Shown here: in pieces, positions 1-34,925 of the stretch | How the letters are laid out: every line of letters starts with the position of its first letter | How positions within the stretch are numbered: the first letter of the stretch is position 1 | Assembly (NCBI GenBank): GCA_016213945.1 | Contig: JACQZF010000076.1 | Span: forward strand, 1-34,925 | DNA from: Nitrospirota bacterium | GTDB lineage: Bacteria > Nitrospirota > Thermodesulfovibrionia > UBA6902 | Direction of reading: 5' to 3' | DNA: 34,925 bases | The notes under the pieces: model-generated | What the model was told of the DNA's origin: nothing | Database searches by the model: none | The model's input: only the letters and a program-made list of their open reading frames with translations | Position numbers and translations under genes: made by a program

Positions 1-1
1 G

Positions 2-445
2 CGGTTTGTTAAAAGAATGCCTGTGCCGCCGATACTCCCCGAGGCAGTATGGATTAATAAGCCGAAGTTGCTGCCAGTGAGTGAGGATGAAATACACTAA
101 ATGCAGATAAGGGGTGTCTCAATGTCATTGACATATTCCGGAGACGATAAAAATTCAGTCAAAGAAAGAGTGGCGAATTAAAACAGAGCAGGAGAGAGTT
201 GTCCCTCTAAGTAATGAGGCCGTAAATATTTTGAGAGAACTATACGAAAAAAGAAAAGTGAAGTGGGTATTCTCAAATACGGACAAGCCTGTAAAAGACA
301 TCAGACATGCTTTAAAAACAGCAGCTAAAAGGGCGGGTATAACAAAGCTGGTTGCTCCCAATATGCTACGCCATACATTCGCCTGTCATTCCCTGAAAAA
401 AGGTGCTGATTTGCAGGCTGTGAGTGAAATACTGGGGGACATGTC
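2..445 (+). pseudogene. Decayed tyrosine recombinase (integrase) remnant
   Basis: This is a broken phage-type integrase. One frame (about 2-106) reads a segment with KPKLLPVSEDEI, which resembles the start of an integrase catalytic domain, and then stops. A second frame, open from 132, gives TIKIQSKKEW, then ERVVPLSNEAVNILREL, and later LRHTFACHSLKKGADLQAV and SEILG, the box II region around the second catalytic Arg. The His usual before LRHTFA is Asn here. The catalytic Tyr block is missing: homology ends at about 440, just after ILG, where the sequence becomes the minus-strand intron-like RNA. There is no credible start codon or complete domain, so this is a relic of a mobile element. The left end may lie outside the window. 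Confidence 0.7.
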
Positions 446-507
446 AAATATTTTGTGTAAACGCCTTATTGGAATCCCTGCCAGCTCCCTGTTAGATAGT
501 TATAAGC

Positions 508-751
508 CATAAAATCACCTCCCGGTTTTTTATTAAGCTCGGCCTCCCGGCCAGCAGCTTTCCTCATTACTCACTCCAGAGGAGTTTTCGGATACCCGTC
601 GAAGATCAAAGCAGTTCCCCCTCCGGACCAGGTGTTACGTCATTACTGACGTCCCACTGGATGGATTTTCACCACTTTACAATTACCGCACCTTTCCCCT
701 GAATTGCCGGGGAAAGATGATGTTGGCGTCGCCCATACTCAGCAAGGCAGT
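508..751 (-). ncRNA. Structured RNA, probably intron domains I-IV, 3' of domain V
   Basis: On the minus strand, directly after the domain V/VI segment, lies about 240 nt with strong structure. It includes an 8-bp stem (CTTTCCCC, 716-709, with GGGGAAAG, 699-692) and a 6-bp hairpin ACGTCA-GTAA-TGACGT (652-637) with a GNRA loop. It ends with a good Shine-Dalgarno (GGGAGGTGA) and an ATG at 510-508 that opens a reading frame of only 14 codons. This layout resembles group II intron domains I-III followed by the ribosome site of an intron-encoded protein in domain IV, but the protein is missing. I did not locate a canonical GUGYG 5' end. The order (domain V before the putative domain I) is discussed in the findings. 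Confidence 0.45.
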
Positions 752-784
752 GGGTAGAAGACATCTTACAGCCAGCCCCCGTTA

Positions 785-818
785 CCACCGGACAAGCACG
801 TCTCCATGCATCCGGCGA
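785..818 (-). ncRNA. Group II intron domain V (class IIC-like)
   Basis: Read on the minus strand from 818 to 785, this 34-nt segment folds exactly like group II intron domain V. Nucleotides 2-4 are CGC, the catalytic triad form typical of class IIC introns. A lower helix pairs CCGGA (815-811) with TCCGG (792-788), extended by C-G and G-U pairs. A UU bulge precedes the conserved G26. A five-pair upper helix (GCATG with CGTGC) is capped by a GAGA (GNRA) tetraloop. A domain VI-like stretch follows and ends in CTACCC near 752, like an intron 3' end. No reverse transcriptase gene is present, so this is a fragment or an ORF-less or rearranged intron. Confidence 0.75.
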
Positions 819-1328
819 TGCCTTATGTATCTGCATCACATGTGACTGTGTGAGTAGCTATACATAACCCTTCTCCTCTGATGAATATTCAAAGTGAAGA
901 GCCGCTGAACTTGGTTGGAAAAAAACTATCCTTTTGGATTTGATGTGGGATGAAACAAATGTAACTACGAACTTTTTATATCTGTTGATTTTCCAGTGGT
1001 TATGCCGCCGCGCAACTTCCATATAGAATATGGGCGTATAGCAGGGCAAAAAAAATAATCAGGGTGCAAAACCCGTCTTGAAATCCGCTTCACCAGCGAA
1101 TACTAAGGTAAGTGCTGAATGTCCCGCGTGTAACCCAGCATTTTGAAGTTCGACTATCGGGGTTGTCTACTCGAAGTTAATAGTTGTCTGTATATTACCT
1201 TTTGCCTGTTGGAATATGGGTCTGAATTCATAATTCACCAGCGCTGTTATCTTTACCAGCATGTTAGCTGCCCGTATTACGGGATCAGAGCATGTCTTTT
1301 TGGCCTATTTTCATACTTCAAAATAAGT
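819..1328. other. Gene-free stretch between intron remnant and DUF3047 gene
   Basis: I see no convincing gene here. The open frames on either strand (60-75 codons) lack ribosome sites, show no recognisable motif and have biased compositions. A 13-nt perfect palindrome (CCCGTATTACGGG, 1271-1283) lies past the end of the DUF3047 gene but has no T-tract, so it is not a clear terminator. Confidence 0.5.
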
Positions 1329-2099
1329 TTATCTGTAAATTTCAATATAATCAAAATAAGAAACTGAACTTTCCCCTGTGTCGTCGGAGTCGTTCATGAT
1401 CGCAATACTTGCAACAGCCGGCGGATCCTCGCCGAAAGCACTATGGTAATCATCTATTATATTGATCTCCTGTTCCATCCACTTGCCGATATTTTCCTCT
1501 CCGGCCTGAAGGATTAACATCCTGGATTCCTGTGCGTAAGGGCTTGCAACTATATTCTTCACATGCATTCTGCTCTCCCAGATATAATTCAGGCTGCTGT
1601 ACGGCGGATACTCTCCGTAGAACGTTTTGGCAAGCCCATATTTTATCTTCTCCCCAAAAGAGGCTTTTTCAGGATCATATTTAAAGAAAATATATACCCG
1701 GATCGGATAATCATCGCCTGATTTTTCCGACGCATTCCCCTTCTTGTAAATATTGTCTGTTTTCCATCGCCATCTGACTTTTGAATATTCAAATACGTTA
1801 AATTCCTTTTTCAGAACCATTGCCGATGCAGATGCGTGGCTTTCAGCTTTCAAGTAGCTCTCCGCCCCATTTTGTTCTATGGAATACATGGAATACTTTT
1901 TAATCTTTGGGAAATATAACGGCTTCCAGTTTTCAAGATCATTGAAGTCATCATGCAGAAATACTTCTTGGCACTGTGCTGATAGAGGGAATATAGTTAC
2001 TAAACATAGTACAAATAGAACTGTAATAATTAAATACCCGAAGATATAATCATGCTTCGCCTTAACGCAAGATATAAAAAAGTGTATTTTGATATTCAT
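1329..2099 (-). CDS. DUF3047 family exported protein
   Basis: This 256-residue protein has an N-terminal hydrophobic segment (about residues 18-43, ending SAQCQE) that looks like a signal peptide or anchor, so it should act in the periplasm or at the inner membrane. The mature part carries the hallmarks of DUF3047: FNDLENWKPL, a VRWRWK motif near residue 110, YPIRVYIFF, SPYAQESRMLILQAG and the C-terminal AFGEDPPAVASIAIMNDSDD run with TGE. The fold is probably a carbohydrate-binding-like beta-sandwich; the function is unknown. It lies 34 nt behind the desaturase-like gene and ends the glucosidase operon, so a role in envelope or polysaccharide chemistry is plausible but not shown. The length is normal for the family. 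Confidence 0.8.
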   Translation of the reverse strand: MNIKIHFFISCVKAKHDYIFGYLIITVLFVLCLVTIFPLSAQCQEVFLHDDFNDLENWKPLYFPKIKKYSMYSIEQNGAESYLKAESHASASAMVLKKEFNVFEYSKVRWRWKTDNIYKKGNASEKSGDDYPIRVYIFFKYDPEKASFGEKIKYGLAKTFYGEYPPYSSLNYIWESRMHVKNIVASPYAQESRMLILQAGEENIGKWMEQEINIIDDYHSAFGEDPPAVASIAIMNDSDDTGESSVSYFDYIEIYR

Positions 2100-2133
2100 T
2101 TTAATCCGTATAATTCCCAGCCTTACTCGAATT

Positions 2134-2970
2134 TCAGCTTATCTCTGGTTCTTTCCCCCTCTGATTAATAGCGTAGGTCCCGGTATCGCCGATAAATGGC
2201 AGAGCCAGCATCCACGGCAATGTAAGACGTTTGGCATCGCGGAATTGTGACAGGCCTATTACCATATTTGAATGTCCTGCAGAGGGCTGAGCGCGATAAG
2301 TGCCTAACAACCTGTCCCACCATGGAAAGTTAAATCCAAAGTTGCTGTTGGTCTCCCGTATAACAACTGAGTGATGGACCCTGTGCATGTCCGGCGTGAC
2401 AACAAGAAGCCTGAGGACTTTATCAATATTTATCGGGATGCGTATATTGCCGTGGTTGAACATCGAGGTTGCGTTTAAAAGCACTTCAAAGATGAGTACG
2501 GCAATAAAAGGCGGCCCGATTACCAGCACCACCACCATCTTAATCAACATGGAGAGGAGGATTTCTATTGGGTGAAAACGCAATCCTGTTGACACATCAA
2601 AATCGAGGTCAGCATGATGCATCATATGAACGCGCCAGAAGGCAGGGATTGTATGAAACATGACGTGTTGAAGATAAATGACAAGATCTAAGGTCAGCAC
2701 TCCGACAATTACAGAAAGCAGGTACGGCGTACTGACATTATTCATCAGGCCCCAGCCGGTTTCCTGCGCTATTTGAGCTAAGTTTACAGCCATAACAGGA
2801 AACAGCAACCGAAGTATTGCGGCATCAATAAAGACAATGCTCAGGTTGCTGAACCAGCGGACTTTTTTCGGAGTGGTTAATGTGCGGCGCTGGAAGAAAT
2901 ATTCATAGATGGCCATTATGCTGAATACGCCAAGGAAGAAACCAAGTCTTACGATAATTTCATAGTTCAT
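2134..2970 (-). CDS. Sterol desaturase / fatty acid hydroxylase family protein
   Basis: This 278-residue integral membrane protein has about four hydrophobic segments and the three histidine clusters of the fatty acid hydroxylase superfamily: HVMFH (about residues 102-106), HMMHH (115-119) and HRVHH (197-201). These ligate a di-iron centre that hydroxylates or desaturates a lipid with O2 in eukaryotic relatives. The bacterial substrates are mostly unknown, so no gene name is given. Its ATG overlaps the stop codon of the upstream glucosidase by one base (TAATG), which implies translational coupling. The DUF3047 gene follows 34 nt downstream. An oxygen-using enzyme would be notable if the host is a strict anaerobe. 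Confidence 0.85.
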   Translation of the reverse strand: MNYEIIVRLGFFLGVFSIMAIYEYFFQRRTLTTPKKVRWFSNLSIVFIDAAILRLLFPVMAVNLAQIAQETGWGLMNNVSTPYLLSVIVGVLTLDLVIYLQHVMFHTIPAFWRVHMMHHADLDFDVSTGLRFHPIEILLSMLIKMVVVLVIGPPFIAVLIFEVLLNATSMFNHGNIRIPINIDKVLRLLVVTPDMHRVHHSVVIRETNSNFGFNFPWWDRLLGTYRAQPSAGHSNMVIGLSQFRDAKRLTLPWMLALPFIGDTGTYAINQRGKEPEIS

Positions 2971-5618
2971 TACTTACACCAGCACCATTCAATCATTTCA
3001 GCCACAAGCCCTGTCCATCCGGTCTGATGGCCGGCCCCCAATCCACTGCACGTGTCGCCGTGAAAATATTCATGGAACAGGACGAGGTCTTTGAAATGAG
3101 GATCGCTGCGGTATTTCTCATCATCACCATGAGCAGGCCTCTTTCCATTTTGGTCCCTGATAAATATGGAAGTGATTCTCTGGGAAAGCACTTTGGCCAC
3201 ATCCCAGAGGTTCATGAAATTATTGGAACCTGTCGGGCATTCTACTTTTAATGTATCTCCATAATACAGGTAATACTTCTTCAACGCTTCAATTAAGAGA
3301 TAGTTGATGGGGACCCAGATAGGGCCTCTCCAGTTGGAATTGCCTCCATAAAGGCCGGCTATCGATTCGGCAGGCTCGTAATCAACTCTGTATTCCTTGC
3401 CATTGACTTTCATTGTGAAGGGATTATCTTTATGATATTTGGATATGGACCTGGTCCCACCGGGAGCCAGAAATTCATTTTCATCCAGCAGCTTTTGTAA
3501 TATCCTGACCAGCCGTCTCTTAGGCACGAGGGAAAGCAGTATATCCTTCCCCTCGCGCAGTTCTTCTATCGCAAGATACTTATTAAGGTTTATACGGTTG
3601 TTTCTGAACCATAACAGTCTTTTTCTGAAACCCTTAAATCTGTTAAAGACGTCTTTGTCTATCACGGATACTGCAAACAGGGAAGTGAGCCCCACTAAAG
3701 ATCTGACCTTGAGAGGCAGTTTATTCCCGTTCGGGAAATGAAGGGCATCATAATAGAAACCGTCTTCTTCGTTCCAGAGACCGTGTTCCCCGAGTTCGTT
3801 CAGTGATTCCGCTATATGCACAAAATGCTCAAAGAACTTTGATGCCGTGTCTTCATAAGAAGGATCTTCCTGCGCAATTTCAAGCGCCATATCCATGAGG
3901 TTCAGAGAGTACATTGCCATCCAGCTTGTGCCGTCAGCCTGTTCGATATGCCCGCCGGTAGGCAAGGCGCTGCTACGGTCAAATGCGCCTATATTGTCCA
4001 GACCGAGAAATCCACCCTGGAAAATATTATGCCCTTCAGAATCCTTCCTGTTCACCCACCATGTAAAATTCAGCAGCAGCTTGTGAAATACCCTTTTCAA
4101 AAAAACGATGTCCTTCTTGCCGCTGTCTCTTTTTTCAAGATTGTAAATCTTCAGTGAAGACCATGCATGCACAGGAGGATTTACATCGCTGAAATTCCAT
4201 TCATATGCAGGCAACTGGCCGTTGGGGTGCATGTACCATTCCCGCAGGAACAGGATGAGCTGTTTTTTCGCAAAGTCAGGATCGATCCTTGACAGAGGGA
4301 TGCAATGAAACGCCAGGTCCCAGGAGGCATACCATGGATACTCCCATTTGTCAGGCATTGAGATAATGTCCCTGTTAAACAAATATGGCCAGTCATGGTT
4401 TCTCCCATGTTCTCTGCTTTCAGGCGGTGAGGGTTGTCCTTTATCTCCCCTCAGCCACGACATGAGCTCATAGTTATAATACTGCTTGCTCCACAGCAAG
4501 CCTGCATATGCCTGTCTCTGCACCTGAATGACGTCGCTAACCGGCTCGTCAGGTTCAAATTGCCCATAAAATTGATCTGCCTCGACAATCCTCTGCTGAA
4601 ATATTGAGTCAAACTCTCTGTCAAAAGGACCGTCTTTAATTGTTTTGTTTGACAGGCGCAATTTAATAGTCTTGGATTCTCCGGATGGTATCTCAAAGCG
4701 GTAGACAATTTCACATTTTGTACCGTTATGTTTTTCCCTGAACATGGCAAAGTTATTGTTGACGACGGCATCATGGAAGGCATCTTTTACAAAGGGAGAA
4801 CTATTAGGCATTTGGAATAATTTTTCCGTGTTGGTTTCGTTTTCAGTAAAAAGGATGATGTCGGCTTTTTCAAAGTGTAAATAGTATGTCCCCATCTCTT
4901 CATGTACAGCTTCTACACTATTTCCGTCAGTCTGCCCGGATAATTTTATATCAGGCCTGGTTTTCATATTGCTGAATACCCAGGTATTTCTGAACCAGAG
5001 AGTCGGCAGAACAGTTATTCCGGCGCTCTCTTCACCGCGGTTGAATATCTCTATCTTTATCAGGATGTCTTCGGGGGCTGCTTTGGCGTATTCCACAAAG
5101 ACGTCAAAATATTTATTCCCCTCAAAAATGCCGGTATCAGGCAGTTCAAATTCTGGGTCTTGCCTTGTTCTCTTTTTATTCTCTTTCAGCAATTGAGCGT
5201 AAGGGAAAGCTGCCTGGGGATATTTATATAAATACTTCATGTAAGAATGTGTCGGAGTATTGTCGAGATAATAATAAAGCTCTTTGACGTCCTCTCCGTG
5301 GTTGCCTTCATACGGGTTTAATCCAAAAAGTCTTTCTTTCAGAATAGCATCATTGCCGTTCCACAGCGCCAATGCAAAACAGAGGTTCTGCCTTATGTCT
5401 GATATCCCGGCAAGGCCGTCTTCACCCCATCTATATACACGGGAACGAGCATGCTCATGCGGGAAATAATTCCAGGCATCTCCGTTTTCACTGTAGTCTT
5501 CACGTACGGTCCCCCATTGCCGTTCGCTTAAATACGGCCCCCAATTCTTCCAGAAGACTTTATGCGAGGCATTGTCTTCAAGCCGTTGCCCTTCAGTTGT
5601 TTTGTTTCCACTGTTCAT
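2970..5618 (-). CDS. GH63-like glucosidase (MGH1/YgjK type)
   Basis: This 882-residue protein has no signal peptide and is probably cytoplasmic. It matches the large glucosidases annotated as GH63 or mannosylglycerate hydrolase-like: an N-terminal beta-rich part (to about residue 350) followed by an (alpha/alpha)6 barrel. Family-like motifs include KWEYPWYASWDLAFH (about 424-438, with a candidate acid Asp in ASWD), GGFLGLDNIG, ADGTSWMAMYSLNLM, GNSNWRGPIWVP and, near the C-terminus, LFHEYFHGD and GAGHQTGWTGL, where the Glu of HEYF is a candidate base. It should release glucose or a related hexose from small glucosides; the exact substrate is unknown. It is the first gene of a three-gene minus-strand operon, divergent from a Crp/Fnr regulator and sharing its operator (5690-5707). 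Confidence 0.85.
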   Translation of the reverse strand: MNSGNKTTEGQRLEDNASHKVFWKNWGPYLSERQWGTVREDYSENGDAWNYFPHEHARSRVYRWGEDGLAGISDIRQNLCFALALWNGNDAILKERLFGLNPYEGNHGEDVKELYYYLDNTPTHSYMKYLYKYPQAAFPYAQLLKENKKRTRQDPEFELPDTGIFEGNKYFDVFVEYAKAAPEDILIKIEIFNRGEESAGITVLPTLWFRNTWVFSNMKTRPDIKLSGQTDGNSVEAVHEEMGTYYLHFEKADIILFTENETNTEKLFQMPNSSPFVKDAFHDAVVNNNFAMFREKHNGTKCEIVYRFEIPSGESKTIKLRLSNKTIKDGPFDREFDSIFQQRIVEADQFYGQFEPDEPVSDVIQVQRQAYAGLLWSKQYYNYELMSWLRGDKGQPSPPESREHGRNHDWPYLFNRDIISMPDKWEYPWYASWDLAFHCIPLSRIDPDFAKKQLILFLREWYMHPNGQLPAYEWNFSDVNPPVHAWSSLKIYNLEKRDSGKKDIVFLKRVFHKLLLNFTWWVNRKDSEGHNIFQGGFLGLDNIGAFDRSSALPTGGHIEQADGTSWMAMYSLNLMDMALEIAQEDPSYEDTASKFFEHFVHIAESLNELGEHGLWNEEDGFYYDALHFPNGNKLPLKVRSLVGLTSLFAVSVIDKDVFNRFKGFRKRLLWFRNNRINLNKYLAIEELREGKDILLSLVPKRRLVRILQKLLDENEFLAPGGTRSISKYHKDNPFTMKVNGKEYRVDYEPAESIAGLYGGNSNWRGPIWVPINYLLIEALKKYYLYYGDTLKVECPTGSNNFMNLWDVAKVLSQRITSIFIRDQNGKRPAHGDDEKYRSDPHFKDLVLFHEYFHGDTCSGLGAGHQTGWTGLVAEMIEWCWCK

Positions 5619-5663
5619 ATCGTCTCTTACATTCTATCATGCGCTTACGTTTACGCCTAATTC

Positions 5664-5734
5664 ATTGTAGTTTTTCCACCGTCATATGAATGTAAGGGCC
5701 ATTACATCTAATCGACATGCTGATTAATTATATT
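5664..5734. promoter_or_regulatory. Shared operator between divergent glucosidase and Crp/Fnr promoters
   Basis: The palindrome ATGTAAGGGCCATTACAT (5690-5707) is centred at 5698.5. Leftwards, a TACAAT -10 (5669-5664) starts 29.5 nt from the centre; rightwards, a TATATT -10 (5729-5734) starts 30.5 nt away. Both equal an activator site near -41.5, the class II position of Crp/Fnr proteins. One site can thus serve the glucosidase operon and the regulator gene at 5782. The promoters are inferred from sequence only. Confidence 0.65.
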
Positions 5735-5781
5735 AGAACGCAATCACAAAATAAATCAGTCGCGCCTATCAATAGGAAAAC

Positions 5782-6474
5782 ATGACACAGGAACGATCAA
5801 AACTATGGTATCTCAAAAATCTTGATATCTTCCGCTATCTCGGAGATGAAGAATATAAATTGCTCGACCGGTATTCCAATATGAGAGAAATAAAAAAAGG
5901 GGAAATGATATATTTTCAGGGATCCTCCGACAGCAATTTCTACATTCTGAAAAAGGGAGCCGTCAAGATTACAAAGCTCACTCCTCGGGGAAATGAAATC
6001 ATCCTCGATATACTTTCAGTCGGCACCATCTTCGGCGAAATGACGGTCTTGGAACCCCGGGAACGGGACGAATCCGCCATTGTAATCGAGGACGGGCTGA
6101 TATGCATTATGAATAGAGATGAATTCAACAGGTTCTCAAAGATGGTGCCGGGGCTTTCCGGCAAGATGACTTCGATGATCGAACTCAAACGCTGGAATAG
6201 AGAGAATAAAATACTTGACCTGCTCTACTGTACGGTTGAGCAGAGACTTGCGAAGGCTTTTATTAATCTCCTTGACGACTTCGGGATCCCTCATGACAAC
6301 GGACATTTGTTGCAGATCAGACTCACCCACAAGGACTATGCCGACCTTATCGCATCCACAAGAGAGACGGTCACCGCGACGCTCAATAAATTTAAAGCTG
6401 ACGGGCTTATTGATTTTGAAAATAAATATATTATGATCAAGTCGCTCGATAAAATCAGGGGCATGGCTGAATGA
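5782..6474 (+). CDS. Crp/Fnr family transcriptional regulator (paralogue 1)
   Basis: This 230-residue regulator has an N-terminal cyclic nucleotide-binding-type beta-roll (about residues 12-125; FILKKGAVKITKL-like core, GTIFGEM), a dimer helix and a C-terminal winged helix-turn-helix (about 150-225) with THKDYADLIASTRETVTATL. It lacks the four-cysteine iron-sulfur ligand set of true FNR, having only two Cys. The recognition helix RETVTA differs from RETVGR of E. coli CRP in having Ala where CRP has Arg185. It is 68% identical (157 of 230 positions, ungapped count) to the regulator at 13738, with an identical helix-turn-helix. A TGTAA-N6-TTACA palindrome lies upstream, so autoregulation is likely. 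AGGA precedes the ATG by 4 nt. The ligand is unknown. Confidence 0.9.
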   Translation: MTQERSKLWYLKNLDIFRYLGDEEYKLLDRYSNMREIKKGEMIYFQGSSDSNFYILKKGAVKITKLTPRGNEIILDILSVGTIFGEMTVLEPRERDESAIVIEDGLICIMNRDEFNRFSKMVPGLSGKMTSMIELKRWNRENKILDLLYCTVEQRLAKAFINLLDDFGIPHDNGHLLQIRLTHKDYADLIASTRETVTATLNKFKADGLIDFENKYIMIKSLDKIRGMAE

Positions 6475-6499
6475 GCCGGGTATTATAAAGTACGATATA

Positions 6500-6543
6500 A
6501 TGTAGGCTTGCTTACATACATCGTTTTTCTTCTGTATAATAAT
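6500..6543 (+). promoter_or_regulatory. Operator plus -10 upstream of the DsrE-like gene
   Basis: ATGTAGGCTTGCTTACAT (6500-6517) fits TGTAR-N6-YTACA. TATAATAAT follows at 6535-6543, putting the operator centre at about -39 to -42 depending on the hexamer used. This again matches a class II activator site. There is no good -35 element, as expected for an activated promoter. Confidence 0.55.
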
Positions 6544-6595
6544 CCCCTTTAAGAAAGCAGATAAAGGTTGTCTAAGTCCTATTTTATACATAGAC

Positions 6596-6623
6596 TGGAC
6601 ATCCTGTCTGTTCGTGATATAAT
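6596..6623 (+). promoter_or_regulatory. Sigma70-type promoter for the DsrE-like gene
   Basis: TGGACA (6596-6601) and TATAAT (6618-6623) are separated by 16 nt, with the start expected near 6630, just before the ribosome site at 6645-6650. It lies downstream of the operator-linked promoter, so the gene may have tandem promoters. Confidence 0.5.
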
Positions 6624-6658
6624 TTTTCAAAGAACACGATTATTAAAAGGTGAACAGA

Positions 6659-7183
6659 ATGAAAAGAATATTGAGCACATTGATATCGGTTATTATTCTT
6701 TTCATCGTTCCATTAATTTCATCTGCTGATGATAAAACAGATGTATTTCTTGTTCATCTTAAAACAAGCCTGAAGAAAGACGACGCGCAGATATGTGTCG
6801 CCTATAATGTCATGTGGGCGGCGCTGGAAGAGGGATTTAAGGTAAAGGTGCTCATTGATGCTGATGCCATAAATACCTACAAGGTCGGATGGTTCGGCAA
6901 AGACGATATTGAAGCATACAAGATACCGGAAAATCTCAGACAGGAACTCTCGAAACAATTCTCTGCTGATCTCGATGCCGTGCCAAAGACGTACGGAGCA
7001 TTCCTTATAATGCTGAAGGATCGCGGAGTTGAGTTCTATATCAATAAAGAGATGCTGATAGTCTCCAATATTGGAACGCCTGAAGAACCTTTGAAGCAAA
7101 TATCAGCCAAATTTTTCAAATCCGTAGCGCTTAAAGAGATAGTGAGAATGAGAGCTGAAGCAAAATATTATATGGCATACTGA
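6659..7183 (+). CDS. Exported DsrE-fold protein
   Basis: This protein of about 174 residues starts with a signal peptide (MKRILSTLISVIILF, cleaved near SSA-DD). The mature part has a DsrE/DsrF-type alpha/beta fold: an opening strand VFLVHLKTSL, a helix carrying DDAQICVAYNVMWAALEEG and a strand KVKVLIDADAI. Relatives handle sulfur (persulfide relay) or are uncharacterised. Only one cysteine (in QICVAY) remains, at a site that does not look like the DsrE active cysteine, so a direct sulfur-relay role is doubtful. ATG 6659 is preferred over GTG 6650 because AAAAGG (6645-6650) is well spaced for it. The next gene is the UGA-containing glutaredoxin, which suggests a thiol/selenol redox setting. 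Confidence 0.75.
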   Translation: MKRILSTLISVIILFIVPLISSADDKTDVFLVHLKTSLKKDDAQICVAYNVMWAALEEGFKVKVLIDADAINTYKVGWFGKDDIEAYKIPENLRQELSKQFSADLDAVPKTYGAFLIMLKDRGVEFYINKEMLIVSNIGTPEEPLKQISAKFFKSVALKEIVRMRAEAKYYMAY

Positions 7184-7249
7184 AAGTCTTGACACTGAGA
7201 GACGTGTCTATTATGAGAAACGTACAATGAAACCGTAAAGGAGTAATAT

Positions 7250-7486
7250 ATGGCAGAAAAAAGCATTGTCGTTTACAGCCAGACGGGCTGAATGTTCTGC
7301 TCGAAAGTGAAAGAGTATCTTTCACGAAAAGGCGTCATATTTACTGAACGGGATGTTGCCGGGGACGAAGCCGCGATAGATGAATTAAAGAAGATGGGTG
7401 TCATGACCACGCCGGTGACTGTAATTGACGGTGAAATGGTAATCGGGTTTGACATGAAAAAACTGGAACAGTTGTTGAATAAGTAA
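7250..7486 (+). CDS. Glutaredoxin-like selenoprotein (in-frame UGA at codon 14)
   Basis: A good ribosome site (AAAGGAG) precedes ATG 7250. The frame reads MAEKSIVVYSQTG, then TGA (7289-7291), then MFCSKVKEYLSRKGVIF and on to TTPVTVIDGEMVIGFD, 78 residues in all. This is a normal-length glutaredoxin/NrdH-type thioredoxin fold with its cis-Pro motif (TTPV). In relatives the position of the TGA is the first Cys of the CxxC active site, so the protein reads UxxC (U-M-F-C) if UGA is decoded as selenocysteine. A hairpin with bacterial SECIS features starts 16 nt after the UGA (7307-7325). The rest of the frame is intact, which argues against simple decay. Conventional gene calling would start at the ATG after the UGA and lose the active site. 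Predicted role: cytoplasmic dithiol/selenol oxidoreductase. Confidence 0.85.
7292..7325 (+). promoter_or_regulatory. Putative bacterial SECIS of the glutaredoxin gene
   Basis: After 15 unpaired nt following the UGA, GTGAAAG (7307-7313) pairs perfectly with CTTTCAC (7319-7325) around the loop AGTAT. The loop has G at its second position followed by U, as expected for SelB recognition. The loop G lies 24 nt after the last base of the UGA, within the known bacterial range. Confidence 0.7.
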
Positions 7487-7618
7487 GCATAGTTATGAAT
7501 ATTAAGATTAAAGACGGCCTTGGCACTTTGTCATAAGCGCTAATATTTGAATTATAGAAACAAGCACGCTATATCTTGCTGTTCATATAAAAAACGGAGG
7601 GAAAGGAGGTGAAATAAG

Positions 7619-7987
7619 ATGAAGATTTTAAAAACGTTATTAATGTCCTTAGCTGCTTCAGTATTTCTCTTTTCTGTGGCATTTGCAGGGGGCGGCGATG
7701 CAGAAAAAGGCAAAGCCCTTTTCAATGACCCGAAGGCTTTCGGAGGCAGCACATCATGCAGTTCATGCCATCCGGATGGAAAGGGACTGGAAAAGTCGGG
7801 GATGGAAGGCAAAAAGGATTGGAAAAATCCTGCCGGGACGTTCAAAAGCCTTGAAGAAACAATAAACGTGTGTATCACTATGGCAAATAAAGGCAAGGCG
7901 ATTGACACGAAATCCCAGGAAATGAAGGACGTAATAGCTTATATCAAGTCGCTGGGCAAGGAGATGAAAAAAGCGCCGGGTTATTAA
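7619..7987 (+). CDS. Small periplasmic monoheme cytochrome c
   Basis: This 122-residue protein has a signal peptide (MKILKTLLMSLAASVFLFSV, cleavage after AFA) and one CSSCH heme-attachment motif at about residues 47-51, so the heme is bound covalently in the periplasm. Methionines near residues 82 (ITMANKG) and 101 (SQEMKDV) are candidate sixth ligands. The C-terminal helix EMKDVIAYIKSLGKEM is typical of class I cytochromes c. It probably shuttles electrons, partner unknown. A perfect Shine-Dalgarno (AAAGGAGGTG) precedes the ATG, and a strong terminator follows the gene (8001-8035), so it looks like a short, well-expressed unit. A possible promoter upstream (TTGTCA 7528-7533, TTATAG 7552-7557) is weak. 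Confidence 0.88.
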   Translation: MKILKTLLMSLAASVFLFSVAFAGGGDAEKGKALFNDPKAFGGSTSCSSCHPDGKGLEKSGMEGKKDWKNPAGTFKSLEETINVCITMANKGKAIDTKSQEMKDVIAYIKSLGKEMKKAPGY

Positions 7988-8000
7988 AGCAAACATTTGA

Positions 8001-8035
8001 GGGAGAGGGGCCGTTCCCTCTCCCATTTTTATTTT
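8001..8035 (+). terminator. Rho-independent terminator after cytochrome c
   Basis: GGGAGAGGG (8001-8009) pairs with CCCTCTCCC (8016-8024) across a 6-nt loop and is followed by ATTTTTATTTT. This is a textbook terminator that separates the cytochrome gene from the transaldolase gene. Confidence 0.9.
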
Positions 8036-8104
8036 CCAATCAGTCAAGAAGCCGATGAGTTCACTGATGGATATCAAGAATACACTGAAAATGAAGGAGA
8101 CCCG

Positions 8105-8968
8105 ATGAGACCACGTGACCTTAAAACGAAGATATTTTTAGACGGCGGTGATCCCGGCGAGTCAAAGGCTATCATTAACCTTATCGGCTTTCTGGATGGA
8201 CAGACAACAAACCCGACTCTTATTTCAAAAAATCCTGAAGCGCGGGAACGTCTTAAGCGGGGTGATAAGTTCACAGAGGATGAGATATATCACTTTTATA
8301 GACATGTGGTCGGGGAGATATCATCGCTGATTCCTCAAGGGTCAATATCGATAGAAGTGTATGCAGACCTTTCAACAACCGCGGAGCAAATGTTCAAACA
8401 GGGGGAGCAGATGTTTGCATGGATTCCCAATGCGCATGTTAAATTCCCTTCCACAAAGGAGGGTTTGAAGGCAGCGGAGCAGGCGGTTAAAAATAAAATG
8501 CGCGTTAATATGACCCTCTGTTTTACTCAGGAACAGGCAGCAGCCGTATATGCCGCAACATCGGGCGCGAAGAGGGGAGATATATTTGTCTCACCTTTTA
8601 TAGGGCGTCTTGATGACAGGGGAGAAAACGGCATGGCTTTAATTGCCAATATCTTAAAGATGTTTAGTAAGAGCGACGGTCACGTGCTGGTACTGACAGC
8701 AAGTGTAAGAACATTTGGCCATCTGATGTATGCTCTATATCTTGGCTCGGATATAATTACAGCTCCATATAATATTCTGAAGGAATGGGGAGAAAAAGGG
8801 CTTCCGATGCCGACAGATGATTATGTCTATGATTCCGGAAAGTTAAGTGATATCCCATATAAGGATATCGACCTGTCCCGAAACTGGCAGGAGCATGATA
8901 TCAGTCATGATTTGACCATTAAAGGTATAGAGAGGTTTTCTGCGGACTGGAATTCGTTAATAAAATAA
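8105..8968 (+). CDS. tal: Transaldolase family protein
   Basis: This 287-residue TIM-barrel enzyme should transfer a dihydroxyacetone unit between sedoheptulose 7-phosphate and glyceraldehyde 3-phosphate in the non-oxidative pentose phosphate pathway. It opens with KIFLDGGDPGESKAI, then GFLDGQTTNPTLISKNP (the transaldolase TTNP motif), SIEVYADL, VKFPST (containing the likely Schiff-base Lys), NMTLCFTQEQA and VSPFIGRLDDRG. It is longer than fructose-6-phosphate aldolases and shorter than the E. coli TalB class. ATG 8105 is chosen because GGAG lies 5-8 nt upstream and the N-terminus then fits the family; longer reading would cross the terminator. The DUF3179 gene follows 15 nt downstream. RpiA and Gnd of the same pathway are encoded at 19.7-21.4 kb. 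Confidence 0.88.
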   Translation: MRPRDLKTKIFLDGGDPGESKAIINLIGFLDGQTTNPTLISKNPEARERLKRGDKFTEDEIYHFYRHVVGEISSLIPQGSISIEVYADLSTTAEQMFKQGEQMFAWIPNAHVKFPSTKEGLKAAEQAVKNKMRVNMTLCFTQEQAAAVYAATSGAKRGDIFVSPFIGRLDDRGENGMALIANILKMFSKSDGHVLVLTASVRTFGHLMYALYLGSDIITAPYNILKEWGEKGLPMPTDDYVYDSGKLSDIPYKDIDLSRNWQEHDISHDLTIKGIERFSADWNSLIK

Positions 8969-8983
8969 AGGAGGTAAATAACA

Positions 8984-9628
8984 ATGGCGATGATAAAAAG
9001 AATTACGTTTATTGCTGTGTTGATCATAAGTCTTATTGGCTGCACAAGTCAGGTTGCTCCATCCGTTTCCGTCGTTCGGGAAGACGGCAAGACATACATT
9101 GTGGATAAAACCGGATACAAGTGGGATGTCACCCAGGCAGAATCGATCGGATTCAAGCCTGATAAATTTCAGTATGGTATGGGGAAAGACGCGATTCTCC
9201 CTCTCGATGCTTCCGAGCTGAGTGACGACAAAAAAGACGTCCCTGATGATCTCCGCATCATCGGTGTTGAAGAAGGCCCAACTGCACAGGCGTATTCCGT
9301 GCAAAAGCTCCGCAGTCATGAGGTGGCGAACAGCGCCATCGGATCAAAGCCTATAGCTGTAGGCTATTGACCACTTTCAGACCTGGCGGCTGTGTACAGT
9401 CGCGAGCTTGACGGACAGACATTGACGATTGCGCCTGCAGGCTGGACATACAATAACACCTTTGTATTATATGACAAAGAAAGCGGGACCCTCTGGTATC
9501 CTGAAAGAGGCGGACTAAAAGGCATTCAGGGCAAGTATTTCGGACGGGTCCTTACAAAAGTCTCATCCGAAGATATTCGATGGGGGAAATGGCAGAAGAA
9601 ATATCCGGAATCGAAGATCCTGAAATAG
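8984..9628 (+). CDS. DUF3179 lipoprotein, candidate selenoprotein (UGA at codon 129)
   Basis: AAAGGAGG precedes ATG 8984. The N-terminus is a lipoprotein signal (lipobox LIGC near residue 20). The frame continues through RIIGVEEGPTAQAY, HEVANSAIG and SKPIAVGY, meets TGA at 9368-9370, and continues in the same frame with PLSDLAAVYSRELDG, LYDKESGTLWYPERG and WGKWQKKYPESKIL to a TAA, 214 residues in all. Both halves align end to end with DUF3179, whose hallmark is a YCPLC motif. Here the first Cys is the UGA codon and the second is Ser (Y-U-P-L-S). A SECIS-like hairpin follows with the same geometry as in the glutaredoxin gene. Selenocysteine is therefore the best reading; a nonsense mutation is the alternative. 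The function of DUF3179 is unknown; surface redox chemistry is my inference. Confidence 0.8.
9371..9403 (+). promoter_or_regulatory. Putative bacterial SECIS of the DUF3179 gene
   Basis: Fifteen nt separate the UGA from GCGGCTG (9386-9392), which pairs with CAGTCGC (9397-9403; one G-U pair) around the loop TGTA. The loop has G at its second position followed by U. The G is 24 nt from the UGA, identical to the glutaredoxin element, while the stem sequences are unrelated. Confidence 0.65.
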
Positions 9629-9658
9629 ATAGTCTGCCATTGCTGTGTAAATGCAGTC

Positions 9659-10339
9659 TTACTGTTTCGTGTGCTTTCCGAAATATTTATCGAAAAATAG
9701 CGGTTTGTGTTTTTCTATCCACCGAGGAAGGATGAAGAAGATCGCGACCATGCAGACCCCTAATACTGTAGAAATGCCTTTATGAACAATGAAAACAGCC
9801 CCGAAGGAAGTATAGACAAATGTCAGAGGTATCATGCCCAGGAAGGTCATTATCGTAAATGCCCGGAGCGACATCTTCGTAAGCCCGGCGCCATAGCTGA
9901 CAATATCGAACGATATGAAAGGCACAAGCCGGGAAATAAACACTACTTTTGACAGCAGCTTGTTAGAGCACTGTGTGCAGAAATTGATATGCCCGCCGAC
10001 GAACCGTTCCAGTACTTCACGTCCCAGAAACCTTGCGATCAGAAAGCTGACAATTGCACCTGCCAGTCCGCCGACAACCGAATAGAGAGTCCCCAAGATA
10101 GGCCCGAATACCGCACCGGCTGTGATATCAAGGGGAAGACTGGGAATGGGACTGATCACAACCGCCACTGCCATCAAGAACATGTAAAAGAGAGGGCCGA
10201 GCATCCCTGCATTATTCAGCATGACTTGCAGTCTCTCAGGATTGAAAAACGACGTAATGTCCCAAGTGGAATGGATAAGGTAAAGAACGACAATCAGAGC
10301 AATAAAAATAACGATCTTTGTTCGGGGATATCTTTTCAT
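9659..10339 (-). CDS. TVP38/TMEM64-type (VTT domain) membrane protein
   Basis: This protein of about 226 residues has some five to six hydrophobic helices and the VTT/SNARE-associated core DITAGAVFGPILGTLYSVVG, followed by SFLIARFLGREVLERFVGG. The family (DedA relatives) is linked to lipid scrambling or transport at the membrane, though the function of this member is unknown. The Cys pair in FCTQCSNK is unusual. Start choice: ATG 10339 begins MKRYPRTKIVIFIALIVV, a normal N-terminus; the frame is open further upstream but that part overlaps the preceding gene and does not look like the family. It lies 49 nt after the Cys-rich gene, in the STAS-led operon. Confidence 0.82.
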   Translation of the reverse strand: MKRYPRTKIVIFIALIVVLYLIHSTWDITSFFNPERLQVMLNNAGMLGPLFYMFLMAVAVVISPIPSLPLDITAGAVFGPILGTLYSVVGGLAGAIVSFLIARFLGREVLERFVGGHINFCTQCSNKLLSKVVFISRLVPFISFDIVSYGAGLTKMSLRAFTIMTFLGMIPLTFVYTSFGAVFIVHKGISTVLGVCMVAIFFILPRWIEKHKPLFFDKYFGKHTKQ

Positions 10340-10388
10340 ATTTATTGCATTAGTGTATCGATTCCGTGAGAAAATGAACAGGCTTCTT

Positions 10389-10763
10389 TTACACTTTCGC
10401 TTTGGGCCAGCTTTTGACCACCTGAAGAACTTCCCGAACATAAGCACATTCACACTTGGAATGGCAAGGCAGCAGATTATTTCTGATATGACAATACCCC
10501 AGACATTCTTCACCATCCGTCAGGCGATCCTGGAAAATAGGCCTGTCATTCAGGTCTATAAAGAATTGAGCCTTAATTGAAACCGTAGTACCACATGTAT
10601 GATTGAATAAAAACAATCCTTCCGTCAGCTCTCTGAAATCTGCCTGATATCCGATGATTTTAATGCCGGGATCAGCGAGAAAAGAGTTCCTCGTATCCCA
10701 TATATGCTCGCAGTTTGTACACTTTTTAAAAACTGATTTTATCAGAGGATGATCGCTTTTCAT
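10389..10763 (-). CDS. Conserved Cys-rich hypothetical protein
   Basis: This 124-residue soluble protein carries clustered cysteines and histidines: CTNCEHIW near residue 15, FNHTCGTT near 53, and ECLGYCHIRN followed by LPCHSKCECAYVRE near 85-108. The spacing suggests one or two structural metal sites (zinc or Fe-S). I recognise it only as a type of conserved hypothetical protein seen in sulfate- and metal-reducing bacteria; no function can be assigned. It lies 31 nt downstream of the STAS gene and 49 nt upstream of the VTT gene, so the three are probably cotranscribed. Confidence 0.7.
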   Translation of the reverse strand: MKSDHPLIKSVFKKCTNCEHIWDTRNSFLADPGIKIIGYQADFRELTEGLFLFNHTCGTTVSIKAQFFIDLNDRPIFQDRLTDGEECLGYCHIRNNLLPCHSKCECAYVREVLQVVKSWPKAKV

Positions 10764-10794
10764 TTTAATTCATGTAAATATTATGGGGTACTTA

Positions 10795-11154
10795 TTAAAC
10801 CCCATCTTGATGAATATCTATCATCTCCTTGTCAAATTTCACCGTTCTTTTTTTGTTCAATAAAATATCTTTCATAATAATATCTTCGATTGCAGACAAG
10901 CGGATTCCTGTCAATATCAATGGTTTTTTAAATCTTGCCGATATGTTACAAGCTTTATCCAGTAGTCGGCAGCATAAAGTATCTATCCTGGTCACGCCGC
11001 TCAGGTCAAAAATTGCAAAGTCCATACCATGGATTGCTTTCATTAAGATCAATGCTAATTCATCCTGATTCTTGACAGTTATTTCTCCATTAATCGTATA
11101 GATTCCGATATCTCCTGACGGTTTATTCTTGAAATGGTTAAATATATAATTCAT
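10795..11154 (-). CDS. STAS domain protein (anti-sigma antagonist-like)
   Basis: This protein of about 119 residues consists of one STAS domain: INGEITVKNQDELALIL, the central strand FAIFDLSGVTRIDTLCCRLL, then FKKPLILTGI. In SpoIIAA-type antagonists the conserved strand ends in D-S with the Ser phosphorylated; here the position is Thr (IDT), so phospho-switching could be altered or lost. The second ATG (11154) is preferred because AAGGAG lies 6 nt before it; an in-frame ATG at 11172 has no ribosome site. The gene heads a probable three-gene operon with the Cys-rich and VTT genes. A Crp-type palindrome and -10 lie about 120-160 nt upstream. Confidence 0.8.
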   Translation of the reverse strand: MNYIFNHFKNKPSGDIGIYTINGEITVKNQDELALILMKAIHGMDFAIFDLSGVTRIDTLCCRLLDKACNISARFKKPLILTGIRLSAIEDIIMKDILLNKKRTVKFDKEMIDIHQDGV

Positions 11155-11272
11155 ATTCTGCTCCTTACTCATGCTAACGAAGCAAGCTTAATATTACGCC
11201 TCTTCCATCTCTATTCCTTTTATCATGTATGGCATTCTGAGAATAAAAACAGTTTTCAAGAGCTTTTCAAAA

Positions 11273-11315
11273 ATTTTATAAAAATGATGCAGAGAAATCT
11301 GTAAGCTTCACTACA
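11273..11315 (-). promoter_or_regulatory. Operator and -10 for the STAS operon
   Basis: On the minus strand TGTAGTGAAGCTTACA (11315-11300) fits TGTAR-N6-YTACA. A TAAAAT -10 (11278-11273) begins 29.5 nt from its centre, the class II (-41.5) arrangement. The predicted transcript would have a leader of about 110 nt before the STAS gene. Confidence 0.5.
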
Positions 11316-11422
11316 CCATTTGTATCTGTTTCGTTTCAATATTAAATAAGATACAAGGCATGGAGCGGGTCTATTAACTTAATTGTGTCAATCCGTATCG
11401 GCCCGAGAGGGGAAAGCTTTAG

Positions 11423-11460
11423 ACCACAGAGACACGGAGAACATCCGTGCCCTCTGTGGT
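11423..11460. repeat. Imperfect 38-bp inverted repeat
   Basis: ACCACAGAG at the left end pairs with CTCTGTGGT at the right, and an inner ACGGA pairs with TCCGT, giving a long imperfect hairpin. The wording resembles the dispersed 'CCACAGAG' repeats found in many bacterial genomes. No T-tract flanks it on either strand. The remainder of 11155-11482 holds the STAS promoter and nothing else recognised. Confidence 0.6.
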
Positions 11461-11482
11461 TAAGTTAGTCGTTATCCAAAAA

Positions 11483-11701
11483 TTACTTGTGTGTTTCGCA
11501 GGATGATGTGCCACAGCAGGAAGAAGTCCCGCAGGTCTTGATCCCGAAGATGCTGTAAACAGGGCACCAGCCTATAAAAGCCGTAATGAGTGGGACAAGC
11601 CCTATAGCTCCCCACCAGCTTTTATAAGTAACTCCAAGGACAATTGCGGCAAGCCCTGCAATTATCCTGATAGACTTATCTAAACTTCCAATGTTTTTCA
11701 T
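11483..11701 (-). CDS. DUF2892 (YgaP-like) small membrane protein
   Basis: This 72-residue protein opens with MKNIGSLDKSIRIIAGLAAI and has two membrane segments (about 12-28 and 30-46) typical of DUF2892, the transmembrane module of YgaP-like rhodaneses. The segment GWCPVYSIFGIKTC matches the family. The tail is unusually Cys-rich (CGTSSCCGTSSC), which could bind metal or exchange thiols. No rhodanese domain is fused. It follows the truncated regulator by about 46 nt, a pairing (Crp/Fnr next to DUF2892) that is common. RBS: AAAGGAGG shortly before the ATG. Confidence 0.85.
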   Translation of the reverse strand: MKNIGSLDKSIRIIAGLAAIVLGVTYKSWWGAIGLVPLITAFIGWCPVYSIFGIKTCGTSSCCGTSSCETHK

Positions 11702-11747
11702 TATGTTCCTCCTTTCGGGTTCAGGCGTATTGTCTGCTTAAAGTATA

Positions 11748-11987
11748 TCATGCAGAAAGCATATCGTATGTGACAATGTCACAAATTTCAGCAACTTTAT
11801 AGACCCTGACCGTGCCTGATATTATTAAAGCCAGTTGCCTGCACTCGTCGCCTTCAAGGAAGATAATCTTGCCTTTAGGTATTCGCATAATTATGGCATG
11901 TGACAGAAGCCGTTCCCGGACTTCCGCCTCCGCATCTTTCAGGAAAGGAAAGACCTGACAAATCTTTTCTAATGCGCTTTCTTCCAT
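11748..11987 (-). pseudogene. Truncated Crp/Fnr regulator (sensor part only)
   Basis: From ATG 11987 (TTG 12002 is the longest option) the product is only about 79 residues: LEKICQVFPFLKDAEAEVRERLLSHA, then IPKGKIIFLEGDECRQLALI and SGTVRVYK, which match the first half of a Crp/Fnr cyclic nucleotide-binding-type domain. It stops soon after, before the phosphate-binding cassette region, the dimer helix and any helix-turn-helix. It cannot bind DNA by itself. It still has an operator-like palindrome upstream and the common partner gene (DUF2892) downstream, so it is most likely a deletion relic of a full regulator. It belongs to a different Crp subfamily from the paralogues at 5782 and 13738. Confidence 0.75.
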
Positions 11988-12040
11988 AAATATTGAATTC
12001 AATTATAACAGATTCCAAAACGGAGACCTCCTGGATCAGA

Positions 12041-12069
12041 CTATTAATAGGTTTGTAAGCATCCTTACA
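12041..12069 (-). promoter_or_regulatory. Operator-like palindrome upstream of the truncated regulator
   Basis: TGTAAGCATCCTTACA (12054-12069) is a good TGTAR-N6-YTACA site. On the minus strand a TATTAATAG segment follows only 12-16 nt from its centre, so a factor bound here would cover the -35/spacer region. That would repress rather than activate. An AGGAGG lies at 12032-12027. Confidence 0.4.
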
Positions 12070-12102
12070 TTATTTGTATCTGATTCATTGCAATATTGAT
12101 TA

Positions 12103-12245
12103 GTGTCTGTGTATAAACTCAGCATTTGAACCGTCATTCCCGCAGTTTGTTGAGCGGGAATCCAGTCTTTTCAGTAAGTTCTGGATACCCGATTAAGGAC
12201 TTCGGGTATGACGAAAATAAAAAGTGGCAATTTATACATAGACTC
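12103..12245. mobile_element. 143-bp MITE with TA target duplication (IS630/mariner-like)
   Basis: The ends are inverted repeats: GTGTCTGTGTATAAACT (12103-12119) against the reverse complement of 12229-12245, GAGTCTATGTATAAATT, with 14 of 17 positions identical. Each end is flanked by TA (12101-12102 and 12246-12247), the target duplication of IS630/Tc1-mariner elements. The interior contains nested foldbacks (GTCATTCCCG with CGGGTATGAC; GCGGGAATCCAG with CTGGATACCCG) and no open reading frame. It must be moved in trans. The remainder of 12002-12353 outside this element contains only the operator above and a possible -10 (TATAAT, 12288-12293). Confidence 0.7.
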
Positions 12246-12353
12246 TAATTAAGATATAGATATGGAAAAACCGATTCATGTTCAGTTTATAATATTCATC
12301 GGCAATCGATGTTGATTTATAGCTGCTAATCGCATTATAAGTGTGTTTATAAA

Positions 12354-13043
12354 ATGAAATCAGACATAATATCCATAATAATGCCGGTGTTCAACGAGGC
12401 AAAAAATCTCCGCAACACGCTTGGACAACTACGTTTATCAGACAACGAAGAGTTGATAGTTGTTGACGGCGGAAGCGTTGATGGAACCTTATCTATAGCC
12501 CGTGAATATACCGGGAAAGTTTTTCAGACGAGGTCCGGCAGGGCAAGCGTCATGAACTTCGGCGCACAAAAGGCAGAGGGTGATATACTTCTCTTCCTTC
12601 ACGCTGATTGCATCCTGCCGGACAAGGCCTTTGCACTGTTAAGGGGAGTTCTTGGCGATAAGCGCGTTGCGGCAGGCGGATTTGACCTCGGGATATCTGA
12701 CCCAAGAGTACGTTTCAGAATTATTGAATCCGCTGCAACTATCAGGGCGCACATGACATCCCTTATCTACGGGGACCAGGGGATGTTTTTGAAAAAGGAT
12801 ATTTTTGACAGCATAGGTGGTTTTGCGGACATACCTTTGATGGAAGACATAGAAATATCATTGAGACTGAAAAAACTGGGTAAGATAGTTTTCCTAAGAC
12901 CGCCCATGAAGGCATCTCCGAGACGCTGGCTAAGAGAGGGCGTCTTATACACTACATTCAGAGACTGGTTAACCGCCTTTTCGTATACGTTCCTGAAAAT
13001 TGATCCGGGAAAACTCGTCAAATATTATAAGGACGTCCGATGA
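12354..13043 (+). CDS. TIGR04283-type glycosyltransferase (rSAM/selenodomain-associated transferase 2)
   Basis: This 229-residue GT-A family 2 glycosyltransferase opens with IISIIMPVFNEAKNLRNTL, then ELIVVDGGSVDGT and GRASVMNFGAQKAEGDILLFLHADC (DxD-like HAD), and later IYGDQGMFLKKDIF and GGFADIPLMEDIE. The GRAxxMNxGA and HADC features are characteristic of TIGR04283, a family named for its link to selenodomain radical SAM proteins and implicated in arsenosugar synthesis. The partner TIGR04282 gene overlaps it by 4 nt (ATGA), so the two are translationally coupled. No ArsS-type radical SAM gene lies in the window. No obvious Shine-Dalgarno precedes the ATG. Confidence 0.85.
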   Translation: MKSDIISIIMPVFNEAKNLRNTLGQLRLSDNEELIVVDGGSVDGTLSIAREYTGKVFQTRSGRASVMNFGAQKAEGDILLFLHADCILPDKAFALLRGVLGDKRVAAGGFDLGISDPRVRFRIIESAATIRAHMTSLIYGDQGMFLKKDIFDSIGGFADIPLMEDIEISLRLKKLGKIVFLRPPMKASPRRWLREGVLYTTFRDWLTAFSYTFLKIDPGKLVKYYKDVR

Positions 13044-13636
13044 ACGATAATGCACTTATAATAATTGCAAAATATCCTGAAGAGAAAAATGTGAAGACAC
13101 GGCTGAAGGGGTTAATGCCGGATGAAAAAAGGCTTGCCCTCTATATCTCCATGCTTGAAAATACACTGCGTAAGCTGAAATCAGTCCCGGGAGTGGATAC
13201 ATATATCGCATACGCTCCTGAAGGCGGAAAAAATTATTTCTCACGATTCGGTGTCGGGCTTATTCTACTGCCTGAAGGAGATCTCGGGGTAAGAATGTTT
13301 CATGCATTCAGAGAGCTGTTTAAGACAGGTTATAAGAGAGCGGCCCTTGTCGGAGCGGATATTCCCGATCTCTCATCAGCAATAATCCTGAAGGCGTTTA
13401 CGTTATTGTCCTCAGACGATATTGTATACGGCCCTGCAAAAGACGGCGGTTATTATCTGGTCGGCATGAGGAAGCTCATTAAAGAGGTTTTTGAAGATGT
13501 GCCGTGGTCCTCTGAGCAAACTTTGAAAAGGAGTATCGAAAAAGCCGGGCAATTCGGATTCAGTGTAGCCTTCACAAAAACGCTTTCCGATGTGGACACT
13601 ATCGAAGATGTGAGAAGAGCAGGTCTCATGCCTTAA
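13040..13636 (+). CDS. TIGR04282/DUF2064 nucleotidyl/glycosyl transferase (rSAM/selenodomain-associated transferase 1)
   Basis: This 198-residue GT-A-like protein has ALIIIAKYPEEKNVKTRLKG at the N-terminus (nucleotide-binding K-TRL motif), then GDLGVRMFHAFRELF, KRAALVGADIPDLS with the GAD/IP metal-binding motif, and VYGPAKDGGYYLVGM. These define the DUF2064/TIGR04282 family. Its ATG overlaps the stop of the TIGR04283 gene (ATGA), and the two families are well-known partners in the selenodomain radical SAM / arsenosugar context. The substrate is unproven. The gene ends about 20 nt before the operator region of the next Crp/Fnr gene. Confidence 0.85.
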   Translation: MNDNALIIIAKYPEEKNVKTRLKGLMPDEKRLALYISMLENTLRKLKSVPGVDTYIAYAPEGGKNYFSRFGVGLILLPEGDLGVRMFHAFRELFKTGYKRAALVGADIPDLSSAIILKAFTLLSSDDIVYGPAKDGGYYLVGMRKLIKEVFEDVPWSSEQTLKRSIEKAGQFGFSVAFTKTLSDVDTIEDVRRAGLMP

Positions 13637-13656
13637 AAAATGGATCACTGATCTTC

Positions 13657-13727
13657 ATGTAATGGACATTACATATATGTCGTGGGATAATTACTATATT
13701 AAAAGTGAAGAGATGACACATATGTCA
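13657..13727 (+). promoter_or_regulatory. Autoregulatory operator and promoter of Crp/Fnr paralogue 2
   Basis: ATGTAATGGACATTACAT (13657-13674) is almost identical to the operator at 5690 (2 of 18 positions differ). A TATATT -10 (13695-13700) begins exactly 29.5 nt from its centre, giving -41.5. A second palindrome, TGACACATATGTCA (13714-13727), lies just downstream of the predicted start and right before the ribosome site, where binding could repress. Confidence 0.65.
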
Positions 13728-13737
13728 AGAGGGTAAA

Positions 13738-14430
13738 ATGACTCAGGAACATACCAAATTTTGGTACCTCAAGAATATTGATATCTTCAGCCACCTCAGG
13801 GATGAGGATATCAGGATGATCGATCAATATTCCCTAATGCGTGAAATTAAAAAAGGAGAAATCCTCTTTCTGCAGGGTTCATCTGACAAAAATTTTTATA
13901 TCCTGAAAAAGGGCGCAGTAAAGATTACAAAGCTTACTCCCCAGGGTAATGAGATCATCCTTGATATCTTCTCAGGCGGCACAGTATTTGGCGAAATTGC
14001 GGTTATGACTCATGAGAGCAGGGACGAGTCTGCAGTTGTTGTTGAAGACGGACTTATCTGTATCATGAAAAAAGAAGATCTTGAAAGGCTCATACGGATG
14101 GTGCCGGGGCTTGCCATTAAAATAAACAAGATGATCGGTCTGAAGCTGTGGAAAATAGAAAACAAACTCATTGAACTGCTTTACCGAACAGTTGAGCAAA
14201 GACTTGCAAAGACCTTTCTTAACCTTCTCGATGATTTCGGAATCCCTCATGACAGAGGATACCTGTTAAAGGTTAAACTCACTCACAAGGATTACGCAGA
14301 TCTCATTGCATCTACGAGGGAAACCGTCACTGCAACACTCAATAAATTCAAGAAAGAAGAAATCATTGATTTTGAGGGCAAATATGTTTTGCTCAGATCA
14401 CTCGATAAAATAAAGGCGCTGGCTGAATGA
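13738..14430 (+). CDS. Crp/Fnr family transcriptional regulator (paralogue 2)
   Basis: This 230-residue paralogue of the regulator at 5782 has the same architecture: a cyclic nucleotide-binding-type roll (about 12-125, with ILKKGAVKITKLTPQGNEII), a dimer helix and a winged helix-turn-helix with THKDYADLIASTRETVTATL identical in both. The identical recognition helix predicts the same DNA target. The sequences diverge most at about residues 21-30 and 91-120, the sensing side, so the two may answer different signals at shared sites. It lacks FNR-type cysteine ligands. It starts a long plus-strand run and overlaps the aquaporin gene by 4 nt (ATGA). Confidence 0.9.
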   Translation: MTQEHTKFWYLKNIDIFSHLRDEDIRMIDQYSLMREIKKGEILFLQGSSDKNFYILKKGAVKITKLTPQGNEIILDIFSGGTVFGEIAVMTHESRDESAVVVEDGLICIMKKEDLERLIRMVPGLAIKINKMIGLKLWKIENKLIELLYRTVEQRLAKTFLNLLDDFGIPHDRGYLLKVKLTHKDYADLIASTRETVTATLNKFKKEEIIDFEGKYVLLRSLDKIKALAE

Positions 14431-15257
14431 AGACGAAATATTCTCACGATTTTCTCGGCGAGATGTTTGGAACTTTTATACTGGTATTTTTCGGGTGCGG
14501 TTCTGTTGCAGTGACTGTTCTTTTTTCAGCCCATGTCGGACTATTTCAAATAGCTGCCGTGTGGGGAGTCGGAGTAACGCTTGCTATTTACGCAACGCGT
14601 CATCTGTCGTGCGCCCATCTTAATCCGGCTGTAAGCGCGGCTATGGTGGCGGGGAAAAGAATGTCTTTGAAAAAACTTCCCGTCTACATCGTTGCACAAT
14701 TTTCAGGGGCCTTTCTTGCAGTTTCAGTTCTATATATTATTTATGCAGGTTCAATAGCCCAGTATGAAATTCTTCACGGGATCGTCCGGGGAACACCGGA
14801 ATCTGTCAGGACAGCAATGATATTCGGTGAGTTTTACCCTAATCCTTCAGCCGAACCAGCGGCTTCGGTTTCGATGATAAACGCGTTCCTCGCAGAATTT
14901 ATCGGGACATTCGTTCTCGTTTCTCTGATCTTTGCGTTAACCGAAGGGTGCAATGTCGGAAGGCCGGATGGTTCGGTATCCCCTTTCTTTATAGGACTGA
15001 CTGTGACGGCGCTCATAAGCATTATTGCTCCTCTGACTCAGGCCGGGCTTAACCCGGCAAGAGATCTTGCTCCAAGGATGTTTGCGTACCTTGCGGGCTG
15101 GAAAAATGCCGCCTTGCCTGACAACCGGTATGGATTTTTGATCGTGTATGTTCTCGGCCCATTAGCCGGGGGCATTCTTGCTTCAATCGTATTTACATAT
15201 GTTATAGAGCCGATTATGAAAAACAAAAGCAATGAGACCAACTGTAATTGCAGTTAG
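14427..15257 (+). CDS. MIP family channel (aquaporin / glycerol facilitator)
   Basis: This 276-residue six-helix channel has the two NPA boxes of the MIP family: HLNPAVS near residue 69 and GLNPARD near 210, the latter with the Asp typical of glycerol facilitators (GlpF side). Further family marks are FLGEMFGTFILVFFGCGSVAV at the start and FLAEFIGTFVLVSLIFAL in the second half. It should pass water, glycerol or similar small neutral solutes through the inner membrane; arsenite or another metalloid acid is possible given the nearby arsenosugar-type genes. That link is inference. The start codon overlaps the regulator stop (ATGA). A Cys pair (NCNC) ends the protein inside a strong hairpin. Confidence 0.88.
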   Translation: MKTKYSHDFLGEMFGTFILVFFGCGSVAVTVLFSAHVGLFQIAAVWGVGVTLAIYATRHLSCAHLNPAVSAAMVAGKRMSLKKLPVYIVAQFSGAFLAVSVLYIIYAGSIAQYEILHGIVRGTPESVRTAMIFGEFYPNPSAEPAASVSMINAFLAEFIGTFVLVSLIFALTEGCNVGRPDGSVSPFFIGLTVTALISIIAPLTQAGLNPARDLAPRMFAYLAGWKNAALPDNRYGFLIVYVLGPLAGGILASIVFTYVIEPIMKNKSNETNCNCS

Positions 15258-15264
15258 TCTCATT
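15231..15264. repeat. Hairpin over the aquaporin stop codon
   Basis: AATGAGAC and AACTG (15231-15238, 15240-15244) pair with CAGTT and GTCTCATT (15251-15255, 15257-15264), a long stem with a single A bulge on each arm. On the plus strand it is followed by GAGAAAAATT, not a T-tract, so it is not a standard forward terminator. It may stabilise the upstream mRNA or attenuate the downstream gene. Confidence 0.6.
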
Positions 15265-15291
15265 GAGAAAAATTAATCAGGTCAATAAGGC

Positions 15292-18200
15292 ATGGAAAAG
15301 GCAACGGACATCTGCTATCTTGACTACCTGGTCGGCACTCTCGCCACAGCCTATAAAGGTTTGATCACCTCCCTTGTTGCAAGGGATTTCTGCATAACCG
15401 TCAAAGACAATACTACAGAATTCAAGGGGACCATCATTTCAATTCCTGAAGGTAAATATGTCGTCTGTCTTATGCGGGGCGGCATTGAAATCACAAGGGA
15501 TGAGATCAGGGAAGGTTTCTTCAGGCTCACCGCTGACTTTGCGCTCATCGATGCAGCAAAGAACCTTCAGCTTGATATTATCCAGAATGGCAGACACATA
15601 GGGACCTTTCTTCTGAAGAAAGAGATCCAGGGAGGGATATTTGCTTCTGCTATTGAAGTGTCTCAGGACCTCCAGGGCATCAGACTAAGGGCGCTCGTCG
15701 ACTCTGTAAAGGAATGGGAGGGTATACGGAAGGCTGCCGAGGGGATTATCTCTCATATACTGTCAACAAAAAAAGACTGGCAGTCGCTGTCGGAAAATAT
15801 AAACAGCTTTTCGAAAGATCTGTTCTGGGCTGTCAGAGATGCGTTTTATCTCTGGCATTATGTCCTTATCCGGTTCTCTCATAGGGCTTACGAGAATGTG
15901 GAAGAGGAATCAAAGGCAAGGGTCTTATCAAATATTCTGTCACTTATCGAACTGCCTCTTGAGAAGGAAACGGATACGCCGAAGCTGGCATTTTTTGCCG
16001 CAACATGGATACGGGCGATCAGCGATTCCAGAATAGATTTTTCCCGGCAGCCCAGGCATGTCCTCAGAATACTGGGACAGATCAGCAAGAGGTTGCCCGG
16101 GATTGATATTAAGCCGGTCATAAAAGCTTTTCTTATGTCCTTAAAAGAAAAAGCGAGGTCTGTTTGTGTCCTGAAAATCAGACTCTTTGACGTCCTCGGA
16201 GATGACCTGTCCAAAGAGGACCTTTCGCCGCTCACTAAATATTCTGAGGAAGCAAGAAACTTTTTTGTGAATTCTATTGATGTGATTGAGAAAAGAGTTG
16301 AAGACGGAGCAGAAAGTTCTGTGCTTCTTGATGACATGAGGTCTCTTGATGTCCGGCTTCTTGACCGTGCGGATATGGTCACCGTTTTTTTTGACACGCT
16401 TACCACTAATATCAAATTGATAAGCGACGGGAATATGGCAGCCGCTCTGACAGAATTGCCGGACATTAACAATGATCTGAGTGTTGATGCGCGTCGCATC
16501 GTAATGATGAATATAACGGCGCTTCTCAAAACCCTGCTGACAGAAAAAAGGAGCGATGCCTGCAGAGCGATACTTGAGATGATAGGGGTATCGACGGTAA
16601 GCGATGACATTCTTCTCAACCATGAGATGGCGGGTCCCATACTTAAAAGCAATGATGAAGAGCTCATTGTCTTATATAAGAAACTGCTCACGGGAATTAT
16701 TGTGCCTCCGCCAAAAGTGTCAGGTCCGTCCGGGGACACCTGGGCGGAAATTGTGGACCCCGATCATTTAAGGAGACTCTCCGGGTTTTTGGGAGTTATC
16801 TCTGCGGGCGGGGAGCAATTTTCAGAGATTCTGGCGCACCTGGTCAGTAATCTTTTCATAAGCGGGGTGTGGATGCCCGATGACCGGCTCTTCCAGCGTG
16901 ATATATCGTTGTATCTGAATTCGGGAGCGCTGAAGAAAAACTTTCTCCTTCAGTATCTGCTTTTGAAAAAAATCCCTTCATATTTCAGTGAGGTAGGCGC
17001 ATCCGGCAGGCTCCGCGAGCTTACAACCGATATCGATTCATGGGGCAATGATACGGTCCTCTATTTTCTGAGAAAACAGGTGCATGTCAATGCGAGCAGT
17101 AATAATATACGACTTATTGAACAGATCATCTCTGCATGGCTGAGGAATGACCTTTCGCTTCTGGAGGAATGGGCGCCCGGGGACATCGTCTCAGGTATGA
17201 AAAAGTTCAATCTTGAAAAATATTCCATGGCAATGAGACGTCTGTTTAAGAGTCTTGACGTAATCAGTGGAGACATTATTCAGTTTGAAAAGCTTCTTGA
17301 ATTTAATGATGAGGACCTTGGCCGGGCTGCTGAATCTATTGACACGACTGAAGAGGTACGTAAAAAGATCACTCTCCTTTGCAGGATATACAGGGAAGTC
17401 AGAGTGAAGTATAGTGCCCAGGGAATAAGAACGGAACGGAATGTCGATCTGAAGACCGAATTTACAGAGACCCTTGAGAAGCTCCGTCAACTAAAGACAA
17501 TTTACACCTCGCTTGAAAAAACCGAAGCCCACGAATCTCTTTATTTTAAACGGCACATCGCCTTCGGGATACCCTCGGTCATCGGTTCATACCATGAGCC
17601 GAAATTCGACGCCCTTGCAGAGACGTTCAGACTTGAAGAGCAGGTGCGGTTACTTCTTGAGGACATGATATTGCAGGTGGAGAAGGCAGGGGAGGAAATT
17701 GATCAAGGGACACTTCAGGCATGGACCAGTTGCCTTGAGTGCATTCACGAACTTTTCAATCTCCATGATCTTGGGAATTTTCATGCAAGCGAAGCGCTTG
17801 CCATCTTAAAAACCAACAGCCTGTATCTCTCCCAGGTTAATGACCTGCTCAAGATATGGCAGAAAGAGCTCACCTGGATGGTTGAACTCTGCTACAGGAC
17901 GTTCCATAAACCTTTGACTGATCTGCTCATGAAGTTTCCCCGGCAAGACCTTCCTGATTTTCTGCTGAGGCTTGGAGCGGACGATGAGAGCTTTATTGAT
18001 AAAGTGGTCGATATCACTATCCGCAGTATCATCAGCAGTATCACAGGATTTGAGGAGCTTGACAGATTGTTGAACAGCCTCATAAAAAGGCTTTCATCCC
18101 TTGTCGAATCGGGCAAGGACTTCAGAATGCCTGACGCCGGGACCAGTGAGCGTAAAAAGTGGTTTCTGCTTTCTGATCTTTCGCCTGCAAAGGCTTCCTG

Positions 18201-19665
18201 TCTTGCCCCACTGCTCGGAAGCAAGGCAAAAAATCTTGTCTATCTCAGGGAAAGGGGCATCCTGGTCCCTTATGGAACTATCTTTCCTTCTGATATCACA
18301 GCAGATTATCAGGACCATACATCAAGTCCGGAATTCAGACTCGCCCTCCGTGAGGCGGTCGGCGCAATTGAGCGTAATACAGGGTTGTCATTTGGAAGCA
18401 GGACATCACCCCTTTTTCTTGCTGTCAGAAGCGGATCATATATATCAATGCCCGGCATCCTCTCTTCGATCCTCTACTGCGGCATGAACCGTAATACTAT
18501 TGAAGGTTTTATTGATGCTACAGGCGATACGTGGATTGCCTGTGATTCATATCGGAGGTTCATCGAGCATTATGCCGAAGTCGCGCTTGGGGTTGAAGCC
18601 TCCATGTTCGGGCAGATTCAAAAGGAGATACTGGAGCGTAACAACGCGAAAGAACTTCAGCAACTCGATACTATGGGCATGAAAGAAATCGTTGATCGCT
18701 ATTTGGGCCGTCTTGAAGAAAGCGGGCAGCGGATACCTGATGATCCCTACGAACAATTAGAGCAGTCTGTCCGGGCGATCTACCGGTCCTGGTTCTCCGG
18801 CAGGTCAGTCCAGTTCCGGAAGTCCATGTCTGTTTCGGAGTATTGGGGAACATCGGTGACACTTATGAATATGATTTACGGGAACCGGCTGGGATCAGGG
18901 GCCTCGGTCTTTTTCACAAGGATACCGGTATCTTTCAAGAAGGGCATTTACGGAGATATACGGGAGGCCGGGACCGGAGATGATCTGGTGTATGGGCGAT
19001 TCACAAACCGTGCGCTTTCCCGGCTTCAGACCGCAAACGGAGACAGCCTTGAAGATCGGGACCCGGACCTCTACCGCGCATATAGCGAGTTGGCATTGAA
19101 AGTTGAAGAAGCCATGGGACACCTTCCTCAAGAGGTTGAATCAGCATATGTAGTGGAAGGGGGGAAGAGACTGATCTATATTCTACAGACAAAGAGAATG
19201 GAGTTCCGCAGCGGATCATCAGAAAGATTCCATGATTCATGCCGGATGGAATCATCGATTATCGGTCGCGGGATCGGCGTCCACGGAGGGGCCCTCAGCG
19301 GCATCGCAACGTTTACTGCGTCCCCGGACCATATCAGGAAGTTGGAAGAAAACTCCCGGCAGCCGGTCATCCTTCTCCGGAGGGAGACGAGCACCGATGA
19401 TGTATCAGTTATGTCTGAAATTAAAGGGACCATTACTGCCGTCGGCGGGGCCACATCACATGCAGCCATACTCTCACAAAAATTCAATATTACCGCTGTG
19501 GTCGGCTGCGCTGATATGAAGATAATGGCGGATGCTCAGGGCATGCCTTATGCGATCATAGGGACCGATGAAATAAGGGAAGGAACGTCTATAAGTATTG
19601 ACGGTTCAACAGGGCTTGTATATTCAGGCAAGTGTCTTCTGACAGTGAGGGACAAGCGTTATTAA
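15292..19665 (+). CDS. Large PPDK/PEP-synthase-like dikinase with a ~950-residue N-terminal extension
   Basis: The 1457-residue product ends in two dikinase modules. An ATP-binding PPDK_N-like domain begins near residue 970 (LLGSKAKNLVYLRERGILVP), with VRSGSYISMPGILSSILYCG near 1045 and DSYRRFIEHYAEVALGV near 1085. A swivelling phosphohistidine domain carries GGATSHAAIL, with the phospho-accepting His at residue 1390. The C-terminal PEP/pyruvate TIM barrel of true PPDK or PEP synthase is missing; the protein stops right after the His domain. The first 950 or so residues are mostly helical and I do not recognise them. The acceptor is therefore unknown; a glucan or sugar dikinase-like role would fit the neighbouring glucosidase and pentose phosphate genes, but this is inference. 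Confidence 0.8.
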   Translation: MEKATDICYLDYLVGTLATAYKGLITSLVARDFCITVKDNTTEFKGTIISIPEGKYVVCLMRGGIEITRDEIREGFFRLTADFALIDAAKNLQLDIIQNGRHIGTFLLKKEIQGGIFASAIEVSQDLQGIRLRALVDSVKEWEGIRKAAEGIISHILSTKKDWQSLSENINSFSKDLFWAVRDAFYLWHYVLIRFSHRAYENVEEESKARVLSNILSLIELPLEKETDTPKLAFFAATWIRAISDSRIDFSRQPRHVLRILGQISKRLPGIDIKPVIKAFLMSLKEKARSVCVLKIRLFDVLGDDLSKEDLSPLTKYSEEARNFFVNSIDVIEKRVEDGAESSVLLDDMRSLDVRLLDRADMVTVFFDTLTTNIKLISDGNMAAALTELPDINNDLSVDARRIVMMNITALLKTLLTEKRSDACRAILEMIGVSTVSDDILLNHEMAGPILKSNDEELIVLYKKLLTGIIVPPPKVSGPSGDTWAEIVDPDHLRRLSGFLGVISAGGEQFSEILAHLVSNLFISGVWMPDDRLFQRDISLYLNSGALKKNFLLQYLLLKKIPSYFSEVGASGRLRELTTDIDSWGNDTVLYFLRKQVHVNASSNNIRLIEQIISAWLRNDLSLLEEWAPGDIVSGMKKFNLEKYSMAMRRLFKSLDVISGDIIQFEKLLEFNDEDLGRAAESIDTTEEVRKKITLLCRIYREVRVKYSAQGIRTERNVDLKTEFTETLEKLRQLKTIYTSLEKTEAHESLYFKRHIAFGIPSVIGSYHEPKFDALAETFRLEEQVRLLLEDMILQVEKAGEEIDQGTLQAWTSCLECIHELFNLHDLGNFHASEALAILKTNSLYLSQVNDLLKIWQKELTWMVELCYRTFHKPLTDLLMKFPRQDLPDFLLRLGADDESFIDKVVDITIRSIISSITGFEELDRLLNSLIKRLSSLVESGKDFRMPDAGTSERKKWFLLSDLSPAKASCLAPLLGSKAKNLVYLRERGILVPYGTIFPSDITADYQDHTSSPEFRLALREAVGAIERNTGLSFGSRTSPLFLAVRSGSYISMPGILSSILYCGMNRNTIEGFIDATGDTWIACDSYRRFIEHYAEVALGVEASMFGQIQKEILERNNAKELQQLDTMGMKEIVDRYLGRLEESGQRIPDDPYEQLEQSVRAIYRSWFSGRSVQFRKSMSVSEYWGTSVTLMNMIYGNRLGSGASVFFTRIPVSFKKGIYGDIREAGTGDDLVYGRFTNRALSRLQTANGDSLEDRDPDLYRAYSELALKVEEAMGHLPQEVESAYVVEGGKRLIYILQTKRMEFRSGSSERFHDSCRMESSIIGRGIGVHGGALSGIATFTASPDHIRKLEENSRQPVILLRRETSTDDVSVMSEIKGTITAVGGATSHAAILSQKFNITAVVGCADMKIMADAQGMPYAIIGTDEIREGTSISIDGSTGLVYSGKCLLTVRDKRY

Positions 19666-19686
19666 GGAAGTAATGGGCAGATGTAT

Positions 19687-19705
19687 GTCACATATCTCCT
19701 GTGAC
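19687..19705 (+). promoter_or_regulatory. Palindrome in the rpiA leader
   Basis: GTCACA (19687-19692) and TGTGAC (19700-19705) form a perfect inverted repeat with a 7-nt spacer, about 25 nt before the rpiA start. It could be an operator or an RNA hairpin near the ribosome site. It differs from the TGTAR-N6-YTACA sites. Confidence 0.35.
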
Positions 19706-19730
19706 GAACGAGAGAGTGAAGGGAATTTAC

Positions 19731-20423
19731 ATGGAAGAAAAAGAAAGGCTGAAACAGTTAGCTGCTGAAAGCGCCGTCGATTTTATCCGATCAGGAATGG
19801 TCATTGGTCTTGGGACCGGCAGCACCGCTTTCTTTGCGATAAAAAAAATAGCGCATCAGCTTCACAATAATATTCTTAAAAATGTAGTTGCCGTTCCCAG
19901 CTCACTTGCTACAGAAAGGGAAGCGCTCCGGTTCGGCATTCCTCTTACAACCCTTGACGAACATCCAGCGATAGATCTCACAATAGATGGAGCTGACGAA
20001 GTGGATCCCGGGCTTAACCTGATTAAAGGCAGAGGGGGCGCACTCCTTCGGGAGAAGATTCTGATACAGGCCAGCAGAAGGACAATCATTATTGTTGATG
20101 AGAGCAAGCTTTCCAGCCGTCTTGGTGCGTCGTCGCCTGTGCCGGTAGAAGTTCTTCCCTTTGCATGGAAGCCGACAGCGCTTTTTTTAACGTCACTGGG
20201 AGGGCCGAATATTCATCGTCTGATGCCGGACGGACGGCCTTTCTTGACCGATCAGGGGAACTTTATCCTCGACTGTAATTTCGGACCTATAGAAGAACCA
20301 GTCCATCTTGCTCTGAAGATGAAAGAACGTGCAGGCATTGTGGAGCATGGCATGTTTTTGGGATTGGTATCTGATGTAATTGTTGCAGGTCAAAATGGCA
20401 TCAACCACTTGAAGATAAAATAA
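19731..20423 (+). CDS. rpiA: Ribose-5-phosphate isomerase A
   Basis: This 230-residue enzyme interconverts ribose 5-phosphate and ribulose 5-phosphate in the pentose phosphate pathway. Conserved RpiA motifs are present: GLGTGSTAFFAI near residue 27, AVPSSLATEREA, IDLTIDGADEVDPGLNLIKG with the catalytic Asp/Glu region and GRGGALLREK with the catalytic Glu-Lys, and later VEVLPFAW and GNFILDCNFG. ATG 19731 is chosen over GTG 19701 because GAAGGGA lies just upstream and the shorter product matches the usual length. It lies about 25 nt upstream of gnd and follows the dikinase-like gene on the same strand. Confidence 0.93.
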   Translation: MEEKERLKQLAAESAVDFIRSGMVIGLGTGSTAFFAIKKIAHQLHNNILKNVVAVPSSLATEREALRFGIPLTTLDEHPAIDLTIDGADEVDPGLNLIKGRGGALLREKILIQASRRTIIIVDESKLSSRLGASSPVPVEVLPFAWKPTALFLTSLGGPNIHRLMPDGRPFLTDQGNFILDCNFGPIEEPVHLALKMKERAGIVEHGMFLGLVSDVIVAGQNGINHLKIK

Positions 20424-20448
20424 TTTCATGAAATAAAAGGAGGGAAAT

Positions 20449-21351
20449 ATGGAACTGGCATTGATAGGTCTCGGCAAGATGGGCATGAATATGGCAAAAA
20501 GACTTTTGAGAGGAGGACATGCCGTAATAGCATATAACAGAACTCCACAGAAAACAGAGGAAATTATGAAGGAAGGCGCTATCGGGGCATATACAATCGA
20601 TGAGTTAACAAGCAAATTATCTACTCCACGAATCGTCTGGCTTATGCTGCCTGCCGGAAATACCGTTGACGAATATATCGAAACCCTTTCTTCCCGTTTG
20701 ACAAAGGGAGATATTGTTATTGACGGCGGGAATACTTACTACAAAGACGATCTTTGGAGAGCAGAAAAACTTCATGACAGAGGGATACACTTTCTTGATA
20801 TCGGCGTAAGCGGAGGCATCTGGGGGCTGACTGAAGGGTATTGTCTAATGATTGGAGGCGATCAAGGTATGTTCAAAAAGATAGAGCCCCTGCTTATCAC
20901 TCTTGCGCCCCCTGAAGGGTATATGTATTGCGGACAAACAGGCTCCGGACATTATGTGAAAATGATCCATAACGGTATTGAGTATGCCATGATGCAGTCC
21001 TATGCAGAAGGGTTCGATATCCTGAATGCGTCACCCTATGGAAATGACCTCGATTTCTCGAAGCTTTCCCATCTCTGGAACCGGGGCAGTGTAATCCGTT
21101 CGTGGCTTCTGGAACTTTTGGAGACCGCTTTTGCGAAAGACAGGAGACTCTCGGGAATAAAAGGGTATGTTGAAGATTCGGGAGAAGGCAGATGGACGGT
21201 AAAGGAGGCGATTGACCTCGATGTATCTGCCGATACGATTACAACCAGTCTCTTCAGAAGGTTCCTCTCACGGCAGGAAGAATCATTTTCAAACAAGGTG
21301 CTTGCCGCACTGAGAAATGAGTTCGGGGGGCACCGGGTAGTGAAAAAATAA
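20449..21351 (+). CDS. gnd: 6-phosphogluconate dehydrogenase, decarboxylating (short form)
   Basis: This 300-residue short-form enzyme (about 470 residues is the classical length) oxidises 6-phosphogluconate to ribulose 5-phosphate plus CO2, supplying NAD(P)H and feeding RpiA next door. The N-terminal Rossmann motif is GLGKMGMNMAKRL, with a beta2 segment IAYNRTPQKTEE that lacks an obvious NADPH-binding Arg pair. DGGNTYYKDD, DIGVSGGIWGLTEGY, the substrate/catalytic helix GSGHYVKMIHNGIEYAMMQ and EDSGEGRWT follow. The RBS AAAGGAGG sits 8 nt before the ATG. The gene lies between rpiA and a GmhB-like phosphatase gene with short gaps, in one probable operon. Confidence 0.93.
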   Translation: MELALIGLGKMGMNMAKRLLRGGHAVIAYNRTPQKTEEIMKEGAIGAYTIDELTSKLSTPRIVWLMLPAGNTVDEYIETLSSRLTKGDIVIDGGNTYYKDDLWRAEKLHDRGIHFLDIGVSGGIWGLTEGYCLMIGGDQGMFKKIEPLLITLAPPEGYMYCGQTGSGHYVKMIHNGIEYAMMQSYAEGFDILNASPYGNDLDFSKLSHLWNRGSVIRSWLLELLETAFAKDRRLSGIKGYVEDSGEGRWTVKEAIDLDVSADTITTSLFRRFLSRQEESFSNKVLAALRNEFGGHRVVKK

Positions 21352-21373
21352 ATCTCAGGGGAAGTTACAGTGC

Positions 21374-22015
21374 ATGATAAAGACACTTATATGCATCGAC
21401 AGAGACGGAACTTTGATCCATGATGAAAAAGAACATCTTTATCTCGGAAGAGACAATGAATGGAAAGCGAAAGTCAGGATATTGCCCTATGTAATTGACG
21501 GCATTAAAGCTCTCAACAGAATCCCTGGCTCTGCAATATACATGATAACAAATCAGCCCGGCGTCGCCATAAGCGAGTTTCCCCTTTTGACTGTGGAAAG
21601 AGCCCACGAAGTCTGCAGATATGTTATCAGCGAGATAAAGGGTCTGGGCGGGCGTATTGACGGATATTCCCTGTGCCCTCATGCCGATCGATCTTATTTA
21701 GAGAGTCATCTAAAGTACCACTTTGATGAGCAGCTTGTCTGTGACTGTGATTGTATCAAACCTGGTCTCGGAATGGTGTTTGATGCTTTAAAGGCAGAAG
21801 GTGTTACACGACAAAATGTTAATGTCTTTGTAATCGGGGACAGAGTCACCGATGTGCAGACAGCGTTGAATATAGGGGGTACAGGCATCTTTGTCCCGTT
21901 TGAGAACGAGCAGGGACAGGAGGATAATGTAAAAAAGATTGCAGACCAGTCTCGTATCTATATTGCCCGAAACATGCTTGACGCTGCAGAATTTATAAGT
22001 CAAAGTCATCATTGA
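21374..22015 (+). CDS. HAD-IIIA phosphatase, GmhB/HisB-N-like
   Basis: This 213-residue HAD phosphatase has the nucleophile motif CIDRDGTLIHD at residues 7-17 (first Asp as nucleophile), ITNQPGVAI (motif II region) and FVIGDRVTDVQTA (motif IV). A zinc-loop signature CPHAD followed by VCDCDCIKPGLGM matches D,D-heptose 1,7-bisphosphate phosphatases and histidinol phosphatases. In LPS heptose synthesis GmhB removes the C7 phosphate; here the pentose phosphate neighbours (transaldolase yields sedoheptulose 7-phosphate, the heptose precursor) make a heptose role plausible. Other sugar phosphates cannot be excluded, so no symbol is given. Confidence 0.82.
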   Translation: MIKTLICIDRDGTLIHDEKEHLYLGRDNEWKAKVRILPYVIDGIKALNRIPGSAIYMITNQPGVAISEFPLLTVERAHEVCRYVISEIKGLGGRIDGYSLCPHADRSYLESHLKYHFDEQLVCDCDCIKPGLGMVFDALKAEGVTRQNVNVFVIGDRVTDVQTALNIGGTGIFVPFENEQGQEDNVKKIADQSRIYIARNMLDAAEFISQSHH

Positions 22016-22061
22016 AATAATGCTGACTCCATATAACCATTAAAACTGAGGAGGTAATTTT

Positions 22062-22673
22062 ATGAAGGTATTGATCGTTTACTATTCAATGTATGGACAT
22101 ATCCATCGGCTTGCAGAGGCTGTTGCCGAAGGCGTAAAGGAAGTAGCCGGAGCAGAGTCGGTCCTGCGCCGCGTGCCGGAAACACTGCCTGAGGAAGTCC
22201 TGAAGAAAATGGGAGCGTTGGAGGCGCAGAAGGCGTTCGCTCACATCCCGGTTTGTACCGTTGATGAGCTTGCTTCTGCGGATGCAATAATCTTCGGTAC
22301 GCCTACACGTTTCGGGAACATGTGCGGTCAGATGCGGCAATTCCTTGATGCAACGGGTCAGTTGTGGATGCAGGGCTCGCTAGTCGGCAAACCCGGAAGT
22401 GTCTTTGTCAGTTCTGCCACACAGCACGGTGGACAGGAATCTACGATTTTAAGTTTTCACATTACTCTCCTGCATCAAGGCATGGTAGTTGTCGGACTTC
22501 CCTATGCATTTCAGGGGCAAATGCGGATTGACGAAATTACAGGCTGCTCTCCATACGGGACCTCAACAATTGCGGGCACAAAGGGAGAGCGTATGCCAAG
22601 CGATAACGAACTCGTCGGGGCGCGTTTTCAGGGGAAATATGTGGCGGAGATAACTGCAAAACTCGCACGATAA
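22062..22673 (+). CDS. wrbA: WrbA-type NAD(P)H:quinone oxidoreductase
   Basis: This 203-residue flavodoxin-fold protein has the FMN phosphate loop [19 protein letters not shown] at the start, [19 protein letters not shown] (WrbA hallmark), [17 protein letters not shown] and a C-terminal [21 protein letters not shown]. WrbA tetramers use NAD(P)H to reduce quinones by two electrons, limiting semiquinone stress. A GAGGAGG-type ribosome site (GAGGAGGTAA) precedes the ATG. It lies 46 nt after the phosphatase gene, at the far end of the plus-strand metabolic run. Confidence 0.92.
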
Positions 22674-22757
22674 GCAAGGTGTTAAAATGGACAGGTTTTG
22701 AAATTATTAAAATCAAAATAGTCTTTAAGGCTGACAAATGACCGGAAAGGTGATCTT

Positions 22758-23372
22758 GTGGATGCGCATTACAGAGTAGTTATTTTTGGTTCTGCACGAA
22801 TTAAAGAAGGAGACGAAGTATATAATGATATTTACCGTATTGCAAAAGGACTCGCTCAGTCAGGGTTTGATATTGTGACAGGCGGCGGCCCCGGTATCAT
22901 GCAGGCAGCTAATGCCGGGCATAAGAGCGCAGCATCGAACGGCCATTCAATCGGACTAAGGATATCGCTTCCCTTTGAGCAGGAAACTAACAAATATCTC
23001 GATATCAAGAAGGACTTTGAGAGATTCAGCGGCAGACTGGATGCATTTATGTCCCTGTCGGACGCTGTCATCGTTGCGCCTGGCGGAATCGGGACGGTTC
23101 TTGAGTTATTTTATGCATGGCAGCTTATACAGGTGCATCAAATGTGTGAAACACCAATGATTCTGTATGGAGATATGTGGGAAACTCTATTGAAATGGCT
23201 GAAGACAGAAGTCCTGACAAGGGGGTTATTCGATAGTAATGATATGCACAATATTTTCCATATTACCTCTGCAGATAAGGTTGTAAGTTTTATTAGAAAA
23301 GTTCATGAAGATCGTGCACGAATGGAACATGTCTGCGTGAATTATGAAAAATATAGAATGGAGTTACAGTAG
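22758..23372 (+). CDS. LOG-family (lysine decarboxylase-like) protein
   Basis: This 204-residue Rossmann-fold protein belongs to the LOG/TIGR00730-related family: [19 protein letters not shown], then [20 protein letters not shown] with the GGGPG(I)M motif, and [19 protein letters not shown] with the PGGxGTxxE motif. LOG proteins cleave nucleoside 5'-monophosphates of cytokinin type to release the base; many bacterial members are nucleotide phosphoribohydrolases of unknown role, and none decarboxylates lysine. The start is GTG with GGTGAT upstream. It is the last gene of the plus-strand run, and the repeated segment begins about 50 nt after it. Confidence 0.85.
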
Positions 23373-23425
23373 CTGAAAGTTTCGATATGGTTTCCTCTTT
23401 AGCTGTTCTCGAGTTATTATGCAGT

Positions 23426-23522
23426 GCGGTATGATGTGAGCCGAGCACGATAAAACAAATTATTCAGGCGGGTGAATTGGTATAGAAATGAATGAATTAT
23501 CCGGGCTGGTGATCAGGCGCAA
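23426..23522. repeat. 97-bp direct repeat, left copy
   Basis: This segment is closely matched, with small gaps, at 25971-26070. The best block, from TGAATTGGTA to the right end, differs at only three positions over about 50 nt. It contains the last eight codons and stop of the MFS fragment (minus strand), an AT-rich spacer and a motif (GCGGTATGATGTGAG) that in the right copy is the end of the helicase gene. Confidence 0.85.
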
Positions 23523-23880
23523 GGTAAAAGCTCAGAAGTGTGATGCCGAGAAAAACAGATGCCGAAAAAAGGAAAATGATAGAATATGAACCATGAACAT
23601 CCAACATCATACCGTATAGCGGCGGTCCAAGGGCTGTGCTGAACACCAGGAACGAGCTGAATAAACTTCTCACCGCTCCTAAACGCTCCGTTCCGTAAAT
23701 TTCAGCTTGAAGCGCAGATTTGACCGGGCTGCCGAGCTCTGACGATACTCCTGCCAATGCCATATACACCGGACCGGCTAACCTGTGAGAGAAGGCAAGC
23801 ATTATCAGCGCCCCTAAAAGCATCAGTATTAGAAGAATCCTCTCTGAAGATGAGATGAAAGAGATAGAACGGAAAGGACT
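23497..23880 (-). pseudogene. C-terminal fragment of an MFS transporter
   Basis: From 23823 the frame reads MLLGALIMLAFSHRLAGPV, then VSSELGSPVKSALQAEIYG, SLFSSFLVFSTALGPPLYGM and FLGITLLSFYLAPDHQPG: the last four membrane helices of an MFS permease. The open frame continues upstream (SERILLILMLLGAL) until about 23880, where the sequence turns abruptly into the GC-rich helicase gene. The N-terminal two thirds are missing. It is not a copy of the MFS gene at the right end of the window. The direct repeats on both sides show that its loss is linked to a rearrangement. Confidence 0.8.
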
Positions 23881-23888
23881 TGATTAAG

Positions 23889-25979
23889 ATGCACAACAGC
23901 ACGGAATCCGCCGAGAAGGCGCACCTGGAGCAGATCAAGCGTAAGCTCAACGAAGCGCTGGAACGGCTTGACGGCCGGGTCCGGCGCTACGCCACGGACA
24001 TCAAGGAGCAGAAGACTTACCTGTCGGAGCACAGGGCGGCCATGGACCATGTAGAAAAGGTCTCGGCCCGGGACTCCGTACAACAAGCGATGCGCACCGC
24101 CGAAACGGTGGTCGCCTTCAGGAAACGTATTCAGAAGCTCATCCGGTCGCCGTACTTTGGCCGCATCGACTTCAGGAGGCACGGAGAGGTTGAACCCTTG
24201 CCGGTCTACGTCGGCACCCATGCGTTCTCGGATGAAGCCGTAAAGGAGCATCTTGTCTTCGACTGGCGCGCGCCGGTCTCGACGATGTTCTACGACTACG
24301 AGCCCGGTGAGGCGCACTACGAATCCCCGGCCGGCCGTGTCAGCGGCGAGATCACGCTGAAGCGCCAGTATCGGATTCGCGACGGACATATGGAGTTCAT
24401 GCTGGAGAGCGGGCTCAACATCATGGACGACATTCTGCAGGAGGAGCTCAGCCGCACATCCGATGACAGGATGAAGAACATCGTCGCGACGATCCAGCGT
24501 GATCAGAACGTCATTATCCGCAACGAAGACGCGAAGGTCCTGGTCATCCAGGGCGTAGCCGGGTCCGGCAAGACGTCGATCGCGCTGCACCGCATCGCAT
24601 TCCTGCTCTACCGGTTCAGGGAGCGCCTGACCTCGAAAGACATCCTGATCATTTCACCCAACAAGGTGTTCTCCGACTTCATCTCGAACGTGCTCCCGGA
24701 ACTCGGCGAAGAGCAGATCGCCGAGCTGGAGATGGAGACCCTGGCGCGCGAACTGCTGGACCACAAATACACGTTCCAGACGGCCCTTGAGCAGTCCGCT
24801 GCGCTGATCGAGAACAGGGATGACGCGCTGAGACGGCGGATTGAGGAGAAGTCCTCCGTCGAATTCCTCAGGAAGCTCGATGAGTACGCGGCCCACGTCC
24901 TGAACTCGCGCTTTCGCGCCGAGGATGTCCGGATCGGCGGCCACCTGGTCCCGGCCGACTTCATCCGGCGGATGTTCAAAAAAAGGCGAGACATGCCCCT
25001 GCCCGGGCAACTGCGCTGGGTGGCAGACTGCGTCGAGCACGAATTGGGCGTCAGGCACCATTACGAAATCACGGCCCAGGAGCGGACCGGGCTCAAGTCG
25101 CAGCTTAAAAAATGCTCCAGGGACCCCGCACTTCGCACCCTCTACAAGGAGTTCTTCAAGTGGATGGGAAAGCCGGAACTCTTCAAGCCCGGCCGCAATT
25201 CGTCGCTGGAGTACGCCGACGTGTTCCCCATGATCTATCTGGGGATTACACTGAAGGGGCTGGCCGGTCACGACCACGGCGTCAAGCATTTGGTGATTGA
25301 TGAGATGCAGGATTACACGCCGGTGCAATATGCCGTCATCGCAAAGCTCTTTCGGTGTGACAAGACGATCCTTGGCGATGAGAACCAGGCCATCAACGCG
25401 TTCAGCTCATCGACCTCAGAGATGATCAGCGGCGTGTTCAGACACGCGGAGTGCGTGAGGCTGTGCAAGAGCTACCGCTCGTCCTATGAGATTACCCGGT
25501 TCGCTCAGGGGATATCGCCTAACTCTGAGCTTGTGGCCATCGAGCGCCACGGGCCGAGGCCCCTCGTCGTCGCTTGCGGCACCGCGAAGGAGGAGACGCG
25601 CCGTATCCGGCGGGAAATCAAAGAGTTTCGGGGACACGGGCAACACACCATGGGGATCATCTGCAAGACGCAGAAGCAGGCGGAGCAGCTTCACAAAGCC
25701 ATCTGCAAGGACGTACCCGATGTGCATCTGCTGACGGCACGGAGCTCCGCTTTTGTGCAGGGCGTGGTCGTCTGCGCCGCACACCTCGCAAAGGGGCTGG
25801 AGTTCGACCAGGTCGTGGTATCGAACGCATCCGACACGAATTACACGACGGAACTGGACCGGAACCTGCTTTACGTAGCGTGCACGCGCGCGATGCACGA
25901 GCTGCTTGTGACGCACGTCGGCGCGATCACGCGATTCATCTCCGCTGAATCTCCGCACGACGAAGAAGAGGCGGCATGA
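23889..25979 (+). CDS. HelD-like UvrD-superfamily ATPase (RNA polymerase recycling type)
   Basis: This 696-residue superfamily 1 protein has a coiled-coil N-terminus (about residues 5-90), the HelD-type FDWRAPVSTMFYDYEPG segment, Walker A GVAGSGKTSIALHRIAFLLY near residue 222, Walker B HLVIDEMQDYTPVQYAV near 470, ILGDENQAIN and the C-terminal motif VACTRAMHELLVTH. These features fit HelD, which removes RNA polymerase from stalled or post-termination complexes, rather than a processive helicase; some HelD proteins confer rifampicin tolerance. ATG 23889 is chosen over TTG 23880. Its GC content (around 60%) and codon use are visibly higher than in flanking genes, a sign of transfer. It lies between direct repeats, the right copy of which starts inside its last codons. 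Confidence 0.88.
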   Translation: MHNSTESAEKAHLEQIKRKLNEALERLDGRVRRYATDIKEQKTYLSEHRAAMDHVEKVSARDSVQQAMRTAETVVAFRKRIQKLIRSPYFGRIDFRRHGEVEPLPVYVGTHAFSDEAVKEHLVFDWRAPVSTMFYDYEPGEAHYESPAGRVSGEITLKRQYRIRDGHMEFMLESGLNIMDDILQEELSRTSDDRMKNIVATIQRDQNVIIRNEDAKVLVIQGVAGSGKTSIALHRIAFLLYRFRERLTSKDILIISPNKVFSDFISNVLPELGEEQIAELEMETLARELLDHKYTFQTALEQSAALIENRDDALRRRIEEKSSVEFLRKLDEYAAHVLNSRFRAEDVRIGGHLVPADFIRRMFKKRRDMPLPGQLRWVADCVEHELGVRHHYEITAQERTGLKSQLKKCSRDPALRTLYKEFFKWMGKPELFKPGRNSSLEYADVFPMIYLGITLKGLAGHDHGVKHLVIDEMQDYTPVQYAVIAKLFRCDKTILGDENQAINAFSSSTSEMISGVFRHAECVRLCKSYRSSYEITRFAQGISPNSELVAIERHGPRPLVVACGTAKEETRRIRREIKEFRGHGQHTMGIICKTQKQAEQLHKAICKDVPDVHLLTARSSAFVQGVVVCAAHLAKGLEFDQVVVSNASDTNYTTELDRNLLYVACTRAMHELLVTHVGAITRFISAESPHDEEEAA

Positions 25980-26070
25980 TGTGAGATGGGTACGATATAA
26001 CAAAAGATTCATGGTGCGGGTGAATTGGTACGGCAATGAATGAATTATCCGGGCTGGTGATCAGGCGCAA
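25971..26070. repeat. 100-bp direct repeat, right copy
   Basis: This is the counterpart of 23426-23522. It starts within the last codons of the helicase gene (GCGGCATGATGTGAG), continues through the same AT-rich spacer and ends with the reverse complement of the last eight MFS codons (A-P-D-H-Q-P-G-stop). No further MFS sequence follows; the methyltransferase gene begins 32 nt on. Confidence 0.85.
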
Positions 26071-26101
26071 ATAATATGATAGCAGGTCGAAAAACTGGAA
26101 A

Positions 26102-26779
26102 TCATGTATCCGTATCAGACTGCTCCGCATGCGTCCTTTTCTGAAACAAAAACACGTTGCTGCCGGGCATCTCCAGCGATGCATTCCAATATGCAGAAAT
26201 ATACTCAAATGCTTCAAGGCCGAAAAAGCACACATGGGTGGGATCACGCATATAGCACCAATTGTGCAGATTCTCGTGATCAGATAGCTTTTTTGTCATG
26301 ATGCCGAGCCAACCGCCGGGTCTCAATACACGGAACAGCCGGTCCAGCTCCTCGCCGGGCCGGTACAGATGCTCCACCACCTCTGTGGCGGTAATAAAGT
26401 CGTAGGTGCGCGACCATACGGCATCATCCGGAGCATAGAAGGGGTCATAAACAGTCATCGGACGCCCCTTTTCATGGAGCATCATCGCCAGCGCCGGACC
26501 CGGTCCGCAGCCGAAATCCAGCCCCTCGGAACCGACAGGGACCCGCTCCAGTATCGGTCCTGCAAGACGTGAAAGAAAGCCCCTGTAACGGGGATCGTAC
26601 GGGTCGTTCCTGTGCAGGTCGTAGCGGGCCTTTTCTTCAGCCCTGGTCAGTCTTTCATTTGGCGGGACAAATACAAGTCCGCACCGTTTGCACTGCAGAT
26701 ATTTGCGCGCCCTGTCATGGTGATATAGCACCGCGCCATGATGCCTGCAGAGAGAACAGATATTGTGTGAGCCGTTCAT
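26102..26779 (-). CDS. Class I SAM methyltransferase with N-terminal zinc ribbon
   Basis: This 225-residue protein begins with a C4 zinc ribbon (CSLCRHHG ... LQCKRCGLVF, residues about 8-38) and continues into a Rossmann methyltransferase: motif I GLDFGCGPGPALAMML near residue 88, the acidic loop TVYDPFYAPD, DFITATEVVEHLYRPG, and LRPGGWLGIMTKKLSD. The HNWCYMRDPTHVCFF segment is typical of such ribbon-methyltransferases. The substrate is unknown. ATG 26779 is chosen since GAGGAG lies about 6 nt before it; the longer frame from 26818 adds an unlikely leader. GC is above that of the housekeeping genes further right, so it may have arrived with the helicase region. Confidence 0.85.
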   Translation of the reverse strand: MNGSHNICSLCRHHGAVLYHHDRARKYLQCKRCGLVFVPPNERLTRAEEKARYDLHRNDPYDPRYRGFLSRLAGPILERVPVGSEGLDFGCGPGPALAMMLHEKGRPMTVYDPFYAPDDAVWSRTYDFITATEVVEHLYRPGEELDRLFRVLRPGGWLGIMTKKLSDHENLHNWCYMRDPTHVCFFGLEAFEYISAYWNASLEMPGSNVFLFQKRTHAEQSDTDT

Positions 26780-26865
26780 TCGGACTCCTCGCGCCAGCGC
26801 AGTCTGCGGATGAAGCAACTGAGGATTTTTCCTGCTTGATCATACATCATTTACTGTCGCATTTA

Positions 26866-27684
26866 TTAAAACGTCCCTTGTTTAAATTTGTTTTTTCCCT
26901 CTCTTTTCGCTTCATACATAAGAGTATCAGCCAAATGTGTTAGTGCGTCAACCGACTGTGACGGATTAGTTATTGTTGCAGCTCCAATACTGAAGGTGAC
27001 CGGCAACGATCTTTCTTCCATCCTTTTACAGAGATTGACCTGAAGCCTGAGCAGAATATCTTTTGCCGCCTGCTCCCCTGTTCCCGGCAATGCTAAGGCA
27101 AATTCATCTCCTCCGATCCGGGCAATGATATCGGCACTGCGAAGGACCGTTCTCATCGCTTCTGAAATAATTTTCAGCACCTCATCTCCTTCTTTATGCC
27201 CTAAATTATCATTCACATTCTTGAAATCATCACAGTCTATAAACACAATCGTCAGAGGCATGTTATTTCTGAGACATTGCGCTTTTCCCTTTTCTACAAA
27301 GTCAAAGAAGGAGCGGTTATTATAGAGACCGGTTAAAAAGTCTACTGTACTGTGCCGCCTTTCATTTTCCAGCAATTCTTTTACACGAATCGTTCCCCAG
27401 ACAACAACGACAAAGAAAACCACTCTGATCGCTGTGTTGGCAAGCGGAACAGCCGGACTCGAATATAAATCCATTCTTAAGTAATCTACAGAACCTCTGA
27501 AAATTGTCGTCAGCAGAACCATCAGGTCCCCTTCTTTCCGTCCCCCGGCCCAAGTTAAAAAAACAACGGGCAAAAGATATACGATGGAGAAACTGATTTC
27601 TATGCCGGCTTTCCAGTCGAGCAGGGCCGTCAGCAGCGCCACTGCGGCCCCCACAAGCCATCGTGACATTTTTGATTTGAGCAT
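26866..27684 (-). CDS. Membrane-anchored diguanylate cyclase (GGDEF)
   Basis: This 272-residue protein has three or so N-terminal membrane segments (about residues 8-25, 29-47 and 80-98), then a GGDEF domain (about 112-268): DFLTGLYNNRSFFDF, FIDCDDFKNVNDNLGHKEGDEVL and the active-site loop ARIGGDEFALALPGTG. The signature is intact, so it should make cyclic di-GMP from two GTP. An RSAD sequence five residues before GGDEF is the allosteric inhibitory I-site, so product inhibition is expected. No separate sensor domain is present other than the membrane part. AAGGAG lies before the ATG. prfC lies 68 nt upstream on the same strand. Confidence 0.92.
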   Translation of the reverse strand: MLKSKMSRWLVGAAVALLTALLDWKAGIEISFSIVYLLPVVFLTWAGGRKEGDLMVLLTTIFRGSVDYLRMDLYSSPAVPLANTAIRVVFFVVVVWGTIRVKELLENERRHSTVDFLTGLYNNRSFFDFVEKGKAQCLRNNMPLTIVFIDCDDFKNVNDNLGHKEGDEVLKIISEAMRTVLRSADIIARIGGDEFALALPGTGEQAAKDILLRLQVNLCKRMEERSLPVTFSIGAATITNPSQSVDALTHLADTLMYEAKREGKNKFKQGTF

Positions 27685-27752
27685 AATAAGGCTGCCTCTC
27701 CTTAACTGCAGTCTTCCCGTGCAGTTTATGACACACAGGGGCTGCCGTCTGA

Positions 27753-29381
27753 CTATGAAAATACCCTTTCGGAAATCGGGTCACAATTTACTGCTGCGGT
27801 TTTAAATTCAGAAGTAAAATGAAAATCTATTCCCGGATTCTCTTCCATGGCATATTTCAGGTCCCATTGAGATCCGGCAAAGAAGACAAGGTTGGCGTCT
27901 TTATCACGCGCAAGATAATCGGTCTTGTATCTGCAAAACGCCTCCATTTTTTGTTTGTCATCCGAAGTGATCCAGCAGGCCTTAAAGAACTCAAGCGGGC
28001 TAAAACGGCATGAAGCGCCGTACTCATGCAGGAGGCGGTATTGTATGACCTCAAACTGCAGCTCTCCAACTGTGCCAATGATCTTCCTGTTTCCCTGATT
28101 TTGAGTGAAGAGCTGTGCAACTCCCTCATCAGAAAGCTGCTCTATTCCTTTCGCTAATTGCTTTGCCTTTGCCGGATCGGTATTGACGACCTCTTTGAAA
28201 ATCTCGGGAGAAAAACTCGGTATGCCGTGAAAAATAATCCGTTCGCCTTCGGTCAATGTATCGCCGATCTTGAAGTTGCCGGTGTCGTAAAGTCCGATGA
28301 CATCACCGGGGTAGGCCTCCTCTATGAGGACCTTTTCCTGCGCCATAAAGCTCGCAGGACTTCTGAACCTGAGGGTCTTGCCCAGCCTCACGTGATGATA
28401 AAATTTGTTTCGTTCAAATTTGCCGGAGCATATCCGCAAGAAAGCGATCCGGTCCCTGTGGCGCGGATCGAGGTTGGCGTGAATCTTAAACACGAAGCCG
28501 CTTAATTTATTTTCATGCGGGTCCACAACGCGTGAATCAGCAGGCCGCGCTCCGGGCCCCGGGGCAATAGCGGTAAAGGTATCGAGCAATTCCCTGACTC
28601 CAAAGTTGTTAATAGCGCTTCCGAAAAATACGGGCGCTACATTGCCGTCGAGATACTCTTTCTGCTCAAAAGGATCGCACACCCCTTCGATTAATGCTGC
28701 ATCGTCCCGTAATTGAGACGCATGGTCACCAAGTAGTTTATCCACCAGAGGACCGTTCAGATCATCTATCGCGAGCCCTTCATCCTCCGGCAGCGTATTC
28801 CCGCCGGGATTAAAGAGATAGATGCTCCTGTTGTAAAGATTGTAGACCCCCCTGAATGACATGCCCATGCTGACAGGCCAGCTCAGGGGACGCACCGTGA
28901 TGTTCAGTTTTTCTTCAAGCTCGTTGATCAGATCAAAGGGGTTTTTCCCTTCCCGGTCCATCTTGTTGACGAAGATAATGACAGGGGTTTTTCTCATCCG
29001 GCAGACTTCCATAAGCCTTTCGGTCTGCGCTTCAACCCCTTTGACGCAGTCGATAACCAGTATGACGCTGTCTACTGCTGTAAGCGTGCGGTACGTGTCC
29101 TCCGCAAAATCCTTGTGTCCGGGGGTATCCAGCAGGTTGATCCTCAGGCCCTGATAATCAAACCCCATAACGGACGTGGCCACTGAAATTCCCCTCTGCC
29201 TTTCTATTTCCATGAAGTCGGAGGCGGTGTCTCTTTTTATCTTGTTGGACTTCACCGCTCCCGCCACATGGATGGCCCCTCCGAAGAGCAGAAGCTTTTC
29301 AGTAAGAGTGGTCTTGCCCGCATCAGGATGACTGATTATCGCAAAGGTCCTTCTCTTTTGTAACTCTTCCATATAGTCCAT
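27753..29381 (-). CDS. prfC: Peptide chain release factor 3
   Basis: This 542-residue translational GTPase recycles RF1/RF2 from the ribosome after peptide release. The N-terminal G domain has [20 protein letters not shown] (P-loop), [12 protein letters not shown] (switch I), [14 protein letters not shown] (G3) and INKMD-type [14 protein letters not shown] (G4). Domain II and III segments such as [19 protein letters not shown] and [19 protein letters not shown] match RF3 rather than EF-G. The length is normal (about 530). It lies 29 nt downstream of pnp, so the two are probably cotranscribed. AGAGGA serves as ribosome site. Confidence 0.95.
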
Positions 29382-29410
29382 AGTAATGTCCTCTTTGCTT
29401 AAATATTAAT

Positions 29411-31504
29411 TTACGCTTCAGAACCGGCGGCGCTCAGGGCGTCTTTTCTGCTCAGCCTGATCTTGCCCATCCTGTCTATCTCGATGACCTTTACCGGCAC
29501 TTCATCTCCCTCTTTCAGCACGTCCGAAACATTTGCCGTTCTTTCTTCGGAGATCTGAGAAATATGGAGAAGCCCTTCCTTTCCCGGCAGGATTTCCACA
29601 AAGGCGCCGAAGTCCATTATCTTTTTGACTGTGCCATTATAAATCTTGTTCAGCTCGGCATCGGCTGTAATGGCCTTTATAATATCGATAGCCTTTTGCG
29701 CTGAAGCCCCATCGGATGAGGCGATGTGTATCACCCCGTTGTCATCAATATCAATCGTTGCGCCGGTCTGTTCGGTGATTCCGCGTATGACCTTTCCACC
29801 CGAGCCGATGACGTCGCGAATTTTTTCCCGGTCAATCTGCATTGTATGTATCCGGGGCGCATGGGGCGAGAGTTCTGACCGTGATTCAGTAAGGGTCTCT
29901 TTCATCTTATCGAGGATGAAGAGCCTTCCCTGTCTGGCCTGTTCGAGCGCCCTCTCCATGATGTCGCGGGAGATCCCCCCGATCTTGGTGTCCATCTGGA
30001 AGGCGCATATGCCGTCGGCAGTTCCGGTGACCTTGAAATCCATATCGCCGAGGTGGTCTTCAAGACCCAGGATGTCGGTCAGTACCGCCACCCTGTCTCC
30101 TTCCTTTATCAGCCCCATGGCAATGCCGGCCACAGGCGCCTTGATCGGGACGCCCGCGTCCATCAGCGCAAGGGTGCTTCCGCAGACAGTCGCCATTGAA
30201 GAAGAGCCGTTGGATTCGAGCACATCCGATACGATCCTCACGGTATAAGGGAATTCCTCTTGTGAAGGCATTACAGCCTGCAAAGACCTTTCGGCAAGAT
30301 TGCCGTGGCCGATCTCCCTTCTGCCCGGAGACCTGAGGAACTTTACCTCTCCGACGCTGAAAGGTGGGAAGTTGTAGTGGAGCATGAAAGACTTGGTTGT
30401 ATCACCTTCCAGAGCATCGATCCTCTGTGCATCCCGGGCAGTGCCGAGGGTCACAACCGCCAGGCACTGAGTTTCACCCCTTACAAACAGGGCGGAGCCA
30501 TGGACCCTGGGAAGGATGCCGACCTCGGATTTTATGTCCCTTATCCGGTCGAGAGACCTCCCGTCCGTCCTGATGTTTTCATTAAGGACCATGTTCCTCA
30601 CAAGGTCCTTTTCCATTTTGTTAAAAGCAGACACGATATCCCTGGAGATATCTTTTTCTCCCGTATTCAGTTTGTTGACAACTGAACTCAGTATTTCATC
30701 AAGCGCTGCCTGTCTCCGCATTTTGTCCGGAATAATAATAGCTTTTTTTATCTCGTCCAGAGACATTTCCTTCACGGTATTGCTTAGGGCCTCATCGGTG
30801 ACCGGCTCTTCCACAACTCTCTTGGCCTTCCCGGCCTTCTCCCTGAACTCATTCTGGAGGGCGCAGAGTTTTTTTATCTCCTGATGAGCAAGGTCGATGG
30901 CCTCAAGGAGGTCTGCCTCGCTCATCTCCTGAGCGCTTCCCTCGACCATTGCCACGGCCTCTTCCGTCCCGGCGACAACAAGATTGATATCGCATTCTTC
31001 CAGTTCTCTGAGGTCGGGATTTATCACAAAGGAACCCAAAACCCTCCCGATCCTCACTGCGCCGACAGGGCCGTCAAAAGGGATGTCGGAGATGTGGAGC
31101 GCCGCGGACATGCATGTGATCGCGAGTACGTCGGCAATGTTTTCATCGCCAAAGGAAAGCACACTGATTATTCCCTGCGTTTCGCAACTGAACCCCTTTG
31201 GGAAAAGCGGCCTGATGGGCCTGTCGATAAGCCGGGAGGTAAGGACCTCTTTGCCCGTAGGCTGCCCTTCTCTTTTAAAGAAGCCTCCCGGTATTTTCCC
31301 TGCGGAATAGGCCTTTTCCCGATAATCAATCGTCAACGGGAAAAAGTCTATGCCCGGCCTGGGTGTCTTTGCAGCTACCGCGGTGGCCAGGACGATCGTA
31401 TCCCCGTACTGGGCGACGACAGAGCCATCCGCCTGTCTGGCCATCCTGCCGGTCTTCAGACCCAGCTCCTTTGCTCGTGTTTTAATTGTTACACTGTATT
31501 CCAT
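29411..31504 (-). CDS. pnp: Polyribonucleotide nucleotidyltransferase (PNPase)
   Basis: This 697-residue exoribonuclease degrades RNA 3' to 5' with phosphate and takes part in RNA turnover. Domain order is canonical: RNase PH-like domain 1 (about 1-140; ARQADGSVVAQYGDTIVLAT and FFPLTIDYREKAYSAGKIPG), a helical linker, RNase PH domain 2 (about 305-540; LPRVHGSALFVRGETQ, LHYNFPPFSVGE, MDFKVTGTADGICAFQMD), a KH domain (about 550-615; DVIGSGGKVIRGITEQTG) and an S1 domain (about 617-690; MDFGAFVEILPGKEGLLHIS). Active-site residues appear intact. The usual upstream partner rpsO is not found in the 427 nt before it. It is followed by prfC. Confidence 0.96.
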   Translation of the reverse strand: MEYSVTIKTRAKELGLKTGRMARQADGSVVAQYGDTIVLATAVAAKTPRPGIDFFPLTIDYREKAYSAGKIPGGFFKREGQPTGKEVLTSRLIDRPIRPLFPKGFSCETQGIISVLSFGDENIADVLAITCMSAALHISDIPFDGPVGAVRIGRVLGSFVINPDLRELEECDINLVVAGTEEAVAMVEGSAQEMSEADLLEAIDLAHQEIKKLCALQNEFREKAGKAKRVVEEPVTDEALSNTVKEMSLDEIKKAIIIPDKMRRQAALDEILSSVVNKLNTGEKDISRDIVSAFNKMEKDLVRNMVLNENIRTDGRSLDRIRDIKSEVGILPRVHGSALFVRGETQCLAVVTLGTARDAQRIDALEGDTTKSFMLHYNFPPFSVGEVKFLRSPGRREIGHGNLAERSLQAVMPSQEEFPYTVRIVSDVLESNGSSSMATVCGSTLALMDAGVPIKAPVAGIAMGLIKEGDRVAVLTDILGLEDHLGDMDFKVTGTADGICAFQMDTKIGGISRDIMERALEQARQGRLFILDKMKETLTESRSELSPHAPRIHTMQIDREKIRDVIGSGGKVIRGITEQTGATIDIDDNGVIHIASSDGASAQKAIDIIKAITADAELNKIYNGTVKKIMDFGAFVEILPGKEGLLHISQISEERTANVSDVLKEGDEVPVKVIEIDRMGKIRLSRKDALSAAGSEA

Positions 31505-31931
31505 TTATTCTTGTTCTCCTTATTCCAGGCCTGCCAATAGCGGCATCGCCTGTTTTTGTATTTCTCCGTATGGCAGGAAAGCTTTTCCCTGTCATAAGCC
31601 TCAGCCCCTAAAAGGCTTCCGGCAAAAGTTGTTGTGTTTTATTTCAAATTGGAAGCTGGAAATTCTCGGCGGGATATCTGAATAGTTCTAAAGAAGCTGC
31701 CATGGTGATATACCATAACGTATGCTTGCCGGTTTTGTAAAGGTCTGTTCCTGTGAAATCGTTACTTATACGGTCCGGGCTGAAGGATTCCGCTTCGCCT
31801 ATGGTCAGCTCTGTTTAAACTGCCGACAATTTGTCAAAAGGCGGCAAGAAAATTTATAGTTACATGTTGCACATTGAGACGAAACTGTTTTGTTCTGAAT
31901 TGAATTTTGACTGACAAGAGAGGTATGTGAA
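31505..31931. promoter_or_regulatory. Divergent intergenic region: pnp leader and dksA-like promoter
   Basis: No gene is seen here. Towards pnp (minus) the leader holds small hairpins (AAGCCT/AGGCTT at 31596-31618; CAGGAAAGC/TTTTCCCTG at 31574-31591) that could serve in PNPase autoregulation as known for other bacteria. A palindrome ATGGT-GATAT-ACCAT lies at 31702-31716. On the plus side TTGTCA (31831-31836) and TATAGT (31855-31860) with 18-nt spacing form a promoter whose -35 overlaps the palindrome GACAATTTGTC (31825-31835). Confidence 0.5.
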
Positions 31932-32285
31932 GTGCGCAAGGATATTGATCTGGAATACTACAGGAAACTGCTTTTGGAACGGCGCGACGCCATTACAGCA
32001 GGGCGTGAGGCACGGAAAAAAGACACTCAGCCCGTAGAACTGGACCAGGCTACGGTAGGGCGTTTGTCCCGTATGGATGCCATGCAGCAGCAGGCGATGT
32101 CGCAGGCGACCGGCCGGAGAGCGGAACTGGAATTGCAGCGCATAACAGCGGCGTTGGACCGCATGAATTCAGGCGAGTATGGTTACTGCATGAAGTGCGA
32201 GGAGGAGATTGCCGAGGGGCGACTGCGGGTGGACCCCACCACTCTGCTCTGTATCTCCTGCGCGCAGAAGGCTGAGAAAAGGTGA
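31932..32285 (+). CDS. DksA/TraR-type zinc finger protein
   Basis: This 117-residue protein has an N-terminal coiled-coil hairpin (about 5-75, with YYRKLLLERRDAITAGREAR and RMDAMQQQAMSQATGRRAEL) and a C-terminal C4 zinc finger (CMKCEEEIAEGRL ... CISC, about 87-111). It resembles short DksA homologues and TraR-like proteins, which insert into the RNA polymerase secondary channel and tune initiation. The acidic tip residues of E. coli DksA (DxxDxA) are represented by RMDAM. The start is GTG 31932 with AGAGG upstream. It converges on the AhpD-like gene. Confidence 0.85.
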   Translation: MRKDIDLEYYRKLLLERRDAITAGREARKKDTQPVELDQATVGRLSRMDAMQQQAMSQATGRRAELELQRITAALDRMNSGEYGYCMKCEEEIAEGRLRVDPTTLLCISCAQKAEKR

Positions 32286-32323
32286 CCGCAGCAGCGAACA
32301 TGTTCCCAACTTTACAGGCGCAG

Positions 32324-32848
32324 TTAAAAATCAATATCAACCTGCAGGGAATCAAGGAACTTGTTGAATGAAGTGAATACCTCCATGACACCGAGCGCTT
32401 CTATAATCTCGGGGTCCGAAGCTCCGGACTGACGGAGGGCCTCGAAATCAGAATCAGGAATCCTTATTGGGTCTTGGTTGGCCTTCCGTGCGAAATTTAT
32501 GAGGGCTCTTTCCTTTACGGTGAAATCCGCCTTCTCGATGTTCTCTTCAATTCGTTTGAGCTCCTCGTCGGAGATGCCGATGGATTTCAGCGCGCCCCGA
32601 TGGGCGGCTACGCAGTATTTACAGGAGTTGTCTTTTGATACCAGGACAGCGATGGTCTGTTTCACCTTAGCGCTCAGGCTTCCCTGCATCATGACCGCTT
32701 TGACCTTGTTCCAGTTGGCTTGCAAAAGGGGGGGATGGACGGCATACGTCCTGAACAGGTTCGGCACCATGCCGAAGGCCCCCCTGATCTCATCAAATAT
32801 CCTCATTGTTTCTTTTGATACTGTTTCAGGTGATTTAATTCTTGACAT
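32324..32848 (-). CDS. AhpD-like / carboxymuconolactone decarboxylase family peroxidase-related protein
   Basis: This 174-residue all-helical protein has the AhpD-type redox motif SCKYCVAAHRGALKSIGI near residues 75-92 (CxxC plus His), preceded by LSAKVKQTIAVLVSKDN. The FGMVPNLFRTYAVHPPLL segment near residue 25 is typical of 'peroxidase-related' members. It probably reduces or relays oxidising equivalents from hydroperoxides. Selenocysteine forms of AhpD relatives exist, but here both active-site positions are Cys codons. RBS: AAAGGAG before the ATG. It lies 94 nt after the SDR gene on the same strand. Confidence 0.85.
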   Translation of the reverse strand: MSRIKSPETVSKETMRIFDEIRGAFGMVPNLFRTYAVHPPLLQANWNKVKAVMMQGSLSAKVKQTIAVLVSKDNSCKYCVAAHRGALKSIGISDEELKRIEENIEKADFTVKERALINFARKANQDPIRIPDSDFEALRQSGASDPEIIEALGVMEVFTSFNKFLDSLQVDIDF

Positions 32849-32942
32849 AATCGACTCCTTTCTCTTTTTATGATAATTTTCGCTCGCGCCGGGCAGGCCA
32901 GTTAGTAACTGGGGAACTACTCAAGCGCTATCCCCTCTATCT

Positions 32943-33761
32943 TTACCCACCCGCTGCGAATCCGGGATACAGCAGCATCCCGCCGTCAGCATAAATGGTA
33001 GTTCCCGTGATATAGTCGGCCTCATCAGAAGCAAGCCATACCGCGACTCTCGCTATATCTTCTGTTTCACCGACCCTGTTGTACGGGATTAATTTCAGCA
33101 GGGATGCCTCCGCTTCCGGCGTCTCCCACGCCTGCCTGTTAATGTCTGTCTTTATTGCCCCCGGGCCTATACTGTTTACCCTGATTCCATGAGGCCCGAG
33201 CTCCTGTGCAAGGCTTTTCATCAATAGCATGATGCCTCCCTTTGAAGCCGCGTAGTTCGCATGACCCGACCATGGAATTACTTCGTGAACGGAACTGATG
33301 AAAATGATCTTCCCTGCAGCGCGGGAATGTTCCGGGACAATCCCCCGCCTGATAAACTCCTTTGCTGCTTCCCGGGCACAGAGAAAAGCCCCTGTAAGGT
33401 TCACATCGAGCACACGCTGCCACTGCTGCAGTGTCATGTCCTTAAAAGGCGAATCTTTCTGTATCCCTGAATTGTTTATCAGGATATCAACAGTTCCATA
33501 TGTGTCAAACATTGTCCTGAACATTGCAAGCGCCTGATCTTCGCTGCTCACGTCAGCCTTAACTGCGATGGCGCTTCCTCCGGCTTTCTTAATGTCCTGC
33601 ACGATCAGGTTAGCGGCATCCTCCTTTGAAGAATAGTTCACAACCACATTCGCGCCGGCAGCAGCCATTGCTTTTGCGATCCCTTCGCCTATTCCGGAGC
33701 TTGCTCCTGTAACAAGCGCCGTCTGGTTTTTCAATATTCCTTTTTCGTAATCGATTGTCAT
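32943..33761 (-). CDS. SDR-family glucose 1-dehydrogenase-like oxidoreductase
   Basis: This 272-residue short-chain dehydrogenase has the cofactor motif TALVTGASSGIGEGIA (TGxxxGIG), NNSGIQKDSPF (NNxG), the catalytic Ser in FISSVHEVIPWSGH and the YAASKGG Tyr/Lys pair, then RVNSIGPGAIKTDIN. The N-terminal extension, the VHEVIPW segment and the GGMLLYPGF ending are characteristic of glucose 1-dehydrogenases of the SDR type, which oxidise glucose to gluconolactone with NAD(P). Glucose released by the glucosidase could feed it, but substrate assignment from sequence is uncertain. The MFS gene lies 28 nt upstream, so transporter and enzyme are probably cotranscribed. Confidence 0.85.
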   Translation of the reverse strand: MTIDYEKGILKNQTALVTGASSGIGEGIAKAMAAAGANVVVNYSSKEDAANLIVQDIKKAGGSAIAVKADVSSEDQALAMFRTMFDTYGTVDILINNSGIQKDSPFKDMTLQQWQRVLDVNLTGAFLCAREAAKEFIRRGIVPEHSRAAGKIIFISSVHEVIPWSGHANYAASKGGIMLLMKSLAQELGPHGIRVNSIGPGAIKTDINRQAWETPEAEASLLKLIPYNRVGETEDIARVAVWLASDEADYITGTTIYADGGMLLYPGFAAGG

Positions 33762-33789
33762 AAATTCTCCTTTATGCTGGAATCATTTG

Positions 33790-34925
33790 TCATTCAGCTA
33801 TTCTGTCTCCCGGCAGCTCTTCCCTTATAGTCAGGGCGAGAACAAAGACACTTATCGGATACAGGGCTGAAAGTTGATACAACCGTTCTATAGTAAAAGA
33901 GGAGCGCAGCGGTCCGATCACATAGGAGCCGATCCCCACTCCGCTCATCAGGGCAGCAATCATGAGTGAAGACACGAATGCACTGCTTGAGGTGAAACGC
34001 CCGGAAACAAGGGTAACCGAGAGCGGGAAAAAAGCTGAACACGCCAAACCCGCAAATGCAAACAGCGCTATACCAACAGTCGGCGAATCAGCTATGGGCA
34101 GAAGAAGAAACCCGATGATCATAAGAAGAGGAAGGGCTCTCCAAATATGTATCGCAGGTACCTTAAGAAGCAGAACAGAGACGAGCAGCCGTCCGGCCGC
34201 CATCATGGCCCAAAAGGTCGAGAGGGCCAATGATGCATGTGCAAGTTCTATTTTCCGCTCTTCATGGAGATAGATGACCGCCCAGTTCGAGAATGTACCT
34301 TCGGCAAATGCATAGAGGATAACGATAGCGATAAACGTCCAGAGGGCAGGACTTGAAAATAACTTCTCCTGCTGTTTCGGGGAATGAGGCGGTTGGGCAT
34401 CTTCAGGTTTCCCGTAAACAGGGAACCTCGTCAATATGGCAGTCCCTGCCAGCAACGCGCTCACAATTAATAAGGACATCGGGAACGCAAGCCATTGCCC
34501 CCGCACTATAAGGTATCCCGCAATGATTGGGCCTGCAGCCAGCCCGATTCCCAGTAATGTGTGAAGTGCAACCAGTGCAGTTTCCCGCCGTTGGGGAAAG
34601 AATATTCCGGGGAATGTATTAAGCGGAGCAGCCGAGCTGCCGAATGCCAGCCCGAACATGGCTGTCGATGCCAATACAGCATAAAAAGCAGCCGGCGAGC
34701 TTAAAATTGTAATTGATCCGAGGAGCGCCTGAGAAATAACATTTGCAAGAAGCGCTGAAAGCAATAGGCTCTTGAGTCCGATACGCCGTGCAAGGCTCCC
34801 TCCGGCAACAGACCCAAGAATTGCGGCTATAAACTGCGGGATGAAGATAAATCCGTATTGCGCATCGGTGAGACCGCTAATATTTTTTAAAATGGCGCTG
34901 CTTGCCGGGAAACTCACCATGGTGA
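33790..34925 (-). CDS. MFS transporter, partial at window edge
   Basis: At least 376 residues of a major facilitator permease are encoded. The first in-window ATG (34920) gives MVSFPASSAILKNISGL and DAQYGFIFIPQFIAAILGSV, which looks like the end of helix 1 and helix 2, so the true start probably lies beyond the right edge; the frame is open to the last base. Loop 2-3 carries GGSLARRIGLKSL. About eleven membrane helices follow, with a cytoplasmic central loop (EDAQPPHSPKQQEK). The pattern resembles the FucP/sugar-porter-like group. The SDR gene follows 28 nt downstream. Confidence 0.82.
   Translation of the reverse strand, partial: TMVSFPASSAILKNISGLTDAQYGFIFIPQFIAAILGSVAGGSLARRIGLKSLLLSALLANVISQALLGSITILSSPAAFYAVLASTAMFGLAFGSSAAPLNTFPGIFFPQRRETALVALHTLLGIGLAAGPIIAGYLIVRGQWLAFPMSLLIVSALLAGTAILTRFPVYGKPEDAQPPHSPKQQEKLFSSPALWTFIAIVILYAFAEGTFSNWAVIYLHEERKIELAHASLALSTFWAMMAAGRLLVSVLLLKVPAIHIWRALPLLMIIGFLLLPIADSPTVGIALFAFAGLACSAFFPLSVTLVSGRFTSSSAFVSSLMIAALMSGVGIGSYVIGPLRSSFTIERLYQLSALYPISVFVLALTIREELPGDRIAE

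Follow-up and report, generated by a model that had tools for sequence, protein, structure and literature searches.

Five copies of one palindrome, TGTAR-N6-YTACA, lie at the promoters of a gene cluster encoding two CRP/FNR-type regulators in an uncultured Nitrospirota genome of 3.5 Mb. We estimate a probability of roughly 86% that these palindromes are operators of a single specificity common to the two regulators, P0001 and P0002, which would act as class II activators of a clustered regulon. The sites, their spacing from promoter elements, their conservation, and their co-occurrence with the regulator can be read directly from the sequences.

Positions of the palindromes and their clustering

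The window, i.e., the whole stretch of 34,925 nucleotides that was analyzed, contains five exact copies of the palindrome, all of them intergenic and within 8 kb, just as the earlier note on this DNA had reported. The sites and the two regulator genes are listed below, and the scores are those of the orthologue matrix described in the next section.

5691–5706, site 1, TGTAAGGGCCATTACA: divergent promoter common to crp1 (plus) and the glycosidase operon (minus); score 24.4
6501–6516, site 2, TGTAGGCTTGCTTACA: heads the DsrE-like/glutaredoxin/cytochrome c/transaldolase/DUF3179 unit; score 19.7
11300–11315, site 3, TGTAAGCTTCACTACA: promoter of the STAS operon (minus); score 17.3
12054–12069, site 4, TGTAAGCATCCTTACA: probable promoter of a glycosyltransferase operon (plus); score 18.3
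13658–13673, site 5, TGTAATGGACATTACA: heads the crp2-aquaporin-PPDK-like-rpiA-gnd unit; score 21.2
5782–6474, plus strand: CRP/FNR-type regulator 1 (crp1, P0001, 230 aa), with Pfam domains cNMP_binding and HTH_Crp_2
13738–14430, plus strand: CRP/FNR-type regulator 2 (crp2, P0002, 230 aa), 68% identical to P0001

When one mismatch was allowed, eight matches were found in the window against 2.0 ± 1.4 expected, and none of 100 shuffles reached eight; the three additional matches fall outside the interval considered in the earlier note (5690–13674). In the genome as a whole, the exact pattern occurs 14 times and a reversed control pattern 17 times, so the total does not exceed background; the clustering does, with a scan probability of about 3e-7 for finding five of the 14 copies within 8 kb. 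Eight of the nine exact copies elsewhere in the genome are inside long ORFs and were taken as background, and the ninth is intergenic.

Conservation of the sites with the regulator

At E ≤ 1e-50, orthologues of P0001 were identified in 10 of the 395 genomes from this phylum; the nine same-genus genomes examined yielded none. Their distribution is patchy, and further loci, from Nitrospirota and a small number of Desulfobacterota, came from a scan of a named collection. In all 16 distinct orthologues (≥ 50% identity), the gene is preceded at 41–397 nt by a palindrome that matches at no fewer than 9 of the 10 arm positions. Upstream of 12 outgroup regulators (31–38% identity) from Ignavibacteria, Bacteroidota, KSB1, and Acidobacteriota, no nearby palindrome was found. 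The best palindrome upstream of each orthologue was picked as its site, and the consensus of these sites is TGTAAK-N4-MTTACA; the half-sites are conserved across genera, and the N4 core and the flanks are not. Site 2 has a near-identical counterpart at locus L041 (TGTAGGCTTCCTTACA), immediately past the 3' end of the orthologous regulator gene and ahead of a cytochrome c gene.

A matrix was constructed from the 16 orthologue sites of other genomes only, with the window sites left out. In the window, it gave the five sites scores of 17.3–24.4 and the next best position 9.4, in agreement with the earlier claim that there are no further convincing copies in the window, and a score of ≥ 17 was reached in none of 60 simulated windows. 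The genome was scanned by pattern (the exact degenerate pattern and the strict pattern with one mismatch; the one-mismatch matches C38:12415 and C73:205936 were left out), and only one other convincing intergenic site was detected, at G000:C16:4032, with a score of 19.8. The genes flanking it are transketolase followed by glucose-6-phosphate dehydrogenase (zwf) on the minus strand and a YtkA-CCP_MauG di-haem peroxidase fusion on the plus strand. YtkA and CCP_MauG genes adjoin the regulator at L038, L046, and L048, and transketolase adjoins it at L031/L134 and L051. This site on contig C16, absent from the building of the matrix, is the strongest single confirmation of the regulon. An intergenic match on contig C18 (score 16.5) was rejected, as it shares bases with a gene's stop codon and an inverted repeat resembling a terminator comes after it. 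According to the earlier note, matrix hits spread randomly between coding and intergenic DNA would speak against a regulon; what we found is that the five sites are the sole high scorers in the window, and that the sole other convincing intergenic match in the genome is at functionally matching genes. The proposal of a local regulon of two CRP/FNR paralogues with class II activation is supported, with the correction that this regulon is not purely local, having at least one additional site on contig C16.

We also compared the number of sites between genomes with and without the regulator. The strict pattern gave 22 sites against 7 for the control in nine regulator-bearing genomes, and 5 against 15 for the control in twelve relatives without the regulator (p of about 4e-6, with the four sites of the genome itself included). 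Some strict sites are inside ORFs (4 of the 22, in genome G052, and several in other regulator-bearing genomes), so that part of this enrichment is background and the true enrichment is in the promoter sites. Two regulator-bearing genomes, G203 and G120, have no strict sites and one-mismatch sites only. The relative G002 has kept one site, probably as a relic, and has no close orthologue of the regulator.

Promoter geometry, the regulators, and competing explanations

A hexamer with at least five of six matches to TATAAT starts 29.5 or 30.5 nt from the palindrome center in 15 of the 28 site-target pairs; in 2,000 rotations, the number of such pairs averaged 1.1 and never exceeded 5. This peak corresponds to class II activator spacing, as had been claimed from the sites at 5691 (both directions), 11300, and 13658, where all the expected hexamers were found: TATATT at 30.5 nt on the plus side and TACAAT at 29.5 nt on the minus side of site 1, TAAAAT at 29.5 nt on the minus side of site 3, and TATATT at 29.5 nt from the center of site 5. 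Site 2 has TATAAT at 26.5 nt and AATAAT at 29.5 nt, and site 4 has AATATT at 30.5 nt on the plus side; on the side of the truncated regulator, it has no -10 at class II distance. No class II -10 was found on either side of the C16 site or at L044. The layout of a class II promoter, with the site center about 41.5 nt upstream of the start and the -10 about 29.5 nt from the center, is present relative to predicted starts.

Both regulators contain a cNMP-binding domain and a Crp-type HTH above the gathering score. The AlphaFold model (pLDDT 83.8) has the CRP fold, with a TM-score of 0.91 to GlxR, and the closest structures to the P0001 model are GlxR/MtCRP and NtcA. The best NCBIfam match of both proteins is NtcA, with 66.8 and 78.0 bits against a TIGR03697 equivalog cut-off of 244.95. 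The recognition helix reads S-T-R-E-T throughout the clade; nearly all of the outgroup regulators have S-R-Q-[TS] instead. The N-terminal cysteines of an FNR-type [4Fe-4S] cluster were not found, and neither P0001 nor P0002 has a Cys before residue 107. At the position aligned with the cAMP phosphate-binding residue of MtCRP, most clade members have Arg and some have H or K, and the following residue is mostly Asp/Asn, versus Thr in MtCRP; judging from these residues, binding of cAMP by the clade is doubtful. Two other residues were considered: an invariant Glu97 in place of the cAMP Arg was dropped because the MtCRP alignment places Arg95 there, and an invariant Cys108 as a clade-specific redox sensor was not supported, as this residue is also invariant in the outgroup regulators.

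P0001 and P0002 are predicted to bind the sites, and the same site would be read by both paralogues. It is unlikely that they bind the sites but mainly repress, or negatively autoregulate their own promoters. CRP-family proteins can both activate and repress, some targets have no -10 at the class II distance, and L037, L038, and L040 have an additional TATAAT at 25.5 nt; however, the -10 peak at 29.5–30.5 nt (15 of 28 pairs against 1.1) is the spacing required by a class II activator, whereas repressor sites have no fixed spacing of this kind. Activation rather than repression is therefore the reading that the geometry favors, at the level of a prediction.

Much less probable is that the true binder is another of the several CRP/FNR-type proteins encoded in the genome, e.g., the C74 paralogue (32% identical), with the neighborhood of P0001 and P0002 being incidental. 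The lone site of G002, in a genome with no close orthologue, is consistent with such a binder, but same-genus relatives have paralogues of 27–32% identity and yet few sites (5 in 12 genomes), and the sites are directly upstream of a gene of the P0001 clade at 16 of 16 loci. It is least probable of all, and we consider it extremely so, that the sites cluster by chance or belong to copies of a short repeat or a mobile element. A 49-nt repeat places site 3 in a duplicate of the promoter that carries site 4, and because both are in this stretch they are not fully independent, but the remaining sites have only the palindrome in common, and conservation across genera is confined to the half-sites. 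The clustering probability remains very low even with sites 3 and 4 counted as one, and the orthologue footprint also disfavors this explanation; a chance cluster was rejected on the site counts, the matrix scores, and the clustering probability.

The proposed regulon and its relation to known systems

The genes around the sites are listed below; operon assignments were made from gene spacing only.

1329–2099, minus strand: DUF3047 protein, glycosidase operon
2134–2970, minus strand: FA_hydroxylase, glycosidase operon
2970–5618, minus strand: MGH1-like/GH63-type glycosidase, heading the apparent operon with FA_hydroxylase and DUF3047 behind site 1
6650–7183, plus strand: DsrE-like secreted protein (name from the earlier note), with a 36% identical homologue at L043 and no Pfam or NCBIfam match
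7253–7486, plus strand: glutaredoxin with an in-frame TGA in the active site (Pfam Glutaredoxin; NCBIfam YruB/Uxx-star families)
7619–7987, plus strand: SoxA/TsdA-type small c-type cytochrome, in the unit headed by site 2
8009–8968, plus strand: transaldolase (Pfam TAL_FSA)
8984–9628, plus strand: DUF3179 protein, reading through an in-frame TGA
9659–11172, minus strand: apparent operon behind site 3, comprising VTT/TVP38 (9659–10516), a 124-aa protein (10389–10763), and STAS (10795–11172), all on the minus strand
11483–11701, minus strand: YgaP-like TM protein, not clearly under a site
11748–12002, minus strand: truncated cNMP-domain protein, not clearly under a site
12354–13043, plus strand: TIGR04283 glycosyltransferase-like protein ("arsenosugar biosynthesis" by NCBIfam name)
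13040–13636, plus strand: TIGR04282 glycosyltransferase-like protein (the same NCBIfam wording)
14427–22673, plus strand: apparent operon behind crp2, with gaps of ≤ 46 nt, including aquaporin/MIP, a 1457-aa PPDK-like protein, ribose-5-phosphate isomerase A, a 6PGDH-type enzyme, a HAD hydrolase, and an FMN reductase

The promoter targets named in the earlier note were kept, with the exception of the truncated regulator at site 4. This target is not favored, having no class II -10 on its side; in G002, the orthologous TIGR04283 gene is preceded by a conserved copy of site 4 with about 30 nt of its flank, and the site therefore probably drives the TIGR04283/TIGR04282 operon (12354–13636). Several of the other genes also recur near the regulator or its sites. 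The SoxA/TsdA-type cytochrome is the most recurrent gene of the regulon (beside the regulator or a site at L041, L027/L133, L122, L125, and L044), a glycosidase homologue is directly downstream of the regulator at L051, and the closest VTT homologue (51%) is beside a site scoring 24.1 at L128. The TGA codons of the glutaredoxin and DUF3179 genes probably encode selenocysteine; SelB was found in the genome, and the DUF3179 gene of G002 has the same TGA split, at 85% identity. The rpiA gene is the sole copy found in the genome, and zwf has a second copy with no detected site.

In the mechanism that we propose, a homodimer or a mixed P0001/P0002 dimer would bind TGTAAK-N4-MTTACA, centered about 41.5–42.5 nt upstream of the transcription start, and recruit RNA polymerase as a class II activator. 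The two proteins would thereby activate their own genes, the glycosidase operon, the DsrE-like/seleno-glutaredoxin/cytochrome c/transaldolase/DUF3179 unit, the STAS-VTT operon, the TIGR04283/TIGR04282 operon, and the crp2-aquaporin-PPDK-like-rpiA-gnd unit. Their targets in other parts of the genome would be transketolase-zwf and the YtkA-di-haem cytochrome c peroxidase gene. The presence together of pentose phosphate enzymes, glutaredoxin, cytochrome c, and cytochrome c peroxidase suggests a role in NADPH supply and oxidant defense. At somewhat less than even odds, the regulon may counter oxidant stress by providing NADPH via the pentose phosphate pathway, together with peroxidase/cytochrome capacity in the periplasm.

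The regulon is new and well supported, and it belongs to a familiar type without introducing a new kind of mechanism; neither it nor its motif was described in the literature covered by a partial search. It provides a sharp motif, a regulator, and a target list for uncultured anaerobes with few described regulons. It also connects pentose phosphate enzymes and a cytochrome c peroxidase with the SoxA/TsdA-like cytochrome c, TVP38/VTT, TIGR04282/TIGR04283, the PPDK-like 1457-aa protein, and the probable selenoproteins (DUF3179 and glutaredoxin). More tentatively still, the regulators could be an undescribed CRP/FNR subfamily, patchy in Nitrospirota and Desulfobacterota. It would respond to a metabolite or an oxidant rather than to cAMP and, through an NtcA-type operator, tie the pentose phosphate pathway to redox genes of periplasmic cytochromes/peroxidase and of selenoproteins, making it the equivalent, outside the cyanobacteria, of the NtcA carbon-redox switch.

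Among known systems, the class II promoters of E. coli CRP/FNR have the same site center (in our case some 41.5 nt ahead of the predicted start), TGT half-sites, and N6 spacing, whereas the half-site sequence differs, P0001 and P0002 have no FNR-type N-terminal cysteines, and their recognition helix reads R-E-T-V-T-A rather than the R-E-T-V-G-R of E. coli CRP. The cAMP-responsive GlxR and Mycobacterium tuberculosis CRP are the closest solved structures (TM-score 0.89–0.91, 24–25% identity). Their half-site is TGTGA, in contrast to TGTAA in the clade, and the Arg-Thr of MtCRP is mostly replaced by Arg-Asp/Asn, with the Arg itself not invariant. NtcA of cyanobacteria, which belongs to the same CRP-fold homodimer family, activates promoters of the form GTAN8TAC-N21-TAN3T (PMC2758279, PMC5460508) and is also reported to target genes of the oxidative pentose phosphate pathway (PMC5460508). 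The Nitrospirota site is exactly GTA-N8-TAC, and the -10 follows at N22–N23, within the N20–24 or so of an NtcA-type layout. The host, in contrast, is not a cyanobacterium and the regulon is another one. Since the best match to NtcA is far below the cut-off (67 and 78 bits against 245) and the closest folds are those of GlxR, MtCRP, and NtcA, we regard these regulators as NtcA-like at the DNA but do not file them as NtcA; the operator and promoter layout of NtcA would thus be in use by a distinct CRP/FNR clade outside the cyanobacteria.

Selenocysteine candidates with in-frame TGA codons

Two genes in the window are interrupted by an in-frame TGA:

8984-9628, + strand: DUF3179 protein gene, with the TGA at 9368-9370
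7253-7486, + strand: glutaredoxin gene, with the TGA at about 7289-7291

In the DUF3179 gene, the reading frame continues past the TGA (context GY-U-PL), and reading through this codon raised the Pfam score from 24 bits to 103 bits. The same TGA split is present in the same-genus relative G002, at 85% identity. Judged from the sequence, the DUF3179 protein is probably a new selenoprotein family member. The TGA of the glutaredoxin gene lies inside the active-site motif (QTG-TGA-MFC), and when it is taken as selenocysteine, the protein fits the YruB/Uxx-star glutaredoxin families. A SelB gene was found in the same genome. Elsewhere, the regulator orthologue at locus L045, in a Deltaproteobacteria MAG, carries an in-frame TAG at 8277-8279 and is otherwise intact.

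Island copies and homologues in other genomes

L148 (G002:C10), 7709-15165: island copy with DUF3179, a broken transaldolase and a TIGR04283 gene with one relic site
15292-19665, + strand, in the window: gene for a 1457-aa PPDK-like protein with PPDK_N and C-terminal PEP-utilizers domains

G002 has no close regulator orthologue and has kept the island copy, which is decaying, its single site probably being a relic. About 1000 N-terminal residues of the 1457-aa protein lie outside any assigned domain, and its homologues occur close to the regulator or a site at three loci (L038, L042 and L130).

Promoter duplication around site 4

11300-11348 and 12054-12102: 49-nt promoter duplicate, each copy containing a predicted binding site
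about 12130-12215, in the gap separating site 4 (12054-12069) from the glycosyltransferase gene: inverted-repeat-like sequence (CGTCATTCCCGC...GCGGGAATCCAG...)

The two promoter copies share 80% identity at a spacing of 754 bp. Separately, the inverted-repeat-like stretch resembles a small mobile repeat.

Follow-up and report, generated by a model that had tools for sequence, protein, structure and literature searches.

The glutaredoxin-like gene considered here lies on a 34,925-nucleotide stretch of DNA (the window) from a Nitrospirota bacterium and contains one in-frame TGA, which raises the question of whether this codon breaks the gene or is translated as selenocysteine (Sec) at the active site of a redox protein. 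The first-pass annotation had proposed the latter, a UxxC selenoprotein with a frame that is intact from a good ribosome site to the stop except for one TGA, which falls precisely on the first Cys of CxxC. Translation with TGA read as U (MAEKSIVVYSQTGUMFCSKVKEYLSRKGVIFTERDVAGDEAAIDELKKMGVMTTPVTVIDGEMVIGFDMKKLEQLLNK) bore out this description: the TGA is the sole internal stop, the frame ends with TAA, and the ATG at 7250 is preceded by a good ribosome site (AAGGAGTAATATATG). The protein matched the Pfam Glutaredoxin family over residues 6-64 (62.7 bits, cut-off 22.9; 3.9e-17). The best NCBIfam model was the YruB-family TIGR02196 (76.6 bits over residues 6-77, short of the cut-off, 88.55), and the remaining 17 NCBIfam models listed for the protein likewise scored below their own cut-offs, among them NrdH TIGR02194 with 52.8 bits against 85.75. 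The AlphaFold model has a thioredoxin-like fold (mean pLDDT 88.5) with the predicted elements E6-10, H15-26, E32-35, H40-49, E56-59, E62-65 and H69-77, so that residue 14, directly before helix 15-26, sits in the active-site position of the fold, at the N-terminal end of helix 1. Positions of the features discussed are collected in the table.

Table. Features of the window around the glutaredoxin-like gene, with the basis of each assignment.
Feature	Position	Strand	Description and basis
Crp/Fnr-type regulator	5782-6474		upstream neighbour
Predicted ribosome site AAGGAG	7238..7243	+	upstream of ATG 7250; from sequence
Glutaredoxin-like gene, predicted selenoprotein	7250..7486	+	78 codons, Sec codon 14 (U-M-F-C); translation with TGA=U, Pfam PF00462
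TGA, predicted selenocysteine	7289..7291	+	column of the first active-site Cys; TGC/TGT in 17/17 distant stop-free homologues aligned
Codon 17, second (resolving) Cys of UxxC	7298..7300	+	invariant, 10/10 close copies
Predicted SECIS hairpin GTGAAAG-AGTAT-CTTTCAC	7307..7325	+	folding, codon freezing, pairing across relatives, bSECIS model (PMC13188914)
DUF3179 selenoprotein gene (candidate)	8984..9628	+	Sec codon 129, TGA 9368-9370, own hairpin; separate from the glutaredoxin gene

A narrow search for relatives covered 61 genomes, the bacterium's own and 60 others, 19 of which contained a glutaredoxin-like match (23 matches listed). The ten best copies come from eight genomes altogether and comprise the gene itself, a paralogue on another contig of the same genome (C46) and eight further genes; the nine other copies are 58-70% identical to it. 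In each of the ten the frame is open but for a single TGA, which always falls in the same column and has conserved residues on both sides; P55 of the Thr-Pro motif is invariant among them. The remaining 13 of the 23 matches are 30-38% identical, free of stops and have TGC or TGT at the TGA column. Thus the close relatives are all Sec-type and Cys is found only at a distance, which upholds one half of the expectation that relatives would have Cys at codon 14: it holds for the distant homologues and fails for the close ones, which without exception have TGA. Further damage in related copies had been named as a sign of decay, and what was found is the same TGA in frames that are otherwise intact. 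In addition, a scan of genome contigs returned four loci, the same genes as the copies in G024, G010, G025 and G014, all in MAGs with Nitrospirae or Thermodesulfovibrio in their names; no relative of the gene was found in the viral contigs scanned. A wider search of 230 genomes of the class (E up to 1e-10) gave 39 matches in 37 genomes, 31 of them with one TGA and eight stop-free. Five of the stop-free genes were examined (four plus G059), and 28 of the 31 TGA genes entered the hairpin survey described below, that is, all but three distant matches without a locus (G210, G215 and G217).

Eighteen distant TGA genes among the 28 (families f16 and f20) read U-x-D-C. These glutaredoxin-like genes (L051-L070) form a sister clade with a homologous SECIS hairpin. 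Two genes similar to this group (L050 and L062), which count among the 17 Cys-codon homologues compared below, have a TGC/TGT codon instead of TGA, the pattern that an exchange of Sec for Cys would leave.

Next to the TGA the first-pass annotation had reported a perfect 7-bp hairpin with the loop AGTAT, and this was located as described: it starts at the 16th nucleotide past the TGA, and, with A and U at the loop ends paired as an eighth base pair, a GUA triloop is left. The bSECIS model, as given in the accessible text of PMC13188914, has a loop of 3-9 nt, a stem of 4-16 bp, a distance of 16-37 nt from the UGA and an MFE of at most -7.5 kcal/mol, with a G within the first two loop positions and mostly the loop N1-G-[G/U]-N-N2, in which N1 and N2 are paired. 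A check against bacterial SECIS constraints had been suggested, and the hairpin lies within all of these limits, with the loop GUA (or the 5-nt AGUAU with A-U paired), 8 bp and 22-23 nt from the UGA; the 45 nt that hold it fold with -10.4 kcal/mol. The MFE alone is modestly unusual (z -2.07, 7 of 200 shuffles folding equally well). Of the 780 plus-strand TGA triplets of the window, counted in any frame, just one has an equally good hairpin at SECIS distance; taking every position of both strands, this holds for 155 of 69,690 (0.2%). Rfam gave nothing above thresholds over the window and only sub-threshold hits near the glutaredoxin gene.

The strength of the case for the hairpin comes from comparative evidence and not from free energy alone. 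Where two of the ten close copies have the same residue, they also share the codon in 273 of 282 comparisons (97%) at codons +6 to +12 past the UGA, compared with 773 of 1667 (46%) in the rest of the gene, a freezing of synonymous sites that has its centre at the hairpin. When codon columns were shuffled, the best 7-codon window matched the observed value in 15 of 20,000 trials, in a test that ignores kinship. Furthermore, 27 of the 28 TGA genes keep 7-8 of the 8 pairs at the fixed hairpin position, where 17 homologues with a Cys codon have 1-6. The lone exception is L055, where 3 of the 8 pairs remain and a different fold would be required. Between the close copies and the U-x-D-C group, G-C gives way to C-G at the outer pair; in three genes the loop-closing pair changes from A-U to G-C. 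Counted over 26 distinct rows, among them L055, 95.2% of the cells are paired, 12 cells have double-sided changes (none of 500 shuffles reached this) and the covariation score is 0.277, against 0.023-0.109 with the partner slid. Judged on these comparisons of sequences, we take the hairpin to be the SECIS element.

The genome should also provide the means of decoding. The genes selA, selB, selC and selD, proposed earlier as a check, are all present: selA (626 bits) adjoins selB (360.7 bits) on contig C18, the tRNA-Sec scores 73.9 bits, above the cut-off, with the anticodon tca (ARAGORN), and selD (L041, G000:C91:8229-9143) scores 328.7 bits. The latter has one in-frame TGA near its N-terminus and its product is probably a Sec-containing selenophosphate synthetase, a protein that appears in the table of a selenoprotein review, as far as the accessible part of that source goes. 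By its gene content the bacterium can make and insert selenocysteine. Since selB is present in 207 of the 230 genomes of the class, its presence is necessary and not discriminating, and co-occurrence is uninformative. At E 1e-60, selB was not found in two of the eight genomes with close copies, G024 (88% complete) and G025 (78% complete), which are the least complete of the eight if G001 is set apart. G025 has selA and a tRNA-Sec over the cut-off, and in G024 neither selA nor a tRNA-Sec over the cut-off was found.

Taken with the TGA in Cys position, these data bear on three accounts that do without selenocysteine. A lone in-frame TGA could arise by one nonsense mutation, as in a glutaredoxin pseudogene, or through a sequencing error, yet a chance lesion of this kind would have to recur in ten copies from eight separately assembled genomes, each with no other stop and with the flanking residues conserved, and would leave the freezing of synonymous codons around the hairpin unaccounted for; we give this account practically no credence. 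Translation might instead start at the ATG at 7292, directly 3' of the TGA, giving a 64-aa protein that lacks the first active-site residue. The corresponding frame, 7292-7486, does exist, and the earlier remark that conventional gene callers would place the start behind the UGA is mechanically right. Nevertheless, ATG follows the TGA in only six of the ten close copies, the other four having ATT, ATC or ATA, while the 13 codons before the TGA are conserved and stand behind a ribosome site, and the shortened product would lose strand 1 as well as the nucleophile, so that such a start is very improbable. Reassignment of UGA throughout the genome, for instance to Trp or Gly, would be in line with two window genes that read through TGA; in opposition to it, TGA is the stop of 7 of 24 selected window genes and is internal only in the two selenoprotein candidates, a hairpin follows both internal TGAs and the Sec machinery is complete, which leaves this idea with hardly any probability. 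Pseudogene, internal start and reassignment were all rejected. It is almost certain, in our judgement, that the product of the gene is a small glutaredoxin/NrdH-like redoxin of the dithiol, UxxC type with a Sec nucleophile predicted to be put in by SelB at the hairpin. The reading as a UxxC selenoprotein glutaredoxin gained support from the machinery, the conserved TGA, the SECIS element and the distant Cys homologues.

From the anatomy of the gene and its conservation we infer Sec insertion at codon 14, where SelB with Sec-tRNA(Sec) would bind the hairpin just 3' of the UGA. The selenolate, at the N-terminal end of helix 1, would then attack the disulfide of a target or a comparable oxidised group, and resolution of the selenenylsulfide would fall to Cys17; these roles are assigned because of the known dithiol glutaredoxin mechanism. 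The source of electrons can be proposed with less assurance. A selenoprotein reduced by glutathione or another low-molecular thiol would be a true glutaredoxin in the biochemical sense, and both the Pfam match and the name of the closest solved relative, Grx1, favour this. On the other hand, a gshB gene (glutathione synthetase) had no match in the genome, which is 97.9% complete, in a search confined to gshB that found this gene above the cut-off in 3 of 14 control genomes. Likewise, the YruB and NrdH models outscore the Grx3 models of NCBIfam, and the paralogue (on G000:C46, in the region L072:1953-6462) is divergent to a thioredoxin-reductase-like gene (310 bits, under the cut-off of 343, with a CAIC motif), as is its counterpart in G004. 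Reduction by glutathione is accordingly judged rather unlikely. Instead, because no glutathione synthetase was found and the paralogue adjoins the thioredoxin-reductase-like gene, electrons would probably come from a thioredoxin-reductase-type flavoenzyme, which is a weaker inference than that of Sec itself: such a neighbour is present in two of nine relative loci (the paralogue in L072 and the copy in L079), and none stands next to the gene inside the window. The protein is likely a Sec-based dithiol reductase, perhaps fed by an enzyme of this type; a role in repair or as a peroxide-linked reductase would be a guess.

The neighbourhood of the gene is not conserved and says little on function. 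Between the Crp/Fnr-type regulator and the glutaredoxin gene, the frame 6659-7183 (+) encodes a protein with a signal-like N-terminus that looks DsrE-like by eye only and has no Pfam or NCBIfam match. Neither this secreted protein nor the Crp/Fnr regulator, c-type cytochrome, transaldolase or DUF3179 genes were found near the copies in L073-L078. Near L072, L079 and L080 there are other cNMP-binding proteins, with ~18-32% identity, and the paralogue in L072 also adjoins tandem proteins with two cNMP-binding domains and a rhodanese domain. The candidate DUF3179 gene, 1.5 kb downstream of the glutaredoxin gene, contains the motif VGYUPLS (U129) and had matches in 9 of the 61 genomes, all nine with TGA; exceptional among these are G022, with an additional TAA, and G035, where the gene is in two pieces. 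In the nine loci read, its own included, the TGA is followed by a hairpin of the type GCGGCTG-TGTA-CAGCCGC. DUF3179 is already listed in selenoprotein tables, in the parts of these that were available.

A clear and conserved lineage of Sec-redoxins is thereby added for Nitrospirota-type genomes. Since the gene, its paralogue and the three sister-clade members scanned all score under every NCBIfam cut-off, automatic annotation would tend to record a truncated protein without the active site. Moreover, the genes make a useful comparative data set on the bacterial SECIS, in which a hairpin in coding sequence is synonymously frozen and has compensatory changes between two redoxin clades. A broader scheme can be offered tentatively, as possible though short of probable: a clade of obligate-Sec redoxins centred on Thermodesulfovibrionia, with the U-x-D-C clade as its sister and with Sec and hairpin ancestral, might operate as a glutathione-free selenol-redoxin system driven by thioredoxin reductase. 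For wider biology the finding is an ordinary one, a known selenoprotein family in one more lineage.

Among known proteins, the best PDB match both by sequence and by fold (7c10; rmsd 0.8) is cGrx1 of Clostridium (Alkaliphilus) oremlandii (PDB 7c10, 7c12), 48% identical over 73 residues without gaps. The protein and cGrx1 are both small Grx of the dithiol type in which the nucleophile has the same position; in contrast to U-M-F-C in the former, the deposited cGrx1 chain reads C-P-H-C, with Cys as the nucleophile. Native cGrx1 is presumably the C. oremlandii selenoprotein, in agreement with two paper titles (Kim et al. 2011; Lee et al. 2014), the first of which pairs the selenoprotein Grx of this species with its selenoprotein MsrA. 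C. oremlandii possesses a Sec-containing MsrA as well, whereas the only MsrA found in the Nitrospirota genome has no in-frame stop, and a Sec-MsrA partner of the C. oremlandii kind is thus unsupported. Of the NCBIfam families, YruB TIGR02196 is the closest model, and the protein, in which Sec replaces the first Cys, falls below its cut-off. The glutaredoxin-like Uxx-star families, selenoproteins by name, also score below their cut-offs (NF041212, 52.6 against 66; NF041211, 39.5 against 100; NF041114, 25.6 against 72); Uxx-star families 1 and 2 are UxxT and GxGU according to the accessible part of a review, unlike the present protein, which keeps the second Cys. Within the text available for each source, the UxxC selenoprotein Grx family (PF00462) is entered in the prokaryotic selenoprotein tables of PMC13188914 and PMC9312934, and the Sargasso Sea survey counted ten Sec-containing glutaredoxins of the UxxC type (PMC1088965); the Grx entries in these portions name no Nitrospirota example. 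Pfam family PF00462 and the UxxC motif are common to these proteins and to the one described here. As UxxC Sec glutaredoxins are already in print, the gene belongs to a known selenoprotein kind, of which, on sequence evidence, it appears to be a well-supported new bacterial example.

Follow-up and report, generated by a model that had tools for sequence, protein, structure and literature searches.

Two genes of the window, by which we mean the whole stretch of 34,925 bases analysed here, carry an in-frame UGA followed by a hairpin. Both hairpins are almost certainly bacterial SECIS elements of the canonical kind, each in a selenoprotein gene of a known family; their spacing appears to be inherited within each gene family and to be equal in the two by happenstance. 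The SECIS reading, put forward in the original prediction, is borne out at the sequence level by the presence of the machinery genes, by the conservation of the UGA and of the Sec/Cys pairs and by covariation in the stems. The window is one complete contig (C55) of a Nitrospirota genome of 3.5 Mb in 101 contigs.

Predicted Selenocysteine-Encoding Genes and Their Hairpins

The Sec-containing glutaredoxin-like gene (7250..7486, forward strand) encodes 78 aa, with U14 in the motif U-M-F-C. Its translation belongs to the glutaredoxin family (Pfam PF00462, 3.9e-17), with a Sec/Cys pair at the CxxC position, and its selenocysteine codon (7289..7291, forward strand) is in frame and kept as UGA in homologues. 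The Sec-containing DUF3179 gene (8984..9628, forward strand) encodes 214 aa, with U129 in the motif Y-U-P-L. The protein matches PF11376 at 2.9e-29 (102.9 bits, cut-off 27), and its in-frame UGA (9368..9370, forward strand) is aligned with the Cys of other DUF3179 proteins, at the YCPL cysteine position. In each gene the frame crosses one TGA and continues into the Pfam domain. Both genes are ordinary members of families already catalogued as selenoproteins, judging by their sequences, and both are liable to truncated annotation or omission if the UGA is not taken as a Sec codon.

The nearest NCBIfam models of the glutaredoxin-like protein include TIGR02196 (GlrX_YruB) and Uxx-star; the protein stays below the cut-offs of TIGR02196 (76.6 vs. 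88.55 bits) and NF041212 (Uxx-star; 52.6 vs. 66 bits) and scores lower still with the remaining Uxx-star models. The N-terminus of the DUF3179 protein is lipoprotein-like by eye. The predicted structure of the latter (8984-9628) has a mean pLDDT of 91.9 and a pTM of 0.83; a Foldseek comparison of the model with the PDB returned no match at E ≤ 0.001 (best 0.23), and the modelled fold is one without an evident solved relative. A sequence search against solved structures with DUF3179 and the candidate protein P0004, described below, as queries gave nothing significant.

An Rfam scan of the window gave 0 matches at gathering score, no tRNA was found in the window, and positions 6900-9700 had no match in a plasmid collection. 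The glutaredoxin–DUF3179 neighbourhood is not conserved, the adjacency being absent in the other loci compared (about 1.5–2.5 kb per side). Among the loci compared, the transaldolase-like gene beside DUF3179 is kept only in a genome of the same genus (G325, locus L019).

In the glutaredoxin-like gene, the TGA at 7289-7291 is followed by 15 nt and then by GTGAAAG-AGTAT-CTTTCAC (hairpin 1, 7307..7325, forward strand; stem 7307-7313/7319-7325, loop AGUAU at 7314-7318). In the DUF3179 gene, the TGA at 9368-9370 is followed by 15 nt and GCGGCTG-TGTA-CAGTCGC (hairpin 2, 9386..9403, forward strand; stem 9386-9392/9397-9403, loop UGUA at 9393-9396), where one of the seven pairs is G-U. The two thus have the same geometry, as had been claimed: a 7-bp stem from +16 and, at +24, a loop G (7315 and 9394) with a U after it. 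Energy folding adds one A-U pair that closes the glutaredoxin loop (8 bp, loop GUA), so that "identical 7 bp" depends on where counting stops. Both hairpins lie inside the limits of the bSECIS model for the upper stem (4–16 bp; 7 bp in each), the distance from UGA to apical loop (16–37 nt; 22 nt in both) and the minimum free energy (at most −7.5 kcal/mol; −8.5 and −13.7, with the first 9 nt held unpaired).

Selenocysteine Machinery and Proposed Decoding

The genome contains selA, selB, selC and selD, the full set that marks a Sec-decoding organism. selA (625.8 bits), the nearby selB (360.7 bits; the only match to pass the selB cut-off) and tRNA-Sec lie together on contig C18. The selC gene, at C18:123820-123913, scores 73.9 bits (cut-off 47) and is called by ARAGORN as tRNA-SeC with the anticodon tca. 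selD (C91, 328.7 bits) itself contains an in-frame TGA, as does an fdhA-like gene.

From these sequences we infer that SelB binds the hairpins and that Sec is inserted at both codons. SelB carrying Sec-tRNA would bind the hairpin loop, with its early G followed by U, in a hairpin placed 15 nt past the UGA, and would bring selenocysteine to the A site during translation. In the protein, selenocysteine would then occupy the redox-active cysteine position of relatives, UxxC in the glutaredoxin-like protein and Y-U/C-P-L in DUF3179. The +16 spacing would be one value inside the range served by one SelB.

Spacing of SECIS Elements in the Genome

Eight Sec sites were found in the parts of the genome examined and were folded with the 9 nt that follow the UGA left open. 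The stem starts at +16 in two glutaredoxin-like genes (Grx1 and Grx2; loop GUA at +24) and in DUF3179 (loop UGUA at +23), and at +17 in a C_GCAxxG protein (PF09719, 2.2e-34; loop CGGGGU at +24). It starts at +11 in SelD (loop GGC at +18) and P0004 (loop CGGGC at +17), and at +12 in FdhA (loop GGUCU at +19) and in a peroxiredoxin-like gene (Prx; L288, C54, TGA at 5007), which has a 9-bp hairpin with the loop GGC at +21. The product of the last gene is peroxiredoxin-like by eye, with the UGA in TFV-U. The C_GCAxxG_C_C protein (L121:678-1106, C73:180678-181106) has Sec at U17, and a hairpin at +17 is found in four relatives (L177-L179, L183).

The original prediction had taken the shared geometry as a lineage-specific template, which would mean that SelB imposes a stem at +16 and a G at +24 on most or all of the genome's SECIS elements. 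The exact template fits three of the eight sites (Grx1, Grx2 and DUF3179), two of them paralogues; C_GCAxxG misses it by 1 nt, and the glutaredoxin-type sites L086, L088 and L091 of family f25 fit it with an unrelated stem. Against it, stems start at +11, +11, +12, +12, +16, +16, +16 and +17 across the eight sites, and the loop G lies at +18 to +21 in SelD, FdhA, Prx and P0004. Among relatives from the same bacterial family, 12 SelD sites were readable, and the loop starts at +18 in 11 of them and at +17 in the other one. FdhA gave 27 readable sites, with the loop at +19 in 20. The remaining seven FdhA sites have a competing lowest-energy fold, with the same arms still in the sequence. These counts leave aside 9 of 21 SelD and 4 of 31 FdhA loci, in which the motif gave no site; L134 and L323 represent a single gene. 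The best hairpin loop of C_GCAxxG in family f25 lies near +37. The geometry is not restricted to the lineage either, since records titled Desulfobacterales or Deltaproteobacteria show the same geometry in DUF3179. As a general rule the lineage template is already refuted, and there is very little likelihood left that SelB dictates such a geometry here.

The recurring loop positions of SelD and FdhA across relatives indicate that spacing goes with the gene family; SECIS spacing is a gene-family trait and not an organism rule. Two equal hairpins therefore do not amount to a genome-wide template, tempting as that step is, when spacing follows the gene family across phyla. A division into two spacing classes under one SelB, +11/+12 (SelD, FdhA, Prx and P0004; loops GGC, GGUCU and CGGGC) and +16/+17 (two Grx, DUF3179 and C_GCAxxG; loops GUA, UGUA and CGGGGU), is conceivable and rather improbable, because there are eight sites with two paralogues among them and because +13, +14 and about +30 occur in other genomes. 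If the division were real, the 4–5 nt step, empty of stem starts in between, would suggest two hairpin placements at the mRNA entry of the ribosome instead of a continuous range.

Rarity of the Geometry

Within the window, the geometry occurs after 2 of 1,483 TGA triplets on both strands, which are the two Sec sites themselves. A background sample of 80 stretches of the same genome (1,450,244 bases, 41% of the genome, 60,589 TGA triplets) was scanned for a 7-bp stem at +16 with at most one G-U and a loop of 4–5. The stem was present after 60 of the 60,589 triplets, the stem plus G at +24 after 18, and the version with G-U after 4 of 60,589; in the first genome sample, the rates after other triplets were similar. 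One of the four G-U matches is the paralogous Sec glutaredoxin (Grx2, L152), and the other three are unlike selenoprotein genes. As the template was derived from the two window sites, these rates show how rare it is and fall short of a strict test.

The template had also been offered as a means of finding more selenoproteins. Applied to 41% of the genome and the window, it recovered one further Sec site, the glutaredoxin paralogue, and no other selenoprotein. The candidate filter of the genome scan required coding potential on both sides and a hairpin of at least 5 bp; it misses FdhA and is not exhaustive.

It would be surprising, even more so than a geometry set by SelB, if the hairpins were side effects of a conserved protein sequence and of codon choice, with no function in the RNA. 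Synonymous recoding does form the glutaredoxin stem in 8,426 of 400,000 cases; with all seven pairs and the G at +24, the counts fall to 3,776 for the glutaredoxin-like gene and 332 for DUF3179 per 400,000. The folding energy over 45 nt is only moderately unusual, 118 and 147 of 5,000 synonymous recodings being equally low. The original prediction made its case depend on similar hairpins being infrequent after random TGA triplets, and they are infrequent in the genome sample and under the codon null. The comparison of relatives given below bears on the same question from another side: the full 7/7 stem stands in 2 of 22 Cys-type DUF3179 genes, as a by-product might, while among the named-genome loci it is seen at none of 44 Cys-type and at 20 of 37 Sec-type sites, and compensatory pair switches are found in both stems.

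Conservation in Glutaredoxin-Like and DUF3179 Relatives

The reading as functional SECIS elements was followed through the relatives of both genes. A search of 395 genomes of the phylum turned up glutaredoxin-like relatives in 116. Among 26 glutaredoxin-type UGA sites, the loop has G at +24 in 19 and U in 6, and the hairpin is absent in 1 (L057); other homologues have Cys where Sec stands. In the alignment of 23 distinct stem sequences, which excludes L057, 99.4% of cells are paired, compared with 37–65% when partners are slid by 1–3 columns. Pair 1 is C-G in 15 and G-C in 7 sequences, and pair 5 switches from A-U to G-C. The f25 sites L086, L088 and L091 share the geometry with an unrelated stem. 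In L062, L065, L069, L076, L080 and L084 the stem is kept and U replaces the loop G at +24 (Asp GAU for Glu GAG); in these six genes either the G at +22 may serve or the loop G may be less needed.

Within the phylum, DUF3179 relatives occur in 41 of 395 genomes; from named genomes, 80 loci were kept of 524 confirmed, the closest relative being that of Nitrospiraceae bacterium SURF_11 (86% identity). The full 7/7 stem at +16 is present in 20 of the 37 readable TGA sites and absent from the other 17, and the 44 Cys sites set against them include at least two chance motif matches (second matches of L217 and L263). L212, L236 and L248 have no readable site. The element GCGGCUG-UGUA-CAGCCGC is nearly unchanged between Nitrospirota and the records titled Desulfobacterales or Deltaproteobacteria, and the variants ACGGCUG/CAGCCGU and UCGGCUG/CAGCCGA were found.

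When the three stem types were aligned jointly, the alignment was gap-free with the 3′ arm mis-registered (loop 4 vs. 5), and pairs were therefore counted per family. The DUF3179 stem alignment covers the loop-4 clade only; L019, L196 and L199 (near-duplicates), L212 (no motif), L215-L217 and clades with other hairpins were dropped. In its 26 sequences 97.3% of cells are paired, against 14–46% with slid partners, a control biased toward any structure that, like this one, was read from the consensus. Pair 1 is G-C in 16, G-U in 4, A-U in 2, U-A in 1 and unpaired in 3 of the 26, and it is mainly from one pair that the covariation comes. The two Cys-type genes with a 7/7 stem at the same place are L038 and L043; most Cys-type genes pair at least 5 of 7 positions, which suggests that the peptide itself favours part of the DUF3179 hairpin.

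In DUF3179 clades such as L222, L257, L269 and L270, a 7-bp stem is possible at +14, with the loop CGUGU and G at +22, the overall minimum-energy fold of L269 and L270 being a different one. The Val-Tyr codons GUGUA give G-U at +22 and +24, and the stem is slid by 2 nt between clades (+16 in L192-L214). The 37 Sec sites, whose stems start at +14 or +16 while the GUGUA codons stay the same, form a natural series for SECIS register sliding under a fixed peptide. In a Calditrichaeota record (L215), DUF3179 is present as two Sec-type copies separated by about 0.9 kb. Two DUF3179 genes contain an extra stop, a TAA at a Tyr position in L021 (G313) and a TGA at a Trp position in the Cys-type L040 (G282); these stops are errors or decay.

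That the two UGAs of the window are sequencing errors, pseudogene stops or TGA reassigned in this genome is next to impossible, fragmented as the assembly is into 101 contigs: the same UGA stands in many independent genomes, and this conservation refutes error and decay, while the UGA aligns with Cys and not Trp, and tRNA-Sec, selA and selB are present.

Candidate Selenoprotein P0004

One of the eight sites lies in P0004 (C35:56464-57234; L145:1464-2234), a secreted-looking protein of 257 aa with an in-frame TGA in MI-U-GCHLTPGGLW and no Pfam or NCBIfam match. Its predicted structure (mean pLDDT 89.2) has beta-sandwich, Ig-like matches of low TM-score. Homologues occur in 78 of 295 phylum genomes. 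In 15 aligned sequences, including P0004 itself, the Sec position is UGA in 4 (this genome, G000, and G209, G154 and G172), Cys in 2 (G223 and G251) and Ser in 9. A hairpin with the loop CGGGC or CGGGU at +17 is common to three of the four UGA sites; the fourth (L166) was missed by the motif scan. The excerpted review lists of PMC9312934 and PMC13188914 give UGC motifs only for the DUF1573 and TlpA/Prx-like families. On its sequence, P0004 probably represents an unlisted family of selenoproteins that has a Sec-Gly-Cys motif.

Comparison with Known Systems

The SECIS of Escherichia coli fdhF has its stem at about +12, a loop G at +20 and a bulged U. The window hairpins resemble it in their position just after the UGA and in the loop G-U; they differ in lying 4 nt farther from the UGA and in that no bulged U was seen in them. 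Its closer relative is the FdhA hairpin of the same genome, with the GGUCU loop at +19.

The bSECIS model, in the excerpt of PMC13188914, allows 16–37 nt from the UGA to the apical loop; both window hairpins are inside the model, and their 22-nt spacing is one value of that range. The listed part of the same source names DUF3179, C_GCAxxG and UXX-star selenoproteins, and that of PMC9312934, including its Table 1, names DUF3179 (UxxC/T), Glutaredoxin and Grx-like GlrX_YruB families. Among the Grx-like selenoproteins (GlrX_YruB/Distant Grx-like protein 1, UXX-star and Glutaredoxin UxxC), the window protein is alike in its Pfam Glutaredoxin domain and in Sec at the first Cys of CxxC, and it differs in its sub-cut-off NCBIfam scores, as a divergent member, and in the motif U-M-F-C. 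The DUF3179 protein of the window is like the DUF3179 selenoproteins (PF11376) in having Sec at the Y-C/U-P-L cysteine; compared with the UxxC/T motif in the listed part of PMC9312934, its +3 residue is S (U-P-L-S), and that of close relatives is A, Q or V.

Follow-up and report, generated by a model that had tools for sequence, protein, structure and literature searches.

The window, by which we mean the entire stretch of 34,925 nucleotides analysed here (Nitrospirota bacterium, contig JACQZF010000076.1), carries on its forward strand a gene of the DUF3179 family at 8984..9628. The reading frame starts with ATG at 8984, ends with TAG at 9626-9628 and specifies 214 residues when an in-frame TGA at 9368..9370 is read through. 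Direct reading places a GGAGG ribosome-binding site at 8970..8974 (+), 9 nt 5′ of the ATG. The first codons (8984..9043, +) encode a lipoprotein signal peptide, read by eye, with the lipobox LIGC at residues 17-20; the lipobox cysteine, Cys20, is retained across nearly all full-length short homologues. We infer that the product is secreted and carries a lipid anchor, and would thus be a membrane-anchored periplasmic lipoprotein.

Directly upstream lies a transaldolase/FSA-like gene (7997..8968, +; Pfam TAL_FSA, E 2.8e-45), which is possibly co-transcribed with the DUF3179 gene. The locus of the nearest relative (L031, from a SURF_11 Nitrospiraceae MAG) retains only the end of this transaldolase gene, a remnant at L031 4694-4987 that blastn aligns with window positions 8675-8968. 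Among 26 DUF3179 loci, no neighbour recurs widely except members of the DUF3179 family itself, and no pathway is indicated; Dus, NamZ and PEGA/Omp28 genes are common to three or four Calditrichota loci. Elsewhere in the window, an ORF of 1457 residues (15292-19665) contains PPDK_N and PEP-utilising domains in its C-terminal part only, its approximately 1000 N-terminal residues having no Pfam match.

The TGA is the only interruption of the 214-residue frame, and the register is the same on both sides. An earlier sequence-only reading had described precisely this arrangement, two frames in one register split only by the TGA, and its coordinates proved exact. The read-through protein matches PF11376 (Pfam) with 102.9 bits (gathering score 27, E = 2.9e-29). 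Profile positions 11-64 are matched by the piece 5′ of the TGA and positions 66-148 by the piece 3′ of it, which places the TGA at model position 65, the first cysteine of the YCPLC motif. Translation, alignment and the two Pfam halves thus agree on this residue, designated U129. The family's second cysteine is occupied by Ser132 (codon TCA, 9377..9379, +), so that CPLC becomes UPLS; the replacement of YCPLC by Y-U-P-L-S, proposed from the sequence, is borne out by translation and alignment. The same reading had taken each frame for one half of DUF3179. The frames do match consecutive parts of the profile, but taken together they do not extend beyond the N-terminal half of the 292-position model: the read-through match spans profile positions 12-148, and the two-domain architecture of the full model is absent, because the window protein is a short, single-domain form. 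It is encoded by the only DUF3179 gene in its genome, and no NCBIfam model matches it.

AlphaFold2 predicts a mostly beta structure for the short read-through protein (pLDDT 94.5, pTM 0.85) as well as for the two-domain form (pLDDT 95.1, pTM 0.91). Searching the PDB with both models returned no fold at E 0.001 (best E 0.46 and 0.15, TM <0.25), and a sequence-profile search of the PDB likewise gave no match at E 0.001. The sole good structural match is an uncharacterised giant-virus protein, Indivirus ILV1 (BFVD A0A1V0SD44), with E 4.6e-6 and TM 0.53.

The in-frame TGA is a recurrent feature of the short form. Among 101 near genomes, all ten that bear DUF3179 (the window's own counted) have it, and a search of the phylum added one more TGA-containing short form, in genome G158, which brings the short Nitrospirota homologues with TGA to 11 of 11. 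Across 396 genomes of the phylum, most DUF3179 genes encode two-domain Cys forms and have no in-frame stop. In Calditrichota, short and two-domain Sec forms are both common, often in tandem and often adjoining Cys paralogues. The sequence-only reading had suggested counting U versus C at this site across the family: in all aligned members, sampled mainly from Nitrospirota and Calditrichota with Desulfobacterota left out, 39 have Sec at the site and 47 have Cys. The short forms of both phyla constitute a single group in the tree (SH-aLRT 99), in which 28 of 29 members have Sec, one has Ser (a tandem copy) and none has Cys. The second cysteine, at position +3 relative to Sec/Cys, is present in 4/39 Sec forms versus 39/47 Cys forms (Fisher p 8e-12, a value that ignores kinship). 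Thr stands at +3 in 7/47 Cys forms, while the Sec forms without Cys there have A, V, E, I, Q, S or R; all seven occur in the short clade, and long Sec forms have A or C. Near the motif, Glu113 is almost invariant in the alignment; three Sec forms lack His112, and both Ser forms have it.

Several individual members depart from the general pattern. The tandem short copy L032:4288-4950 (G416:C6:314919-315296) reads YSGFFE, with Ser and neither Cys nor Sec; it has a long branch, lies beside two Sec copies and is possibly a non-catalytic paralogue. In the same genome, L118:4032-4703 (G416:C21) encodes a divergent DUF3179-like protein with FUVVC, i.e. Sec without the usual Pro-Leu. A Nitrospirota two-domain Sec protein (L109:3936-4835, G311), from the class to which the window also belongs, reads WUPLAF and is found near exosortase-like and methyltransferase genes. 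Lastly, a Cys-form gene (L051, G319:C58:620243-621016) is interrupted by an in-frame TGA where Trp is conserved (TESLUSQ in place of TESLWSQ); this is most likely a point mutation or a sequencing error and not Sec.

A SECIS-like hairpin lies 22 nt 3′ of the UGA at 9386..9403 (+), where the sequence-only reading had noted a hairpin with a UGUA loop. Its 7-bp stem (9386-9392/9397-9403, GCGGCUG/CAGCCGC) closes the apical loop UGUA (9393-9396). Stem, loop and spacing are conserved in 11/11 Nitrospirota short forms with 100% pairing, and the codons GCG GCT GTG TAC are invariant among them. The 16 Calditrichota short forms have a bigger loop, CCGUGUA, on a 5-bp stem that is 95% paired. In this helix one column pair covaries (A-U, G-C, G-U), although 66/500 shuffles score equally high; in the Nitrospirota helix covariation is almost nil because the helix hardly varies. 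The GTG TAC of the loop region is retained in nearly all two-domain Sec forms and is missing from Cys forms. Mean z values for the hairpin region are -3.64 in the 11 Nitrospirota sequences, -1.16 and -1.07 in the other two Sec groups and -0.54 in the Cys homologues, in which the hairpin is weak or absent; the window sequence alone gives a modest -1.56. The putative signal is thus strong in Nitrospirota and weaker by energy in the other Sec groups, some Calditrichota and long Sec forms having a weaker stem; in these groups it rests on sequence conservation. A simple bSECIS rule separates Sec from Cys forms poorly, as 23/38 Cys sequences pass some hairpin test, and the argument therefore relies on the fixed loop, its fixed place and the invariant codons. 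Like canonical bacterial SECIS elements of the E. coli fdhF type, the window hairpin is located within the coding sequence, presents its loop 22 nt past the UGA and has a G in the first two loop bases. Unlike them, it matches no SECIS family in Rfam, at gathering or permissive thresholds, and its UGUA loop is specific to this family.

The genome also encodes the components needed for selenocysteine insertion. On contig C18, SelA (625.8 bits), SelB (360.7 bits) and a tRNA-Sec (73.9 bits, anticodon TCA) are found side by side. Contig C91 carries SelD (GGUAAKLGP) and the formate dehydrogenase FdhA (VUHAPTV), both with TGA at textbook Sec sites. With the window's own genome excluded, SelB is present in 23/24 sampled genomes with a Sec form versus 1/24 with Cys forms only; the sole Sec-form genome without SelB, G027, is a 640-contig assembly. 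The sequence-only reading had named the search for SelB as a check and the absence of Sec machinery as grounds for abandoning its proposal, and both outcomes speak for the proposal.

These observations lead us to conclude, with high confidence, that TGA 9368-9370 is a selenocysteine codon at the conserved cysteine of the family. The case combines the homologues, the SECIS-like hairpin, the complete Sec operon, the other Sec genes of the genome, the co-occurrence with SelB and purifying selection on both sides of the codon. Compared with the nearest relative (L031, protein 86% identical), dN/dS is 0.089 before the UGA and 0.059 after it, which indicates that the half 3′ of the UGA is under equal purifying selection. 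As the source is a MAG assembly and a standard stop breaks the frame, one might suspect an error of sequencing, which the sequence-only reading had also named as grounds for abandoning its proposal, or genuine termination in a gene undergoing decay. Either is nevertheless highly improbable: the TGA occupies the identical column in independent genomes, hence independent assemblies, from two phyla, selection persists 3′ of it, and Sec machinery is present. The open frame past the TGA would equally suit a host that reads this codon as Trp or generally reads through it. This we regard as next to impossible, given that 5/14 annotated genes in the window terminate with TGA and that the residue found at this position in homologues is Cys and not Trp.

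For the selenocysteine protein, the following scheme can be proposed. SelB and tRNA-Sec would decode the UGA as Sec under the direction of the hairpin 22 nt downstream, and U129 takes the place of the first cysteine in the CPLC of the two-domain relatives. Cys relatives mostly keep a CxxC pair in which the second cysteine could resolve the first. As the second cysteine is lost in the Sec form, the selenol would act alone and an outside thiol would be needed to reset the oxidised Sec. One-selenol redox catalysis, either in the periplasm or at the outer face of the cytoplasmic membrane, could then act on candidate substrates such as a peroxide, a sulfenate or a similar compound. Single-selenol periplasmic redox chemistry is, on these sequence-based grounds, the most likely function, in our estimation somewhat better than an even guess. 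His112 would be the natural partner of U129, but in view of its absence from three Sec forms and its retention in both Ser forms we do not regard a simple Sec-His pair as established.

Alternatively, Sec129 may serve as a ligand for a metal or metalloid (e.g. copper, mercury, arsenic) and not as a redox catalyst. The conserved His112, Glu113 and Asp164 near the Cys/Sec motif, the lipoprotein location and the CxxC of the Cys forms, a common metal motif, are all compatible with such a site. However, retention of the second cysteine in so few Sec forms would mean that one ligand had been removed, and metal genes do not adjoin the gene at the loci examined. Redox chemistry is favoured because the Sec forms dispense with the second cysteine, a loss that is harder to explain for a ligand; a metal site is accordingly rather unlikely in our view.

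Selenium in DUF3179 is already known. Two reviews (PMC9312934, PMC13188914) include DUF3179 in their tables of selenoprotein families, give its motif as UxxC/T and cite a 2007 study of Olavius algarvensis symbionts; in NCBI, several proteins of haloarchaea bear the name 'DUF3179 domain-containing (seleno)protein'. The suggestion in the sequence-only reading that UGA-containing members had been noted before was therefore correct, and the window gene is a further member of a known selenoprotein family. The passages on DUF3179 found in the two reviews contain no mention of Calditrichota or of a Nitrospirota DUF3179 member. The literature searched, as far as its text was accessible, gives no function for DUF3179 and otherwise names it only in the characterisation of Idiomarina isolates. 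The window protein resembles the published selenoproteins in belonging to PF11376 and in having Sec at the same motif, but with Ser at Sec+3 (UxxS) it departs from UxxC/T. Compared through this listed motif alone, the differences are S, A, Q, V, I, E or R at +3, the short one-domain clade and its occurrence in Nitrospirota and Calditrichota. With the two-domain YCPLCG proteins of Nitrospirota, Calditrichota and haloarchaea it shares a homologous domain and the conserved HE, SG, D and W positions. In contrast to the short form, these proteins have a Cys pair in place of the lone Sec and no SECIS; they possess an extra C-terminal repeat without the Cys and lack the short form's N-terminal extension. 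As far as we have checked, the near-obligate-Sec short clade and its lost second cysteine are not described in the literature searched. It is conceivable, though we advance it only tentatively, that this clade represents a lone-selenol enzyme with a fold lacking a solved counterpart, almost no Cys members and a new periplasmic reaction.

The analysis clarifies a recoded gene whose DUF3179 product would be truncated by standard annotation. Sec alone and a Cys pair occur within one family, with a matching on/off pattern of SelB, and this offers a clean natural comparison. With a fold that is predicted confidently and matches no PDB entry, DUF3179 is a good structural target. Finally, the role of the conserved cysteine in this widespread uncharacterised family becomes testable by mutation of a single residue.
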